Source: Anaerolineaceae bacterium (lineage in GTDB: Bacteria > Chloroflexota > Anaerolineae > Anaerolineales > Anaerolineaceae). From it: 64,000 nt of DNA. The notes beneath the pieces are model-generated. The model was not told where the DNA came from, made no database searches, and saw nothing but the letters and a program-made list of their open reading frames with translations. The stretch spans positions 1 to 64,000 of the forward strand of contig JAENZD010000001.1 in assembly GCA_016841445.1 (NCBI GenBank), written 5' to 3'. Positions 1-64,000 of the stretch are shown here, in pieces. The translations under genes and the position numbers were made by a program. Every line of letters starts with the position of its first letter. Position 1 is the stretch's first letter.

Positions 1-328
<328 letters not shown>

Positions 329-410
329 TGATGTGGAGAACTCGGTGCTTTTTCGCCACAATTGAAATGTCATAATTATTCATAGGTATCTTTAACATTA
401 ATAAAAATGT

Positions 411-530
411 CCTTTGGTGATTGGAGCGGTGAGGATACACCCGGTAACATCCCGAACCCGGTCGTTAAGCTCGCCAGCGCTGATGGTACTTGGGGGGCGA
501 CCCCCTGGGAGAGTAGGTCATTGCCAAAGG
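411..530 (+). rRNA. 5S ribosomal RNA
   Basis: This is a 120-base gene whose ends pair: CCTTTGG at 411-417 with CCAAAGG at 524-530. The interior has the conserved 5S core (CCCGAACCCGG, then GTTAAGCTC near 465) and a GGGGGGCGACCCCC helix. It lies directly downstream of 23S rRNA. A T-rich run follows at 532-545 and may end transcription. A reading frame passing through here is incidental. Confidence 0.95.
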
Positions 531-616
531 ACTTTTTATTTTTAATTGCGAGGCTAGAGTCTCAACTCACCGGTAACCAACGCATTTTCACCCCTGCATT
601 TATTTACAATATCAAG

Positions 617-622
617 TATAAT
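617..622 (+). promoter_or_regulatory. Possible promoter -10 element for rpsU
   Basis: A perfect TATAAT lies 122 bases upstream of the rpsU start in the spacer after the 5S gene. No good -35 box was found at 16-18 bases, so this is only a candidate. The rest of 531-744 shows no other feature. Confidence 0.3.
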
Positions 623-744
623 ATTTACCGGTGCGTCCATGATCAAATGCCGCGCATTGTAACTCTAAATAGATGGGATGGCTTTTGCCAAAACAAGCTC
701 CTGTCTTTTGGATTATCACCTTTTTTTGAAGGGAGGTGAGAGTT

Positions 745-930
745 TTGGCTCGTGTGGTTTTACGACCGAATGAATCACAGGAACAACTGCTCCGGCGTTT
801 CCGGAAGCAGGTTGTAAAAGATGGTACGTTAAGCACGCTTCGACGCAAACGATGGTTCATTTCAAAAAGTGAACTTCGGCGCATCGATAAGAAAAAGGCT
901 ATCCGCCGGTCCCGGCAGCGGGATGATTAA
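745..930 (+). CDS. rpsU: 30S ribosomal protein bS21
   Basis: This encodes a small basic protein of the 30S subunit, about 61 residues, the usual bS21 length. It has the family's N-terminal pattern (VVLRPNESQEQLLRRFRKQV) and an Arg/Lys-rich C-terminus. I chose TTG at 745 because GGGAGGTGAG at 731-740 is a strong ribosome binding site that covers the GTG at 736 and is well spaced for 745; the protein then begins MARVVLRP. It lies just after the rRNA genes and before infA, so three components of the translation apparatus are adjacent. Confidence 0.85.
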   Translation: MARVVLRPNESQEQLLRRFRKQVVKDGTLSTLRRKRWFISKSELRRIDKKKAIRRSRQRDD

Positions 931-968
931 GATAGCCAGGAAATTAAGGTAAGTTCTAAGGAGAATGT

Positions 969-1217
969 ATGGCAAAAGATGACGATAAGATTACGATAGA
1001 AGGCACGGTCATTGAAGCCCTGCCTGGCACCCAATTTACAGTGGAGTTAGAAAATGGGTCTGAGATTTTAGCCTATCTCTCAGGGAAAATGCGCAGGCAT
1101 TATATTCGAATCCTGCTGGGAGATCGTGTAAGGTTGGAAATCTCCCCATATGACCTCACTCGAGGTAGGATCGTTTATCGTTATCGCCGTCATTCAGCCC
1201 GTCCAGATGAGTCTTAA
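969..1217 (+). CDS. infA: Translation initiation factor IF-1
   Basis: IF-1 binds the 30S A site during initiation. The 82-residue product is a single S1/OB-fold domain. It carries the family hallmarks: [19 protein letters not shown], then a [17 protein letters not shown] core, then a basic tail after [16 protein letters not shown] at about 957-962 precedes the ATG. The gene is 38 bases after rpsU, probably in the same transcript, and ends at a hairpin terminator. The length is about ten residues above the common 72, because of N- and C-terminal extensions. Confidence 0.95.
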
Positions 1218-1238
1218 TTCCTAATTAGGTTTAAGGTA

Positions 1239-1265
1239 AAATCCTGCTTCGGCAGGATTTTTTTT
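1239..1265 (+). terminator. Intrinsic terminator after infA
   Basis: A perfect 9-bp stem (AAATCCTGC at 1239-1247 with GCAGGATTT at 1252-1260) closes on a TTCG tetraloop and runs into T's. It ends the rpsU-infA unit. Confidence 0.9.
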
Positions 1266-1293
1266 ATGGGTATTTCTCGGTTAAAATAATACT

Positions 1294-2277
1294 ATGGTCG
1301 CTGTACCCTCTTCAAGCAATAGACATTCTCCTCGTTTACGTAAAATGAATCTTGCGACAGATTTGGACAAAGTTGCAGATCTTGTTGAGATGTGCTTTCC
1401 CCTCCAACAGGACCCGGATGGCCAAACCTATATCCGAGAGATGCGTAGAGCCTCACGTGAGATGCGGATGCTGGGCTGGCTCTCTAAGCTGGCAGAAATG
1501 GATGGGTCAAAAGCAGCAGGTTTCGTTTGGGAAGATGGTGGGAGAATTGTAGGTAATTTAAGTTTGATCCCGTTTAAAGACCGGGGAACTCGCATCCATT
1601 TGATCGCCAATGTGGCTGTACATCCTGCGTTTCGCAACCAGGGAATTGCAAGAGCACTTACGGATCGTGCTCTGGATTACCTCCGACGTCAGAATGAACC
1701 CTATGCTTGGCTTCAGGTCAAATTAGATAATCCTGGGGCGATCTACCTGTACCGTGAAGCTGGCTTTGTTGACCGTACCACACGCACAACCTGGCGGATT
1801 CGGCCATTGGATGTTCAGTCGGCTGGAATCCAACCAGAGCCTGTAGTCAAAGTTCGTGGCCGTCAGAAAAATAACTGGACTCTTCAAAAGCGCTGGCTTG
1901 ATGAAGCATACTCTCCTGAAATTCGCTGGAACCTGGGGGTTGATTTCAACCGGTTCGAGCCCGGATGGATCCAAGCAGTTTCTAATTTTATAGATGGTAT
2001 ACAGTTAAAACATTGGCAGGTTGAGCATGGCGGAAAATGCTGCGGGTTCATCACCTGGCAGCAAACATCCAGTTACGCGAATAATCTGTGGCTTGCATTT
2101 CCAAGGGGAATCGATGAATGGGTCGTGGCAAAGGGAATTGAATTAGTTCTTCGCAAATGTTCACCAAGGCACCCAATTTCTTTAGATAGTAACGAGGATT
2201 GGCAGACATCTCTCTTTGAAGCAATGGGTTTTACCAATTTCAGGACATTGATCTGGATGAAGCACAATTTTCAATAA
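1294..2277 (+). CDS. GNAT family N-acetyltransferase, two domains
   Basis: This encodes a probable acyl-CoA-dependent acetyltransferase of 327 residues, about twice a single GNAT domain. The first domain (about 17-165) contains the acetyl-CoA loop: VAVHPAFRNQGIARALTD near 109-126, then a GFVDRTTRTTWR strand. The second half (about 215-327) looks like a degenerate GNAT copy (HWQVEHGGKCCGFITW, LFEAMGFTNF) without a clear Q/RxxGxG/A loop. The substrate is unknown. It starts about 75 bases after infA and has its own terminator, so it appears monocistronic. Confidence 0.75.
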   Translation: MVAVPSSSNRHSPRLRKMNLATDLDKVADLVEMCFPLQQDPDGQTYIREMRRASREMRMLGWLSKLAEMDGSKAAGFVWEDGGRIVGNLSLIPFKDRGTRIHLIANVAVHPAFRNQGIARALTDRALDYLRRQNEPYAWLQVKLDNPGAIYLYREAGFVDRTTRTTWRIRPLDVQSAGIQPEPVVKVRGRQKNNWTLQKRWLDEAYSPEIRWNLGVDFNRFEPGWIQAVSNFIDGIQLKHWQVEHGGKCCGFITWQQTSSYANNLWLAFPRGIDEWVVAKGIELVLRKCSPRHPISLDSNEDWQTSLFEAMGFTNFRTLIWMKHNFQ

Positions 2278-2280
2278 AAA

Positions 2281-2307
2281 AAACACAACCACTGGTTGTG
2301 TTTTTTT
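2281..2307. terminator. Bidirectional intrinsic terminator
   Basis: An 11-bp inverted repeat (AAACACAACCA with TGGTTGTGTTT) is flanked by A's on the left and T's on the right. It can therefore terminate both the acetyltransferase gene and the small minus-strand gene that converges on it. Confidence 0.8.
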
Positions 2308-2333
2308 AAACTCTTTAGATTATTGGGTGAGTT

Positions 2334-2525
2334 TTATAGTTCCTCATCCAGAACCAGATCCACCAGGTCTAAGAATTCCTGCCATTCCTCCTTGAAGAAG
2401 TGCAGCGTGACATTGTTCAATTCCAAATGAAAGGTCGTTTCACCATCCGGTTCTTCAGCTTTCCAGGCTAAAAAATTCTCGGTTTCAGCAACAGTTTCAG
2501 TTTTGGGTTCTTGTGAGTCGTCCAT
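2334..2525 (-). CDS. Small acidic protein of unknown function
   Basis: This 63-residue protein is very acidic, ending ..DLVDLVLDEEL. It has no signal peptide or membrane segment and I do not recognise it. A central stretch, TTFHLELNNVTLHFFKEEWQ, reads as alternating beta then helix. AAGGAG lies just upstream of its start (RC of the 2528-2535 region), which supports translation. It sits between a bidirectional terminator and the AI-2E family gene transcribed in the same direction. Confidence 0.55.
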   Translation of the reverse strand: MDDSQEPKTETVAETENFLAWKAEEPDGETTFHLELNNVTLHFFKEEWQEFLDLVDLVLDEEL

Positions 2526-2647
2526 TTGAATACTCCTTATATCTTATATTCTTTGTTGTTGATAAATTCATTTTTCACACGTTTGATGATGTTTTCAAGT
2601 GACCATTATACTTCATTTTACCTGCCAAAAATGGCAAGGGTTTTCGA

Positions 2648-3955
2648 TCAACTTTCATCTGGTTCAGAGCGGTTGTCTTCATTGTCATTTTTATAATTAT
2701 CAGTAGATTTTTTGAAAATCCTCCGCCAGGTTGTTGTAAACCAATCCTTAAATTTTTCCCACACCTTTTCGAGGAACTTCGCCAATCTTGATTTATTAAC
2801 AGGTTTTTGGACATCCAGGTCTTTCCAAGGATTTTGATCACTAAGTTTTTTGACGATATAGTTGATGAATAGCGCGATGCTTGCCATGATTGGCGCAGCA
2901 ACCACAATCCCAATAAAACCAAATAATTGAACGCCGACCAGTGCGCCGATCAATACCAGCACCGGGTGTACCTTCAGGTTTTCTGCCATGATCCTGGTGC
3001 GGATGATGTTATCAATAATGTTATTTATAACCATTGATACTGCCAAAACAATGATCATATAGATACCAGCTGGCATGCCAAAAGGAATTTGATTTTGGAA
3101 CAAAGCCACCAATCCGAAAGAGATCCACGTCACCCAGGCACCCACGTAAGGGATGAGCTGACCAACGGCGGCAATCAAAGCCAGGCCAAAAAAGAACTGT
3201 AAGCCCAGGGCACCTAGTGTGGCTGTGTACAGCAATAAAGAGATCAGTACCACAAGGATCTCTCCCCGAATGAAAGCTTTCCAAATCCGTCCCAATTCCT
3301 CGTTCATCCGTTCCAGGTCCTTGGTGTAACGCTCGATTTTAATATTTAGGACTCGGTGAGATATGCCTTCAGCCTCTGCCAGGAGGAAGTATGAGATCAG
3401 CAAAATAAAAACCGCCCACGAAATTGTTGTGGCGGCGCCCGTTGCAAATGAACCTAAAAATGAACCTAAACGCCCAAGAACAGGTTGGACAGCGCTAACA
3501 ATTTCATTTGTGATCTGATCCCAATTGATCACTGTAGGGGAAAGAGTAAAAGGTCCGATCTGGAAGGTCCGTGTTGTCAGTTCATCCACCAATTCCGGCA
3601 GTTGATCAATATTATTTTCTATGAATTGGATGAGGGTCTGGAACTGGCCAACCAATGCAAAGCCGCCCCAGGTCAGCAGCCCGAGAACAACCAGGACAAT
3701 AATGATGTGAATGATGGTTACAGAGATCCGCCAGGGGATTTTTATTTTCTTTTTTAGGAACATTGCAATGGGGTGGATTAGATAAGCCAAAATGAAGGCG
3801 GTGATCAGCGGCCCAAGAAAATTTTGAAATTGGACCAACAACCAGATCGCGATGGCGACCAGGGATAATCCAACCACCAGCTTGGTGGTCCAGTTCCACT
3901 TTGGTGATCCAGAAGAATCAGGTTTTCTTTCAATATCAGTGTTTGCTTCAGTCAC
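2648..3955 (-). CDS. AI-2E family (PerM/TqsA-like) membrane transporter
   Basis: This encodes a 435-residue polytopic inner-membrane protein of the AI-2E exporter family. Members include the TqsA autoinducer-2 exporter and the PerM and antiporter-like relatives; the substrate cannot be told from sequence. About 8 hydrophobic segments are visible: two near residues 25-65, one pair around 70-95, others at 150-195 and a dense block at 235-370. The family signature PYVGAWVTWIS appears near 268 and a conserved VHPVLVLIGALVGVQLFG stretch near 330. The last 60 residues are a charged cytoplasmic tail (KDWFTTTWRR, then DNYKNDNEDNRSEPDES). It is transcribed alone. Confidence 0.85.
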   Translation of the reverse strand: MTEANTDIERKPDSSGSPKWNWTTKLVVGLSLVAIAIWLLVQFQNFLGPLITAFILAYLIHPIAMFLKKKIKIPWRISVTIIHIIIVLVVLGLLTWGGFALVGQFQTLIQFIENNIDQLPELVDELTTRTFQIGPFTLSPTVINWDQITNEIVSAVQPVLGRLGSFLGSFATGAATTISWAVFILLISYFLLAEAEGISHRVLNIKIERYTKDLERMNEELGRIWKAFIRGEILVVLISLLLYTATLGALGLQFFFGLALIAAVGQLIPYVGAWVTWISFGLVALFQNQIPFGMPAGIYMIIVLAVSMVINNIIDNIIRTRIMAENLKVHPVLVLIGALVGVQLFGFIGIVVAAPIMASIALFINYIVKKLSDQNPWKDLDVQKPVNKSRLAKFLEKVWEKFKDWFTTTWRRIFKKSTDNYKNDNEDNRSEPDES

Positions 3956-4254
3956 CTTGAAAAATCTTCCTCCTATTGATTTTGATCGATTTTATTTAAT
4001 TATATTCTTGATTAATTATACAGTAAATCGGTGTTAATTTTGGAATAACCAGATAAATTTCCCATTAATTTCGTGTGTTATACAGGATTTTTCAGTAATT
4101 TCTGTTGGGAATGAGGCAAGTTGGTGTCTGAAGTTTCCAGAGAATTTTTCCGTTCTTGCCAGATCGGAGTATTGGAAACTCCTGACTTTTCAATAAGGTG
4201 AAATCACTTGATTTGCATGATAAAATTAATAAAAAAGAGAAGGAGTTTAAAAAA

Positions 4255-5532
4255 ATGTCAGATAAACGAACGGTTTTTAATTGGCAGTTATTTTTAGGGT
4301 TTGTCCTGCTGGTCACAGGTGGATTGTTCCTGGCGGATCAACTTATGGACAATATCAACCTCATGCAAACATTCTGGCCGCTACTGATCGTACTGCTGGG
4401 CCTGACATTTTTCATGGGTCTGGTTGTAGCAGGGAAGCGAGGTTCGGGTCTGGCCATACCGGGGTCAATCATAACATCCCTGGGTGTGCTGCTCTTTGTT
4501 CAGAACATATTTTCATTATGGGAAACCTGGGCTTATGCCTGGGCGCTGTTGATCAGTTCGGTCGGTTTTGGTTTGTTGATCATGAACTTCTATCACAAAC
4601 GTCTGGCCTTGCGCCGGGTAGCAGGGTTGATCATTGGGATCGGACTGACTTTGTTTGTGGTCTTCGGTGTTCTATTTGAGGTAATATTTTTTAGGAACAG
4701 GACCGATTCCGGGAGCGGCTACTTTCTTGGAGCAGGGTTGGTCCTTTTAGGGCTGTTTGTCCTTTTCAGCCGGCCATTATTTGCAAAGCGGAGAGAAAAG
4801 GCAGCAGCAGATGCCGAAGGGGTGGAAGAGCCAGTGGATGTTGAGTCACAGGACATAGGAACAGAACCTGGACCCTCCGTAGAAACTGTTCGAAGGCTGC
4901 CTTTAGAAGCTGTTTTCACCGGTCTTAAATTCAAAAGTGTTGGTGAAGTGTTTCTGACCCAGGGTGATGCCTGCGATCTCAAAATTGAAGGCATTCAAGA
5001 ACTGCTGGCGGATATCCAATCAGAAGTTGAAGGGGACACGCTTTTGATCAAATACAAGCTCGATGTCAAAGATTGGATGAAATTCAAGCATTTTGATGGA
5101 GACCAAAAACTGCGCTATTACATCACGATGAAAAATATCAACCATCTCGACTTGGGCGGTGCAGGCACCCTCGAGGCGGAAGGATTAAACGGTGAAAATC
5201 TTGATATTGTACATTCTGGATTTGGAAAAATGACCCTCAAAGGGCTTCATTACCAATCCCTTGATGTCAATCTGAGTGGTTTTGGGGAGATCATCATCAA
5301 TGGGGAGGTTCAAAATCAAGATGTGAGGCTGGGTGGTGCCGGCAGCTACAACGCTGAAGGCCTGAAAAGCCAGGATGCATCTGTAACCCTTACGGGTGCA
5401 GGCTCAGCCAATGTATGGGTTGAATCAGCACTCGATGCGAAGGTTACGGGTGCAGGCAGTATCCGGTACAAAGGTGATCCCCAGGTTGAACAATCCAAAA
5501 CTGGCCTGGGAAGCATCGAACCGCTTAAATGA
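4255..5532 (+). CDS. Membrane protein with C-terminal GIN/DUF2807 beta-helix domain
   Basis: The product has about 425 residues. The first 175 contain five or so membrane helices with repeated short loops, typical of LiaF-TM/DUF5668 regions. The C-terminal 210 residues form a repetitive beta domain of the GIN/DUF2807 type, visible as repeated turns such as LDLGGAGTLEAEG, VRLGGAGSYNAEG and VTLTGAGSANVWV. Such proteins are usually envelope-associated and poorly understood; a stress-sensing role is only an analogy to LiaF. The ATG at 4255 is chosen over one at 4198 because AGAAGGAG lies about 10 bases before it. It is followed after 16 bases by a sugar kinase gene. Confidence 0.7.
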   Translation: MSDKRTVFNWQLFLGFVLLVTGGLFLADQLMDNINLMQTFWPLLIVLLGLTFFMGLVVAGKRGSGLAIPGSIITSLGVLLFVQNIFSLWETWAYAWALLISSVGFGLLIMNFYHKRLALRRVAGLIIGIGLTLFVVFGVLFEVIFFRNRTDSGSGYFLGAGLVLLGLFVLFSRPLFAKRREKAAADAEGVEEPVDVESQDIGTEPGPSVETVRRLPLEAVFTGLKFKSVGEVFLTQGDACDLKIEGIQELLADIQSEVEGDTLLIKYKLDVKDWMKFKHFDGDQKLRYYITMKNINHLDLGGAGTLEAEGLNGENLDIVHSGFGKMTLKGLHYQSLDVNLSGFGEIIINGEVQNQDVRLGGAGSYNAEGLKSQDASVTLTGAGSANVWVESALDAKVTGAGSIRYKGDPQVEQSKTGLGSIEPLK

Positions 5533-5548
5533 AAGTTAATGATATTAG

Positions 5549-6487
5549 ATGTTATACACACTGACACCAAACCCAAGCGTTGACCGGTCTTTGGTTATCC
5601 CGGAGATACGGTTCAACAGCGTGCTTCGCAGCGAACAAGTCCGGTTAGATTTTGGCGGGAAAGGATTTAATGTTTCCCGCGCACTGCATACCTTTGGGAT
5701 TGAATCAACTGCGATTGCGTGGGTGGGTGGTGGAAGCGGGAAAATGCTGGCAGATGGACTTCAGAGATTAGGTATTCAGACCGATTTTGTCTGGATGGAC
5801 GAAGAGACCAGAACAAATACCATGATGATCGAGCAAGAAGGGGATTGGCATATTAAGGTCAACGAACCTGGCCCTTCAATATCAGAAGATGCGATCAAGC
5901 AAATGTTCCAGAAAGTGGAAGGGTATGCCAAAAAAGGTGATATATGGGTTTTATCGGGCAGTTTGCCGCCTGATGTATCGGAAGGATTTTATGCAGACTT
6001 GATCGCCCTTCTCAAATCCCGGGGTGCCAGGGTGTACCTGGATTCAAATGGTGCGGCCTTAGAAAAAGGGAGTCAGGCAGGCCCTTATCTTGTTAAACCA
6101 AATATCGCTGAAGCGTCGAAAATTGTTGGATTTAATATTGGGGGTGTGGAGGAAGCCAAACGAGCAGCATTACCCTTCTTGAGGATGGGTATTGAATATT
6201 TCGCATTAACCATGGGTGAAGCAGGGCTTCTGATGGCATCCCAGTACGAAATTGTGTATGCACGTCCCCCGACAATCCATGTGCGAAATGCAGCCGGGTC
6301 AGGGGATGCTTTGCTTGCCGGAATGCTGTATGCACAATCGAGAGATATGCCGCTGGTAGATGTGGCACGCTGGGCAGTTGCGACGGGGACAGCATCCGTG
6401 GAGACAGAGGGTGTGAGTGAGATTTCTATTGAAGGGATCCAGGCATTACTGCCGAATGTCGTCTCACAAACGATCAATGTGATGTGA
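5549..6487 (+). CDS. PfkB-family hexose-phosphate kinase (1-phosphofructokinase type)
   Basis: This encodes an ATP-dependent sugar kinase of 312 residues, the normal size for FruK/LacC. It has the 1-phosphofructokinase-type start (MLYTLTPNPSVDRSL), the substrate-side motif FGGKGFNVSRAL at about 36-47, a GSLPPDV turn, and the ATP/anion-hole motif AAGSGDALLAG at about 246-256 with the catalytic Asp. This subgroup phosphorylates fructose-1-P, tagatose-6-P or a similar phosphorylated ketose; which one is unclear, and no PTS gene is next to it. It may be co-transcribed with the preceding membrane gene. Confidence 0.8.
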   Translation: MLYTLTPNPSVDRSLVIPEIRFNSVLRSEQVRLDFGGKGFNVSRALHTFGIESTAIAWVGGGSGKMLADGLQRLGIQTDFVWMDEETRTNTMMIEQEGDWHIKVNEPGPSISEDAIKQMFQKVEGYAKKGDIWVLSGSLPPDVSEGFYADLIALLKSRGARVYLDSNGAALEKGSQAGPYLVKPNIAEASKIVGFNIGGVEEAKRAALPFLRMGIEYFALTMGEAGLLMASQYEIVYARPPTIHVRNAAGSGDALLAGMLYAQSRDMPLVDVARWAVATGTASVETEGVSEISIEGIQALLPNVVSQTINVM

Positions 6488-6506
6488 GTCCTTTGCAATA
6501 AAAAAT

Positions 6507-6546
6507 AATCGGTCTCTCGTCATTATGATGAGCGACCGATTTTTTA
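6507..6546 (+). terminator. Intrinsic terminator after PfkB gene
   Basis: A long stem pairs AATCGGTC (6507-6514) with GACCGATT (6534-6541), extended inside by CTCGTCAT/ATGATGAG, and is followed by TTTTTAT. Confidence 0.9.
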
Positions 6547-6585
6547 TATTTTCTAATTTATTTTATCAATTAATCCATACACCTC

Positions 6586-6834
6586 TCATACAACGACCAT
6601 CCCGCCTGGACCCTGCCTGCGTTTGAAACTTGGAAGATTTTCCTCGCTTGGTTTTTTGTTCGCTTCAGCCAGCAGTTGATCAACGATATTGATCTCTTCA
6701 CGAGCAGATTTGAAGGATTCGAGCTCTTCAAGACGATTGATCAGTGAACGGAATTCCTGAATGGTCAGGAAGACACCAATGTGATGCCCTTCTTTATCGA
6801 CCAGATATTTTTCGTTAATATTTAAATTGTTCAT
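6586..6834 (-). CDS. Antitoxin-like small protein (Phd/RelB-type N-terminus)
   Basis: This encodes 82 residues from the inner ATG (98 if the ATG at 6882 is used). The N-terminal half, KYLVDKEGHHIGVFLTIQEF followed by a Leu/Glu helix, resembles the beta-beta-helix DNA-binding part of Phd/YefM/RelB-type antitoxins. The C-terminal half is polar, with Lys, Arg and Pro, and ends GGMVVV. No ORF that could be a toxin adjoins it: the neighbours are a sugar kinase and fhs. It may be an orphan antitoxin or an unrelated regulator. Neither start has a convincing ribosome binding site, so the N-terminus is uncertain. Confidence 0.5.
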   Translation of the reverse strand: MNNLNINEKYLVDKEGHHIGVFLTIQEFRSLINRLEELESFKSAREEINIVDQLLAEANKKPSEENLPSFKRRQGPGGMVVV

Positions 6835-6998
6835 AGAACCGATCCGTGTCGAGTTGAATGAGGGATTATTCCCAGGATTCACATTCCTGGTTCAACTGGA
6901 AGTTAATTCTACCGTGTTAATCATTGCGTTGGCATACAATATTTATTAAAATTGCGCTATCGCGTCCCTTGCCCTATTGAGCTGAGATTTATTTATTC

Positions 6999-8915
6999 TC
7001 AGGACAGCCCTAAAATTCGGCCGGTATCTAACTCGATATCGATATCATAATAGGCTGGTCGGGTTGGGAGACCTGGCATCAGGCGGATTGGCCCAACGAT
7101 CGGATAAAGGAAACCAGCACCGATGGATGCATTGATCTCACGAATAGGGATGCGAAAACCAGCAGGACGCCCTTTGAGGGAAGGGTCATGGCTCAGGCTG
7201 AGATGGGTTTTAGCCATGCAGATCGGCAGGTTATCATACCCAAGTTTTGTGTATTCTTCTATCTGGGATTCTGCTTTAGGTGAATAATCCACGCCTTCTG
7301 CACCATAAATTTCTTTTGCGATCGTTTCGATTTTATCCTTAATAGGGATATCCAGCGGATAAAGGAATTTGAAATTTGAGGGTTCTTCAGACGCCTTGAT
7401 GACGGCTTTAGCCAGCTCTACTGCACCTTCTCCGCCCTCTTCCCAGTGGTTCGTTACCACGCCTGTAATGATGTTTCCGCTTGCTTTGCATTGATTCAAC
7501 ACAACATCAATTTCAGCATCGGTATCCGTATAGAAACGGTTGAGTGCAAGGACGACAGGTACGCCAAATTTGTGGGCATTGCTGCAGTGTGCTTTAACGT
7601 TTTCCATCCCTTTGCGAACTAATTCCAGGTTCTCATTTTCGTATTCGGGAGCTAATGGTGCACCGGCAGTCACCTTGGGACCGCCGCCGTGCATTTTTAA
7701 AGCCCGGATCGTTGCCACCAAGACCACCACATCAGGTTTATTGCCTGAGTAGCGGCACTTAATACCAAAGAATTTCTCCATGCCCATGTCAGATCCAAAA
7801 CCAGATTCTGTGATAACGTAATCTGCCAGCTTTAGACCGATCATATCCGCCATAATGCTGCTGTTCCCATGGGCGATGTTGGCAAAAGGCCCGGCATGCA
7901 CGAAGACAGGTGTGCCTTCCAGGGTTTGCATCAGCGTGGGTTTGATCGTATCCTTCATCAAAACGGTGGAAGCACCTGCAACACCGACGTCCTCAACGGT
8001 GACGGGTCTACCCTGGGTATCTCTTGCAAGCACGATTTTGCCAATTCGTTCGCGCATGTCGTCCAAACTGGTTGAAAGGGCCAATACCGCCATTAATTCA
8101 CTGGCAACAGAAATGTAAAAACTGGTCTTCAAGTCAAAATCTTTCTCTGTCGGGCTTTGGCCAACGGTGATCTCCCGCAGCAATCTGTCATTGGTGTCGG
8201 TAGCCCTGCGCCATGTGAGTGTGCTCCGGTCAATATCTAAACGGGAAAAACGGCTGCGTTCTCCATCCGTCAGTTCATTTGGATCTGTTTTTGTAATGCC
8301 AAGATTCTTAAGCCGTCCCTTCATGGCGATGCCAAATTCCCGGTTTCCGTCCTCATCGGGAGGGCATAAGCGGTCAAACAGCGCTTCATCGCTTTGGTAG
8401 GTTTCATGATACATACGGGTTTCTACAGCGGCCGCGATCAGGTTATTAGCCGCTGTGATAGCGTGGATATCACCTGTTAGATGCAGGTTGAATTCCTCCA
8501 TGGGGATCACCTGGCTGTACCCGCCGCCTGCCGCGCCGCCTTTTATCCCAAAGGTAGGACCCTGGCTGGGCTGCCGGATAGCGGTGAACACTCGCTTGCC
8601 CAGATGGGCGCCTAAAGCCTGGCTCAACCCGACTGTTGTCGTGGTTTTCCCTTCTCCCAGCGGGGTGGGGGTGATAGCGGTCACATCAATGTATTTGCCG
8701 TCAGGGACATCCTGTAAACGTTTGAGAACGGACGGGCTGACCTTGGCGATGTATTTACCGTATTGATCATATTCATCAGGCAGGAGGCCCAATTCTTCTG
8801 CAACCTGCGTGATGGGTTTCAGGGTTGCTTCCTGGGCAATATCAATATCTGATGGAACCGGTGTTTTGCGATTAAGTGGGGTGGGAATGATTTTGTTATC
8901 AGGTTTTTTTGTCAT
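6999..8915 (-). CDS. fhs: Formate--tetrahydrofolate ligase
   Basis: This enzyme makes 10-formyl-THF from formate, THF and ATP in the cytoplasm. It feeds purine and C1 metabolism and the methyl branch of the Wood-Ljungdahl pathway. The 638-residue product has the P-loop-like [16 protein letters not shown] near 76-91 and the conserved [21 protein letters not shown] segment, with [42 protein letters not shown] later. Length is slightly above the usual 555-560, with extra N-terminal residues. ATG at 8915 is chosen because GGAAGGA precedes it; the upstream ATG at 8957 lacks this. It stands alone, without other folate genes nearby. Confidence 0.95.
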
Positions 8916-9141
8916 GCAAGACTTCCTTCCAGGTCTATAAAATTTTGATTTTCTCAAAATTGTGCATTATTAAAACTTTTACCTCAGCATAATTATGCTT
9001 ACAAAGGTCAAAAAAATCAAGAATCGGTGGATAGTTCTCTGATTGAGCCTGTTGTGAACTGGTTTCACCTCATTACTGAGGATTCAACTATATCAGAGTG
9101 AGGTTGGACGTTTTACCCAACATGGTCTAAGATTATGGGGT

Positions 9142-9888
9142 ATGAGAAAAACTCGTTTTGCTTTGATACTGATCGGATTGACAGGACTCTTATTATTGGG
9201 AGGGTGTGTCAGCTTTGATGAGGACATCCTGATCAAAGAAGATGGTTCAGGCACACTGCGCTTTGCATATGGTGTTGAAACAACCGCTTATTCGCAGTTT
9301 GAATTGGCCCTTCCGCAGGAGTATCAGCTAGACAGCTTGTTTGCGACGTTGATCCAGGATGAAAATATCACCGATGTTCGCCAGCAGGATTATGAAGAAG
9401 GTGGAATAACATGGCAGTCCATTGAGATGGATATCGCCGATTTTCCGGCCGTTTTTGCGGATGAGCGCCGCTTCGGACCCATCTTCATGATATTTGATGA
9501 GCAGGACGGCACTTATCATTTCGAGCAAACGATTGATCTGAATTTGGCGAATGTCAGCATTCCGGGGATCTACCTGCTGGATATCGCTGATGCCGGTTTC
9601 GAAGTTCAGTTGGTCACACCGCAAATCATTGATACCAACGGCATACAGAGAGATGCAGGCGTAAGCACATGGTCAATTTCCCTGCCAGATCTTGTTGAGG
9701 AAAGTGAAAGCATTTATTTGGAAGCGGAGTACATCCTGGAACCATATGAAGGCTATTTTATTCCCTGGGAGCTCTACTTCCCCTATGTCGTTTTTGGGTT
9801 TTTAGGCTTAAGTATTGTTTCAATTTTGGCGATCATTATTGTCAATACGTCAAAACGGGGAAAGAAAAAACAAAAATTAAAGTTTTAA
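9142..9888 (+). CDS. Lipoprotein with C-terminal membrane helix
   Basis: The product has 248 residues and a type II signal: basic MRKTR, a hydrophobic stretch, and lipobox LLGGC with Cys at residue 22. The mature part is beta-rich and extracytoplasmic (FDEDILIKEDGSGTLRFAYG), like the LppM/DUF3153-type lipoproteins. Near the C-terminus a hydrophobic helix (YVVFGFLGLSIVSILAIIIV) is followed by the basic tail KRGKKKQKLKF, so the protein is probably anchored at both ends. Its function is unknown. It is transcribed alone, divergent from fhs. Confidence 0.65.
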   Translation: MRKTRFALILIGLTGLLLLGGCVSFDEDILIKEDGSGTLRFAYGVETTAYSQFELALPQEYQLDSLFATLIQDENITDVRQQDYEEGGITWQSIEMDIADFPAVFADERRFGPIFMIFDEQDGTYHFEQTIDLNLANVSIPGIYLLDIADAGFEVQLVTPQIIDTNGIQRDAGVSTWSISLPDLVEESESIYLEAEYILEPYEGYFIPWELYFPYVVFGFLGLSIVSILAIIIVNTSKRGKKKQKLKF

Positions 9889-10134
9889 GCCACAATACGA
9901 ATTAATTAGCGTTAATGATATTTTCTTTATGATAGGTTCCTAATGCCTCGTACCTGATCTCCTGATGGTCTGCTAGCATTCACTGCTCAACAATTCGCCA
10001 TTCACTAAACTATCTCTTATGTGCTAAACTTAAAGGTCTGATGATGGACGCCCCACAAATAGCTTGTGCGGCACTGTTTGCGCGTTCTACACCCGCATTT
10101 GACGATACTTATATGAAATCAAAAGAGTTGAAAT

Positions 10135-10734
10135 ATGATGACAGATACCACACCTTACTTAATCGCCGGCCTGGGTAACCCGGGTGCTGAATACCGCCAC
10201 AATCGCCATAATGTGGGTTTTATGGTGCTGGATGCGTTGGCTGAAAAGGCGGCTATCCCTCTTCGACGGGTTGAATTTCGCGCGATCGTGGGAAAGGGCA
10301 GCCTGGATGACATGCGTCTGATCCTGGCAAAGCCCCAGACTTACATGAACGATTCGGGCCAGGCAGTCGCACCTTTGATTAATTTCTATAAAGTTCCGAT
10401 GGAGAACCTGCTGGTGATCCATGATGATCTGGACTTACCTTTTGGCACATTGCGTTTACGCCCATCAGGTGGGACTGGGGGGCAGCGTGGGATGGAGTCG
10501 ATTGTTGATAAGCTCTGGACTCGTGAATTTGCACGTCTTCGGGTGGGTATCGGTCGTCCTCCAGGACGCATGGACCCCCGCGATTATGTTCTGCACGATT
10601 TTGATGGGGACCAGCTGGCAGTCTTACCTGAACTAATGGATACCGCTGTGGCAGCTGTTCGGATGTTCATCACTATGGGAATTGAAAAAGCAATGAACAC
10701 CTTTAATGGCAGTTTATTCGATGAGGAAGAATGA
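10135..10734 (+). CDS. pth: Peptidyl-tRNA hydrolase
   Basis: This enzyme cleaves peptidyl-tRNAs dropped from ribosomes, releasing tRNA for reuse. The 199-residue length is standard. Visible motifs are GLGNPGAEYRHNRHNVGF (about 12-29) with the catalytic His, PQTYMNDSG with the conserved Asn, and the IHDDLDLPFGTLRLRPSGG segment with the catalytic Asp. It overlaps mfd by four bases (ATGA), so the two are translationally coupled. The pth-mfd order matches that in Bacillus genomes. A second in-frame ATG is three bases downstream. Confidence 0.95.
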   Translation: MMTDTTPYLIAGLGNPGAEYRHNRHNVGFMVLDALAEKAAIPLRRVEFRAIVGKGSLDDMRLILAKPQTYMNDSGQAVAPLINFYKVPMENLLVIHDDLDLPFGTLRLRPSGGTGGQRGMESIVDKLWTREFARLRVGIGRPPGRMDPRDYVLHDFDGDQLAVLPELMDTAVAAVRMFITMGIEKAMNTFNGSLFDEEE

Positions 10735-13700
10735 ATTTGTTGGATAAGTTTACGGAACTGCCGGTTTACCAGGCATTTCTTGCAAGGGTGAAAGCTGGCT
10801 ATGATACCGTGGATTCTGCACAGGGGTTGGGGCTGCCGCGCGCTGCCCGACTGCCGCTGGTAGCCCGCTTGCAGCAGGACCTGCATCGTCCAATTGTATT
10901 GATCTCGAACCGTGCTGACCGTGCCCTGACTTTATTTGAAGAGCTGCAGTTTTGGATGGGTGAGACCCCTGTCCATTATTTTCCGGAACCTAACCCGTTG
11001 TTCTATGAACGGTCAGGGTGGGGGAAAGGCACCCGGCGTGACCGTCTGCAGGTGTTGACCATGCTTTCGCGCACGCTCATACCCGGCGCTAAGGCACCAG
11101 AGAACCCACCGGTGCTGGTAACACCCGTTCGTGCGATCATGACACGCACCATGCCAAGGCGTGAGTTTCTTAAAAATGCACGCGCACTTCGGGTTGGAGA
11201 GCGGACGACTCCGGAAGAGCTGACGCGTGGATGGGTGGATACCGGGTACGACTATGCCAATATTGTGGTTGAAGCGGGGCAGTTCTCCAGACGCGGCGGG
11301 ATCCTGGATATCTGGCCGCCTGGTGAACCTCAGCCGGTGCGGATTGAGTTCTTTGGTGATGAAATTGACACAATGCGGGCTTTTGACCCGGCTTCACAGC
11401 GCACAGTTACTCAACTTTCCGCACTCATGATTACCCCTGCTCGAGAAATTCTGCCCTCAGCAGCAATTAAAGCGGGAATTGATCTCAAATCGATGAGTGA
11501 ATTCCACATCCCGCTGGCACATCCGATGGCTGGAACGATGCTGGACTTTCTGCCAGAGGATGCGCTGATTGTTTTGGATGGGCGTGAATTTCTTTCTGCG
11601 GCTGTGACGGATTTCGAGGAAGAAAGCCTTACCCGCAAGACAGAAGCAGTGGAAGCTGGAGAGCTGCCCGAAGATTTCCCGGTGCCTTTCCTGACCTGGT
11701 CAGAAATTGAGGACCGGTTTGGAAAACGGCCGGTGGTGGAGCTGGGGTATACCAATGCACCGGAGGAACCGCCATTAGCACAAGCCTTTGAACCTGGCCC
11801 GCGTTTTGCTGGGAAGATCAGGGATTTTATCAACTTTCTGCAGGAAGTTGACCGCCGCGAGGAATCCTGGGTGATTGTCTCCCGGCAGTCTTCTCGTCTG
11901 CGTGATTTATGGGGAGAAGCGCAGCTTCAGGAAGAAATGCCTCCAGAGCCAACCATTGCTTCCCGTTTTGTTGAAGGCACACTGGCTGGGGGATGGGTGC
12001 TCAACCTGCCGGATGATAAAAAACACCATCTGCTGACGGACGGCGAAATTTTTGGCTGGTCGCGTCCGCAGCCGCGCCGGCGATACCGGCCAACCGCTGA
12101 AGCGCCTGAATCCGTTTATGCTGACCTTCAGCCCGGTGATTGGGTCGTGCATGTTGATCATGGCATTGGCAAATATGTGGGGCTGGTGTCACGGTCAATG
12201 GGTGATGCGCAGCAAGAGTACTTATGTGTTGAATATGCTGAACAGGATCAGTTGTTTGTGCCGATTCACCATGCTGATCGTTTATCCCGGTATGTTGGCG
12301 CAGAGGGGCATGTCCCCTCGATTTCACGCCTGGGGGGGCTGAGCTGGAGCAATACAAAACAGAAAGTCCGCGAAGCAGTCCAGGAGATCGCAGGTGATCT
12401 TTTACAGCTGTATGCACAGCGCCAGGTTGCTGAAGGTTATGCTTTCAGCACGGATACACCCTGGCAGCGTGAACTGGAAGCAAGCTTCCCTTATATTGAA
12501 ACTGAGGATCAGCTGCAGGCTTTGAAAGAGATCAAGGCGGATATGGAAGCACCAAGGCCGATGGACCGTTTGCTGTGTGGTGATGTGGGTTACGGTAAAA
12601 CCGAAGTGACACTCAGGGCCGCATTCAAAGCCGTTATGGACGGGAAACAGGTGGCTGTCCTGGTCCCGACAACCGTCCTTGCCCAGCAGCATTACGACAC
12701 CTTCAGAAACCGTCTTTCGACTTTCCCTGTAGTGGTGGAAATGCTTTCACGGTTCCGCACCCAGCGGCAGCAGAATAAGATCATCAATGACCTGCGAAAG
12801 GGTAATGTGGATATTGTGATCGGTACCCACCGCCTGCTTTCCCAGGATGTCACCTTCAAAGACCTGGGGCTGGTTGTCGTGGATGAGGAGCAGCGTTTTG
12901 GCGTTGCTCATAAAGAACATCTTAAACAACTACGGACGTCCGTGGACGTTCTGACATTAACCGCAACACCTATTCCCCGTACATTATACATGGCGTTGAC
13001 GGGCGTGCGCGATATCTCAACCATCAACTCACCACCTGAGGAGCGGCTGCCAATTGTAACCCATATTGGACCCTATGATCCGAAGCTGGTGCGCCAGGCT
13101 GTCATCCGTGAACTGGAACGAGGCGGGCAAATCTTTTTTGTTCATAACCGGGTTCAGACCATTGGCGCGATGCGGCACCAGCTGGAAAGTCTGGTTCCGG
13201 AAGCCAAAATCGGGATTGCCCATGGGCAGATGGATGAGGATAAACTGGCTGATATGATGCACCTCTTCACAAACGGTGATATTGACATCCTGCTGTGCAC
13301 ATCAATCATCGAATCTGGGCTCGATATTCCCAATGCTAACACCCTGATCGTAGACCGGGCAGATACTTTTGGGCTGGCTCAGCTCTATCAGCTGAGGGGC
13401 AGGGTGGGGCGCGGTGCGCAGCGGGCATATGCTTTCCTGTTCCGCCACCGCATCAAATCACCCACACCAGAAGGGCAGGAGCGCCTTGAAGTTCTGGCGG
13501 AGAATACCCAGTTGGGCTCAGGCTATGCGATTGCGATGCGCGATCTCGAGATGCGCGGTGCAGGTGAAATGCTGGGCACACGCCAATCCGGCTATATTGC
13601 TGCTGTTGGTTTCCACCTCTACACACGGCTGCTGGCGCAGTCTGTGAAACAGTTCCAGTTAGCCATGGGGGTTTCCCGGCCGGAAGAAGGCACAATCCTG

Positions 13701-14174
13701 GATGCTTCCCTGGCGATCCCCACATCCGTTAACCTGCCGCTGGCGATTGGGATTCCAAACAGCTATATACCTGACCAGGCCCTTCGGCTAAAGCTCTACC
13801 GGCGTCTGGCGGATATTAAGGATGAAACCAAATTGGCTTCGATTGAAATGGAATTCGAAGACCGGTTTGGCCCTTTGCCAGAACCCGTTCAAAATTTAAT
13901 CTATCAGATCAAAGTAAAACTCCTGGTAGCGCTAGCGGGAATAGCCTCTGTGGGTTTTGAGGGAAGCCAGCTTGTATTACGCTATCCCCCGCTTCCGGAA
14001 GGAATTCCTTCACGCAACTTGCCTGAACTGGGTGGTGGGATCACAAGTGGAAAGAACGCATACCGGGTTCACTTCAAGGAGGCTGATTCCGATGTCTGGA
14101 TGGGAAGACTGCTTGAAGTTTTAGTTAAGATCCGTTCAAATGCAGAGAACCAGGCCAACTTGCCAAAAAAATAG
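10731..14174 (+). CDS. mfd: Transcription-repair coupling factor Mfd
   Basis: Mfd removes RNA polymerase stalled at DNA lesions and recruits UvrA. The 1147-residue length is typical. The order is: a UvrB-like N-terminal region ([28 protein letters not shown]); the RNA polymerase-interacting domain near 450-520 ([20 protein letters not shown]); and an SF2 translocase with [10 protein letters not shown] near 619, DEEQRFG near 720 and the TRG motif LRGRVGRG near 887; then a C-terminal TRCF domain. GAGGAAG inside the end of pth is its ribosome binding site. Confidence 0.97.
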
Positions 14175-14253
14175 GGTGTGTTATACTGCAAAAACCCTCT
14201 GAAAGATGAAATGTGTGTTGGTCAAGGTTCAATTTCAGTATTAATGGTGATAT

Positions 14254-15669
14254 ATGAAGGAAATTCTGAACAATCTGAATAAGTGGCAGGTGCCGGTCAT
14301 CGTGTTGCTCTTGCTGGGGAGTATTGCGCTGATCTGGCTTGGATTGCGCCAACCGGTGACGGTGATCGTTGATGGTGAGCCTGCCAGTGTTAAGACAGCC
14401 GCGCTAACGGTTTCTGGTGTTCTGCGTTCAGCAGGTCTTGTCATTGATCCGGAGGATAAAGTATTCCCTTCTCTCAACGGCTTGGTTTGGAATCAATCTG
14501 TGGTCAGGGTTACCAAGGCCCGTGAAATCATTATTGAAATGCCAGATGAAATTCTCACAGTAAAGTCAGCAGAATTGATCCCTTCAAATTTATTGTCCAC
14601 GCTTGGGATCGAATTGTATCCAGGGGATGCGTTATTGGTGAATGGGTTAACGATTGATCCTGACCAACCGTTGGAGGGAGAGGGATCAATTTTTATCCAG
14701 TATAGTCCCGCGAAACAGCTTGAGGTTGTGGTGGGTGAGGCGGTATTTCAGTTATTTACGAATCAAACTACTTTAGGTGCTGCCCTTGAGGATGCGTCGA
14801 TTGATGTTAGCTCTCAGGACTGGGTTTCTGAAGATCTATCTGCAGGGATCGTCGATGGGATGACGGTTGAGATCAGACGGGCAAAGGCGGTAACGATCCA
14901 AACCGAGACAGGTTCTTTGACTGGCATGACAGCTGCCCAAACGGTTGGTGAAGCGCTGCAGGATTTAGGATTCTCCCTCCAAAACCTGGATTACAGCATT
15001 CCGCAGGAGGATGATTCGATTCCTGAAGATTCCATCATCAGAATTGTTCAGGTCAGGGAGACGCTTTCGATCGTTACTGAAGAAATCCCTTATGAATCGG
15101 ACTACCAGGAGGACCCTGAAACCCCGCTCGACCAGGTTTCAGTGATTGAACAAGGCCAGAATGCAATTTTTGCAAACCGTGAACGCACCATATTTGAAGA
15201 TGGGGTTGAAGTTTGGCGCAGTTCCCAGGAGGGATGGCAAGCCAGTGAAGCAAAGAACGGTATTTTAGGGTACGGTTCAAAAATTGAAATTTATTCCGAA
15301 GTTGTCGATGGACAGACCATTGAATATTGGCGGAAGATCAGCGTTTATGCCACATCTTACAAACCCTGCGACGCGAATGGGGTTTGCTATGATGGCACTG
15401 CGGGCGGGTATCCACTGCAGCAAGGCATTATTGCTGTCAGCCCACACTGGTATTCTGTACCGAACGGATTGGGCATGGCAGACCTGACAGTCTATGTGCC
15501 CGGTTATGGCAGGGCTATTATTGGGGATGTTTGCGGTGGGTGTTCAGGCCAGTACTGGATCGACCTCGCCTATCGAGATGAAAATTATGTCCCCTGGTAT
15601 CATTGGACGACGATGTATTTTCTAACGCCTGTTCCCCAGCGCTATATTCCAGCAATCATCACGCCATGA
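14254..15669 (+). CDS. Cell-wall-active protein with DUF348 repeats, G5 and 3D domains (YabE-like)
   Basis: The product has 471 residues. One membrane helix (about 14-32) acts as an uncleaved anchor or signal, followed by about three DUF348 repeats (near 33-75, 155-185 and 212-245; TVIVDGEPASVKTAALTVSGVL is the first). A G5-like region (270-345) and a C-terminal 3D domain (360-460) follow. The 3D domain keeps GDVCGGCSGQYWIDLAY, the Asp-containing core found in MltA-type peptidoglycan lytic enzymes. By analogy with YabE/Rpf proteins it is an exported peptidoglycan-remodelling enzyme. It overlaps rsmA by four bases; yabE next to ksgA is also seen in Bacillus. Confidence 0.8.
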   Translation: MKEILNNLNKWQVPVIVLLLLGSIALIWLGLRQPVTVIVDGEPASVKTAALTVSGVLRSAGLVIDPEDKVFPSLNGLVWNQSVVRVTKAREIIIEMPDEILTVKSAELIPSNLLSTLGIELYPGDALLVNGLTIDPDQPLEGEGSIFIQYSPAKQLEVVVGEAVFQLFTNQTTLGAALEDASIDVSSQDWVSEDLSAGIVDGMTVEIRRAKAVTIQTETGSLTGMTAAQTVGEALQDLGFSLQNLDYSIPQEDDSIPEDSIIRIVQVRETLSIVTEEIPYESDYQEDPETPLDQVSVIEQGQNAIFANRERTIFEDGVEVWRSSQEGWQASEAKNGILGYGSKIEIYSEVVDGQTIEYWRKISVYATSYKPCDANGVCYDGTAGGYPLQQGIIAVSPHWYSVPNGLGMADLTVYVPGYGRAIIGDVCGGCSGQYWIDLAYRDENYVPWYHWTTMYFLTPVPQRYIPAIITP

Positions 15670-16508
15670 AATTAGAACCCCTGCAGATTCCCGACTTATT
15701 AAGGAGGTTTCATCTCAGCCCTCAAAAATCATTGGGGCAGAACTTCCTGGTGGATCACAACGCACTGCTCAAAATTGTGCGTGATGCTGGTGTTGGAGAG
15801 AATGATCAGGTTCTGGAAATTGGGGCTGGATTGGGAAGTCTCACACGGGTTCTCGCAGTGAATGCCAGGAAGGTTATCGCAGTTGAAATTGATGGCCATC
15901 TCTTCCCGGTTCTGAGAGAAGTCACAAAAGGATTTGGTAACGTCAGCCTCTTGAAAGGGGATATCCTGGATATCCCGCTGAGGGATTTATTTGCTGTGGA
16001 TGGCTATAAGGTGGTTGCGAATATCCCTTATTATATTACTTCGGCTGTGGTCCGGCATTTGCTGGAGGCTGAGGTAAGACCGGGAAAAATTGTGCTGACC
16101 ATGCAGCGAGAGGTTGCTGAACGGATCATCAATAAAGATGAAAAAATGAGCTTGCTTTCACTCTCGGTCCAGATTTACGGTGAAGCCCAGATCACACATC
16201 ACATCCCGGCAAGTTGTTTTATTCCAGAACCGAAGGTGGACAGCAGCGTTTTGGTGATTGATATTTATCCCCAACCAAAGCTTTCGTCCAGAGAAGTTAA
16301 AGTGATGTTCCGTTTAGCCCATGCTGCCTTCAACCAGAAACGAAAGATGATGCGCAGTTCCCTCAGGTCTATCTTGGATGGGGGACAGGATCAGATCATT
16401 GATTTATTAAATAAGGCATCGATCGATCCCCAGGTACGACCAGAAGCGATCACTGTTGAGGATTGGATACGATTGACCCGTTTAGTGGATGAATTGAATA
16501 TTATTTGA
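15666..16508 (+). CDS. rsmA: 16S rRNA dimethyladenosine transferase
   Basis: This SAM-dependent enzyme dimethylates two adjacent adenosines in the 3' hairpin of 16S rRNA. The 280-residue product shows KSLGQNFLVDHNAL near 19-32, the SAM-binding VLEIGAGLGSLTRVL near 49-63, and the catalytic NIPYYITS near 121-128. ATG at 15666 is used because it starts the family's N-terminus and overlaps the upstream stop (ATGA); a longer reading from 15603 only extends into the preceding gene. It is the last gene of the pth-mfd block. Confidence 0.95.
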   Translation: MKLEPLQIPDLLRRFHLSPQKSLGQNFLVDHNALLKIVRDAGVGENDQVLEIGAGLGSLTRVLAVNARKVIAVEIDGHLFPVLREVTKGFGNVSLLKGDILDIPLRDLFAVDGYKVVANIPYYITSAVVRHLLEAEVRPGKIVLTMQREVAERIINKDEKMSLLSLSVQIYGEAQITHHIPASCFIPEPKVDSSVLVIDIYPQPKLSSREVKVMFRLAHAAFNQKRKMMRSSLRSILDGGQDQIIDLLNKASIDPQVRPEAITVEDWIRLTRLVDELNII

Positions 16509-16551
16509 ACAGATTTTTTCCCCAATTTAGTTTTGTGAAAGCAGAATTTAA

Positions 16552-17271
16552 TTATTTTCGGCGCTTATAGATCCTCCGCAGCTGCCAGACTCTAAGTGCG
16601 GCTTCAACCTGGATCCGGAGTGACATTTTTGAATCACCATGCACCCGTTCTGCAAAATAGATGGGAACTTCTGCAAAGGTCAATCCAGCTAGTTTAGCCA
16701 TATAGGCCAGTTCCACTATAAAGACATAGCCGTTTGAACGTGATTCCTCGAAGGGGATAGCTTCCAGGGCTGAGCGACGCCAAACACGGTAACCGCCCGT
16801 GGCATCTTTGATCGGCAGTCCGAGGATGGTTCTTGCATAAGTGTTGCCAAACGATGACAATGCTTTCCGCCAGAACGGCCAGCTTTTATCCAGACTGCCG
16901 CCCTGGGTATAGCGTGAGCCAATGACGACATCAGCTTTATTAAGCGCTTCAATGAGTAAGGGTAGTTTTTCCGGGGGGTGGGAAAGATCAGCATCCATCA
17001 TGCCAATCACGTCTGCACCCTGGTTTAAAGCGTATCGAAAAGCCTGGATATAGGCTTTCCCCAAACCCTCCTTGCCCGTTCGGTGCAGCACCATGACATT
17101 TCCCGGATACATTTTTGAAAGGTCTTCTGCTACCTCTCCTGTCCCATCAGGGCTGTTATCATCCACAACCAAAATACTGAAACCGGGGATTTCCTGGGCA
17201 AACAAGGCGGATACCAGTTTTGGGAGGTTCTCCGATTCGTTATATGTTGGGATGATTTGAATAATTTTCAT
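16552..17271 (-). CDS. Polyprenol monophosphomannose synthase (GT2)
   Basis: This encodes a 239-residue family 2 glycosyltransferase of the dolichol/polyprenol-phosphate mannose synthase type. It transfers mannose from GDP-mannose to a lipid phosphate on the inner membrane face. Motifs are VVDDNSPDGTGEVA near 35-48 and the DxD-like MMDADLSHPPEKLP near 90-104. ATGGYRVWRRSALEAI and the C-terminal RVHGDSKMS are typical of DPM1-like enzymes. There is no C-terminal membrane domain, so it is the short form. It converges with rsmA and is transcribed alone. Confidence 0.85.
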   Translation of the reverse strand: MKIIQIIPTYNESENLPKLVSALFAQEIPGFSILVVDDNSPDGTGEVAEDLSKMYPGNVMVLHRTGKEGLGKAYIQAFRYALNQGADVIGMMDADLSHPPEKLPLLIEALNKADVVIGSRYTQGGSLDKSWPFWRKALSSFGNTYARTILGLPIKDATGGYRVWRRSALEAIPFEESRSNGYVFIVELAYMAKLAGLTFAEVPIYFAERVHGDSKMSLRIQVEAALRVWQLRRIYKRRK

Positions 17272-17434
17272 GCTGCTCCCGAAAATTAATTATTTCTATA
17301 AATATAGACTATTTAGTGATAATGACCTCATCATTTTTAGCATAGGCACTGATGGGTGTCAAGTTGTCTATTTCATTTTGGCCATTCAATACGGTAACAT
17401 TTAATTATCAAAACTATTAAATTAAGAGGTGCTT

Positions 17435-17884
17435 ATGTTTACTAAGAGGCTAACTTTTATTATATTAGGGACATTCTTAATCATATCCGGTTTGATGAAT
17501 TTCATATCTGGGTTAAGCTCATTGAGTATTATTATCCCAATATTTGCCCTTGTGACCGGGATTGTGATCCTGGTCGTAACACCAGGGATTTCTTCTTTTA
17601 TTGGTTGGATAATTTTCTCAGTGTACTTAATTGCACGAGGGGGAACGGTCATTTTTAATTTCAGCTTCCCAGGATTGAGTACTGTCCTGGCCGTTTTAGC
17701 CTTGGCCGCAGGCTTGCTATTAATTGTTCGTACACCCGGGTTTAAACACCATATCGGCTTTCTGCTGCTCTGTGTCTGGCTGATATTGATTGGTTTAGCA
17801 GGCTTGGTTACAATAGGTGAAGTTGAGATGATCATCGCGGGTTTGGCAATTGTATCAGGTATCTTTCTAATTTTAAACGAATGA
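17435..17884 (+). CDS. Small hydrophobic membrane protein
   Basis: The protein has 149 residues and about five membrane helices of the DUF308/HdeD-like kind: repeated hydrophobic blocks such as LTFIILGTFLIISGLMNF and IIPIFALVTGIVILVV. Function is unknown. ATG at 17435 is used because AGAGGTG ends five bases before it; a GTG at 17429 lies inside that binding site. The next gene, an ABC ATPase, begins 115 bases later. Confidence 0.55.
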   Translation: MFTKRLTFIILGTFLIISGLMNFISGLSSLSIIIPIFALVTGIVILVVTPGISSFIGWIIFSVYLIARGGTVIFNFSFPGLSTVLAVLALAAGLLLIVRTPGFKHHIGFLLLCVWLILIGLAGLVTIGEVEMIIAGLAIVSGIFLILNE

Positions 17885-17999
17885 TCTCCTGAAAAGGTCA
17901 ATGACACTAATGTTTCGCAATAGAACATGATGCTGACCACTTTCACCATCATGGCAAATTTGGATTCAGCAATCGACATTATTACTGGAAAATAATCGT

Positions 18000-18911
18000 A
18001 TGGAGCATACAGCAATAAAATTTGACAACCTCCACAAATATTATGGTAAGGTTCATGCGTTGAGCGGTTTGGACTTTGAGGTGAAAAAAGGGGAGATTTT
18101 TGGCTTTCTGGGACCAAATGGCGCAGGTAAAACGACAACCATCCGGTGTATGCTGGACCTGATCCGCCCCAGCAAAGGACAAATTGAAATTCTTGGTATG
18201 GATCCACAAAGTGATCCGCAGGGAGTCAAACAAAATGTAGGGTATCTCCCGGGAGATCTGAATTTGGATGGCAATTTCACAGCCAGGGGGTACCTAAAAT
18301 ACATCCGGCGTATTAAAAAAGAAAGCAGGTCTCCCGAGGAATTTAATGAATTGGCGCGCCGGTTGGATGTTCCGCTTGACATGAAAATCAAATCCCTATC
18401 CCAGGGCAACAAGCAAAAAGTAGGACTGATGCAGGCTTTAATCAGTAAAGTGCCGCTGCTGCTGCTTGATGAACCCACATTGGGGTTGGATCCATTGATG
18501 CAGCAGGAAGTATTAAATATTGTCCAGGAGGAAGCTGAGAAAGGAACAACAGTATTTTTCTCATCCCATATCCTGTCTGAGGTCCAAAAGATTGCCGACC
18601 GGGTCGGGATCATCCGTAAAGGTGTTTTGGTCGAAATTGCTGAAACGGATAGCTTGATTAACCGGGCTATCACTCTTGCAACGGTATCATTCTCGGAGGA
18701 AGTTCCGGAATCGAATTTTGTTCATCTTCCTGATCTTGTGATCTTGCGGGTGAACGATCATCAAAAGAGCTACACCTTTGAAATTCAAGGCGAGGTCGAT
18801 CATTTTATTAAAACATTAGCCAAATTCCCCGTGAGGGACCTGGCAATCCATCGCCCATCATTGGAAGAGGTCTTTTTGAAGTATTACAGAGGTGAAAAGG
18901 TGGAGAACTAA
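18000..18911 (+). CDS. ABC transporter ATP-binding protein
   Basis: This is the ATPase subunit of an ABC-2-type exporter. The 303-residue product has Walker A GPNGAGKTTTIR near 39-50, signature SLSQGNKQKVGLMQAL near 138-153, Walker B LLLLDEPTLGLDP near 157-169 and a switch His (FFSSHILSE). The signature LSQGN differs from the common LSGGQ but is normal for this CcmA/DrrA-like group. The last 80 residues form the DrrA-like C-terminal extension. It pairs with the permease three bases downstream. The transported substrate is unknown; drug or lipid export are common guesses for the family. Confidence 0.9.
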   Translation: MEHTAIKFDNLHKYYGKVHALSGLDFEVKKGEIFGFLGPNGAGKTTTIRCMLDLIRPSKGQIEILGMDPQSDPQGVKQNVGYLPGDLNLDGNFTARGYLKYIRRIKKESRSPEEFNELARRLDVPLDMKIKSLSQGNKQKVGLMQALISKVPLLLLDEPTLGLDPLMQQEVLNIVQEEAEKGTTVFFSSHILSEVQKIADRVGIIRKGVLVEIAETDSLINRAITLATVSFSEEVPESNFVHLPDLVILRVNDHQKSYTFEIQGEVDHFIKTLAKFPVRDLAIHRPSLEEVFLKYYRGEKVEN

Positions 18912-18914
18912 AAT

Positions 18915-19754
18915 ATGTTGGCAATATTAAAACAGAAATTATTGCGAAATTGGTTGATGATCTTAGGCTGGGGAATTGGTTTGGGTGTGCTGGGTTTTTA
19001 CATGTTTGATATTTATGAAAACTTTTTCCAGCAAAATGTAGATCTGCGGCAATTATTTGATGCCTTTCCCGAAGGTTTGATGGCCTTCTTTGGCGGAGAT
19101 ACGAACCTGTTTGAACCCAGCGGATTTCTTCACCTTGAGTTCTTTTCTTATACCCCTTTGGTCCTGGGGATCATGGCGACATCCAGTGCTGCCGGATTGA
19201 TCGCAAAGAAAGAAGAAGATGGTACGCTGGAACTGGTCCTTTCCCAACCCATCAGCCGGACGGCGGTGTTCTGGAGCCGCTTATTGGCGCTGATATTGAG
19301 TATTGTGCTAATTCTGGTGATTACCTGGGGAGGGTTCGCCCTGGGACTCGAATCTACTGATACTTTTGATCTTGGACAGGATCAGCTAATTCTGCCATTT
19401 GCTTCATTGTTTGCTGTTTTGATGGTTTTTCTTGGCCTGGCTTTATTGCTGAGCATGATCATCCCTAACAGCAGCGCGGCAAATGCTGTCGCAGCGATGC
19501 TCTTGATTGCCAGCTATTTCATCACCTCATTGGCGAATATCGATGAAAGCCTGGAGGGCATCAACCGTTTTTCTCCCATCAATTATTATCAGGGCGGTTC
19601 TGCAATTGAAGGTTTGGATGTTCAAAACCTGTTGATCCTGTTGGGGATATCGGTGGTATTAATTCTGATCGCCTGGGTTTTGTTTATTTGGCGGGATTTG
19701 AGATTTGGTGGGTCAGGTGGGTTCCGGATAGTTTTCCCACACAGAGAAAAATAG
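18915..19754 (+). CDS. ABC-2 type transporter permease
   Basis: This encodes a 279-residue membrane subunit with about six helices, at roughly 15-35, 75-100, 118-142, 155-182, 190-212 and 238-262. The cytoplasmic segment AKKEEDGTLELVLSQPISRTAVFWSR between helices 2 and 3 is the characteristic coupling region of NatB/ABC-2 permeases. It follows its ATPase by three bases, so the pair is co-translated and forms one exporter. Confidence 0.85.
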   Translation: MLAILKQKLLRNWLMILGWGIGLGVLGFYMFDIYENFFQQNVDLRQLFDAFPEGLMAFFGGDTNLFEPSGFLHLEFFSYTPLVLGIMATSSAAGLIAKKEEDGTLELVLSQPISRTAVFWSRLLALILSIVLILVITWGGFALGLESTDTFDLGQDQLILPFASLFAVLMVFLGLALLLSMIIPNSSAANAVAAMLLIASYFITSLANIDESLEGINRFSPINYYQGGSAIEGLDVQNLLILLGISVVLILIAWVLFIWRDLRFGGSGGFRIVFPHREK

Positions 19755-19790
19755 GCAAGCATTTTAAGAGTTGTATTTTTTAAAAACAAA

Positions 19791-19817
19791 TGTACCCACC
19801 AATTTCTGGTGGGTACA
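19791..19817 (-). terminator. Intrinsic terminator for the DUF4190 gene
   Basis: The perfect 10-bp stem TGTACCCACC/GGTGGGTACA has a 7-base loop. On the minus strand it runs into TTTGTTTTT, so it best serves the minus-strand gene at 19845. On the plus strand it lacks a T run. Confidence 0.75.
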
Positions 19818-19844
19818 TCGAAATTTTAGAAATGTTTTGACAGT

Positions 19845-20189
19845 TTAGTACCAGCCCTCCATAAAAGCAGGTGTTGTGAACAGAGCACCGACAGCAATAA
19901 TCCCGATGATGAAGATAATGATCGAGATCACAACAACGGCGATACCTGCGATCAGACCACCCATAGCCAAACCGCGACCCCCTTCAACACCCATAGATTC
20001 ATCAATTTTCTTTTTAGCAATGAATCCCATGATGGCTCCCGCAACACCGAGCAGGAAACTGAATAAACTTGTGCAGGGAATGCAAAGGCCCAGGAACATT
20101 AATAAAACACCGAGGATGCTTGCAATCAGGCTGATGATAGCCAATGTATTGGTTTTGCCCTGAGGTACAGGGGCTTGATAATCTGTCAT
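19845..20189 (-). CDS. DUF4190-type small membrane protein
   Basis: The 114-residue protein has two hydrophobic segments (TLAIISLIASILGVLLMFLG and GLIAGIAVVVISIIIFIIG) around a short loop with FIAKKKIDESMG, the layout of DUF4190 proteins. A proline-rich N-terminus (MTDYQAPVPQGK) faces the cytoplasm. ATG at 20189 follows AAAGGAG, which decides it over an ATG at 20258. Function is unknown. Confidence 0.65.
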   Translation of the reverse strand: MTDYQAPVPQGKTNTLAIISLIASILGVLLMFLGLCIPCTSLFSFLLGVAGAIMGFIAKKKIDESMGVEGGRGLAMGGLIAGIAVVVISIIIFIIGIIAVGALFTTPAFMEGWY

Positions 20190-20390
20190 AATAATCTCCT
20201 TTAAATATGAGAAAGGGTTATGTGCAAATGCACGAAAGTTGAGAATTGCGTTATTCAATTATACATGATTTCTTTTCAGATTAATAAATTAACCTTCAGT
20301 ATTATTCCGGAGAATCAATACCAAGTCAGAAAAAGTATTTATAATTGGGTAATTGAGTTAAACTATCCTTGATCCAGCGAAGGAGACGCT

Positions 20391-21290
20391 ATGCACCCCA
20401 ACCCCGTACTTAAAAAACTTGGATATGCAGATGATGACCGGATAGTCATTATCCATACGGATGATATCGGCATGTGCCAGGCTTCTATCGATGCGTTTGC
20501 TGACTTATGGGAATTTGGATTGATCTCAAGCGGCGCTGTAATGGTGCCCTGTCCCTGGTTTCTTGAGGCAGCCGTTTATGCCCATTCACATCCCGATGCA
20601 GACCTGGGGATTCACATTACGCTGACAAGCGAATGGGAAACTTACCGCTGGGGACCGGTCAGCACGCGAGACCCTGCAAGCGGTTTGTTGGACGAACAGG
20701 GTTTCTTTTATAAGAAGACGGAAGAGGTTTGGGCGCAAGCTGATCCTTCAGCGGCGATTGCTGAAATGGAAGCACAGGTTAGCCGGGCAATAGCAGCGGG
20801 GATGACACCCACACACATCGATACCCATATGGGTTCGGTTGCGCATCCTAACCTGATCCCCGCGTATATCCAGCTCGCCACCCGCTATGGGCTGCCCTGT
20901 ATGATCCCACGCTCAGCTGCTGAAGAATTGGTGGCACGTGAGAGCCTGGATGATGATACAGCCCAAATGATCACCGGGTTGGTGAATACTTTAGAAGAAA
21001 TGGGTATCCCTTTGTTGGATCGTCTATCCGGGTTGGAGCTAAAGGACGCAACTGATCGTGTCAGTCAGGCTAAACAAGCACTCGGAGAATTGAAACCCGG
21101 TATTACCCACTTCATCATCCACCCATCCAAAGATACGCCGGAATTAAGGCGTATCACCGGTTCCTGGGACTGCCGAGCTGCAGATTATGAAACATTTATG
21201 AAGGATGAAATTCGGGATTTCATTAAACGTGAAGGAATCCAGGTTATTGGCTACAAAGCGTTAAAAGACCTCATGCCGAAGATTGAATGA
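20391..21290 (+). CDS. ChbG/HpnK (YdjC) family carbohydrate deacetylase
   Basis: This is a metal-dependent deacetylase on a TIM-like barrel; family members remove N-acetyl groups from chitooligosaccharides or hopanoid precursors. The 299-residue product has the metal-site start IIHTDDIGMCQASID near 19-33, THIDTHMGSVAHPNL near 141-155 with conserved His, and a late HFIIHPSKDTPEL. AAGGAGACGCT precedes the ATG. It is followed after 15 bases by a sugar porter, suggesting uptake and deacetylation of an acetylated glycan fragment; the exact sugar is not visible. Confidence 0.8.
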   Translation: MHPNPVLKKLGYADDDRIVIIHTDDIGMCQASIDAFADLWEFGLISSGAVMVPCPWFLEAAVYAHSHPDADLGIHITLTSEWETYRWGPVSTRDPASGLLDEQGFFYKKTEEVWAQADPSAAIAEMEAQVSRAIAAGMTPTHIDTHMGSVAHPNLIPAYIQLATRYGLPCMIPRSAAEELVARESLDDDTAQMITGLVNTLEEMGIPLLDRLSGLELKDATDRVSQAKQALGELKPGITHFIIHPSKDTPELRRITGSWDCRAADYETFMKDEIRDFIKREGIQVIGYKALKDLMPKIE

Positions 21291-21305
21291 AAAGGAGATA
21301 TCATT

Positions 21306-22733
21306 GTGAAGCCTAAACATCCAGTACAAGAAAATTCTTTAGAACCCGCCCGTTTCAGTTTCAGGTACAAGTTTTACTGGGGAGTCGCATCATTGGGCAC
21401 CTCCCTCATTTCAGGGATTTATGGGGGCTTGCTCACGATCTTTTACCAGGACTACCTGGGATTAACGGCTCGTTGGATTGGGATTGCTGCGACGGTTTAT
21501 GCCATCTGGAATGCGATCAATGATCCACTGTTTGGCTACATTACCGATAACACCCGCAGCAAGCACGGCCGCCGGATTCCCTACATGCGGTTCACAGCCC
21601 CCTTCCTGGCGTTGACGTTTATTTTAGTCTGGTTTGCACCTCCGAAAGCGGGGCAGCAGACCTTATTCTGGTGGATGCTGGTATCCATGCTCCTGTATGA
21701 CACCTGCTATACGATCATTGGACTGGTTTACTCCGCCTTGCTGCCGGAGGTGACGGAATCCGATGCCCAGCGCAATGGCCTGCAAATCTCGAGCTCCCTG
21801 TTTGCCATGTTGGGAACGCTGTTGGGTTTCTTGATCCCGGATATGGTCAGGCCGAAAACAGGCGAATCATCCCTGGTCCCATTGTATGTCGCCATGGCAG
21901 CGGTTGGGCTGGTGAGTATGGGCTTGATCCTGATTACAACGTTCAAAGTCAAAGAGCGGAAAGAATTTGCTGTTATTGATAAAACCATGACGCCCTGGTC
22001 AGCGATAAAATTCACATTCAGCAGCAAGGCTTTTCTATTCCTGGTTGCTGAAAACTTCCTGATCATATTAATGAGTTCACTTTTGCTGGGTTCAATCTTC
22101 TACCTGGCCGATTATGTAATGCAGTGGCCTGCGATCCAGCTCCTGGCGTTTCTGTTCATCCCTTTGATCATCACCATTCCCTTGACAACACTCTTGCGTA
22201 AAAAGCTGGGTGTTGTTGGCGCACAGCAGCTTCTGCTGGTGATTGCGGGAATTGGGCTGCTGTCCATCGTCCTTGTGCCGGCGGCCATGATCCCTTTCTG
22301 TATTGTGCTTGCGGGGATCGGATTAGCAGGTCCTCAGACCTTGACAAATGTTTTGTTTGCCCAGGTTGCTGACGATGATGAGCTGCGTTCAGGGGTTCGA
22401 CGGGAAGGCGCATTCTTTGGGGTGAATGCATTGATCACAAAGCCTGCCCAGTCCATTGCCATCTGGGTGACACCATTTATCCTGGAACAGACGAAATTTG
22501 TGACACGCGCTTCAAATGCTGGAGAGATTTTCCTCGATCAACCCATAGGAGCCATTCTTGGGATCAAGATTTTTACAGGTGTGATCCCAGGCATAGCCTG
22601 TTTATTGGGTGCATTGATCCTGGTCTGGTATCCTTTGCGGGGGCAGCACCTTAAAGATATTCAGGGGAGAGTTTTAACCCTTCACCAGGAAAAGAAGCAG
22701 CAGCTAGATGAGCGAAGTGCTTATGAATTATGA
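21306..22733 (+). CDS. GPH-family (MelB-like) sugar:cation symporter
   Basis: The 475-residue MFS-fold protein has about 12 membrane helices. The glycoside-pentoside-hexuronide signature NDPLFGYITDNTRSKHGRR lies near 76-94, and a second copy of the family motif is weaker at the mid-protein. GAAAAGGAGATATCATT leads into the GTG start codon. It is probably co-transcribed with the ChbG gene and imports its substrate. Confidence 0.8.
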   Translation: MKPKHPVQENSLEPARFSFRYKFYWGVASLGTSLISGIYGGLLTIFYQDYLGLTARWIGIAATVYAIWNAINDPLFGYITDNTRSKHGRRIPYMRFTAPFLALTFILVWFAPPKAGQQTLFWWMLVSMLLYDTCYTIIGLVYSALLPEVTESDAQRNGLQISSSLFAMLGTLLGFLIPDMVRPKTGESSLVPLYVAMAAVGLVSMGLILITTFKVKERKEFAVIDKTMTPWSAIKFTFSSKAFLFLVAENFLIILMSSLLLGSIFYLADYVMQWPAIQLLAFLFIPLIITIPLTTLLRKKLGVVGAQQLLLVIAGIGLLSIVLVPAAMIPFCIVLAGIGLAGPQTLTNVLFAQVADDDELRSGVRREGAFFGVNALITKPAQSIAIWVTPFILEQTKFVTRASNAGEIFLDQPIGAILGIKIFTGVIPGIACLLGALILVWYPLRGQHLKDIQGRVLTLHQEKKQQLDERSAYEL

Positions 22734-22779
22734 ATAAAGAATAGTAAGAAGCTCTAGGGACGCTCTCGGAGCTGAATAA

Positions 22780-22818
22780 TAAAAAAAACTAATCCGGCTA
22801 GCAACAGCCGGATTAGTT
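22780..22818 (-). terminator. Intrinsic terminator (mainly minus strand)
   Basis: The 13-bp stem AACTAATCCGGCT/AGCCGGATTAGTT has loop AGCAAC. On the minus strand eight T's follow, so it fits the end of the gene at 22918. On the plus strand it may also weakly stop the symporter transcript. Confidence 0.8.
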
Positions 22819-22917
22819 AATTAACTTAGTTTGCTCGTAAAAATTGCTTATAAATTGTGTTTCAATTTATAAGATTATTTTGGATCCATTTGAATAATGG
22901 ACCGTCCTTCTTGAGGA

Positions 22918-23256
22918 TTATTCCTCATCCTCTTCCATCATTTCATCATCTTCTAGACCTTCTTCTGAAACGAATTCGAATTCGTCAATCTCTACTTCTA
23001 AATCCTTTAAAGGGGTCACAAGCTGGATGATCCAACCCAATCCAAAGATTGTAGTTGAGAAAAGGTATAACGGGCCGACATTTGAGACATAGAAATTGAT
23101 AACTTCAAGCTCATATCCTTTGAAGGTCAATCCCTGTTCAAAGCTGGGGGATATATATTTTACGGCGAAAACTGTCGTGTACACGCTTAATACAAACAGC
23201 AGCCCTGCAAGTACATACATGATAATACTGATCACTGGAACTTTCTTGTTGTTCAA
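22918..23256 (-). CDS. Small membrane protein with acidic tail
   Basis: The 112-residue protein has two membrane helices (about 6-30 and 60-80) joined by a short external loop, then a very acidic cytoplasmic tail (EEGLEDDEMMEEDEE). It starts at TTG: no ATG is in frame, and AGAAGGA lies five bases before it. I do not recognise it. Confidence 0.55.
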   Translation of the reverse strand: MNNKKVPVISIIMYVLAGLLFVLSVYTTVFAVKYISPSFEQGLTFKGYELEVINFYVSNVGPLYLFSTTIFGLGWIIQLVTPLKDLEVEIDEFEFVSEEGLEDDEMMEEDEE

Positions 23257-23429
23257 AATATCCTTCTTTCTAAATTTATAGGTGTTTATTAAATTGTCTT
23301 AATTCAGGTCAATAACGTTCTGTATTATACTCTAAAATTATTGGCAAAGGTTTTGATGGGGTGAAAATAAGGTCTATGATAATGACACCATCACTTTGCA
23401 TCATAAATAATGATCATTGTTTTCTTCTG

Positions 23430-24443
23430 TTATTCAGGTTTCTTATGATTGAATAGGAAACCCATCCCAATCAATGTCAGGAGTCCAACCAGGATCACCC
23501 AGGGGCGCTCTAACAGCCATAAACTAGCAGCCATTCCTGTCCTTAATGCTCTGACCTTATTAACACCTTTTGGTATTTCCGTTGTTCGATCCCAGCTGAA
23601 AGAATTTAATTTTGATAAATACCCTTGCTTAACGCAACCTTCCAGGCTGAAAATGTGGACCGGTTTTTCTTTTGTGACACAAATGCGCAGGTCCCGTGCA
23701 AATTCTTCCCAGGTGAGCGGCTCAAGATCGATGATACCTTCAATAGCGACACCGCCGCCCGTGCTACCGACCCCTACAGAATCCGCATTGTTTGCATAGC
23801 TCCACAATGCAGCATCACCGTTTGGCCGGAGAAAACTTGAATACAGCATGAGGATTTCGCTATCTGTCTCAACATCAAGCAGCCCGAGGGTGCGTTGGAG
23901 TACGGTTGCATGAGCACGCCTCTCCTCAATGATGATGGGAAGGTGATAGCTTTCGACAGGGTAACCATCTGCATGAATCAGATCGACCAGGGCTTGATAA
24001 GCATTTTTAGCTTTGAGGGATTTATGTTTATCTAAATACCTTGCAAAAAGCGTTTTGATAAATGGTGCCCCTTGCTTCTTTTCCATAACACCCCGAATTT
24101 CGTTAATGTTCACTTCAATATCCAGGCCGACCCCGGTCCATTGGAGATCATACTGCGTCGTCCAGGCTTTGAAATCGAGGTATCTGGCCGCTGCATATTC
24201 GTAATTGTTAAGATTGAACCAATATCCCTGTTCTTCTGGCAGCAGCAGCCAGGCGATAACAGGCAATCCGGCTTTGTTCAACCGTTTGACTAACTGTGCT
24301 CTTTCATTAGAGAAGTCGAGGATACCGAGGCTCAGTGAAGCATCGAGAGATTGCAAGTCATCGATCAGAAACCTGCCATCGAATAATTTCACCAGCTCAT
24401 CCGCTGGCAGCTCACAGAAGAAAGTGAGTTTTGGTTTTGGCAT
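23430..24443 (-). CDS. Unrecognised protein, possibly TIM-barrel, with C-terminal membrane anchor
   Basis: The product has 337 residues. The N-terminal two thirds alternate strand and helix. The order LPVIAWLLLP (about 80-89) then WTGVGLDIEVN (about 121-131) resembles strands 3 and 4 of GH18-like barrels, whose fourth strand ends DxxDxDxE; here only GLDIE remains. The C-terminus has a single helix (WVILVGLLTLIGMGFLF) and a basic end, a tail-anchor-like layout. No signal peptide is seen, so the domain may be cytoplasmic. It follows 24457-25008 by 13 bases. Function is unknown; the barrel reading is an inference. Confidence 0.5.
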   Translation of the reverse strand: MPKPKLTFFCELPADELVKLFDGRFLIDDLQSLDASLSLGILDFSNERAQLVKRLNKAGLPVIAWLLLPEEQGYWFNLNNYEYAAARYLDFKAWTTQYDLQWTGVGLDIEVNINEIRGVMEKKQGAPFIKTLFARYLDKHKSLKAKNAYQALVDLIHADGYPVESYHLPIIIEERRAHATVLQRTLGLLDVETDSEILMLYSSFLRPNGDAALWSYANNADSVGVGSTGGGVAIEGIIDLEPLTWEEFARDLRICVTKEKPVHIFSLEGCVKQGYLSKLNSFSWDRTTEIPKGVNKVRALRTGMAASLWLLERPWVILVGLLTLIGMGFLFNHKKPE

Positions 24444-24456
24444 TGCTCCTCCGCGT

Positions 24457-25008
24457 TTAATTTTCTGTGGGTGGTGTGTCTACAAGATCCTGCCCCTTTT
24501 CTTCAGGAAGAGCTTTGATCATATTCCGCAGTTCGTAAGCCTTAGCTTGCCATTGCTGTCGGTCTTGAGGTGTAGAACGTTTAGCTAACTGGGTCATTGC
24601 AAAAAACCTGTTTGATTCAGTAAGGATTGCTTTCACCTGCTGAACGCCTGCTTCCATACTTTGATCTTCATATACTTTTTCCATTTTTTGTAGGGTAGAG
24701 AGGTAAAGATCTTTTGGCAGCTCCATTAAGGCATTTTTCCATATTTTGATTGCCGCCATCGGCTTTCCTTCTTCTACCAACGAATCACCAGAATTAACTT
24801 CGGAGGTCGCTTTTTTAACTTTCCAGGCAATCATCCCCTGGCGGACGATCTGATTAGCCAGGAAAACACCCAGCAAGATAAGGAAAAATGGCAGGTAGGA
24901 AGTAAATTCATAACCTGAAACGAGTAAGACGATGACGACCACGATCTCGATAACGAGCAAAAGAACCGGCAGGATCAATTGTAGGTTTATTCTTTTTTTA
25001 CTTTCCAT
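24457..25008 (-). CDS. Membrane protein with two helices and cytoplasmic helical domain
   Basis: The product has 183 residues. Two adjacent hydrophobic helices (about 8-30 and 35-52) are followed by a helical soluble region with LVEEGKPMAAIKIWKNALMELPKDL, which reads like one TPR-type helix pair. AAAGGAGTAATT precedes its ATG. It is in a two-gene operon with the barrel-like protein downstream; both end near or at a membrane. The pair is otherwise unrecognised. Confidence 0.55.
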   Translation of the reverse strand: MESKKRINLQLILPVLLLVIEIVVVIVLLVSGYEFTSYLPFFLILLGVFLANQIVRQGMIAWKVKKATSEVNSGDSLVEEGKPMAAIKIWKNALMELPKDLYLSTLQKMEKVYEDQSMEAGVQQVKAILTESNRFFAMTQLAKRSTPQDRQQWQAKAYELRNMIKALPEEKGQDLVDTPPTEN

Positions 25009-25135
25009 AATTACTCCTTTATGTTTATTCTCACATAAGATTTGGTTTATAAGATAGGTGAAAAATCCATTTTTACATCAATATCAAAGCACAGTATTTT
25101 TCAAATGCTGCAATGCTATGATCATCAATTTAGCT

Positions 25136-26857
25136 TTATTCTATCTTCTTTTTACTTTCTAATATGTTTTTCGCTTCTTTTAGTGCAGATTGAGTGGAAG
25201 CGAAAAGGGTATCCTTTGCGAAGAAAATCCTTGAGTCACCGATCCGATCTGTCAGTCCGGCTGTTTTGAGGGGTTCGTAGGTTTCCTCTTGGACACCACA
25301 TAAGAGAATTTCAATGCCGTTGTCTCGGGCAGATTTTATGATCTGATTTAAAGCCATAATACCTGTACTGGCAAGAAGGTGAGTTCGCCGGAATCGTAAA
25401 ATCAGGATTTTAATCTCTGTTGCCAGGACTTTTTCAATTTGAGCTCTTAAATCTTCTGCAGCTGCAAAATACAGGTCACCTTCTATATTGATGATGGCGA
25501 TTTTACAATCTCTTTGTTGTATCTGTTCCATAGGTAGCTCAACATATTGGCCATCATCATCCTCGATGATGTAACTGAGGTTCAGATGGCTGCTCTCAAC
25601 CAGGTAAATCAGGATCGTGGTAAGGATTCCCAGGTAGACAGCGTATTCAAGCGGCAAAACCAGGGTGGAGAAGAATGTTATGATCATCACCACTCGGCTG
25701 TTGATTTTGCTCTGCCACGTGACTTTGATCAGGTTGATATTGATCAAACCTGCTGCAGAAAAGATAACAACCGCCGCTAGGGCAGCGATTGGTATATAGC
25801 CGATCAGTCTGGAGAAGAGAAGCAGGAAAACGAGGACGCCCATTCCTGACACTATCGCTGCGCCCCTGGTCTTAGCACCGTTAACGACATTGATCACAGT
25901 CCTTGAGGGGGAGCCTGAGGAGGGCATACATTGGAAGAACCCGCCAACGAAGGATGCCACGCCCTGGCTGATCAACTGGTGGGAGGGGTTAAAGTCTTTT
26001 CCTGTCATCTGGCTCATAGCCTTGGCGATCGACAAGCTTTCCATTAATGTGAATAGTGCAACAGCAGCGCCGGGGATCAATAATGAGAAAAGATTGTCAG
26101 GCACGATATTGGGTAGGTGGAAGGCTAACCCGAACTGCTCTGGTAACCCATAATCACTTACCAGGGCAACACTGTTGTTTTCGCGCCATCCGGTCAGATA
26201 TACCAGGATACTGACAACCAGGATCGTTATCAGCGAGGCAGGAATCTTTCGATTGATTTTTCTTAGAATAAACAGCATTGCAAGCGAAAGTGAGCTGATG
26301 GCAAGCGAGAAGGGATTTATTTCGGCGATACTCGTTACAATTTGTTGAATTAACCGCCAAAGGCTCCCATCACGTGCGAGCTCTATCCCCAGCAGGTTTC
26401 CAAGCTGATAGCTGATGATCAATACACCGACACCGGTTAAAAATCCAACCATCACCGAGTTAGAAATATATTTGGTTAAACTCCCCAGTTTAATTAATCC
26501 AAAAGTAATGCTAAAAATCCCAGCGATGATGGCAATTGCAAAGACGTATTCGATGTAATTCTGGTCGCTGGCGTACATCATCAAAACACTGGCTGTGACC
26601 AGGGCAGTAGGATTTGTGGGTCCAATAACCAGGTATGGAAAACTGCTAAAAATAGCAGCAATGATCGTTGGAATGATAGCAGTAAACAAACCAAAAATGG
26701 GATTGATTCCCAGGATAGCAGCATATGCCATTGATTGGGGGATCACAACCATGCTGACAGTCAAACCGGCAGTCAGGTCAGAGCGAAACTTGGCGCGGAA
26801 ATAGCGCTTGACCTTTTTTTGAATTTGCTGAGACCAGTGGAAAGGTTTATTAGCCAT
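25136..26857 (-). CDS. SulP family anion permease with STAS domain
   Basis: This encodes a 573-residue inner-membrane transporter of the SulP/SLC26 family, often sulfate or bicarbonate. The SulP signature is near 31-58 (DLTAGLTVSMVVIPQSMAYAAI). About 11-14 helices continue to residue 420, including NPSHQLISQGVASFVGGFFQCMPSSGSPSRTVIN. A C-terminal STAS domain (about 445-560) contains IAIINIEGDLYFAAAEDL and ILRFRRTHLLASTGIMAL. The STAS phosphorylation position usually DxSG/DxTG reads LLASTG here. The substrate is not determined by sequence, and no sulfur genes are nearby. Confidence 0.9.
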   Translation of the reverse strand: MANKPFHWSQQIQKKVKRYFRAKFRSDLTAGLTVSMVVIPQSMAYAAILGINPIFGLFTAIIPTIIAAIFSSFPYLVIGPTNPTALVTASVLMMYASDQNYIEYVFAIAIIAGIFSITFGLIKLGSLTKYISNSVMVGFLTGVGVLIISYQLGNLLGIELARDGSLWRLIQQIVTSIAEINPFSLAISSLSLAMLFILRKINRKIPASLITILVVSILVYLTGWRENNSVALVSDYGLPEQFGLAFHLPNIVPDNLFSLLIPGAAVALFTLMESLSIAKAMSQMTGKDFNPSHQLISQGVASFVGGFFQCMPSSGSPSRTVINVVNGAKTRGAAIVSGMGVLVFLLLFSRLIGYIPIAALAAVVIFSAAGLININLIKVTWQSKINSRVVMIITFFSTLVLPLEYAVYLGILTTILIYLVESSHLNLSYIIEDDDGQYVELPMEQIQQRDCKIAIINIEGDLYFAAAEDLRAQIEKVLATEIKILILRFRRTHLLASTGIMALNQIIKSARDNGIEILLCGVQEETYEPLKTAGLTDRIGDSRIFFAKDTLFASTQSALKEAKNILESKKKIE

Positions 26858-26962
26858 TATTATTTCATTTTACCATTGTGATATTTTCTTTTCACCATGA
26901 ATACGATTTTTCTGGAAATCAAACGTATTTGGACATGGTTTTCAAAAACATTGATTTATGGC

Positions 26963-26968
26963 TATAAT
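26963..26968 (+). promoter_or_regulatory. -10 element upstream of the GDPD gene
   Basis: A perfect TATAAT lies 38 bases before the chosen ATG at 27006. The -35 region (TTTCAA at 26940-26945, 17-base spacer) is poor. If used, transcripts start after the ATG at 26958, which therefore cannot be the start codon. Confidence 0.45.
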
Positions 26969-27005
26969 ACTATTATGTAAAAATTTTGGAATGGAGTGTC
27001 GTGGG

Positions 27006-28736
27006 ATGAGTGAACGAGCTGAATCAATGAACAAATTAAAATACCGTTTGCATTATTTTTTGGCATTGATCCTATTGCTGCACTCTTTATTTTTCTTCAT
27101 CTATTGGATCTCGGTGGGTGATTTCAGAGGGGACGTAGACCTTTTTATCACAGAAGCAATTGGTTTGAAATTACCATTTACACTCATCCTGATCATCCTG
27201 ACGATATTGATCGTAGGTTGGAGCTTGTTTCGCTTTCTTAAGTTTCGTATTCCAATCCGAAAGGATGAGTGGAAAGCCTCGTGGACTAATTGGGCTTATT
27301 TTGGGGTTTGGGTTGTCTTTTTATTTATCTTTTATTTTTCGTTTGTCTTTATCATCAAGGAAAATTACAGTCAATGGGGGGTTTTGATCCACCTTTTAAA
27401 TCTTTCTCGGATTGGTGGGGATGTGATTATTTTCCTGATTATCGCGGTTTGGCTGCGCAGGTTGATCCTTTATCTTCGCCGAAGGATGATCAGATCACCC
27501 CGCACCTGGCCCTGGACGGTCAGCATCCTATTGACATTAATCCTGCTGGTGGGGCTTTGGCTGCTGCCGACCGTATTCCCGCCAAATTGGGCCTATCAAG
27601 GTGATCTGCCTTCAAAGCCAGCGATTTTAGCCCACCGTGGGGCTTCAATGCTTGCTCCTGAAAATACCCTCGGTGCTGCAGAATTAGCCGCTGATTATGG
27701 TGCATTCGGATTTGAGTCTGACCTTCGCATTAGCCTTGATGGTATACCGTTCCTGATGCATGATGAGACGCTGGCGCGAACAACCAATATTGCTGAGGTT
27801 TTCCCGGGTCGGGTAAATGATTTAGCGTCCAGTTTCACAGTAGAAGAACTGAAGCAATTAAATGCCGGGTTGTGGTTCATACAGAAGGATCCATATAACA
27901 CCATTGAGGATGGCCTCGTTTCCCAGTCCCAATTAAGCATCAACCAGGGACAGGGCATCCCCACTTTATCTGAAACGCTGGCATTAATGGAACAGGAAGA
28001 CCTCATCATAATGTTCGATATGCGGTATCCACCAGAAGATCATCCTTATTTTGATGAATTCTTTGAGATTGTGCTTTCGGAATGCCGTGAATCAGGCTTG
28101 AACAGTAGCATCTGGTTCCTCGTGGATCAGGAGAAGCTGGATAACTTGATTGATGATGCCCCGCAAATGACTCGGGTCATTGGCGTTAGCAGCACTGACT
28201 TGCCAGATGCTGATACGTTGGTTGAACTGCAGTACGAGATTGTCAATGTAGATACAGGCATCCGTGCACAAGACATTCGAGCATACCGGTCCCAGGGGTT
28301 GGGCGTGAACGTGTATACGATTGACCAGTCCTGGCTTTTCTCGCAATTCTGGTTATCCGGTGTGACCTCTATCACGACGAATAATGTGCATACGCTTAGT
28401 GAACTTGATCAGCCGTTCCTTAACATCCCATACGCAAGATATCTCTTATTCTGGGGTTTATTTGGCATCGTGATTGCTATTTGGCTTGCCTCTGCACAAC
28501 CCGAACGTGAAATAGAACCCAAAAAGGAGATGGAAACGCCAGATCTTTTCGATTTCGCGGAAGAAAAGCAGACTGATATTCAAACAGCTGATGAGGATAA
28601 CATGGAGACTTCTGAAGAAGTCGAGACAACCTCAGCGGAAACCCAAGAACTGGACGAAGTCCAGGAACCCGATGCAGAACAAGTTGTACCTGAAGGCGAG
28701 CCTGAACCAGAGGAAGTAGATCCGGAGGTAGAATGA
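27006..28736 (+). CDS. Membrane glycerophosphodiester phosphodiesterase
   Basis: The product has about 576 residues. Five or so N-terminal helices (about 15-40, 55-80, 95-120, 130-150, 170-190) precede a GDPD barrel beginning PAILAHRGASMLAPENT near 207, with the metal residues in FESDLRISLDGIPFLMHDETL. The enzyme hydrolyses glycerophosphodiesters to glycerol-3-P and an alcohol. A last helix (ARYLLFWGLFGIVIAIWLA) leads to an 80-residue highly acidic tail. The layout resembles membrane GDPDs whose catalytic domain faces outward. The start at 27006 agrees with the -10 element; an ATG at 27027 is also possible. Confidence 0.8.
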   Translation: MSERAESMNKLKYRLHYFLALILLLHSLFFFIYWISVGDFRGDVDLFITEAIGLKLPFTLILIILTILIVGWSLFRFLKFRIPIRKDEWKASWTNWAYFGVWVVFLFIFYFSFVFIIKENYSQWGVLIHLLNLSRIGGDVIIFLIIAVWLRRLILYLRRRMIRSPRTWPWTVSILLTLILLVGLWLLPTVFPPNWAYQGDLPSKPAILAHRGASMLAPENTLGAAELAADYGAFGFESDLRISLDGIPFLMHDETLARTTNIAEVFPGRVNDLASSFTVEELKQLNAGLWFIQKDPYNTIEDGLVSQSQLSINQGQGIPTLSETLALMEQEDLIIMFDMRYPPEDHPYFDEFFEIVLSECRESGLNSSIWFLVDQEKLDNLIDDAPQMTRVIGVSSTDLPDADTLVELQYEIVNVDTGIRAQDIRAYRSQGLGVNVYTIDQSWLFSQFWLSGVTSITTNNVHTLSELDQPFLNIPYARYLLFWGLFGIVIAIWLASAQPEREIEPKKEMETPDLFDFAEEKQTDIQTADEDNMETSEEVETTSAETQELDEVQEPDAEQVVPEGEPEPEEVDPEVE

Positions 28737-28818
28737 CTGCTTTAAATAGCAGAGGGCTGAATATCCCGGCTGTTTTACCCGCCTGGAATTTGAGCGTCAT
28801 TAAAGAAAGGTAGTAATC

Positions 28819-29736
28819 ATGGCTAAAATTTTAGTGGTTGGCAGTATCAATATGGATCTGGTCGTCCGTGTTCCTCATGCCCCAATGCCCGGAGAGACGG
28901 TGCTGGGTGGTGATTTTGAAACCTATCCTGGTGGAAAGGGCGCGAACCAGGCTGTGGCGGCATCAAGAATGGGGGGGGATGTAACCATGGTCGGACGGGT
29001 CGGGAATGATGATTTTGGTGACACCTTGATCCAGAAGTTGGTCGAGGATGGGATTAAGACGACCCATGTCATCAAGGATTCTACTGCAGCCACAGGCATA
29101 GCCATGATCCCTGTAGCCGCAGATGGCGAGAATGCGATTGTTGTTGCCTCCGGTGCAAACATGCAGGTTTCTGAAGAAGACGTCAACCAGGCGCGGCCGC
29201 TCATGCGGGAAGCGGATATCCTCTTGGTTCAATTGGAGTGTCCATTGGAGACGGTAACTGCAGCAGTTGAACTGGCTAAGGCTTACGATGTACCGGTAGT
29301 CTTCAATCCTGCCCCAGCGCAGCCCCTCTCCAAAGCTTTGTTGAACGACCTTGATTACCTGACACCCAACCAATCTGAACTGATGCGCCTGACGGGTGAG
29401 TCGGATATTGACCAGGCGATCCAAAAGTTGAAGGATTGGGGTGTGAAAAAGCTGATCCTGACCCTGGGCGCAAACGGGGCGCGTGTGATCACGCAGGATA
29501 TGGATGAACATCTGCCTTCATTTGAGGTGACGGCTGTGGATACCACAGCGGCTGGCGATGCTTTTAATGGTGCACTGGCTGTAGCTTTGGCAGAAGGTCA
29601 ACCACTTCTGGATGCTGTTTGGATGGGTATGGCAGCCGGCGCGCTGGCCGCAACAAAGCGCGGTGCGCAAACCTCACTGCCCACTCGAGATGCTGTTAAT
29701 GATTTTCTACAAAGCCATGGACGGCTGACAGCATAA
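28819..29736 (+). CDS. rbsK: Ribokinase
   Basis: This PfkB-family kinase phosphorylates D-ribose at O5. The 305-residue length is normal. It starts with the ribokinase-type VVGSINMDLVVRVPHAPMPGET, has GGKGANQAVAASRMGG near 38-53 and the anion-hole motif DTTAAGDAFNGALA near 244-257. Co-occurrence with no ribose importer in the immediate vicinity suggests it serves nucleoside recycling or another operon. AAAGAAAGG precedes the ATG. Confidence 0.9.
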   Translation: MAKILVVGSINMDLVVRVPHAPMPGETVLGGDFETYPGGKGANQAVAASRMGGDVTMVGRVGNDDFGDTLIQKLVEDGIKTTHVIKDSTAATGIAMIPVAADGENAIVVASGANMQVSEEDVNQARPLMREADILLVQLECPLETVTAAVELAKAYDVPVVFNPAPAQPLSKALLNDLDYLTPNQSELMRLTGESDIDQAIQKLKDWGVKKLILTLGANGARVITQDMDEHLPSFEVTAVDTTAAGDAFNGALAVALAEGQPLLDAVWMGMAAGALAATKRGAQTSLPTRDAVNDFLQSHGRLTA

Positions 29737-29817
29737 TAGACGGCATCAGTTAAGGGGGGGGCTTTTCCATCCCATGTTTACGATTTGGTGTTTGTTCTAA
29801 TATTAAAGTTAAGCCAG

Positions 29818-30669
29818 TCAGTCTGTGACCAGGACAAAACCGATCACACCGGAACCCGCATGTACAGAGAGCCCGGGGGTGAACTCACTAATGATGGGTT
29901 CGATGCTGATTGGCAAAACTTCTTTGAGTGATTCAAATAAATCGACTGCAGCTTTTTCATTGTTGACATGAATCAACCCGATCTTAATGATGTTTGATCC
30001 AGCGGTGCTTTCCCTGGCCAAATCTAAAAGACGCTGTTTAGCTTTACGTAAAGTTCGGATCTTCTCCAATAAATCCAGTTTTCCTTCCTGCATGGTCAGG
30101 ATCGGTTTGATTTCCATCGTGTCGGCTAAGCCGGCCGCCAGTTTTCCCATCCGGCCGCCCATAGCAAGGTATTTTAATGTGGGCAGAGCAGCAAATACAT
30201 GAGTCTTTCCGCGTAAGCCTTCAATCAATGCCAGCGCTTCGTCTCTGCTTGCCCCATTTTCAATCGCTTCAGCAGCCGTGAGTACCTGGAATCCTTCAGC
30301 CAAGCTTAACATGAGCGAATCAACCACGCTGATCTTGCCTTCCGGAAAGGCTTCCGTCGCCATTTTGGCAGCATTGAACGTCGCACTCACTACGCTTGAG
30401 CAGCACACACAGATCACTTCATCTGCGCCTTTCTCAAAGGCATCACGGTAAGCTGCTTCAAATGCGCCTGGGGAGGGCGCAGCGGTTGTTGGTAAGACCT
30501 TTCGCTCGTCAATCAGCTCGAACAGCTTCCGGTCATCAATGGTTTCACCGGTGATGTAGGTTTCTTCCCCAAACTGGATATGAATGGGTATTTGGACAAT
30601 GTCGTATTTTTTCGAAATATCAACGGGCAAGCTGGAATTGGTATCTGTGATTAAGGCTATTTTTGACAT
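29818..30669 (-). CDS. DegV family fatty-acid-binding protein
   Basis: The 283-residue protein is related to FakB/DegV, which bind a fatty acid and present it to a kinase. Family features are ALITDTNSSLP near 4-14, TTAAPSPGAFEAAY near 59-72 and the acyl-pocket SVVDSLMLSLAEGFQV. The C-terminal VHAGSGVIGFVLV closes the second domain. ATG at 30669 is chosen because the protein start MSKIALITD fits the family, and AAGGAATAAT precedes it; the ATG at 30723 adds an atypical basic stretch. FakA was not found in the window. Confidence 0.85.
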   Translation of the reverse strand: MSKIALITDTNSSLPVDISKKYDIVQIPIHIQFGEETYITGETIDDRKLFELIDERKVLPTTAAPSPGAFEAAYRDAFEKGADEVICVCCSSVVSATFNAAKMATEAFPEGKISVVDSLMLSLAEGFQVLTAAEAIENGASRDEALALIEGLRGKTHVFAALPTLKYLAMGGRMGKLAAGLADTMEIKPILTMQEGKLDLLEKIRTLRKAKQRLLDLARESTAGSNIIKIGLIHVNNEKAAVDLFESLKEVLPISIEPIISEFTPGLSVHAGSGVIGFVLVTD

Positions 30670-30887
30670 ATTAATTATTCCTTTTCTAAAGAAACGATAA
30701 ATTTTTCCTGAGTCCACTATCATGATTAAACCGAATTAATGTAAATCGTTGCAGTTTAACTCAGGGCGAGAAACACTGGGGGTCTAAAATATAAATCCAA
30801 AATTTTTGGGCCAGTTTTATCAATTATACAGGAAAATGAAAACCTGATCTTTTTACCTTAAGGAAGGTTTCCTGATAAATATCCCTC

Positions 30888-30934
30888 TTGACAATATGTA
30901 TAGTATAGTATATATTATGTATAGTAAACTATAC
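30888..30934 (+). promoter_or_regulatory. Promoter with overlapping operator for the XRE regulator
   Basis: TTGACA at 30888-30893 and TATATT at 30911-30916 are 17 bases apart. Immediately downstream is the perfect palindrome GTATAGTAAACTATAC (30919-30934), and further GTATAG half-sites lie in the spacer at 30898 and 30903. A repressor bound here would cover the -10 and start site, so autorepression by the XRE protein is likely. Predicted transcription starts near 30923, after the ATGs at 30896 and 30917. Confidence 0.75.
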
Positions 30935-30949
30935 AAACGTGAGTACACA

Positions 30950-31165
30950 TTGAAGTTAGAAAACAACCTGCGGAAATTCCGGTTTGAAAAAGACGAGATC
31001 TCTCAGCAAGCGCTTGCTAATGCCGTTGGCGTTACCCGGCTAACGATTCACTCGATTGAAACCGGAAAATTTAACCCATCAACATTGTTGGCACTGAAGA
31101 TCGCAAGGTTTTTTGAGGTCAACGTTGAGGAAATATTCTATTTAGCTGAGGAAAACCAGTCATGA
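30950..31165 (+). CDS. XRE-family small transcriptional regulator
   Basis: The 71-residue protein is a bare Cro/CI-type helix-turn-helix: RFEKDEISQQALANAVGVTRLTIHSIETGKFNPSTLLALKIAR spans about 9-51. It starts at TTG (30950), giving MKLENNLRKF, the usual family start; upstream ATG codons at 30896 and 30917 lie inside the promoter and before the predicted transcript start. The ribosome binding site is weak (ACGTGAG). Its stop overlaps the ATG of a membrane-protein gene (TCATGATG), a common pairing for such regulators. Confidence 0.8.
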   Translation: MKLENNLRKFRFEKDEISQQALANAVGVTRLTIHSIETGKFNPSTLLALKIARFFEVNVEEIFYLAEENQS

Positions 31166-32049
31166 TGAAACAGAAAATGAAACCGCTGCGAATTGTTAAC
31201 CTTATGCTTGGCGTGATCTCAATTGCATTTTTTGTATTTGATACCATTGTGTTTCTCAGGCTGCAACCCAAAATGGTTGCGTTTGTACCCCTGACACACT
31301 ATGAAGAGCCATTGTTGACCTGGATAGGGGTTGGGTTATTGATCCTCCTCCTGTTTTATCTGCTATCTATCTTGCAGCTTGCCAGTTTTATGAAACAGGC
31401 AGATCGTGTCAGGGGTTCTGATATTTTCCTTTTGATATTGGGAGTCGTTGCTGGTGTGTTGGTGTTCAGCGACGTTGCGTTATTCAGTGATATTAATAAG
31501 CAGTACCTGGCAGGGTTTGAACAGCCGGAGTGGTCGCTTGTCTATCCCATCATGGGCTTTCAGTTAGTTATTGTGCTGTTTTATATGGTCTTTCATTTAT
31601 CAGGAAAGTGGCAGCGAAAATCGGCTGAGAAAATCAACCGGGATGTCAATATCTTCCTGATGGTCCAGTATGTTGGGTTGGTGTGCGGGTTGATGGGATT
31701 AAGCATCATGAGTTTGGGTTTTTTCTTTCCCAGCGGATGGAACCTGGTGACCCATACCCTGATCACAGGTGCTATCCTGACTTTTCCTTATATCCTATCT
31801 CTAGGTTATTGGTTGGTCACCAAGCTCAGTGAAAAAGACCGGCAGCTATTCGATGAAAAGCAGCGCCTTGATGTGGGGAAATCTGCATTTTTAACATTAA
31901 TCATCATCACGTTTTTGATGTTCGGGGTCTTCCTGTATAATCTTGGGCATTTGGAAGGTGTCATTAGGATGCTGTGGTTCCCGCTGTATTTGTTTAGCTC
32001 CTTGTTCATCTTTTCTTTAGGCAACTTGTTTTTCAGCAGAAGGGGATAG
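31162..32049 (+). CDS. Polytopic membrane protein paired with XRE regulator
   Basis: The 295-residue protein has about eight hydrophobic helices (roughly 12-32, 48-72, 84-106, 122-145, 163-185, 195-216, 235-256 and 266-290). Short charged loops such as KQADRVRGSD and LSEKDRQLFDEKQRLDVGKS separate them. It is translationally coupled to the upstream regulator. Small XRE proteins with a following membrane protein are frequent in Gram-positive bacteria and may form a sensing pair; nothing here shows the signal. Confidence 0.6.
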   Translation: MMKQKMKPLRIVNLMLGVISIAFFVFDTIVFLRLQPKMVAFVPLTHYEEPLLTWIGVGLLILLLFYLLSILQLASFMKQADRVRGSDIFLLILGVVAGVLVFSDVALFSDINKQYLAGFEQPEWSLVYPIMGFQLVIVLFYMVFHLSGKWQRKSAEKINRDVNIFLMVQYVGLVCGLMGLSIMSLGFFFPSGWNLVTHTLITGAILTFPYILSLGYWLVTKLSEKDRQLFDEKQRLDVGKSAFLTLIIITFLMFGVFLYNLGHLEGVIRMLWFPLYLFSSLFIFSLGNLFFSRRG

Positions 32050-32510
32050 ATCGTCAGCCATACCCAAGCCTTTTTGTAATAAGGTCTATTTACTTAATAC
32101 CCAACCTCACATTGCCCTCACCTTCAAACAAGGAAATGGTTCTCGTTGTGCTTAATTAAACAAAATTAAAATCTTGTTTTCTGTAGGTCACCTATGGTTG
32201 CGACAGCAACCTAGGTGACAATTTAATTTAGGGCTCTATGCAACCGGCTGTTCAGCTATTGTCAACTGTTAGCCAGTATCCAATCCTTTTTTAATACGTA
32301 TTATTTATTTAATACCCAACCTCACCCTGCCCTCTCCTTCACAGAAGGAGGGGGTTCTCGCTGTGCCTATTAATGCACAATTGTTGTTTTAGATTCTGTA
32401 AGTCACCTATGGTTGCGCTAGCAGCCCAGGTGACAATTTAATTCGGAGCTTCATACGATATATTTTTCAGCAGAGGAGGATAGATCGTTAGCCAAAATCA
32501 ATCTCTCTTT
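32034..32510 (+). repeat. Tandem imperfect repeats with conserved hairpins (gene-free region)
   Basis: The gene-free stretch 32050-32612 holds units starting at about 32053 and 32268 and a partial one at 32487, so the period is about 215-219 bases. Each full unit has TTAATACCCAACCTCAC, a purine/pyrimidine mirror hairpin, and a GTCACCTATGGTTGC hairpin (32187-32219 and 32402-32434). The second copy differs inside the stem but keeps pairing through a G-U. The sequence before unit 3 (32466-32486) repeats the end of the preceding gene (TTTTTCAGCAGA..GGATAG), pointing to duplication of about 434 bases. The rest, 32510-32612, shows only a CCCAT/ATGGG hairpin. Confidence 0.75.
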
Positions 32511-32612
32511 TCCCCAAAAATATCCAAGTATAATTTTAATAGAGATACAACGGCTGGTTGGGCAACCGCTATAAATGGTTAGCCCATTCAATTCATGGGA
32601 TAGGAGAATTAA

Positions 32613-33599
32613 ATGACGAAATTTAACTGGGGAATTCTAAGTACAGCGAATATCGGGCAACGCGCGATGATACCTGCGCTGAAGGCATCGGAAATGGCCG
32701 AGGTTTCCGCCGTTGCCAGCCGAGACCTGGCAAAAGCGCGCCGGTTTGCAGACGAACTTGAGATCGAGAAAGCCTACGGAAGCTACCAGGAATTGCTGGA
32801 TGATGACCAGGTTGACGCGGTTTATATCCCGCTGCCCAATCATCTCCATAAAGAATGGTCGATAAAAGCTGCTGAGGCTGGCAAACACGTTTTATGCGAA
32901 AAGCCTTTGGCACTTACCGCTGAGGAATGCCAGGAGATGAAAGCAGCGGCTTATGCAAATGGCGTGCTGCTGATGGAATCCTTCATGTACCGCCACCACC
33001 CACGCATTTTAGCAGCACGAGAGATGGTTAGAAATGGCAAGATCGGTGAGCTGAAGGTTATTGACGCATCTTTTACCTTCAGGTTAGATGACAAAAATGA
33101 TATCCGCTACCAGCCTGAAATGGGGGGTGGCGCGGTCATGGATGTCGGCTGCTACTGCATCAATATCATTCGTTTGATGGCAGGACGGGAACCGAAGGCT
33201 GTGCAAGCCCGGGCAGAGTGGGCTTCCAGCGGTGTGGATGCTCAACTGGTTGGGATACTCGATTTTGGAGATGGACTGATTGCGCATTTCGACTGCGGAT
33301 TCACCATGCAAAGCCGCCAGCATTGTATTATCGCTGGAACCGATAGTTATTTATCACTTCCCTGGACGTTCACGCCCGGGGTTGAAGAAACGTTGGTTGA
33401 AGAACAAAATGGACATGGTTATCCTGTGAAATATCGCTTCGATGGGGTGGATGAATATCTTCTGATTGCGGAGGACTTTATGCGATCCATCCCCACAGGG
33501 AATCCGCCTTATGATGTCAGCGATGCCGCTGCAAATATGCGGGTTATCCTGGCTTGCCTTCAATCCGCACAACAAAAAGGCAGCTCTGTAGAAACATAA
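32613..33599 (+). CDS. Gfo/Idh/MocA family oxidoreductase
   Basis: This encodes a 328-residue NAD(P)-dependent dehydrogenase of sugar or inositol derivatives. The N-terminal Rossmann fold starts WGILSTANIGQRAMIPALKAS. The catalytic family motif VLCEKPLALT lies near 92-101, followed by the C-terminal sheet with GGGAVMDVGCYCIN near 170-183 containing the substrate-side His/Asp region. GGAGAATTAA precedes the ATG. It is convergent with a PfkB kinase gene; substrate unknown. Confidence 0.85.
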   Translation: MTKFNWGILSTANIGQRAMIPALKASEMAEVSAVASRDLAKARRFADELEIEKAYGSYQELLDDDQVDAVYIPLPNHLHKEWSIKAAEAGKHVLCEKPLALTAEECQEMKAAAYANGVLLMESFMYRHHPRILAAREMVRNGKIGELKVIDASFTFRLDDKNDIRYQPEMGGGAVMDVGCYCINIIRLMAGREPKAVQARAEWASSGVDAQLVGILDFGDGLIAHFDCGFTMQSRQHCIIAGTDSYLSLPWTFTPGVEETLVEEQNGHGYPVKYRFDGVDEYLLIAEDFMRSIPTGNPPYDVSDAAANMRVILACLQSAQQKGSSVET

Positions 33600-33700
33600 A
33601 CAAATCAGGTTGATTACCGAAAAGCAGCAATAAATAATATATGATTGGCTTTCAAAAATCGCCACTTGACACGGTTGCCGATTATTGATAACGGAATCAC

Positions 33701-34648
33701 TTATGAATCTATGGCTTTGACCTGGTTTTCGGGATGTGAGTCGATGAAATCGATCAATGTGGGCAGGTCAGGAATACCTTTTCTTCCGCCGCATTGTTCT
33801 GCCTTCAAGGCTGCTGCTGCTGAGCCCCATTTTACTGCAGCTTCAATACTTTTCCCGTGAACCAAAGCAGCCGTAAAAGCACCGTGAAAGACATCCCCGC
33901 ATCCGGTGGTATCTACAGGTTCAACCGGGTATGCTGGTAGATGCAGCACATCAGAAGAATGTGGTTTAAACCAGCAGCCATATTTCCCTTCGGTAATAAC
34001 GGTGCACTGCCGATCTGGAGTATCGAGTCGATCTAAAATCCGCTCAGCTTTTTCTTCTCCTGTGATTTGGCTGCCAAGCTTACGGCTGAGGATCAGGTAT
34101 TGGATTGCCCCCATTGCTTGTGGATATGCCATCACCTGCTCGGATTCCACATCCGCGATGAGGATTGTGTTGAACTGCCGGGCAAGGGACACCAACCGCG
34201 GAAATTTATCCAGTACATAAGAATCAAAAATAAAATATTGTGCATCAACGAATATTCCCGGTGGAATGTCATCATTGGAGATCAAGTCAAAATTCGCCAG
34301 GGAATAAAAAATCGTGCGTTCACCGGATTGCTGATCGGTAATAATCGTCGAATAAATGGGTTTTGCTTCCGGAATATTCAGGGCCATATAAGTATCGATA
34401 CCTTCATTGTCAAATTCGCTGCGGGTAAATTTAGAAAGCTCGTCTACACCGAGCGAGCCAAAATAGGCAGCCTTCACGCCCAGGCGAGCAGCCGCCACCA
34501 GGCCGGTTCCGATCAACCCGCCGCCCTGGCGCTCACGCTGGCGGACTTCCACTTTTGAGTCAGATTCAGGGTACTGGTCGACGTAGAGGATATCGTCCAC
34601 AGCAACAGCGCCATAGCCGATCACATCAAAGGGTTTCTTTTTCTGCAT
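33701..34648 (-). CDS. PfkB-family sugar kinase
   Basis: The product is a 315-residue ribokinase-like enzyme. The start FDVIGYGAVAVDDILYVDQYPESDSKV and RQGGGLIGTGLVAAARLG replace the usual GGKGAN with GGGLIG. The anion-hole motif VDTTGCGDVFHGAFTAAL near 252-269 contains the catalytic Asp; GCGD instead of GAGD is tolerated in the family. The substrate is not known. It is separated from the rhamnose operon by about 195 bases containing a terminator, and does not belong to it. Confidence 0.75.
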   Translation of the reverse strand: MQKKKPFDVIGYGAVAVDDILYVDQYPESDSKVEVRQRERQGGGLIGTGLVAAARLGVKAAYFGSLGVDELSKFTRSEFDNEGIDTYMALNIPEAKPIYSTIITDQQSGERTIFYSLANFDLISNDDIPPGIFVDAQYFIFDSYVLDKFPRLVSLARQFNTILIADVESEQVMAYPQAMGAIQYLILSRKLGSQITGEEKAERILDRLDTPDRQCTVITEGKYGCWFKPHSSDVLHLPAYPVEPVDTTGCGDVFHGAFTAALVHGKSIEAAVKWGSAAAALKAEQCGGRKGIPDLPTLIDFIDSHPENQVKAIDS

Positions 34649-34751
34649 GGCTCTATTATAAAGGAGAATGGATATGATTGAGCGTTAATCAGGGTTTGAA
34701 AAAGGATTAACGATAGACATCGGGAATTATTATCGAAAATTATTAAAAAAA

Positions 34752-34773
34752 GGAGAAACGCTGAGGTTTCTCC
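34752..34773 (-). terminator. Terminator of the rhamnose operon
   Basis: The 8-bp stem GGAGAAAC/GTTTCTCC has a 6-base loop and is followed on the minus strand by a run of seven T's. It is the first good terminator after the E2 gene. Confidence 0.8.
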
Positions 34774-34785
34774 ATTATTAATTCA

Positions 34786-34812
34786 TAGCGACGCCCCGGC
34801 AGGGCGACGCTA
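34786..34812. repeat. GC-rich imperfect hairpin
   Basis: TAGCGACGCCC and GGGCGACGCTA form an 11-bp stem with one mismatch around CGGCA. It lies just upstream of the terminator on the operon transcript and has no T run. It may be a dispersed repeat or an mRNA 3'-end protector. Confidence 0.5.
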
Positions 34813-34843
34813 CGTTAATTTTGAACAGTATTAATTGATAAAC

Positions 34844-36226
34844 TCACAACAGAGCTGGTTCCTCAAGATTCTGTTTCACCTGCTGCAGGAATTTCGCAGC
34901 CGGTGCGCCGTCGATGATCCGGTGGTCAAAAACCAGGCTCAATGTCATCATTTTTCGGATCGTGATCTCTCCATCAACAGGAACAACTTTCTCCTGGATC
35001 CTGCCGATGCCTAAGATGGCGACCTGGGGTAGGTTGATGACGGGCGTGAAAGCATCCACATCGAAATTTCCCAGGTTGGTGATGGTGAACGTGCCGCCTT
35101 CCAGGTCTTCCGGCATCATTCGCCCGGATAACGCTCGGTCAACGAGCTGGCGGAAGATCGTACCGAATTGTTGAAGCCCTAACTGGTTTGCATCTTTGAC
35201 CACAGGAACCACCAGGCCGCGCTCGGTATCCACCGCGATCCCCAGGTTGACCTTTGCCAGGCGCTCAATCGACTGTTCGTCGCCGCTGACCCGTGCGTTC
35301 ATGAAGGGAAACTCGGGCAGGGTCCGGCTGACCGTCGCCCCGATCAATTCGTTGTACCCCGGGGTGAATCCCCAGGCAGGTGCTTTTTCCGCTTTCAATT
35401 TTTCGCGTAGTTCCACCAGTTGGGTGGCATCCATTTCGGTCACGAGCGTCACTCTGGCTGTGGTGTGGACGCTTTCCCCCATCCGGTCGTAGATCAATTT
35501 TCGAACGCTTTTTAGCGGAACCTGTTCTTTGATCTCGACGGTATCACGAATTACAGGGGCGGCGGGTTTTCCCGCAGTCGTTTGAACAGCCTGTAATTTC
35601 ATTCGTATAGCGAGGATAACATCGTCCCGGGTGATCACGCCCATTGGGCCAGTCCCGGTTACACCAGAGAGCGGCAGGCCAACCTCTTTGGCCAGTCCGG
35701 CAGCAACGGGTGTCGCAGTGGGTTGTGAGGTTTGCATGTAGTCAAGCACATCCTGTTCCACTACGCGCACGCCTTCACCGCCCGTCGGTGTGATCTCTGC
35801 CAGGTCAACTTGCTCCTCACGTGCCAACTTCCGGGCACGCGGTGATGCGAACAGCTTTTCTCTGTCCTGCGTGTTGGTGTCCACTGTTTCAACTTCAGAT
35901 GCTGTGGTCGTCGATGGCTCTTCCTCTGCTGCCTGTTCCGCTTCAGCCTCAGCATCAAGAATTTTGCTGCTGGGGGAGAATCCTTCATCCGCTTTCCCGA
36001 TGGTAGCAACCACGGTTAGAACGGGGAGGGTTTCACCCATTTTGTAGGGTCCGAAATGAATGGTACCCTTGGCATTTGCTTCCACGTTGAAAACAGCTTT
36101 ATCCGTCTCAACCTCCAGCACCGGGTCGCCAAAATCGACCTTTGTGCCGTCTTCAACCAGCCAGTTGATCAGGACGACTTCTTCAACGGTTTGTCCTAAT
36201 TTGGGGAGAAATAGGTCTTCTGCCAT
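34844..36226 (-). CDS. 2-oxoacid dehydrogenase E2 (dihydrolipoyl acyltransferase)
   Basis: The 460-residue core subunit passes the acyl group to CoA. In order: a lipoyl domain (1-80) with the lipoylated Lys in ETDKAVF (K43); an acidic linker; a peripheral subunit-binding domain at about 127-164 (FASPRARKLAREEQVDL); a second such domain at about 173-208 (AAGLAKEVGLPLSGVTGTGPMG); then the catalytic domain ending with DHRIIDG at 434-440. One binding domain is usual, so two is notable. It overlaps the E1 gene by one base. No E3 gene is in the window. Confidence 0.85.
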   Translation of the reverse strand: MAEDLFLPKLGQTVEEVVLINWLVEDGTKVDFGDPVLEVETDKAVFNVEANAKGTIHFGPYKMGETLPVLTVVATIGKADEGFSPSSKILDAEAEAEQAAEEEPSTTTASEVETVDTNTQDREKLFASPRARKLAREEQVDLAEITPTGGEGVRVVEQDVLDYMQTSQPTATPVAAGLAKEVGLPLSGVTGTGPMGVITRDDVILAIRMKLQAVQTTAGKPAAPVIRDTVEIKEQVPLKSVRKLIYDRMGESVHTTARVTLVTEMDATQLVELREKLKAEKAPAWGFTPGYNELIGATVSRTLPEFPFMNARVSGDEQSIERLAKVNLGIAVDTERGLVVPVVKDANQLGLQQFGTIFRQLVDRALSGRMMPEDLEGGTFTITNLGNFDVDAFTPVINLPQVAILGIGRIQEKVVPVDGEITIRKMMTLSLVFDHRIIDGAPAAKFLQQVKQNLEEPALL

Positions 36227-38316
36227 CAGCTCACAACCTTTCTGCAGGCGGCTACGATCCGGCCTACATTGGGAATAGCCAAATCTTCCAATACTTCAGC
36301 GCGTGGCACCGGCACGTTGGCTGACGCCACCCGCACCATGGGGGCATCCAGCCAGTCAAAAGCCTGTTCGTTGACCTGTGCCATCACTTCAGTGATGAAG
36401 CTGGTGTTCTCGTAAGCTTCCGTCACACCGACCAGGCGCCCGGTCTTCTGAATGGATTTGACAACGGTATCCATATCCATCGGTTTGAGTGTCCGCAGGT
36501 CGACCACTTCCACGTCGATACCTTCTTTCGCCAGAATTTCTGCGGCTTCCAATGCCCGCAAGACCATCCTGGAGTAAGTCACGATGGTGACGTCTTTTCC
36601 GGTTCGCTTGATATCCGCCACGCCAAATGGGATGATATATTCTTCTTCGGGGACAGGGCCCTTTTCCTTATAAAGCATCTTATGTTCGATGAACATAACC
36701 GGGTTGTCGTCCCGTATGGCGGTTTTCAGGAGTCCTTTGGCGTCGTAGGGGGTTGCCGGCATCACAACGTAGATACCGGGGAAGTGCGTCCATAAGCTCT
36801 CCAAACTCTGGGAGTGATGGGCGGCGATTGCGCGTCCTGCACCACCTTCGGTCCGCACGACCATGGGCACGGATGTCTTGCCACCGAACATATAGCGATT
36901 CTTGGCACCCTGGTTCGCGATCTGGTCCATTGCCAGTGGGGTGAAATCGACGTACATGATCTCAGAGATAGGCCGCATGCCTGCCATGGCTGCACCGACC
37001 GCTGCACCCCCGATGGTTGCCTCGGAGATGGGGGTATCGATCACACGATCTTCCCCGAACGCTTCAAACAGACCACGGGTTGCGCCATAAGCGCCGCCGT
37101 ATAAGCCGACATCCTCACCCATGATGAATACTTTTTCATCCCGGAGCATTTCTTCCTGCATGGCTTCCTGCAGTGCCTGGGCATAGCTGATCTCCCGGAT
37201 GGAAGAATCGCTGCGTATTTTTTCCCGAAGTTTTCGTTCTGCTTCGATATCCGCGGCGGTTGTTTTCATTGGGGCAAAGACATCCGTCTCCAGCTGGTCC
37301 AGGTTGGGTTCAGGTGAATTATTGCTGTATGTCATCGCTTTATCCAGCTTTTCCTGGACATCTTCCTCGAGCTGTTCAAATTCATCTTCAGTGATCATTT
37401 TAACAACCGACATATCGGCATCTAATTTCTTGATTGGATCTTTGGCACGGAAATCCGCTTCTTCTTCCCGGGTGCGGTAAGCCCGTGGATCAGAGTGGGA
37501 ATGCCCGTAATAACGGTAAGTCTCGCACTCTACCAGTGTTGGTCCCTGACCTGATCGTGCCCGTTCTGCGGCATCGGAAACGGCTTTGCGAACTTCCAAT
37601 ACATCCATCCCGTTCACAGTAACACCAGGGATGCCGTAAGCACAGGCTCGATCTGACACACGCTGCAGCTTGCTGGCTTTTGTCCAGGGCACTGACATGG
37701 CATACTTGTTGTTTTCGACCACGAATACGACCGGCAGGTCCCAAAGGGATGCCATATTGAGCGATTCATGGAAGTTGCCGGTATTGGTTGCGCCATCACC
37801 AAAGAAGCAGACCACCACAGAATCGGTCTTCTGCAGTTTTTGGGCTAGTGCAGCGCCAACAGCCACCGGGATGTTGCCGCCAACGATGCCGGTTGCTCCC
37901 AGGTTGCCGTGATCCACATCGGCGATGTGCATGCTACCGCCTTTGCCCTTGCAGTAACCTCCTGATTTTCCTAGAACCTCCGCCATCATCTTGTTGTAAT
38001 GGGCTTGTTTTGCCTCAGGCGTGTCTGCAGCAGTATCACCATGGGCATGCGCATGACCGTGACCTCTGTGGGTGCTGGTGATCAGGTCGGTATCTTTTAA
38101 AGCGCTAATCGCACCGACTGCAACGGCTTCCTGCCCGGCATACAGGTGCGAAGCACCCTTGAGAACGGCTTTGCTCAAGAGGTTGGCGATGTTGTTCTCA
38201 AGCGCCCTGATCTCCATCATCTGCCGCAAATAGGTCATCAACTGCTCTTTTGTTAGGGATTGCTCTTCGATCAGAGCGGATACATGTTCGAACGTGCTCA
38301 TATTTTTATCTGTCAT
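36226..38316 (-). CDS. Fused 2-oxoacid dehydrogenase E1 alpha-beta
   Basis: This 696-residue protein joins the alpha and beta subunits of a thiamine-diphosphate dehydrogenase. The alpha half (about 20-345) has HRGHGH at 83-88 and the ThDP motif GDGATNTGNFHESLNMAS at 173-190 with ENN at 201-203. The beta half starts near 372 (EISYAQALQEAMQEEM) with FIMGEDVGLYGGAYG. The KGKGGSMHIAD segment resembles acetoin dehydrogenase E1 as well as pyruvate dehydrogenase, so the substrate is uncertain. A His/Ala-rich stretch (89-110) is inserted after HRGHGH. It is 21 bases after the SDR gene and belongs to the rhamnose operon. Confidence 0.85.
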   Translation of the reverse strand: MTDKNMSTFEHVSALIEEQSLTKEQLMTYLRQMMEIRALENNIANLLSKAVLKGASHLYAGQEAVAVGAISALKDTDLITSTHRGHGHAHAHGDTAADTPEAKQAHYNKMMAEVLGKSGGYCKGKGGSMHIADVDHGNLGATGIVGGNIPVAVGAALAQKLQKTDSVVVCFFGDGATNTGNFHESLNMASLWDLPVVFVVENNKYAMSVPWTKASKLQRVSDRACAYGIPGVTVNGMDVLEVRKAVSDAAERARSGQGPTLVECETYRYYGHSHSDPRAYRTREEEADFRAKDPIKKLDADMSVVKMITEDEFEQLEEDVQEKLDKAMTYSNNSPEPNLDQLETDVFAPMKTTAADIEAERKLREKIRSDSSIREISYAQALQEAMQEEMLRDEKVFIMGEDVGLYGGAYGATRGLFEAFGEDRVIDTPISEATIGGAAVGAAMAGMRPISEIMYVDFTPLAMDQIANQGAKNRYMFGGKTSVPMVVRTEGGAGRAIAAHHSQSLESLWTHFPGIYVVMPATPYDAKGLLKTAIRDDNPVMFIEHKMLYKEKGPVPEEEYIIPFGVADIKRTGKDVTIVTYSRMVLRALEAAEILAKEGIDVEVVDLRTLKPMDMDTVVKSIQKTGRLVGVTEAYENTSFITEVMAQVNEQAFDWLDAPMVRVASANVPVPRAEVLEDLAIPNVGRIVAACRKVVS

Positions 38317-38337
38317 TTAATTCTCCAAAAAACTAAT

Positions 38338-39135
38338 TTAACTCATTATCTGCCCGCCGGTCACATTAATCGCCTGACCGGTCATGTAGCTTGATTGGTC
38401 TGATGCAAGGAACACCAGGACGTTGCACACATCATCATAAGTACAGCCCCGTTTCATCGGGACCTGGTTAATATAATACTGCCGGACTTCTTCTTCCGTC
38501 ATATTACGGGTCCGGGCATATTGTTTGAATAAAGAGTCAACCCAAAGAGGTGAATCGAGCATATTGCCTGGGCAGATGGCGTTCACACGCACACCATATT
38601 CCGCCATCTCGAGGGCAACCGATTGTGTCAACCCGATCCCGCCAAATTTGGTGGCAGCATACGCTGAGTTCTTATAGCTGCCTCTCTTGCCGGATTTAGA
38701 ATTGATCTGGATGATCGTTCCTGAGCGCTGCTCTTTCATGACTCGCGCGGCATGTTTGCAGCACAAGAAGTAGCCGTAAAGGTTTACCTCTAACACTTTC
38801 AGCCATTTTTCAGCGGGGAATTCATCAATAGGTTGGGCGATCAGGATGCCTGCATTGCTGACCATAATATCCAAATGCCCGAACCGGGACACTGTCTCGT
38901 CTACCAGGTTTTGAACATCGGCTTCCTTGGTGACGTCCGCAACAACACCCATGGTTTCAACACCATAAAGCGTTTTGATTCGCTGCTCTGTCTCTTCTAT
39001 GCCTGCTTTCTTGATATCAGCAATAACAACTTTGCAGCCCTCTTTTGCCAACCGCAAGCTGATCGCTTCCCCTAACCCCTGTGCACCACCTGTAACGATG
39101 GCAACTTTGCCTTTAAACATAGGTTCTTGATCCAT
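38338..39135 (-). CDS. Short-chain dehydrogenase, sorbitol-6-phosphate 2-dehydrogenase (SrlD)-like
   Basis: The product is a 265-residue SDR. Features are the NAD motif VTGGAQGLG near 15-23, the NAG at about 93-95, Ser in IIQINSKSGKRGS near 146, and YAATK near 159. The C-terminal half, especially PMKRGCTYDDV and SYMTGQAINVTGGQ, closely recalls E. coli SrlD. In a rhamnose operon it could instead oxidise lactaldehyde or the ketose, since some RhaEW-type enzymes carry an SDR domain for this step. The substrate is therefore inferred. AGAGGA lies eight bases before the ATG. Confidence 0.75.
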   Translation of the reverse strand: MDQEPMFKGKVAIVTGGAQGLGEAISLRLAKEGCKVVIADIKKAGIEETEQRIKTLYGVETMGVVADVTKEADVQNLVDETVSRFGHLDIMVSNAGILIAQPIDEFPAEKWLKVLEVNLYGYFLCCKHAARVMKEQRSGTIIQINSKSGKRGSYKNSAYAATKFGGIGLTQSVALEMAEYGVRVNAICPGNMLDSPLWVDSLFKQYARTRNMTEEEVRQYYINQVPMKRGCTYDDVCNVLVFLASDQSSYMTGQAINVTGGQIMS

Positions 39136-39139
39136 TATT

Positions 39140-40864
39140 TCAATCCTCTAGCATTTGATTTAAAAATTCGATTTCAGCTTCCTTTGTCCATGTCCGGCCA
39201 TCTATTAACTTTTCAGCGACACTTGGCAGGATTTCCTTTAAATCTGTCACACTTGTCAGGGGCAGTTCGCGGATGTTGGGGAAAATCACAACTTTTCCCG
39301 GGTAGACGGCATCAATCAGTGCCTGCATGCCATCTTTCGCTGCGGATAAAGACCCCACAGCGGCAACGGAGCGGTTGGTGGAAAGCTCTCCGTCCTCAAC
39401 TTTCTGGAGCATTGTGAGCATATCCTCAATCAATGATGCTGAATGTCCGATCACACGCGCATAGCGGAAGGTGATGTCATTCAAATCAAGTATGGCAGTG
39501 GTGCCGCGTGCAACACCAGCAAAGACGTTCATCACACCCTGGTCAGCCAGCCATCGAGCGGAATCTGAGATCACGGGTGGGATGGGTACCAGCATGATGA
39601 TATCATCAAAGCCTGTTCCTTCAAACTGGCTCATTGTTTCCAGGTAGGCTTCTTTATTCATGGGGTTAACGCTCAACCATTGGATCCCTTTTTCCCTTGC
39701 TTCAGCCGCAAAGGTGTCTTCCAGATCCTTTAAGCGTAAATCACTGGCATCGGAGCACACAATAAGTGAAGGGGGATTGGCGTCTTCTATAGCATGCTGC
39801 ACATGCATGCGTCCCATCGGGCCGCCAGCACCAACGAACAACGCCCGTCCTCCTTTCTTTAATTCCGACCTTGCGGGCATGTGGCTGTACAGTTCAGCAA
39901 TATCTTTCTGTGTGCCGCCCAGGAACAGCCAGCGGTTATAGTGGATACGGCCGACATCCAGGTTGGCTTTCTTTGTAAAGGGTTCCTGACTGCTAAAAGC
40001 AAGGATGCCGTGATATGCGAGGTAAGGACTGATTTTCTCGATCAGGTCGATGGTCGGTGAAAGCAGGATGATGTCATCTGCCTGGTCAGCTTGATCGGCT
40101 TCACCTTTCACCTGTTCCACAGATTCAATCTCAATAACTGGGATGTCCAGGGATTTAGCTCGTTCCCTGATCCATTCCCCAAAGGGCCCATTCATATCCG
40201 TCAATTTAATTTTTGCGGGATGCGCGTTCTCGTCCAAACCAACAGAAAGGCTGAAGGAACCATCATCCGGACCGACAAACCAGGCTGTTCCGCCATCTTT
40301 CAGCCCTATACGGTATTGCAAATAATATGCAGCAATCACACAAGCCCAGGGTTCAACCAATGCGGATTCAGCATAACCTGTATCAGGTCGGAGCGGGATC
40401 AGGTAGTTGCCGTGATCACCATTCAGCACGCGTTGGTCAACGACGTTATATTGGGATAACCCGCCCTGGATTTCGTATCCGTAAGCGTACCCCACACCAT
40501 CCACAAAAATATCTGCCTGGAGGATAAAGCGGTCACCGGGTTGATATTGTTCTTTTAAATTTTCACCCACACCAACGACGGTCAGGGCAACCTCATGCCC
40601 CAGGACGACTGGATCTTGTTTCATATCCCGATAAATTCTGGGGTGTTCCTGGCCTAACCGGATCACTTTAATGTCAGAGAAACATAATCCGCAGGCGTCA
40701 TGGCGTACGAGCAGTTCGTCCGGTCCGAATTCAGGCAGCGGAACAGAAATGGTCTTTCCGTCCTTACCTAGGTTTTCCAACCCGGCGCCGTATAATGGCC
40801 AGAGCTGGTTGGTCTCAGCATCTGGCATTGGTCCTTCTCGGTAAGATACAAATTTTGACTTCAT
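39140..40864 (-). CDS. Oversized zinc-type alcohol dehydrogenase with two nucleotide-binding-like regions
   Basis: The 574-residue product starts like a medium-chain (MDR) dehydrogenase: CGLCFSD with Cys58 and Cys61, GHE at 89-91, and EPWACV near 171. MDRs are usually 340-400 residues. Residues 190-335 look like a first, degenerate Rossmann unit without a GxGxxG motif; a second complete unit follows with ALFVGAGGPMGRMH at 341-354. L-sorbose-1-P reductases (SorE) are the nearest recognisable kin in the N-terminal part. The gene lies between the aldolase and SDR genes, so it probably acts on rhamnose-derived lactaldehyde or a ketose phosphate. Confidence 0.65.
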   Translation of the reverse strand: MKSKFVSYREGPMPDAETNQLWPLYGAGLENLGKDGKTISVPLPEFGPDELLVRHDACGLCFSDIKVIRLGQEHPRIYRDMKQDPVVLGHEVALTVVGVGENLKEQYQPGDRFILQADIFVDGVGYAYGYEIQGGLSQYNVVDQRVLNGDHGNYLIPLRPDTGYAESALVEPWACVIAAYYLQYRIGLKDGGTAWFVGPDDGSFSLSVGLDENAHPAKIKLTDMNGPFGEWIRERAKSLDIPVIEIESVEQVKGEADQADQADDIILLSPTIDLIEKISPYLAYHGILAFSSQEPFTKKANLDVGRIHYNRWLFLGGTQKDIAELYSHMPARSELKKGGRALFVGAGGPMGRMHVQHAIEDANPPSLIVCSDASDLRLKDLEDTFAAEAREKGIQWLSVNPMNKEAYLETMSQFEGTGFDDIIMLVPIPPVISDSARWLADQGVMNVFAGVARGTTAILDLNDITFRYARVIGHSASLIEDMLTMLQKVEDGELSTNRSVAAVGSLSAAKDGMQALIDAVYPGKVVIFPNIRELPLTSVTDLKEILPSVAEKLIDGRTWTKEAEIEFLNQMLED

Positions 40865-40930
40865 AATTGGACCTCACTAATAAAATATTGAGCGTTTAAT
40901 ATATTCTTCTTGATGTTAATCATAATCCAG

Positions 40931-41710
40931 TTAACGGGTACCCCAAACCTTTTTCCGGTATTGCTCATCCGGCCGGGTGTGAATACGGTCGACTGATTCG
41001 GGAGAGAGAAAATTGGGTCCACCCATGGCATATGTACCGGCGATAATCCGGGCAGATTTGACAGCCATTGCTGTGATATTTTCCACATCCTTGGCAGTTC
41101 CACCCAGCGCAATGAATCCATGGTTCTGCATATAGATTACCTTGGGGGCCTGCCCCCAGCGTTCATAATAATCCTGTGTAGTTTTAAAAACCGTGTTCGC
41201 GAGGATAAACCCTGGATCAGTATAGGGGATGAACACGTATTCAGCCCCGCAGTAGACAATTTGATCCGGGAAAAGTGATCCTGATAAGGCCTCTGCAGCA
41301 TTCCTGGAACACAGGATGGCATTGATCGCTGTTGGGTGGGTGTGACCGATAAAATTTACCCCGTCAAATTGAAGCAAAACAGCATGCATGAAGGTTTCAA
41401 CAGATGGCATTGCTTTAACATCCTGATCTATCCGCACGTTTTTTAAACCCTCACGAATTTCTTCATCTGTCAGGTTGCTTTGCTTTAATAATGTAAGCGT
41501 TTTATCGAAAGATACCTTAACCAAATTCTCTGGTTCAAGGCTGCTGAGTGAAGCGCCGCTGGCTTTTACCCAAAACGTTTTATCATCGATTTTGGCAGAT
41601 GCGTTGCCTTCTCCCAGGATGATGTAATCATTTTCAGGCTTACCCAGGTTTCTGGACATTTCCAATAGTGTTGTTAAAATTTGCTCGCCGTTTTGCATTA
41701 ATTTCTCCAT
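40931..41710 (-). CDS. Class II aldolase (rhamnulose/fuculose-1-phosphate aldolase type)
   Basis: This encodes a 259-residue zinc aldolase expected to split L-rhamnulose-1-P into DHAP and L-lactaldehyde. Visible family features are GEGNASAKIDDKTFWVKASG near 34-53, the metal site FIGHTHPTAINAIL near 117-130 with two His, and a third His in YMQNHGFIALGG near 193-204. It corresponds to the aldolase half of RhaEW-type bifunctional proteins; here the dehydrogenase parts are separate genes. It is 12 bases after rhaA. Confidence 0.85.
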   Translation of the reverse strand: MEKLMQNGEQILTTLLEMSRNLGKPENDYIILGEGNASAKIDDKTFWVKASGASLSSLEPENLVKVSFDKTLTLLKQSNLTDEEIREGLKNVRIDQDVKAMPSVETFMHAVLLQFDGVNFIGHTHPTAINAILCSRNAAEALSGSLFPDQIVYCGAEYVFIPYTDPGFILANTVFKTTQDYYERWGQAPKVIYMQNHGFIALGGTAKDVENITAMAVKSARIIAGTYAMGGPNFLSPESVDRIHTRPDEQYRKKVWGTR

Positions 41711-41722
41711 ACCATTAAAGGT

Positions 41723-43000
41723 TTAAATTCGTTTTGACAATGCCTTTTCCTCATAGCCATCGATCACTGCCATAAAATCCATCCCAATGGGCACATCGTT
41801 TGACAGGCAGTAGAAATCCCAGACCGATTGCCATGGCATTGCTTTAAGTTCTTCCAGTACAGCTAACCGGTGCGTGAAATCACCATTGCGTTCATAAGCA
41901 TGTAATTGATCAGCGGGTTCTAATAATGCAACCAATAAAGCCTTGAGCGTATTCCTTGCGCCGATAACCCAGGCTGCCAGGCGGTTGATGGATGCGTCGA
42001 AGTAATCCAGACCAATATGGATGCGGTCAAGCGCTTGAAGCCGTACAATTTCCCGGGCGATTGCTGCAACTTCGTCATTAAAAATGACCACATGGTCGCT
42101 ATCCCAGCGAACACCACGGCTGACATGAAGCAGCAGTTCATCAATATAGAGTAATAAGGATGAGATTTTATCAGCGATGGATTCTGTTGGGTGGAAGTGT
42201 CCAGAATCAAGGGTTAACAGGGTCTTTCTTGTGATGGCATAGCCCATGTAGAATTCATGTGAACCTGTCACGTAACTTTCAGATCCAATCCCGAATAGCT
42301 TTGATTCCACAGAATCAAGGTTGAATTTTGGATCTATTCTTTCTTTGAGGATCTGATCCAGGGCGTCCTTTAAATAGCGACGTGGTGCCTGGCGATCAAA
42401 AGGTGTATCTTTATAGCCATCCGGGATCCAAATATTCGTAACACATGGGGTACCGAGCTCTTTGCCGAAGTATTCTCCAATTTTTCGGGAGGCAATGCAG
42501 TGTTCGACCCAAAAATCTCGCACGTTCTTGTCATTACTGGATAAGGTAAATCCAGAATCTGCGATAGGGTGAGAGAACAGGGTGGGGTTAAAATCGAGCC
42601 CATGGTTGTTTTGTTTTGCCCAGGTAACCCATTTCTCAAAATGCTGGGGTTTTATTTCTGTCCGGTCAATCTTCTGCCCACCAGGTTCTGCATAAATGGC
42701 ATGCAGGCTCAAACGGTGGTCTCCCGGGATCAAGGCATAGGTTTGATCGAGGTCCTGCCGAAGCTCATCCGCAGTTCTTGCCCTCCCCGGGTAGTTTCCT
42801 GTTGTTGCCAGGCCGCCGCCCAGGTCAGCATCCGGACTTTCGAAACCACGTACGTCATCGCCTTGCCAGCAGTGCAAACTTAAAGGAATGGATTGAAGTG
42901 TGGTCAGTGCCACATCAGTGTCAACGCCCAGTTCTGCGTATCTTGCTTTCGCAAACTGGTAGGCATCCCTGATTTTTTGGTTGCGGATGGGGTCTGTCAT
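41723..43000 (-). CDS. rhaA: L-rhamnose isomerase
   Basis: This enzyme converts L-rhamnose to L-rhamnulose in the cytoplasm with Mn2+. The 425-residue length matches E. coli RhaA (419). Conserved blocks include [40 protein letters not shown], and [19 protein letters not shown], which carries metal ligands. ATG at 43000 is chosen because the TTG at 43015 lies inside its ribosome binding site (TTGGAG). It follows rhaM in the operon, about 145 bases after it. Confidence 0.93.
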
Positions 43001-43146
43001 TTTATTTGTCTCCAATTTGTTTATGATAAGCGTAGTAGTTTGATAATGTCTTTATTATCTGGTTCAAAAAAACTGATAAATAATTTACGTATGATATTGT
43101 CTCGTTATAATGCCTTTAATGATGGTTGATATCTTTTTCTAGGCCG

Positions 43147-43464
43147 TTAGTCTAAATGAAAATACTCCTCAAGTTCAATGAAATTCTCATCAGGCCGGCT
43201 TTCACCGCTGGTGAATGGGGACATGAATTCCTGCCAGCGTGTGTTGATTTCAGTTGCTGCCATTTTTGCCTGTGCTGAAGACAGGCTTTCTTCCGTTTCA
43301 AAATAACCAAAAACCAATCCATCCGCTCGCATGAATAAGGTGTAGTTATGCCAGCCCGATTCCCGCAGTGCATCTAACATTTCAGGCCAAACATTCTGAT
43401 GAAGGCGTTTGTATTCCTCGATCATTTCCGGATTAATTCTGAATTGAAAGCCAACTCGGGTCAC
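43147..43464 (-). CDS. rhaM: L-rhamnose mutarotase
   Basis: This 105-residue protein interconverts the anomers of L-rhamnose. It has the RhaM pattern: basic start TRVGFQFRI, then YKRLHQNVWPEM with the catalytic His near 22, then HNYTLFMRADGLVFGYFET. It starts at GTG, preceded by AAAAGGAAAA. It lies between the binding protein and the isomerase. In Rhizobium the equivalent is called RhaU. Confidence 0.92.
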   Translation of the reverse strand: MTRVGFQFRINPEMIEEYKRLHQNVWPEMLDALRESGWHNYTLFMRADGLVFGYFETEESLSSAQAKMAATEINTRWQEFMSPFTSGESRPDENFIELEEYFHLD

Positions 43465-43492
43465 GATTTTTTCCTTTTGTTCAATTTAGACA

Positions 43493-43531
43493 ACTTCGGC
43501 AATCAGGAAAGTTTCACCCGATTGCCGAAGT
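43493..43531 (-). promoter_or_regulatory. Stem-loop between rhaS and rhaM
   Basis: A perfect 12-bp stem (ACTTCGGCAATC/GATTGCCGAAGT) with a 15-base loop begins 40 bases after the rhaS stop. No T run follows, so it is more likely a 3' mRNA stabiliser or processing barrier than a full terminator. Confidence 0.65.
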
Positions 43532-43570
43532 GTTGTGTCATTTCAAATAACTTTCAGTGGATCTGATCGT

Positions 43571-44644
43571 TTACCAGTCAAAATCGTCGATGTTGTCGGC
43601 ATTGTAAACGAATGGTAAACCGAGCAAAACATTCAGACCAAGTTCAGGATCATCCTGAACGGTATACTCGCCAAGGCGGCCGGCTGTGAATGTTTGGCCA
43701 GCTTCGGCTGTAATTTCACCCGTTGCCAGGGCATGTGTTGTGTATACGGCAAGATAAGCCAGGTCAGCAGGATTCCAAAGTGCGAATTCTGGAGACGAGC
43801 CGTTCTTGACATATTCACGCATCTGGTTGGGGGTACCCAAACCAGTGACGAATACCTGACCGATCAGATCGGCATCAGTAACGGCACGAGCGGAAGCAGC
43901 AATACCAACGGTTGTGGGGGCAATGATCACTTCGAGATCAGGATATTTTGTGAAGAGTGATTGGGCTTCGTTGTAGCTCTTGGTGTCATCATCATCACCG
44001 TAAACGGTCTCTACCAGTTCCAGGTTGGCATAGGCTTCTTCGCTAGCGAGCATTTCTTCCATAGCTGCAATCCAGGCATTCTGGTTGGGGGCTGTGGAGG
44101 TTGCGCTCAGGATAGCGATTTGGCCGCCGTCTTCACCGGCAAGGCGTGAAGCCATATCAAGCTGAATTTGGGCAATACCAGCTAATTCTGCCTGGTTAAT
44201 GTGGATATCTCGGCCAGCAGGAGCAATGGCTGAATCCCAGGTCACGACGGCAATACCAGCATCCATCGCAGCCTGTCCAGTTGGGACGAGGGCATCTGCA
44301 TCATTGGCGGAAATTGCTAAACCGCACACATTCTGAGCGATCAGCGAGTTGAGCAGTGTGATCTGTTCTGTTGCGTCAGCGGTTGCGGAACCCTGGTAAA
44401 GAACTGTAATACCCAATTCCCCTGCAGCTTCCTGTGCACCAACGTTACCGGTGTCGAAATAGGGATTGCCGAGATTCTTTGGAACCAGGACGTAATTTTC
44501 ACAGGTTGGGGCTTCTTCGACGACTTCCTCTTCGGTTTCCTCAACGACTGCTTCGGTTGCTTCTTCTTGTGGGCCGCATGCTGCCAAACCCAGGCTCAGG
44601 ATCACCATAAGAATTGATGCAATTGTAAATATTCGGAACTTCAT
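43571..44644 (-). CDS. rhaS: Rhamnose ABC transporter substrate-binding lipoprotein
   Basis: This is the extracytoplasmic receptor of the importer, 357 residues. A lipobox SLGLAAC places the lipid on Cys23, followed by a Glu/Val-rich linker to about residue 48. The mature domain is the periplasmic-binding-protein type I fold (YVLVPKNLGNPYFDTGNVGAQEAAGELGI). DADALVPTGQAAMDAGI and VTGLGTPNQMREYVKNG are typical of rhamnose/AI-2-type receptors. Its own binding site is AAGGAGAC. A perfect AAAGGAGGTGA lies 74 bases upstream of the ATG. Confidence 0.88.
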   Translation of the reverse strand: MKFRIFTIASILMVILSLGLAACGPQEEATEAVVEETEEEVVEEAPTCENYVLVPKNLGNPYFDTGNVGAQEAAGELGITVLYQGSATADATEQITLLNSLIAQNVCGLAISANDADALVPTGQAAMDAGIAVVTWDSAIAPAGRDIHINQAELAGIAQIQLDMASRLAGEDGGQIAILSATSTAPNQNAWIAAMEEMLASEEAYANLELVETVYGDDDDTKSYNEAQSLFTKYPDLEVIIAPTTVGIAASARAVTDADLIGQVFVTGLGTPNQMREYVKNGSSPEFALWNPADLAYLAVYTTHALATGEITAEAGQTFTAGRLGEYTVQDDPELGLNVLLGLPFVYNADNIDDFDW

Positions 44645-44717
44645 TTTTTTGTCTCCTTCTTGATTAGAATTATTGGTTTAAATTGTGAAATGCGATAGGT
44701 TAATCCCTTCCCAACCA

Positions 44718-44728
44718 TCACCTCCTTT
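44718..44728 (-). promoter_or_regulatory. Unpaired perfect anti-anti-SD sequence upstream of rhaS (candidate STAB-SD)
   Basis: AAAGGAGGTGA is fully complementary to the 16S 3' end yet 74 bases before the rhaS ATG, and rhaS has its own AAGGAGAC. The only nearby ATG is two bases past GGAGG, too close for initiation; if used, it would give a 25-codon ORF ending in the rhaS ATGA. Confidence 0.55.
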
Positions 44729-44750
44729 AAGTGTTTTCATATTTTTTAAA

Positions 44751-45878
44751 TTAGATTTCTGCTAAAACAGGCGCTCGGGACCAGAAGAAAAATACAAAGA
44801 ACAGCACAAAGAGTGCAATGATCCCAACCACAGCCAGAACCGTTTTCCAACGAAAACGTGTTGCTTTATTGGCTGCGATTCGCTGGCCGATATGAGGTAA
44901 GAAAATAGAAACGATCAACAACAGACCGATGATCGTACTTTGGACCTGGCTCTGGATGTTTACGAGCCCCATCCCAAACCTGAGAAGTCCGATTAAAAGC
45001 AGGGAGAGGACTGCACCATACATGCTGCCCTTCCCGCCATCTATGTCCACGCCGCCCAATACAGTGGCTGTGATCACAGCTAATTCAAGGCCGGTTCCAT
45101 TATCTGGCCGTGTGCTGCCAAATCGGGCTGCTAAAACCAATCCAGCGAAGGCAGCCATAAAACCTGAAATGACGAAGAGCGAAAATTTTATCTTATCAAT
45201 CGGAACGCCGGAATATTTAGCAGCTTCTTCGTTGTTACCGATGGCATATAGGTGCCTGCCGAATTTTGTGGCGTGCAGAATGATCCCAAAAATGATCGCC
45301 AGGCCGATAAAAATTGCCACGGACACAGGTATCAAGGAGCCCCCGACACGACCTTGCCCTAGATAAGTAAATTTTGCGGGGTAGTTACGAGCTGCCTGGT
45401 CACCTAAAAACCCGTAGGCAATTCCCCGGAAGAACGCATAGGTGCCGAGGGTAACAACCAGTGAAGGAAGTTTTACCTTTGCAATCAGGTAACCGTTGAG
45501 CACACCGCCCAAGGTTCCGAGTGCCAGCCCGGCGAGCGCTGCCAGCCAAATATTGACACCCATATTATGCAGCAATCCCATAAATGAAGCACTCATACCC
45601 ATATTAGAAGCAACGGAAAGGTCAATATTTCCTGTCACAACGATGAAAACCATGGGAAGCATCATCAGACCTATTTCCATGAAGTCAGAAGATGTGCGGG
45701 AAATGTTTTTAGCATTCAGGAAATAGGGGGAGAGTCGGGTGTTGACCAGAACAACGATGATGATTAAGACAACCAATAAAAGTTCCCAATTCTTAAAAAC
45801 ATCCGTAAGAGAACGGCGAGTCGCACGTTCTGAGATAGTGGCAGCGGAGGTGTTTTGGGGATTGGCTTGAGATTTCAT
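44751..45878 (-). CDS. rhaQ: Rhamnose ABC transporter permease (second)
   Basis: The 375-residue membrane subunit has about ten helices and the BPD_transp_2 pattern: GNIDLSVASNMGMSASFMG near 100-118, the EAA-like coupling block YAIGNNEEAAKYSGVPIDKIKFSLFVISG near 215-243, and GGVDIDGGKGSMYGAVLSLLLIG. Its start overlaps the stop of rhaP by one base. Two different permeases (rhaP, rhaQ) form the channel. Confidence 0.88.
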   Translation of the reverse strand: MKSQANPQNTSAATISERATRRSLTDVFKNWELLLVVLIIIVVLVNTRLSPYFLNAKNISRTSSDFMEIGLMMLPMVFIVVTGNIDLSVASNMGMSASFMGLLHNMGVNIWLAALAGLALGTLGGVLNGYLIAKVKLPSLVVTLGTYAFFRGIAYGFLGDQAARNYPAKFTYLGQGRVGGSLIPVSVAIFIGLAIIFGIILHATKFGRHLYAIGNNEEAAKYSGVPIDKIKFSLFVISGFMAAFAGLVLAARFGSTRPDNGTGLELAVITATVLGGVDIDGGKGSMYGAVLSLLLIGLLRFGMGLVNIQSQVQSTIIGLLLIVSIFLPHIGQRIAANKATRFRWKTVLAVVGIIALFVLFFVFFFWSRAPVLAEI

Positions 45879-46891
45879 TATTTTGACCTCACAATGCGTT
45901 TGGAAATGAGCTTATCGGATACCACTGCAATGATGATCAATAATCCCTGGGCAGCTAGCTGCCAGAAAGGTGAGATCTGGATCAGGGTTAGTGAGTTTTG
46001 AATAATACCCAGAAGCAGTGCACCTAAAAGTACGCCTGGAATTGTGCCAACACCGCCGCTGGTACTCACGCCGCCAACCACAGCGGCTGTCACGGTTTGA
46101 AGCTCAAACCCCAACGCACTGTTGGTTTGAGCGGATTCGAAGCGTGATAACCACAACACACCGGCGAGTCCAGATATCAAACCACTTAAGACATAAACCA
46201 GGAGCTTGATCCGTTGGGGGCGGATACCGGCAAATTCTGCGGCATCTGCGTTGCTTCCCACAGCGTAGATATTCCGTCCAACACGGGTGAATTTAAGGAA
46301 AATGAAAGTTAGTGCAGCAATCAGGAGCGCAATAATTATCAGGTTTGGGACACCGAGCGGCTTGCCCTTCGATAATAATTTTACGCTTTGAGGAAGTTCA
46401 AAGGCATTGATCCACGTACCCTGGCTGTAGAAAAAGACCAGACCGCGATAAATGCTCAATGTACCCAGGGTCGCGATGATCGGTGGAACCTTGCCCACTG
46501 TGATGATCAAACCATTGAATGTCCCTAACACAGCACCGAGTGCGATGCCCAGAAGGACAGCGGCGATATCAGGTATCCCTGAATTGGCGCTGAGGGTGAA
46601 ACCTACCATCATGGCAACCAAACCGATGACGGAACTGACAGAAAGATCGATGCCGCCTGTCAGGATCACCATTGTCTGTGCCATTGCCACAATGATCATA
46701 ATTGAGATATTCATCAGGATATCTGTCAGGTTGTTTATCGTTAGGAAAGATGGTGCTCGGAGTGAGACTGCGACTACCAGAATGGCAATGAACACGATGA
46801 TACCAACTTCCCGGAAGCGAGAGAAAAGTTCCAGGAGATTCAGTTTCTGCCGGGGGACCTGTTTTCCAATGCTTGTTTCTTGATCTGTCAT
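45878..46891 (-). CDS. rhaP: Rhamnose ABC transporter permease (first)
   Basis: The 337-residue permease has about nine helices, ILTGGIDLSVSSVIGLVAMMVG near 78-99, and the coupling loop YAVGSNADAAEFAGIRPQRIKLLVYVLSG near 213-241. It overlaps the ATPase gene by four bases (ATGA type), so it is translationally coupled. The order ATPase-permease-permease-receptor matches rhaTPQS of Rhizobium except that the receptor is last. Confidence 0.88.
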   Translation of the reverse strand: MTDQETSIGKQVPRQKLNLLELFSRFREVGIIVFIAILVVAVSLRAPSFLTINNLTDILMNISIMIIVAMAQTMVILTGGIDLSVSSVIGLVAMMVGFTLSANSGIPDIAAVLLGIALGAVLGTFNGLIITVGKVPPIIATLGTLSIYRGLVFFYSQGTWINAFELPQSVKLLSKGKPLGVPNLIIIALLIAALTFIFLKFTRVGRNIYAVGSNADAAEFAGIRPQRIKLLVYVLSGLISGLAGVLWLSRFESAQTNSALGFELQTVTAAVVGGVSTSGGVGTIPGVLLGALLLGIIQNSLTLIQISPFWQLAAQGLLIIIAVVSDKLISKRIVRSK

Positions 46892-48396
46892 TGTTGGATC
46901 CTTGTTCTCACATCTTCGGTTGCAGCAGTAAGGATTTTTTCCTGTGTTGCCGCCTCTCGGGAAAACTCTGCGGTGATATAACCCTCACGCATAACTATAA
47001 TACGGTCGCTCATCCCCAAGATTTCGGGCAATTCCGATGAAATTAAAATGATCGCCATACCTTCAGCGGCGAGTTTTGTCATGAGCATGTGCACGGCAGC
47101 TTTGGTTCCCACATCAATTCCGCGGGTTGGTTCATCCAGGATTAAGATCCGGGGGTTGGTCGACAGCCATTTGCCAAGGACAACTTTTTGCTGGTTCCCC
47201 CCGGAAAGCTCGCGAGTTTTCTGTTGAATGCTGGTTGCACGGACCTCCATCTGGCAGGCGACTTCGAAGGCCTCTTTGTTTTCACTGCGGATTTGAATCC
47301 AGCCTACTTGAGAAAACCGGTCCAGACGAGGTAAGGTGATATTCTTGGTGATATTCATTTGGGGTATGAGTCCATGCTGCAGGCGATCTTCGGGGACATA
47401 TGCCAACCCTAACGCCATCGCCTGGCGGGGAGAAGTGATCGAAACCGTCTGACCATCCAATTTAATGGTACCGCTAGTTGCTCCTCTGATACCAAATATG
47501 GTGTTGGCAACATCCGTCCTGCCTGCGCCAACCAACCCTGCAAAGCCAAGGATTTCTCCCCGGCGCAATTCAAAACTGACATCCCCGAAGGTCGTACCAT
47601 TAGAGAGGTTCTCAACGCTCAATACCACATCAGATGGGGGGACCTCAATTTTTGGGAACTGTTCCGAAATTGAACGCCCAACCATCATCCTGATGAGATC
47701 TTCCCGGTTGGTTTCTGCGATGGGTTTTGTATCCACATAGGATCCGTCCCTCAGTACAGTGACCCGGTCAGCGATTTCGAAGAGTTCCTCAAGGCGGTGT
47801 GATATGAAAATGACGGCAGTCCCATTCTTACGTATGTTTCTCACGAGCCTGAACAGGTCTTCCACTTCATTTAGTGTCAGGGATGAGGTGGGTTCGTCCA
47901 TGATCAGGACACGTGCATTAATTGAGAAAGCGCGTGCAATCTCGACCATTTGCTGTTCTGCAATGCTCAGATTGCGAGCTTTTTGCTTCAGGTCAATTTT
48001 GACGCCTAGCGAATCGAGTAATTTTTTCGCTTCCGCATATAATTTTCGCCAATCAACCATTTTGGTGTTGTTTAGCGGTTGCCTGCCTATGAAAATATTT
48101 TCTGCAACATCCAGATCAGGGAATAGGCTTAATTCCTGGTAAATCGCAGCGATTCCCACATCACGGGAATCACGGGTGTCGTTAAAGGAAACTCGCTCTT
48201 CATCAAAATAGATTTCACCGGAACTTGGTTGGTGAAACCCAGTAATTATTTTGACTAATGTTGACTTCCCAGCACCGTTTTCACCCAGAAGGGCATGGAT
48301 CTCACCAGTCTTTAAAGAGAAATCCACATTGTGAAGGACTTCAACGCCAGAGAAACTTTTGGAAATATTTCTGAGTTCCAGAATGATTTCACTCAT
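46888..48396 (-). CDS. rhaT: Rhamnose ABC transporter ATPase (two ABC cassettes)
   Basis: The 502-residue protein has two fused cassettes, as in RbsA/MglA/RhaT. The first has Walker A GENGAGKSTLVK near 38-49 and Walker B VLIMDEPTSSLT near 161-172. The second has the variant Walker A GLVGAGRTD near 290, the signature ELSGGNQQKVVLGKWL near 398 and Walker B LILDEPTRGIDVG near 420. It powers uptake of rhamnose through rhaP/rhaQ. It overlaps the end of the regulator gene by 8 bases. Confidence 0.88.
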   Translation of the reverse strand: MSEIILELRNISKSFSGVEVLHNVDFSLKTGEIHALLGENGAGKSTLVKIITGFHQPSSGEIYFDEERVSFNDTRDSRDVGIAAIYQELSLFPDLDVAENIFIGRQPLNNTKMVDWRKLYAEAKKLLDSLGVKIDLKQKARNLSIAEQQMVEIARAFSINARVLIMDEPTSSLTLNEVEDLFRLVRNIRKNGTAVIFISHRLEELFEIADRVTVLRDGSYVDTKPIAETNREDLIRMMVGRSISEQFPKIEVPPSDVVLSVENLSNGTTFGDVSFELRRGEILGFAGLVGAGRTDVANTIFGIRGATSGTIKLDGQTVSITSPRQAMALGLAYVPEDRLQHGLIPQMNITKNITLPRLDRFSQVGWIQIRSENKEAFEVACQMEVRATSIQQKTRELSGGNQQKVVLGKWLSTNPRILILDEPTRGIDVGTKAAVHMLMTKLAAEGMAIILISSELPEILGMSDRIIVMREGYITAEFSREAATQEKILTAATEDVRTRIQQ

Positions 48397-49180
48397 AATG
48401 ATTATCTGCCTCGTTGCTGCATATGATGGTCTTTATCCCCGATTGTTCCAATTTTTCTATCCATGTTGGGGAAATTCGTTCATCGGTCAGGAGCTTATGA
48501 ATCTCTTCAATACTGGAAAAAGGTGTCAGGTCTTCCTTGCCAAATTTAGAAGAATCGATCAAGGCATAAATTTTTTGGCATGACTCCATGACTTTGCGTT
48601 TCAGTTGGGCTTCATTTATTTGAAGTTCTGTCATCCCGCGCTCTATAGTAAAACCGCTGCAGGAGAGAAAAGCTTTTTGGACATAAAGGTCCTTTATGAT
48701 TTGTTCGCTCAATAAGCCCGTGACGGATGACGTGTTGTAATTAACCGCTCCGCCGATCAGAATGACATTATTGGAAGGATTCCTGGCAAGTTCTTGCGCA
48801 ACCTCAAACCCATTGGTTATCACCCGTAATTCCTCATGTTTTGAAAGCTCGCAGGCAAAACAATAGCCTGTTGTACTGGCGTCGATCAGGATTGAATCGC
48901 CATTTTCAACAAATTGAGCTGCTTTCACTGCAATTGCACGTTTCGCATCCAGGTTTTTCGCATAACGACTCTTGAAGGAGTTATTTCCTACCTGGAGCGG
49001 CTCGGATAAGACCGCACCGCCGTGAACGCGTTTGACGCGCCCCTCATTCTCAAGTGCATTAAGGTCGTTGCGGATGGTGCTTTCTGATACCCCCAACTTG
49101 TCTGCCATTTCAGTGACACGTAAGCAGGCTTCTTTTCGAAGCGTATCAAGGATGTAAAGCTGTCTTTTTTGTGTGGTCAA
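48389..49180 (-). CDS. rhaR: DeoR-family regulator of rhamnose genes
   Basis: This encodes a 263-residue repressor-type protein. The N-terminal winged helix (RQLYILDTLRKEACLRVTEMADKLGVSESTIRNDLNALENEGRVKRVHGGAV, about 5-55) is the DeoR signature. The C-terminal sugar-phosphate-sensing domain shows ILIDASTTGYCFACEL and VILIGGAVNYNTSSVTG, typical of the SorC/DeoR effector site. As first gene of the rhamnose operon it probably autoregulates, sensing a rhamnose-derived phosphate; candidate operators lie upstream. Confidence 0.85.
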   Translation of the reverse strand: MTTQKRQLYILDTLRKEACLRVTEMADKLGVSESTIRNDLNALENEGRVKRVHGGAVLSEPLQVGNNSFKSRYAKNLDAKRAIAVKAAQFVENGDSILIDASTTGYCFACELSKHEELRVITNGFEVAQELARNPSNNVILIGGAVNYNTSSVTGLLSEQIIKDLYVQKAFLSCSGFTIERGMTELQINEAQLKRKVMESCQKIYALIDSSKFGKEDLTPFSSIEEIHKLLTDERISPTWIEKLEQSGIKTIICSNEADNHYE

Positions 49181-49200
49181 GTTAGCGCCTTACTGTTATC

Positions 49201-49258
49201 TGTAGAATAATTGATGATATCTACAAATTATCATAAATTAATTCTTGAAATATGTCAA
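49201..49258 (-). promoter_or_regulatory. Rhamnose operon promoter with candidate DeoR operator
   Basis: On the minus strand TTGACA (49253-49258) and TATGAT (49230-49235) are separated by 17 bases. Just downstream TGTAGA (49201-49206) and TCTACA (49220-49225) form an inverted repeat, spanning the start site. The 11-mer TGTAGAATAAT recurs exactly at 49340-49350, making it a likely second operator copy. Confidence 0.65.
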
Positions 49259-49428
49259 GATAATTGCAGAAATTACTCGAATATGCTGATATTTCAATGA
49301 ATTCCTTTAAAAATCTTCAAATCCGCCCTGATAGAAGTATGTAGAATAATGGACAGAGATACGATAAGCTGAGTTAAATGGATCATTTGAGAGCTGTATT
49401 ACCACCCTATTAATTAATATTTGAGGAA

Positions 49429-50805
49429 TTAATCGTTCAATCGATCAAGTTGGTTGATCACCTGTTGTGGACTAAGATCTGGTGTGATGAATCCGGCGAT
49501 CAGCTCAGGAGCAATAGCAGGGTTTGCCACCCTGCCCACCTTTTCATAGAAAGCATTTTTTGATTTACGATCCCCAAAATGATGATTGGCCCAATCGCTC
49601 TGGTAGCCCATGCCGGTCAGCCTTTCCATGCCGGTATGGCCATATAAGAAATAAGCGCCGGCTATGAAAATATCTCTGATTGGTGATAGCTCAGGGGTGT
49701 CAAAATCATCCATCAGCTTTTGCCCGTACGCGTTCATTTCGGTCCCGACCAGGACTGGCAGGTTAAGATCCTGGGCGAGTTCGACAACTTTATAGAGTTT
49801 GTTTATTTTTCGTGTCTTTTCCGCAGGATCTGAGATATTCCAGTTGCGGTCCGGGATGATATTCAGTGCTGCAGCACCCTTGGAGATCAATAAATCGAGC
49901 AACGACTCCATTTCACGCTCGCCAGCCGAGGTGCCGTCCAGCCAGGCAGCGCATGGCAGGGCTTTGGCTGCACGGATAATGGCGTGATATTCATCCACTG
50001 TTGGAAAGGTGGTTTCATCCGGTTGAATATAGCCCACACCCCCGCGCTTCATCAGCTTTTTGCGCAGCAAGTTATTGAAGGCGTTTTGGTCTTTGAGGAC
50101 CATTTTGATGTCTTCCAGTGGAAGATCCAGCTTTTCGCCCCAGAATTGAACAGGATCATCCAAGACAATAAAGGATTTTTCTGCAATTTTCTGCACCATG
50201 TGGCGCTCAGTCACGTTTCCGGCTGGGGTCAGCGGGACGATATCCTCTTCATAATCCAACGAGAGGGGTGCCAGAAACTGGTTTACTCTTTTTAAGATCT
50301 GCTGATTGCGCTGTGATACCCGGTGGCGGATATCCTTCAATGCAGGCTCCGCAACTTCAGGCACTGCGGAAGAGGAGAAGCCGGTGCCCATGTGATAGCA
50401 AACGCCCGGCTCGCCCGGAGAATTGATCTCCACCTGGCTGAATTCCGGGATGAATACCCGTGTTTCGATGCCGGCTGTGCTGCGCAGGCCGACAACATCA
50501 CAGGCATCCAAAAATTCATCTACGCCATCCAGAACGTCAAAGTCAATGATCCCCATGAACTTTGCCCCCAGTTTTCGCCCCAACCAGGCGATGTGCGAGG
50601 GGGAAAATCCATACCCGTTAAAGGAGTAGAAGGTATGGCAGTGCAGGTTAGCGATATCTCTTGCTTGCGGCAGTTTAACGGCACCTGTTTGAGCCAGTTC
50701 TGCCAATTCCTGCAGGGCAGCTTGCCGCATGCTGAGATCGAAATGATCTAGCTGTTCTTCAAGCTGTGTGATTTGGGTGGATTGCTTATTTTCATTCATT
50801 GTCAT
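49429..50805 (-). CDS. PHP-domain protein
   Basis: The 458-residue protein has the polymerase-and-histidinol-phosphatase fold, a metal-dependent phosphoesterase. NLHCHTFYS at 53-61 gives the first two His ligands (H55, H57). GIIDFD at 85-90 replaces the usual third His of DHD with Phe89, so one metal site is altered. E114 in GIETRVF is kept. Later helices have no recognised domain. It is transcribed after fucI in the same direction but across a 259-base gap with a hairpin, so membership in that operon is uncertain. Substrate unknown. Confidence 0.6.
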   Translation of the reverse strand: MTMNENKQSTQITQLEEQLDHFDLSMRQAALQELAELAQTGAVKLPQARDIANLHCHTFYSFNGYGFSPSHIAWLGRKLGAKFMGIIDFDVLDGVDEFLDACDVVGLRSTAGIETRVFIPEFSQVEINSPGEPGVCYHMGTGFSSSAVPEVAEPALKDIRHRVSQRNQQILKRVNQFLAPLSLDYEEDIVPLTPAGNVTERHMVQKIAEKSFIVLDDPVQFWGEKLDLPLEDIKMVLKDQNAFNNLLRKKLMKRGGVGYIQPDETTFPTVDEYHAIIRAAKALPCAAWLDGTSAGEREMESLLDLLISKGAAALNIIPDRNWNISDPAEKTRKINKLYKVVELAQDLNLPVLVGTEMNAYGQKLMDDFDTPELSPIRDIFIAGAYFLYGHTGMERLTGMGYQSDWANHHFGDRKSKNAFYEKVGRVANPAIAPELIAGFITPDLSPQQVINQLDRLND

Positions 50806-50987
50806 ATTCTCTTGGTTTTGGATTTGCCGGGTTTAATTATCAATCTTATTCTAACATGGTGATTTCAATAACTCAGGGATTAAACAACAACTTAATGATG
50901 ATTCCAAATAAGTCTACCTGCATAAGCAAGTAGCTGATCTGGTAAATTTCCTGATTGAGCAACATGAGCAATTGAAAAAACTATATG

Positions 50988-51019
50988 GGTAGGGGCAGCA
51001 CGCTTTGGCTGCCCCTACC
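50988..51019. repeat. Perfect 12-bp hairpin repeat
   Basis: GGTAGGGGCAGC and GCTGCCCCTACC enclose an 8-base loop between fucI and the PHP gene. There is no T run, so read-through is possible. The rest of 50806-51064 shows nothing else. Confidence 0.6.
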
Positions 51020-51064
51020 ATAATCTATGGAGATTGATGATTATTTTCGATTGCCACCACAGCT

Positions 51065-52870
51065 TTAGTATTGACCATAAATGGGGCCAAAATTCTTGCA
51101 AGCCCGGAAGTCCGCACCCTGCATATCCATCACGCCAAAGGCTGTCCATGTGCTGGGGCGGAAGAGATCTGCTTCTGCCACATTGTGCATGCAGACCGGG
51201 ATGCGCAGGATAGAAGCCAGTGCGATCAGGTCAGCACCGATATGGCCGTAGCTGATCGAGCCGTGGTTTGCACCCCAGTTCGCCATCACGGAATAGACGT
51301 CCTTAAAAGCGTTATTCTCAGCCAACCGCGGGACGAACCAGTGCGTTGGCCAGGTGGGGTCGGTGCGTTCATTCAAAGTTTTGTGAACTTCCATCGGGAT
51401 ATCGACTGTCCAACCTTCTGCAATCTGCAGTACAGGTCCGAGACCTTTGACGATATTCAGACGGCTCATGGTCATGGGCATTTCGCCCTTGGTGAGGAAC
51501 CCGGAGGAATATCCGCCGCCCCGGAAGTAGCCGGTGCTGGCGGGATACCAGTCGGTTGCTTCGAGACAGGCTGCAGCTTCATCTTCCATGATCTCCCAAT
51601 AAGGTTTCATGACCGGCTTGCCATCTTTCTTCTGCATGCCTGTGGCGTCGAGGGTGGCCGCACCGCTGTTGATCAGGTGGATCATGCCGCCTTCAGCGTG
51701 ACCTTGCAAGTCGTATCCAGTCACTCGCTTGACAGCTTCCGGGCTCCAATAGGTACGGACATCGGCGAAAATCTGGGCGGTATTGGTCAGCAAGTACCCG
51801 AAGAGCATGCCCAAGCCGTTAAGCGCATCATTCTCAGTAGCCATGATATAAGGCGCCCGGATGCCGTTCCAGTCAAAGGAGGAGTTCAGGATGGCTTCCA
51901 TGAAATCCCCGTTGGGGAAGTGATCGGTCCATTGGCGCTGCCCCTGGAAACCCGATGCGATGGCATTGTGTCCCATGGCTTCTTCACCATAACCGAGCGC
52001 TTCCAATTTCGGGTTGCCGACCATCAAATCACGCCCAATCAATGCCATTTTCACGACAGTTTCCCAATCCCTGTCTTTTTGCTCTCTGGAGCGCTGCATG
52101 TGTTCCGGGTTGTGGTCCCTTCCTTCACGGCAGTTGGCCTTTGTCCACGACAATGCCCGGGTATATTCTTCCTTGTCATAGATCTCTTCATCGATCCGGC
52201 GTGTGAACTCGCTCATATCGATGGCTTCCACGCGCATACCCAGGTAGGCTTCGAATAGATCCTGATCGACGATTGAACCTGCAATGCCCATCGAGGTCCC
52301 ACCGATTGAGAGGTAGGATTTTCCGCGCATCATGGCTGCGGCTAAACCTGCCCTGGCAAAACGCAGCAGTTTTTCCTGGACATCCTCAGGAATGGTCTCA
52401 TCATCGTTATCCTGGACATCATGACCATAAATGGAGAAGGCTGGCAGGCCTTTTTGGTTGTGTGCTGCCAGGACTGCCGCTAAATAGACCGCGCCAGGCC
52501 GCTCTGTGCCGTTAAACCCCCAGACAGCCTTCGGGGTTATGGGATCCATATCCATGGTCTCAGAGCCATAGCACCAGCATGGTGTCACGGTGATTGAGAC
52601 GCCCACACCTTCACGGGCAAATTTCTCAGCGCACTTTGCTGATTCTGCGACACCGCCGATGGTTGTGTCTGCGATGACGCATTCCACCGGTTCACCGTCA
52701 GGATAGTGCATGTTCTCGCTCAGCAGCTGCGCCACCCGTTTGGCCATGCCCATGGTTTGGTCTTCAAGGCTTTCACGGACGCCGTTCATGCGCCCGTCAA
52801 TGGTTGGCCGGATCCCAATCTTAGGCATGGATCCGATCCATCGCTTTCCAAATCCCTTTTTCTCTGCCAT
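51065..52870 (-). CDS. fucI: L-fucose isomerase
   Basis: This Mn2+-dependent isomerase converts L-fucose to L-fuculose and in other species also accepts D-arabinose and L-galactose. The 601-residue length matches E. coli FucI (591). Conserved regions: [12 protein letters not shown] at the start; [19 protein letters not shown] near 363-381 and [13 protein letters not shown] near 388-400 with the metal Glu and Asp; [14 protein letters not shown] near 543-556 with the third ligand. AAGGAT leads its ATG. No fuculokinase or fuculose aldolase is adjacent, so the classical fucose route is incomplete here. Confidence 0.92.
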
Positions 52871-52926
52871 ATCTTTTATCCTTTCAGTTCTTATGGTCCC
52901 TGATCATAATGGACCACCAGGTTTGG

Positions 52927-53337
52927 TTATTGTTCTGTGACTCTTCCTGATTCCAGCATCATGTTTGCATATTGGATCGTATCCCCGGTCCGTATGATCC
53001 CAATAGCCTTTGGAACGGATTTCTTGATATCATCCGATGGTTTAAAGGTGAGAGGGATCTTCCCGAAAGCCGAAAAGAAGGCCTGCTGAACAGCCTCCGT
53101 GTTTTCTAGTTTGAATTCTTCTGCCATGGTGACCTTGCAGATATCAAAGTTGGGCTTGATCGCTTCAAAGACCTGCAAGACCGTGGGAATATCATCAATC
53201 AGTGATAAATCGATGATTTCCACGTCCGGGAAGTAAGTGTAACCGCGGTCTGCGATCACCAGGGTATTGTTGTGCCGGACACGAGCCAATAAATCATTTA
53301 ATTGGGGATTTAATATGCCTTTTTTGAGCAAAGCCAC
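52927..53337 (-). CDS. RbsD/FucU family sugar mutarotase
   Basis: The 136-residue protein converts sugar anomers or pyranose and furanose forms. LNDLLARVRHNNTLVIADRG near 13-32 carries the catalytic His20 and the Asp of the family; the C-terminal TIQYANMMLESG is also typical. With FucI next to it, FucU-like L-fucose mutarotase is the likelier role, but sequence alone does not separate FucU from RbsD. GGAGGTGGC before its start is a strong binding site. Confidence 0.82.
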   Translation of the reverse strand: MALLKKGILNPQLNDLLARVRHNNTLVIADRGYTYFPDVEIIDLSLIDDIPTVLQVFEAIKPNFDICKVTMAEEFKLENTEAVQQAFFSAFGKIPLTFKPSDDIKKSVPKAIGIIRTGDTIQYANMMLESGRVTEQ

Positions 53338-53381
53338 CTCCTGATTTCATGTTAAACGTGATAAATTTTAAGCATTTAATG

Positions 53382-54236
53382 CTAAAATCCTCTCAAATCG
53401 GTACTGACCCGACGTGGTAGCCCAGGCTTGGGTTTCCTCTCGAGGACTTTGTATTCAATGTTCATGCTATTGAAGAAGGCGCGTTTTTCCGGCCGGTCGC
53501 CATCATGATTCACGATGAAAATATCGGGTTTGATGGACCGGACTTCTGGTTCAGCATCCAGCCAGCCAGAGCCGGTTGAAAGGATGGCTTTTTTGACATG
53601 CCGGATGGACTGCACCCAATACAACCGTTCTTCTTGGGGAAACAGCGGGTGCCCCTCACCTTTGAGCAGCCTGAGGTTTTCATCGTGACCTACCACAATA
53701 TAGAGATCCCCAAAAGCGGATACTTCTTCAAAAAACCGGACATGCCCTGTATGCACCCAATCAAAACAACCGGAGACCATGACCTTTTTTTTCTCAGTTG
53801 AACCTGGTTTTTCTTGTGGGTCAGGCATTGGAAAACCCAACAATTTGTTCTTTGGCAGGATAATGAAATCATTTTCGTTTTCCAGGAGAAAGGAGCCCAA
53901 ATCTGTGTTTGCCTGCTCCCTTGTGATGATCCACAGCGGAATTCGCCCTTCCTCTTTAGATTTCTGTTGAAGATCCGGGTTCATAACAGGAGCGATTTGG
54001 TCTGTGATGCTGATATCCGTGACAAAACGAATTGCTTGCAGATAATAGCGCCTTTCCTCAAGTAGAAACTTTGGTGGCTTACCTGTTGCTTGTTCAACTG
54101 CCTTATCGGAGTACAGCATGACATGGACATCCCCAAGTAAGCGATCCGCTTCCTGAATAAAACGAAGATCCTGGGTGCGTAGATCGTCAAATGCGCCAAA
54201 AACCAATGCTTTAAAATCGTGTCCAGTTTCGATCAA
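53382..54236 (-). CDS. Two-domain nucleotidyltransferase, first domain degenerate
   Basis: The 284-residue protein carries two cytidylyltransferase-like (HxGH) domains. The C-terminal one (151-284) is intact: GCFDWVHTGH at 156-165, then LLKGEGHPLFPQEERL at 190-205, similar to HldE/TagD adenylyl- or cytidylyl-transferases, and RVSTDLRG near the end. The N-terminal one (8-125) has the same fold start, FGAFDDLRTQD at 13-23, in which RTQD replaces HTGH. This parallels eukaryotic ethanolamine-phosphate cytidylyltransferase. TTG at 54236 is used because GAGGAGGG precedes it and it begins just after the upstream stop; the longer ATG reading overlaps the kinase gene. It probably activates the phosphate made by the kinase. 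Confidence 0.72.
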   Translation of the reverse strand: MIETGHDFKALVFGAFDDLRTQDLRFIQEADRLLGDVHVMLYSDKAVEQATGKPPKFLLEERRYYLQAIRFVTDISITDQIAPVMNPDLQQKSKEEGRIPLWIITREQANTDLGSFLLENENDFIILPKNKLLGFPMPDPQEKPGSTEKKKVMVSGCFDWVHTGHVRFFEEVSAFGDLYIVVGHDENLRLLKGEGHPLFPQEERLYWVQSIRHVKKAILSTGSGWLDAEPEVRSIKPDIFIVNHDGDRPEKRAFFNSMNIEYKVLERKPKPGLPRRVSTDLRGF

Positions 54237-54237
54237 G

Positions 54238-55035
54238 TTAATTTCCCTCCTCAGGCTTAATTCTAATGCTAACGCCGAATGTGCCCGGCACGGGTTCATC
54301 TGAAATGATGTAAAAATAGCCACCGCCGCAGCCCGAATACATTGCGCCATGGTAGCGGGATTGGTAATAAGATAATAATGCCATCAGGTCCATGGTGATG
54401 GTGGGATGCCGGACAACATGGGGCAGGATCGCTTCCCAACAGCGCATGGTTTCATTCATCGTTTCCCCCAAGCTTTGAGCATCCATTTCGTTGATTGCAT
54501 CAAAGCAGTCTTTTCCGGTTTTACCAAGCCGGCCGATCCATTCTGGATCAAGGTTCTTAATGCCTAATGGAAAATAACCTGGGGGGCGCTGGTTGACAGG
54601 TAAAACATGGATAACGCTTTCAAGCCAGGCAGCCACCTGGGAGTCGTTATTTGATTCAATGTGAACAGGAAAATAGCCGTCTTCGAAATTTACGTCATAA
54701 TCAAGACGGTTGATCCCAGGAAATAGGATGCCGGCCATGTCCTGCGAACCGGAGGGATCAGGTTTATCAGCGTTTTCAAGCCGGTACAGTTCACGCATTA
54801 AAATTTGAGGGTCTTCATCCGGCAGGGTATCACCCCAAAGCCGGATCGCGGCCTGACGGGTGCTGGTGCCAAGTCCGCATTTTGGCATCCAAGCGAAGGT
54901 AGGATTCACCGCGACCACCACCATCGAACCGGGGGGTTCGGGGTTATGCCTTGAAACAAATGGTTGGTCGATCCATCCACCAGATAATGCCAACCGGTAA
55001 GGCATTTTACTGATAATGGCATTAAGTCCTGGCAT
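54238..55035 (-). CDS. GHMP-family sugar kinase
   Basis: The 265-residue kinase resembles the fucokinase/HddA branch. Motif 1 is PYRLALSGGWIDQPF at 12-26 (like LAGGWTDTP), motif 2 CGLGTSTR at 53-60 (the ATP-binding GLGSS), then SGSQDMAGILFPG at 95-107, and motif 3 YSGCGGGYFYII at 233-244. Members phosphorylate the anomeric or C7 position of sugars. It is short for the family (usually 320-400). It sits between the epimerase and the nucleotidyltransferase, so it probably makes a sugar-1-phosphate for them. Confidence 0.75.
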   Translation of the reverse strand: MPGLNAIISKMPYRLALSGGWIDQPFVSRHNPEPPGSMVVVAVNPTFAWMPKCGLGTSTRQAAIRLWGDTLPDEDPQILMRELYRLENADKPDPSGSQDMAGILFPGINRLDYDVNFEDGYFPVHIESNNDSQVAAWLESVIHVLPVNQRPPGYFPLGIKNLDPEWIGRLGKTGKDCFDAINEMDAQSLGETMNETMRCWEAILPHVVRHPTITMDLMALLSYYQSRYHGAMYSGCGGGYFYIISDEPVPGTFGVSIRIKPEEGN

Positions 55036-55070
55036 CGATTCCCTTTCTTTACAGGAATTTATTTTACAGC

Positions 55071-56171
55071 TTAAAGTTTTCCGGCAGGTGTGAACTTCCC
55101 GGCTTTCCGATCCTCATATTGTTCTTTGATCCACTTGTAAGTTTTTTTCATGCCGGTTTTGAGCGAGGTATCCGGTTCCCAATCTAAAATGCTTTTAATA
55201 AAAGTGTTGTCGCTGTTTCTGCCGGCGACACCCCTGGGTGCATCCAGTTGATAGTGCCGTTCTAATTTCACACCGGCAATGTCTTCGATCAGGCTGACCA
55301 GGTCATTGATGGTAACCAGCTTGCTGGTCCCCAGGTTGATGGGTGTTGCGATTAGATCATCACAGTGCATGATCAAATCCACGCCTTTGACGCAGTCATC
55401 GATGAACATAAAGCTGCGGGTTTGCGTGCCATCACCCCAAATATCGATGCACAGATCACCGGAATCCATGGCTTCGATCACTTTCCGTGTGAGCGCTGCA
55501 GGTGCTTTTTCCCGGCCGCCGTCCCATGTTCCGTTTGGACCATAAACATTATGAAAACGGGCAATAAAGGTCTTCATCCCACGTTCAGCTGCATATTCCT
55601 GGCAGAACATTTCGGACATCAGTTTTTCCCAGCCGTAACCGCGCTCAGCCATGGCGGGGTAGGCATCCGATTCTTTCAGTGCTCGGACATTGGGGTCTTT
55701 TTGTAGATCAGTGTTATAGGCGCAGGCTGAGGAGGAAAAGAAGTATCGATCCACACCAGCGTGGTAGGCTTCCTCGATCAGATGGGTGTTGATCAGGATA
55801 CTGCGCATACATTCCACCCTGAAGTTCTCGATGAAACCCATGCCGCCCATGTCCGCAGCCAGGTTGTAGACTTCTACCGCACCTTCCACAGCTCGCTTGC
55901 AGTTGGGCTGCTCGCTTAAATCCAGGCATAAGTTTTTAACGCCCGGTGTGGTTTGATACCAGATCGGGAGCGGTTTTTTATCAACAGCGCGGATATTTGT
56001 GAAACCCTGGTCTGCAAAATAACGCACCAGGGAACCGCCGATAAAACCGCCAGCCCCTGTCACCAGGATCAGGTCGTCTTTTTTTCGATCAGGATGTGTT
56101 GCTGCAATCAAATGTTGTTTCAAAATTGTCCTCAATTCTTTCTTACGATCATATTTAAACTTACCAATCAA
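55071..56171 (-). CDS. GDP-mannose 3,5-epimerase-like SDR
   Basis: The 366-residue extended SDR closely resembles plant GDP-mannose 3,5-epimerase (GDP-D-mannose to GDP-L-galactose). Shared blocks are VTGAGGFIGG near 37-46, NLAADMGGMGFI at 103-114, RFHNVYGPNGTW at 205-216, then GGREKAPAA, and WGDGTQTRSFMFIDDC at 245-260. The positions corresponding to the plant catalytic residues are kept: Cys150, Tyr179, Lys183 and Lys222. A basic N-terminal 30 residues precedes the fold. It is 8 bases after the LacI gene and first in the catabolic-side operon. Confidence 0.82.
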   Translation of the reverse strand: MIGKFKYDRKKELRTILKQHLIAATHPDRKKDDLILVTGAGGFIGGSLVRYFADQGFTNIRAVDKKPLPIWYQTTPGVKNLCLDLSEQPNCKRAVEGAVEVYNLAADMGGMGFIENFRVECMRSILINTHLIEEAYHAGVDRYFFSSSACAYNTDLQKDPNVRALKESDAYPAMAERGYGWEKLMSEMFCQEYAAERGMKTFIARFHNVYGPNGTWDGGREKAPAALTRKVIEAMDSGDLCIDIWGDGTQTRSFMFIDDCVKGVDLIMHCDDLIATPINLGTSKLVTINDLVSLIEDIAGVKLERHYQLDAPRGVAGRNSDNTFIKSILDWEPDTSLKTGMKKTYKWIKEQYEDRKAGKFTPAGKL

Positions 56172-56179
56172 AAATATTT

Positions 56180-57196
56180 TTACCCGATCTTTCCGCCGCT
56201 GGATTCTCTGATGGTCAGTTCAACAGGAAAGATAATTTCCTCAAAATCCGTTGATGGTTCCGGTTTTTCTTTGATGCGGGAAATGAGGATTTCAGTGGCT
56301 TTCTGGCCCATTTTATAAGCAGGCTGAGCCACATTGGTGAGAAAAGGTATCACTGTCAGGTTTTCTGGTATGCCGTCAAAGCTGCACACAGCAACATCCT
56401 GTGGCACCTTAATTCCAAGATTTCGAAGTTCAGCGAGAATACCAACCGAGATCAGGTTGTTGGCCGCAAAAATTGCAGTGGGCTTTGGTGAATTTTCTTT
56501 GGAAAAGATGGATTTTGTGAGATCAATACCACTTTGACGCGAAAACTTACCATAATAGCAATCAACAAATTTTGAGAGCCCGTGGTTTTCCATGGCGCGC
56601 TTGTAACCTTTGACTCGGTCCTGTGAAGTGGAAACCGCTTCTGGACCCGAGAACAGCGTGATGCGTCGGTGTCCCAAATCGATCAGGTGTTTTGTCAGCA
56701 GGTATGCACCGCCCTCAGAATCTCCTCGAACGATATCGACATTCTTGTTGGATACACAGCGGTCGATCACCACCAAAGGTGTTTTTTGGTCCTGGATCAG
56801 TTGAATTGAATTAGATCGGGTATCCGCTGGCACCAGGAGGATCCCATCAACCTGTTTTTGCAGCAAAAGTTTAACATATTTGCTCTCTTGATCAGAGGAT
56901 TCATCTGTGTTGCAGAAGATCACGTTATAGCCAGCATCACTGGCAGAATCTTCTACACCTCGGGCCATGAAATTAAAAAATGGGTTGGTGATATCTGTAA
57001 AAACCAGGGCAATGGTGTTGGTGCGCTTGGATTTTAAACTGCGCGCCAGAATATTGGGAACATAGCCTAGTTCATCAACAGCCTGGTTGACCCTGTTCCG
57101 GACCTTTTCGCTGACATACCCGGAATTGTTGATCACCCTGGACACAGTGATCGGTGCAACCCCTGCTTTTTTCGCAACATCATGGATGGTGGGCAT
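56180..57196 (-). CDS. LacI-family repressor
   Basis: The 338-residue repressor starts with the LacI helix-turn-helix and hinge (TIHDVAKKAGVAPITVSRVIN, then YVSEKVRNRVNQAVDELGYVPN). A sugar-binding core follows with VDGILLVPADTRSNS near 114-128. It is the first gene of the epimerase-kinase-isomerase operon and lies divergent from a sugar importer. Twin palindromes overlap both promoters, so it probably represses both sides and itself. The inducer should be the imported sugar or a product. Confidence 0.9.
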   Translation of the reverse strand: MPTIHDVAKKAGVAPITVSRVINNSGYVSEKVRNRVNQAVDELGYVPNILARSLKSKRTNTIALVFTDITNPFFNFMARGVEDSASDAGYNVIFCNTDESSDQESKYVKLLLQKQVDGILLVPADTRSNSIQLIQDQKTPLVVIDRCVSNKNVDIVRGDSEGGAYLLTKHLIDLGHRRITLFSGPEAVSTSQDRVKGYKRAMENHGLSKFVDCYYGKFSRQSGIDLTKSIFSKENSPKPTAIFAANNLISVGILAELRNLGIKVPQDVAVCSFDGIPENLTVIPFLTNVAQPAYKMGQKATEILISRIKEKPEPSTDFEEIIFPVELTIRESSGGKIG

Positions 57197-57245
57197 TCAC
57201 GTTCATCTTTCAAAAGACTAGAAGGATCGCCATTCGTTAAATTTG

Positions 57246-57287
57246 TGGTATCGATACCATATTATCATGTTTTAAAGGTCGTGTCAA
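57246..57287 (-). promoter_or_regulatory. Repressor-operon promoter with LacI operator
   Basis: On the minus strand TTGACA (57282-57287) and TAATAT (57259-57264) are 17 bases apart. The perfect palindrome TGGTATCGATACCA (57246-57259) starts at the -10 and covers the start site. Position and symmetry fit a LacI-family operator. The 57197-57552 gene-free stretch otherwise shows only the divergent promoter. Confidence 0.85.
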
Positions 57288-57445
57288 TATGACTTCGGTT
57301 AAAATTATTCGAACATATTTGAGAACGAGAGCAGCTAAATGTTAAATTTTTGCACTTTTGGCTTAACAGGCAGATAAAATGTGTTATAGTTAAAAATCCA
57401 TCAGTTAAAATCGTGTTTACTATTTATTAACAAAAAAAATAAAGA

Positions 57446-57488
57446 TTGACAAGATAAATTGATTATGATAATATGGTATCGATATCAT
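57446..57488 (+). promoter_or_regulatory. Importer promoter with LacI operator
   Basis: TTGACA (57446-57451) and TAATAT (57469-57474) are 17 bases apart. ATGGTATCGATATCAT (57473-57488) overlaps the -10 and start site and is the same palindrome with one changed base pair. The two promoters therefore share architecture and regulator. Confidence 0.85.
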
Positions 57489-57552
57489 ATATCATGGCTT
57501 TACCGAGCGCTTTAATTATTCGATCATAATCCAAGGACCGTAGGAAACACTC

Positions 57553-59073
57553 ATGGATGATATGCTCGTTCAAATGCAGGGTATCGATAAAACTTTTCCT
57601 GGCGTTCACGCGCTCAAGGGATGTGATTTTGATCTGAAACGCGGTGAAGTACACGCACTTGTGGGGGAAAATGGTGCTGGAAAATCGACCTTAATGAAAA
57701 TACTATCCGGGATTTACGATATGGATGCGGGACAGATCCTGTTAAAGGGTCAGCCTGTTAGCATCCCTAATCCGCACGCAGCCCAAAAAATGGGGATCAG
57801 CATGGTGCACCAGGAACTGAACCTGATGAACCATCTGACCGCTGCCCAAAACATTTTCATTGGACGTGAACCGCTCAACTTTTTCTTTCTCGATGAACAT
57901 GCGCTGAACCAGAACGCCGCGAAAATATTTGAGATGATGAACCTCGCAGTTCAGCCATGGATGAAAGTTGCTGATATGACCGTCGCCAAGCAGCAAATGG
58001 TTGAGATTGCCAAGGCGCTGTCTTTCAATTCCGAAGTCCTCATTTTTGATGAACCCAGTGCTGCTTTAACAGATGTTGAAATCAAGGAGCTTTTCCGAAT
58101 CATCCGGCAGTTGAAGGACAATGGAGTTGGGATCATCTACATCACACACCGGCTCGAGGAACTGTTTCAGATCTCTGACCGTGTAACTGTCTTACGTGAC
58201 GGTGCCTATGTCGATACGGTTAAGACTGAAGATGCAACCATTAACCAGATCATCAAGATGATGGTCGGGCGTGTGATCTATGAATCTGCCCCTGAAGTGC
58301 CGGAGGATCGTGGCCAGGATATTGTTCTTGAAGTCAGGAATCTCTCCAGTGATAATGTATTAAAGAATGTTAATTTTAATTTAAAGCGGGGTGAAATTCT
58401 CGGTTTCGCCGGGCTGGTTGGCGCTGGCCGTACAGAGACTGCCCGGGCGATTTTTGGTGCTGACCCCTATGATTCAGGTGAAATTTACATCAATGGCGAA
58501 AGGGTCAATATCAAGAACCCCAGTGACGCAGTCGCTCACAGTGTGGCGTACCTCTCAGAAGACAGGAAACGCTATGGATTATGCTTGGGTCTGGATGTTA
58601 AGAAAAACATCGTCATCACCATCTATGAAAAAGTTACGGCCTTTATTGGTTGGGTCCGAGAAAAATTTGTAGCAAGTATTGCCAGCAAGATCGTGGAGCA
58701 ATTATCGATTCGAACGCCAAGTTTGGATCAAAAGGTAAAAAATCTTTCTGGCGGCAACCAGCAAAAGCTCGTAATTGGAAAATGGCTGGCTAAAGATGCA
58801 GATATTATGATTTTTGATGAACCCACACGCGGGATTGATGTTGGTGCAAAACAGGAAATTTATTCCCTATTAAACGATCTTGCAGCCCAGGGAAAATCGA
58901 TTATCATGATTTCCTCGGAACTACCTGAGATCTTGCGCATGAGCCACCGAGTGGTAGTGATGTGTGAAGGGCGGGTGACAGGGGAGCTGGATTATACAGA
59001 AGCGAACCAGGAAAGCATTATGCAGTTAGCCACACAACGTAATGGCGGAAATTCGGTTCCAGTTAATGCTTAG
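57553..59073 (+). CDS. Sugar ABC transporter ATPase (RbsA/MglA type)
   Basis: The 506-residue protein has two fused cassettes. The first has GENGAGKSTLMK near 37-48, LIFDEPSAALTD near 163-174 and the switch His in IIYITHR. The second has GLVGAGRTE near 291, LSGGNQQKLVIGKWL near 399 and MIFDEPTRGIDVG near 420. It energises import through the downstream permease. AGGAAACACTC precedes the ATG. It lies behind the LacI operator. Confidence 0.9.
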   Translation: MDDMLVQMQGIDKTFPGVHALKGCDFDLKRGEVHALVGENGAGKSTLMKILSGIYDMDAGQILLKGQPVSIPNPHAAQKMGISMVHQELNLMNHLTAAQNIFIGREPLNFFFLDEHALNQNAAKIFEMMNLAVQPWMKVADMTVAKQQMVEIAKALSFNSEVLIFDEPSAALTDVEIKELFRIIRQLKDNGVGIIYITHRLEELFQISDRVTVLRDGAYVDTVKTEDATINQIIKMMVGRVIYESAPEVPEDRGQDIVLEVRNLSSDNVLKNVNFNLKRGEILGFAGLVGAGRTETARAIFGADPYDSGEIYINGERVNIKNPSDAVAHSVAYLSEDRKRYGLCLGLDVKKNIVITIYEKVTAFIGWVREKFVASIASKIVEQLSIRTPSLDQKVKNLSGGNQQKLVIGKWLAKDADIMIFDEPTRGIDVGAKQEIYSLLNDLAAQGKSIIMISSELPEILRMSHRVVVMCEGRVTGELDYTEANQESIMQLATQRNGGNSVPVNA

Positions 59074-59093
59074 AGGAATATGAAGGTGTTTTA

Positions 59094-60086
59094 ATGACAG
59101 ATACAGTTCTTACTAAAGAGAAAAGATCAAGAGCAGATGTTATCCAGCGTTTAGCCGCCTTTGGTGCTTTACTGCTGCTTATTGTCGCTTTTTCGATAGC
59201 CTCGCCGTACTTTTTTACCTTTGATAACATCGTAGGTATCCTGATCGCCACCGCTGTTAATGGCTTGCTGGCTATCGGTGTGACATTCATAATCATCACA
59301 GGAGGGATTGATCTCTCTGTCGGTACGGTTATGACCCTTTCATCGGTAATGGCTGCCGTATTCGTTAAGCGGTGGGGATTGCCGATTCCTTTAGGGATTT
59401 TAGCGGCGGTTTTAACCGGTACTATCGCAGGTTTCCTAAATGGCGTTATGATTTCCCGGATGAAGTTACCACCATTCATTGCGACCCTGGGTATGTTGAA
59501 CGTGGCTCGAGGGCTTTCTCTGGTGATTACACAGCTCTCACCGATCTATTTCCCACTGGAATCGGGTTGGAATAATATTGCCATGGGCTCGGTACTGGGA
59601 GCCATCATTCCCGGTTTTGATATCCCGAACGGTGTGCTGATCATGTTTGCTGCAGCCGCTGTTGCAGGATTGATCCTATCGAAAACAGTTATTGGCCGCT
59701 ACACCTTCGCGATTGGCAGCAATGAAGAGGCAGCGCGTTTATCCGGTGTGAATGTGGCAATTTGGAAGATGGCTATTTATGCGCTGGGCGGTATCTTTGT
59801 TGGTCTGGGTGGTGTGGTGATTGCAGCCCGTCTCAATTCGGCTCAGCCAGCGTTAGGTCTGGGGTATGAGCTTGACGCAATTGCTGCAGCAGTCATTGGC
59901 GGTGTTTCCCTCAGCGGTGGTGAAGGTACGATCCTGGGAACCATCATTGGTGCATTTATCATCAGTACGCTGACCAATGGTCTCCGCATCCTTTCGGTGC
60001 CGCAGGAATGGCAGATCGTCGTTACAGGTCTTATTATCATCTTATCTGTTTACCTTGATATAATCCGCCGGCGAGCAAAGGCGTAA
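59094..60086 (+). CDS. Sugar ABC transporter permease (RbsC type)
   Basis: The 330-residue inner-membrane subunit has about nine to ten helices. Family blocks are ITGGIDLSVGTVMTLSSVM near 65-83 and the coupling loop FAIGSNEEAARLSGVNVAIWKMAIYALGG near 205-233, then GGVSLSGGEGTILGTIIGAFI. A single permease gene means a homodimeric channel, unlike the rhamnose system. GAAGGTG precedes its ATG. Confidence 0.9.
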   Translation: MTDTVLTKEKRSRADVIQRLAAFGALLLLIVAFSIASPYFFTFDNIVGILIATAVNGLLAIGVTFIIITGGIDLSVGTVMTLSSVMAAVFVKRWGLPIPLGILAAVLTGTIAGFLNGVMISRMKLPPFIATLGMLNVARGLSLVITQLSPIYFPLESGWNNIAMGSVLGAIIPGFDIPNGVLIMFAAAAVAGLILSKTVIGRYTFAIGSNEEAARLSGVNVAIWKMAIYALGGIFVGLGGVVIAARLNSAQPALGLGYELDAIAAAVIGGVSLSGGEGTILGTIIGAFIISTLTNGLRILSVPQEWQIVVTGLIIILSVYLDIIRRRAKA

Positions 60087-60141
60087 GGCATTATTTATTG
60101 AAAATATGCGAACCTATAAAAACCTGGATGGTTTAATGTTG

Positions 60142-60152
60142 AAAGGAGGTGA
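60142..60152 (+). promoter_or_regulatory. Unpaired perfect SD upstream of receptor gene (candidate STAB-SD)
   Basis: AAAGGAGGTGA, identical to the copy before rhaS, lies 67 bases before the receptor ATG. No start codon is suitably placed after it. The receptor has its own AAGGAG next to its ATG. Confidence 0.55.
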
Positions 60153-60218
60153 GCAAGACAGAAAGATTGATTGTTTTGTTCCAACGGATAATTTAACCAA
60201 ACAAAATAAGGAGAAAAA

Positions 60219-61172
60219 ATGAAATCCCGAAAGTATTTGATTACTATCATTAGTTTGATTGTCGTCCTCGCCATGCTCGCAGCATGCGGCCCCAAGGAAG
60301 AGGAAGAAGTCTATATCCCTGTGATCTCAAAAGGCTTCCAACATGCCTTCTGGCTTGCTGTTGAAAAGGGTGCTGAGCAGGCTGCAGAAGAATTCGGTGT
60401 CCGCATCACCTTTGAAGGCCCCGAAACAGAAGCTATGGTTGATAAGCAGATGGATATGCTCCAGGCTGCCATCGATAAGAACCCAGCCGCGATTTGTTTT
60501 GCTGCTGTGGACTCTCAGGCTGCCATTCCTCTGCTTGAGGACGCACAAGAAAAAGGCATTCCGATCATCGCCTTTGACTCTGGTGTCGATAGCGATATTC
60601 CCCTGGCAACTGCAGCCACGGATAACGTTGCCGCAGCCGCTTTGGCAGCCGATAAAATGGCTGAATTGATCGGTGGCTCAGGTGAAGTTGCCATTATTGC
60701 GCATGACAACACCAGCCGGACCGGTATTGACCGTGTTGCAGGCTTCACCGATCGCATTGAATCTGAATATCCTGATATCACCATTGTTGATACGCAATAC
60801 GGTGGTGGGGATCAGCTGGAATCCACTAACCTAGCGAAAGCCATCATCCAGGCGAACCCGGATCTGAAAGGCTTCTTTGGTGCCAATGAAGGCTCCATTA
60901 TCGGTGTGCTCAACGCTGCCACAGAACTCGGACGTGAAGACCTCGTGATCATTGGTTATGACTCGGGTCAGCAGCAGATAGCAGCCATCCGCTCCGGTTT
61001 GGAAGCAGGCGCGATCACCCAGAACCCGATCGGCATTGGCTACGAATGTGTCAAAGCTGCTTATGAGGCTTACATGGGCGAAGAAATTCCCTCAGAGATC
61101 GATACCGGCTTCATGTGGTTTGATGCCTCCAACATCGATGATCCTGAAATTCAAGCAGTGCTGTACGAGTAG
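60219..61172 (+). CDS. Sugar ABC transporter substrate-binding lipoprotein
   Basis: The 317-residue receptor has a lipobox AMLAAC with Cys24, then an acidic stretch, then a type I periplasmic-binding fold of the RbsB kind (IPVISKGFQHAFWLAVEKGAEQAAEEFGV). ATAATDNVAAAALAADKMA and VIIGYDSGQQQIAAIRSG are typical hinge and C-terminal segments. The ligand is unknown; co-regulation with fucI and the epimerase suggests a fucose- or galactose-like hexose. A hairpin follows the gene. Confidence 0.88.
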   Translation: MKSRKYLITIISLIVVLAMLAACGPKEEEEVYIPVISKGFQHAFWLAVEKGAEQAAEEFGVRITFEGPETEAMVDKQMDMLQAAIDKNPAAICFAAVDSQAAIPLLEDAQEKGIPIIAFDSGVDSDIPLATAATDNVAAAALAADKMAELIGGSGEVAIIAHDNTSRTGIDRVAGFTDRIESEYPDITIVDTQYGGGDQLESTNLAKAIIQANPDLKGFFGANEGSIIGVLNAATELGREDLVIIGYDSGQQQIAAIRSGLEAGAITQNPIGIGYECVKAAYEAYMGEEIPSEIDTGFMWFDASNIDDPEIQAVLYE

Positions 61173-61208
61173 GAATAACACGTTTCTCTCAAATAGTTAA
61201 AGATCAAC

Positions 61209-61236
61209 AAGAGGCCGTCCGACAGGGCGGCCTCTT
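61209..61236 (+). terminator. Hairpin terminator after receptor gene
   Basis: AAGAGGCCGtCC and GGGCGGCCTCTT form a GC-rich stem around GACA, followed by TCACTTTCT. The weak T run suggests partial read-through to the kinase, or an mRNA 3' stabiliser. Confidence 0.75.
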
Positions 61237-61297
61237 TCACTTTCTAAAATGGTATAAAATAGGTAGAGACCTCTTATTGACATAAGGAGAATAACAC

Positions 61298-62233
61298 ATG
61301 ATCATCTGCTGTGGTGAAGCCCTGATTGATTTTATCCCAACGCCGGATGGCAGTACTTATCAGCCCTGCCCAGGCGGCTCAATACTCAATATCGCTGTCG
61401 GTTTGGGCCGGATGGCCGTCCCGGTGGGTTTTCTCTCGAGGTTATCCACAGATTTATTCGGGGATATCCTGGCAGACCAACTGCTTAAGAACAATGTGGA
61501 CTTGAATTACTGCCCAAGAGTCGAAGGCCAGACCACTCTGGCTTTTGTCAGCCTGGCAGAGGGTGAAAATGCTGAGCCGCAGTATGCCTTTTACACAGAA
61601 GGGGCAGTGGACCGGGAAATGACCGTGGATGACCTGCCAGGTCAATTGTCCGACGAGGTTCTTGCTTTGCATTTTGGTTCGATTTCGCTGGTTTTGGAAC
61701 CGGGTGCCAGTGCATTGGAAGTTTTAATGGAAAGGGAAAGCAGCAAGCGGGTGATCTCACTGGATCCCAACGTCCGACCGATTGTTATTACAGATTGGGA
61801 TGCCTACAGGCAGCGCTTCCTGAAATGGCTTTCACAGGTTGATATCCTCCGCTTGAGCCAGGTGGATTTGGATTGGCTCTATCCCGCCCAGGCTATTGCT
61901 GACCTCCTCCCAGGTTGGTTTGAGCTGGGCTTGAGCCTGGTGATCCTGACGCAAGGCGATTCCGGGGCGACTGCCTTCACAGCTAATGGCTCCCAAGTAT
62001 TTGTTCCTGCACCGAAGATAAAGGTGGAGGATACCGTTGGGGCAGGGGATACGTTCTTTTCGGCCGTGCTGACTTATTTGTATGAAAAAGACGTGCTAAC
62101 TGATCGAAGGAATATTCAGGCGATGGCAGAGTCAGACCTGCATGCTTGCCTGGATTTTGCAGTTAGGGCAGCCGCCATCAACTGCACGCGCAAAGGTGCA
62201 GATCCACCTTACCGCCATGAGATGGGGTTGTAA
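61298..62233 (+). CDS. PfkB-family sugar kinase (fructokinase type)
   Basis: The 311-residue kinase has the fructokinase start IICCGEALIDFIPTPDG, CPGGSILNIAVGLGRMAVPV near 28-47, and the anion-hole motif VEDTVGAGDTFFSAVL near 244-259. Substrates in this branch include fructose and other ketoses. Its place after the importer makes phosphorylation of an L-fuculose- or tagatose-like ketose by this kinase a reasonable guess. The hairpin upstream suggests lower expression than the importer. Confidence 0.82.
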   Translation: MIICCGEALIDFIPTPDGSTYQPCPGGSILNIAVGLGRMAVPVGFLSRLSTDLFGDILADQLLKNNVDLNYCPRVEGQTTLAFVSLAEGENAEPQYAFYTEGAVDREMTVDDLPGQLSDEVLALHFGSISLVLEPGASALEVLMERESSKRVISLDPNVRPIVITDWDAYRQRFLKWLSQVDILRLSQVDLDWLYPAQAIADLLPGWFELGLSLVILTQGDSGATAFTANGSQVFVPAPKIKVEDTVGAGDTFFSAVLTYLYEKDVLTDRRNIQAMAESDLHACLDFAVRAAAINCTRKGADPPYRHEMGL

Positions 62234-62257
62234 GGTTAAACCTGACCGCTTTTGCGA

Positions 62258-63199
62258 TCATATCGTTGGATTCAGGGCGTAGTAGATAATGAAAATGATG
62301 ATTGTCACGATCGTGTAGAGCGTCAGGGTATTATTGATGCTGTGAATTTCGTCTTCAAGGTCCTGGTTCATGAACAGTGTCAGGATGAAGGGGGGCGGCA
62401 GGATCAGCAGTGTGAAGACCCCAGCTTTAAACCCGGCGCCCAAACCCATTAATCCGCCAACAACGAAGCGGTTCAGGAGCAGCGCAACCGGGATTGTGAT
62501 GAGCAGGCGGATCAGGATCACCCTCGCAGAGTAAATAAATTCTTTCCTGTCCAATTTAATACCGTAACCGATCACTATCAGGATCAAGGGGATAGTCAGG
62601 CCGCCGAGGAGATCAACTGCGTTGAGCAAGCCGCTACCGAAGGGGATCTGATCAATCTTCCCCGGTATACCCAGGAAATTCAGTGCCAAACCCAGGGCGA
62701 TCGCAATGATCACTGGAGATGTTGCGAACATTTTAACCAGCTTAAGGGGATGGGTTTCTCCATCGCGCTTGCGCATCAGCAGCGCCATATATACAAACCA
62801 GATGAACGTCTCCTGGCCAAGATCGACCAGGGCAAATTTCCCGAGATGTTCAAGCCCATAAGCCGCGGCAAATAAGCTGACGCCAGTCATGCCATATTCG
62901 AAACCGGTGATCAAAAAGGGAAAGTATTCACCTTTGACCTTAAGCCAGCGGTGCAATACTGTTCCGATGATGTATAAAAATACGCAGAAGAAGAATATCA
63001 CCGGTACCAACCAGAAGTAACTTGCCTGGAGCTCCATGTTAAGGAAAGAGAGAAATAGCAGAGCAGGCAGCGCAAGATTAACCACCAGCTTTTTGATTTC
63101 GACCACTGTGTTCTGCGATATCAGGTTGATTTTTTGAAGCAGTTTTCCAACTAAAAGAAGGATGATAATAGGCAATATTCTGCTGATGATTTCAATCAT
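62258..63199 (-). CDS. AEC family transporter (auxin efflux carrier)
   Basis: The 313-residue membrane protein has about ten helices in two sets of five. The AEC pattern is visible: ILPIIILLLVGKLLQK at the start, VNLALPALLFLSF near 44-56, then a YGMTGVSLFAAAYG near 105-118. Such carriers export small organic acids or malate in some bacteria. It converges with the kinase gene and is not obviously part of the sugar system. Confidence 0.8.
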   Translation of the reverse strand: MIEIISRILPIIILLLVGKLLQKINLISQNTVVEIKKLVVNLALPALLFLSFLNMELQASYFWLVPVIFFFCVFLYIIGTVLHRWLKVKGEYFPFLITGFEYGMTGVSLFAAAYGLEHLGKFALVDLGQETFIWFVYMALLMRKRDGETHPLKLVKMFATSPVIIAIALGLALNFLGIPGKIDQIPFGSGLLNAVDLLGGLTIPLILIVIGYGIKLDRKEFIYSARVILIRLLITIPVALLLNRFVVGGLMGLGAGFKAGVFTLLILPPPFILTLFMNQDLEDEIHSINNTLTLYTIVTIIIFIIYYALNPTI

Positions 63200-63349
63200 A
63201 ATGCGCTCCCAAAACTATTTACGGACAAGTAAGACTAATGAAATTGTGTTCTAGATTATGAATGTATTGTAATCGAAAATGAATCAAGACCATCCTCATA
63301 AAGTTCTCGTTGAAGTTACTATTATTATGCAATCGCATGTTTGAATAGA

Positions 63350-63376
63350 CCCTCTCCCTTTTTGAAAGGGAGAGGG
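63350..63376. repeat. Dispersed hairpin element (CCCTCTCCC family)
   Basis: The perfect stem CCCTCTCCCTTT/AAAGGGAGAGGG has a 3-base loop. Together with TAGGGTGAGGG after it, this is the reverse-orientation relative of the CCTCACCCTGCCCTCTCCTT element in the repeats near 32325, so at least two loci carry it. Confidence 0.7.
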
Positions 63377-63428
63377 TAGGGTGAGGGATAAAGTTGTTAC
63401 TGAATAAGATATAGATCACCCAAGTTTT

Positions 63429-63623
63429 CTCCCCGTTCGCGCCGGTCTCCCGACTGAGCGCCTAAAGGAACTTAAGTTTGGATCCTTCGCTGGTGAGGAC
63501 ACCAGCGATAACCGAGTTACATTCAGCTTTATCTCCCCTGTCGCGCCGGTCTCCCGACCGAGCGCCTAAAGGAACTTAAGTTTGGATCCTTCGCTGGTTA
63601 GGGCACCAGCGAAAACGGAGTAA
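63429..63623 (+). repeat. Two tandem copies of a structured element upstream of rhaB
   Basis: About 91 bases are repeated with a 104-base period (63429-63519 and 63533-63623). Each copy can form GCGCCGGTC-TCCC-GACCGAGCGC, an AAGGA/TCCTT stem over AACTTAAGTT, and a CGCTGGT/ACCAGCG stem. The stems are kept while loops change (GAGGAC against TAGGGC), and one stem change is a wobble. The remaining 63200-63681 holds the hairpin above and possible -10 boxes. Confidence 0.75.
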
Positions 63624-63637
63624 GGTTATAATTTTAG

Positions 63638-63643
63638 TATAAT
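63638..63643 (+). promoter_or_regulatory. Possible -10 element for rhaB
   Basis: TATAAT lies 39 bases before the GTG start; another TATAAT is at 63627-63632. No good -35 box was found for either. Confidence 0.3.
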
Positions 63644-63681
63644 CATCTGGAACCAAAGATTGAAAATTTTAGGAGGTTGCA

Positions 63682-64000
63682 GTGGCGTCAGAAAAACAAT
63701 ACTTAGCGCTGGATCTTGGTGCGGAGAGCGGCCGGTGTATGTCCGGGGTCTTGTTGAATGGCAAGCTCGAACTTACAGAAGTTCATCGTTTTCCAACCGG
63801 CCCGATTTCTTTACCAACTGCCTATCCAGCGATAAACAATGATGAAGTCAGCCAGGTTTGGGATTTCCTGCGCTTCTGGCAGGAAGCCAAAACCAGCATT
63901 CAAGCCGCAGCGAAATTGGGAAAGATCACATCCATGGGTGTGGATACCTGGGGGGTGGATTTTGCCTTGCTGGATAAAAACGGTGGGCTGATCAGCCATC
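63682..64000 (+). CDS. rhaB: Rhamnulokinase, 5' part (runs off window)
   Basis: This is the first 106 residues of an FGGY-family sugar kinase. It starts at GTG after AGGAGGTTGC. The N-terminal phosphate motif LALDLGAESGR at 8-18 and SMGVDTWGVDFALLD near 86-100 closely resemble E. coli RhaB. It supplies the kinase missing from the rhamnose operon at 34844-49180. It is about 14.5 kb away and on the opposite strand. A reading frame starting at 63660 is in another frame and is incidental. Confidence 0.9.
   Translation, partial: MASEKQYLALDLGAESGRCMSGVLLNGKLELTEVHRFPTGPISLPTAYPAINNDEVSQVWDFLRFWQEAKTSIQAAAKLGKITSMGVDTWGVDFALLDKNGGLISH

Follow-up and report, generated by a model that had tools for sequence, protein, structure and literature searches.

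Substrate-binding protein (SBP) genes of the bacterial family Anaerolineaceae often carry a leader element that is real, recurrent and specific to this gene class: a strong Shine-Dalgarno (SD) sequence placed far 5′ of the gene's own SD. Its position, pairing strength, gene specificity and avoidance of start codons, the hairpins 3′ of the genes and the presence of RNase J and RNase Y genes in the host are established at the level of sequence. We consider it fairly probable that this distal SD acts as a STAB-SD-like parking site for 30S subunits that, together with the 3′ hairpin, would stabilise the SBP segment of the mRNA.

Two receptor genes share a distal SD 11-mer

The window, meaning the whole 64,000-nt stretch of DNA that was analysed, contains two exact copies of the 11-mer AAAGGAGGTGA, at 44718-44728 on the minus strand and at 60142-60152 on the plus strand. 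In 100 dinucleotide shuffles of the window, the mean was 0.04 copies, and two copies occurred in none of them. When up to one mismatch was allowed, three matches were found against 1.19 expected, a count reached by 12 of the 100 shuffles, so the signal lies in the exact matches. The 3′ end of the 11-mer is 73 nt from the ATG of rhaS (44644) and 66 nt from that of the receptor gene at 60219. The features of the two loci are as follows.

44718..44728, minus strand: distal SD AAAGGAGGTGA of rhaS, apparently non-initiating; start at −84 from the ATG; −17.7 kcal/mol to the anti-SD
44653..44658, minus strand: proximal SD AAGGAG of rhaS; −9.3 kcal/mol
43571..44644, minus strand: rhaS, rhamnose-type substrate-binding lipoprotein (TIGR02637, 385 bits, above cut-off)
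43493..43531, minus strand: strong stem-loop 3′ of rhaS; best 50-nt window −25.9 kcal/mol; no U-tract directly after
44751..45878, minus strand: permease gene 5′ of rhaS; stop codon 22 nt ahead of the 11-mer
60142..60152, plus strand: distal SD AAAGGAGGTGA of the second receptor gene, apparently non-initiating; start at −77 from the ATG; −17.4 kcal/mol
60208..60213, plus strand: proximal SD AAGGAG of the second receptor gene; −8.2 kcal/mol
60219..61172, plus strand: Peripla_BP_4-type substrate-binding lipoprotein gene (second receptor)
61209..61236, plus strand: strong stem-loop 3′ of the second receptor gene; best 50-nt window −24.9 kcal/mol
59094..60086, plus strand: permease gene 5′ of the second receptor gene; stop codon 55 nt ahead of the 11-mer

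An earlier sequence-only reading of this DNA had described the same SD 11-mer ahead of both receptor genes, a separate SD for each gene and a stem-loop after each, and all three descriptions proved accurate. It had also called the 11-mers free of an ORF. Taken literally, this does not hold, since a TTG lies 6 nt from the 11-mer in the rhaS leader and would give a 4-codon ORF, and since both leaders have one frame open between the 11-mer and an ATGA overlap at the receptor start; as a rule, across the 77 loci described below, it does. A search of window positions 40000-64000 for known RNA families gave three matches, all below their gathering scores, two of which were mir-5881 on the 3′ hairpin, on both strands. 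A consensus scan of positions 43400-62300 gave 29 promoter-like sites versus 24.5 in shuffles and 19 terminator-like sites versus 20.3.

The distal SD recurs within the family

The genome from which the window comes (3.35 Mb) contains nine exact copies of AAAGGAGGTGA and none of the reversed control word. Three of the nine lie ahead of SBP genes, the third being at C3:1024994, and two others (L001 and L005) immediately precede ORF starts, where they resemble ordinary ribosome-binding sites. We then searched for a pattern consisting of the 11-mer, 50 to 80 nt, GGAG, 4 to 14 nt and ATGAA, which was present in 47 of 101 genomes of the same family; the reversed pattern was present in none. The 77 distinct pattern loci that were read lie mostly ahead of SBP genes, and a lipobox was recognized in 64 of their proteins by a strict expression and in 66 by a laxer one. 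Pfam assignments, with overlaps left unmerged, were SBP_bac_1 (23), SBP_bac_8 (18), Bmp (16), SBP_bac_5 (11), Peripla_BP_6 (6) and Peripla_BP_4 (6). Ten less clear proteins were scanned singly, yielding five SBPs, one molybdopterin oxidoreductase domain and four without a match. Non-SBP pattern loci comprised two MIP channels, a PTS EIIC, a QueT transporter, two S8 peptidases and further secreted proteins. The two MIP (aquaporin/glycerol-facilitator) genes, L081 and L083, come from two genomes of one genus and have the distal 11-mer in closely similar leaders; the device is thus not confined to SBPs. Because the ATGAA in the pattern favors secreted proteins (MK or MN starts), our claim about gene class rests on the samples described next, which were drawn blind to the motif.

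Many SBP genes carry the element in motif-blind samples

SBP genes were drawn by protein family alone, and twenty stretches of at most 20 kb each, centered on them, were analysed together with the window, giving 369 called genes. For calling starts and assigning genes to classes, we relied on a simple ORF caller together with a lipobox expression and phmmer. A leader was scored as positive if a 12-mer at −65 to −114 paired with the anti-SD at −11.8 kcal/mol or better, a cut-off chosen after leaders such as GAAAGGAGG (−11.9) had been seen. With the window included, a distal SD was present at 14 of 19 lipoprotein SBP genes and at one of four SBP-like genes without a lipobox, the latter being left out of the SBP totals for this sample, compared with permease genes (1 of 36), ATPase genes (0 of 30), other lipoprotein genes (0 of 10) and other genes (5 of 264). 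When both the window and the four lipobox-less genes were set aside, the counts were 12 of 17 SBP genes versus 5 of 290 others (Fisher p 3e-14). Strong sites were rare elsewhere in the SBP leaders of this sample: none of 19 at −30 to −64, one at −115 to −164 and two at −165 to −214.

Three further samples gave similar pictures. A second sample of the same family was positive for 16 of 26 SBP genes after three of 29 rows, all negative, had been left out (16 of 29 with them). The window's own genome was positive for 7 of 16 after six of 22 loci had been left out (five regulators and L019, whose start is unclear). In the sister family f2, 6 of 12 were positive, with 12 of 24 rows left out; the 12 that were counted include one gene twice (L270 and L292, negative), one probable regulator (L285, negative) and two positives below the Pfam cut-off (L290 and L291), and stricter filtering that removes these gives 4 of 8. 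One gene (G010: L233, L254) occurs in two of the own-family samples. No strong site was found at −30 to −64 in the own-genome (0 of 16), second own-family (0 of 26) or sister-family (0 of 12) SBP leaders. In three of the samples, the share of SBP genes below the cut-off ranged from about a quarter to slightly more than half (5 of 19, 10 of 26 and 9 of 16). In all 29 positives of the three further samples, the distal site exceeded the proximal SD in pairing strength (medians for the proximal SD, −8.7 to −9.1 kcal/mol), a difference that is partly built in by the cut-off.

Among RhaS homologues of the family, a distal SD was found at −77 to −96 in 8 of 10 genes, or 7 of 9 without that of the window; three of these homologues (L211, L214 and L215) are shared with the second own-family sample. 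In their leaders, the surrounding sequence has changed and the distal SD has been kept in variants such as GAAAGGAGG and AAGGAGGTGGT.

The distal SD usually offers no usable start codon

Across the 77 pattern loci, the three frames were open from the 11-mer to the gene start in 18, 17 and 19 cases, so none is favored. Start codons at spacings of 4 to 14 nt from the distal SD numbered 10 in 847 positions, compared with 40.7 in shuffles of the same segments, and for ATG alone the numbers were 1 versus 17.1. The minima over 2000 shuffles were 6 for ATG and 22 for the three start codons together. The three start codons also rose from 10 at these spacings to 49 in the next 11 positions, while control triplets differed much less over the same two intervals, with TGA 10 versus 19, AGT 8 versus 14, GAT 20 versus 24 and GTA 13 versus 15. 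By sequence statistics, therefore, a start codon at a distance suitable for initiation is usually lacking after the distal SD. We rejected an in-frame N-terminal extension of the SBP: distances modulo 3 are evenly spread (27, 24 and 26 of 77), and 18 of the 77 loci have frame 0 open. The frame and start-codon counts of these 77 loci likewise do not support a translated leader peptide as a rule; the sequence-only reading had named such a peptide as an outcome that would refute it.

Pairing, folding and the 3′ boundary

The Anaerolineae anti-SD is given as CCUCCUUU in the consulted portion of PMC10783764. The distal SD is complementary to it, pairing being judged on this listed class sequence. 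A search with RF00177 for 16S rRNA gave no match in the window's own genome, and a 16S-end pattern matched 0 of 41 family genomes, a single-contig one included, which may reflect rRNA missing or masked in the genome collection. In predicted folds, the 11-mer core was unpaired at 0.27 on average versus 0.38 for the proximal SD; as the core is mostly paired in these folds, its accessibility to 30S is not obvious. Neither with its own leader nor with the upstream region did the 11-mer pair above shuffle level (mean z 0.23 and −0.13, respectively), and hairpins just 5′ of the 11-mer were not enriched (0.18 versus 0.26 of windows). A possible tRNA 3′ part after the 11-mer of one locus (L034, 1501-1590, GGTCGAATCCC) was discarded, as ARAGORN finds no tRNA there.

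We compared genes followed by a co-directional gene 30 to 300 nt downstream and found a strong hairpin after 15 of 17 SBP genes versus 32 of 98 other genes (p 2e-5); without the window, the SBP count was 13 of 15. Among genes with a strong hairpin, a TTTT lay nearby in 5 of 17 SBP genes versus 53 of 141 other genes. With a TTTT near only 5 of the 17, most of the SBP hairpins are unlike U-tract terminators, and some may simply be terminators. The window's own genome encodes RNase J (TIGR00649, 577.9 bits, over a cut-off of 400) and RNase Y (638.5 bits).

A parked 30S subunit as a shield, and its alternatives

Long pairing, the usual lack of a usable start codon, an A-rich stretch at the place that the subunit would occupy and the distance from the gene make a parked 30S subunit the natural reading of the distal SD. 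In the mechanism that we propose, the distal SD would capture a 30S subunit through long pairing with the 16S rRNA 3′ end, and the parked subunit would form a roadblock to the 5′-to-3′ exonuclease RNase J. RNase J would enter either after an endonucleolytic cut upstream, for which RNase Y is a candidate, or by attack on the primary 5′ end, while the stem-loop downstream of the SBP gene would block 3′-to-5′ decay. With the SBP cistron bracketed at both ends, receptor mRNA would outlive the permease and ATPase segments and more receptor would be made. We infer 30S occupancy, cleavage, stabilisation and the resulting protein ratio from sequence features. The distance of at least about 65 nt would presumably allow another ribosome to occupy the real start at the same time.

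The STAB-SD proposal of the sequence-only reading, in which the receptor segment is processed out and stabilised, is strengthened by the recurrence of the element, its avoidance of start codons, its distance window, its presence before SBP rather than permease or ATPase genes, the 3′ hairpins and the presence of RNase J. Its processing part needs qualification. The element was found not only in 11 of 14 SBP genes behind a co-directional gene but also at −65 to −114 in three of five behind a divergent gene, with a fourth at −138, so processing-out is not the whole story. A protective STAB-SD also demands no distance window by itself, and in this respect the observed window counts against the protection reading. 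More broadly, a two-ended bracket, made of a non-initiating, over-strong SD about 70 to 110 nt upstream and a 3′ hairpin, might be a general device serving SBP cistrons across many ABC families (those for sugars, peptides, nucleosides and amino acids) in this Chloroflexota order, with idle 30S subunits parked against RNase J to set the ratio of receptor to channel; this wider claim seems to us evenly balanced between true and false.

The distance rule is fitted at least as well by a standby or loading site. A 30S subunit held by the distal SD would then move on to the proximal SD, about 80 nt further 3′, which would make SBP initiation more frequent without shielding the mRNA. Structure in the spacers between the two SDs does not exceed the shuffle level (mean z 0.25), and at +19 to +24 from the 11-mer start the 77 loci have an A-rich block of about 50% A that resembles a real start-site context but has no start codon; both features would suit loading. 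However, no sample had a strong site at −30 to −64, where handover should be easiest, and the greater strength of the distal site, though partly due to the cut-off, suggests holding over release. We regard loading as a possible but rather unlikely explanation.

Retention of terminating ribosomes is less probable still and appears doubtful to us: a site just behind the preceding stop codon would recapture 30S subunits for reinitiation at the SBP start. It is consistent with 44 of the 77 loci, at which an upstream co-directional frame of at least 150 codons has its end inside the 11-mer or no more than 100 nt away from it, and with four loci at which the stop codon TGA forms the end of the 11-mer. 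However, 29 of the 77 have no such frame ending within 200 nt, and this, together with the SBP genes behind divergent genes, makes reinitiation unlikely as the general purpose.

It is very unlikely that the element is a DNA-level signal, either part of a promoter or a regulator site, that resembles an SD by chance. It does keep one orientation relative to the gene, as a promoter part would, and TAAAAT-like hexamers are slightly commoner in the last 20 nt before the 11-mer (15 and 15 per 10-nt bin versus 1 to 13 in the remaining bins upstream). Neither TATAAT-like nor TTGACA-like hexamers peak at a fixed offset from the 11-mer, though, which led us to reject a promoter at a fixed offset, and the variants GAAAGGAGG, AAGGAGGTGGT and GGAGGTGA shift position within the anti-SD complement, as fits 16S pairing and hardly a protein site. 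At one locus (L064), a palindromic TGTAAGCGCTTACA a few bases 5′ of the distal SD resembles a LacI-type operator and hints at a transcription start close to the distal SD in that operon. Finally, the least credible explanation is that ribosomes use the element as an SD to make a short leader peptide, with this translation regulating the SBP gene or being coupled to it. The open-frame and start-codon counts above speak against it, despite the TTG of the rhaS leader and the frame running to the ATGA overlap in both window leaders.

Relation to known systems

To our knowledge, experimental work on STAB-SDs covers few cases, mainly from Bacillus. With a distal SD at roughly half to two thirds of the sampled SBP genes, specificity for this gene class and control genes next to them, the long-standing question of non-productive 30S binding as a general mRNA stabiliser becomes directly testable. 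The parts of the element have precedents, which we describe from the consulted portions of the papers cited.

The STAB-SD of Bacillus thuringiensis cry3A binds 30S without initiation and blocks RNase J1 (PMC4113751), as worked out by Agaisse and Lereclus (1996) and Mathy et al. (2007) (both via PMC4113751). The Chloroflexota element resembles it in being an SD-like sequence far 5′ of the gene, separate from the gene's own SD and complementary to 16S rRNA, in a host with RNase J. Start-codon depletion and the lack of a frame bias would also fit an SD that does not initiate, although rhaS has its TTG at 6 nt. Unlike cry3A, it recurs on one functional gene class, often between operon genes, within a distance window and with 3′ hairpins. 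For cry3A, according to the portion consulted, the major transcript 5′ end has been mapped at −129, whereas the Chloroflexota element is known from sequence.

Among five decay-regulated ABC operons of Escherichia coli, it is in every case the SBP gene that is stabilised, irrespective of its position, and the 3′ ends of the stabilised segments are marked by stable hairpins that lack a uridine tract (PMC5927463, portion consulted). As in this malEFG-type decay, the Chloroflexota SBP cistron is the candidate favored segment at any place in the operon, and a strong hairpin, mostly without a U-tract, stands at its 3′ boundary (15 of 17 SBP genes). Unlike the Chloroflexota host, E. coli has no known 5′-to-3′ exonuclease, and where its stabilised gene lies downstream, the consulted text describes RNase E cleavage near an RNA structure and no second SD (PMC5927463).

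Binding of 30S without productive translation stabilises ermC, ompA and another E. coli mRNA (PMC7509114, portion consulted). There, too, the stabilising event is ribosome binding and not translation, as we propose here; those cases appear to use the gene's own SD, whereas the Chloroflexota leaders have a separate, stronger SD about 80 nt away. In Clostridium cellulolyticum, selective RNA processing and stabilisation have been described, with intergenic processing tuning subunit ratios (PMC4423207, portion consulted). That proposal is akin to ours in making intergenic processing a means of setting the subunit ratios of a complex; the main text of PMC4423207 contains no word starting with "Shine" and no mention of "ABC transporter". 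In the titles and abstract beginnings of openly licensed literature, we found no report of such leaders in Chloroflexota or of their lineage-wide attachment to SBP cistrons.

If true, the proposed mechanism would provide the 5′ half of a route by which RNase J-bearing bacteria could favor receptor over channel. Where E. coli does so through differential decay with RNA structures, the Chloroflexota counterpart would use a parked 30S subunit, and the lineage would be using ribosomes as an mRNA cap for one protein class.

Distribution outside the family

When occurrences of the pattern were counted in genomes drawn from the whole phylum, it was present in 2 of 2 genomes of the same family, in 7 of the 11 from the sister family f2, in none of the 5 from other parts of the class and in 4 of the 133 remaining genomes of the phylum. 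RhaS leaders of Actinomycetota had no distal SD in the 58 examined (59 loci), though the comparison is weakened by their high-G+C genomes. Among the 19 nearest RhaS leaders that were examined (L108 to L127 without L119), five reached the cut-off, at −81 to −106, in addition to L108, whose start was mis-called. We therefore rejected a general bacterial trait, since the Actinomycetota leaders and most of these 19 lack a distal SD. L108 lies on a contig labelled Kiritimatiellae (SLKG01000100.1), where a rhaS 81% identical to that of the window has a GAAAGGAGG leader; this is probably a mis-binned contig or a transfer.
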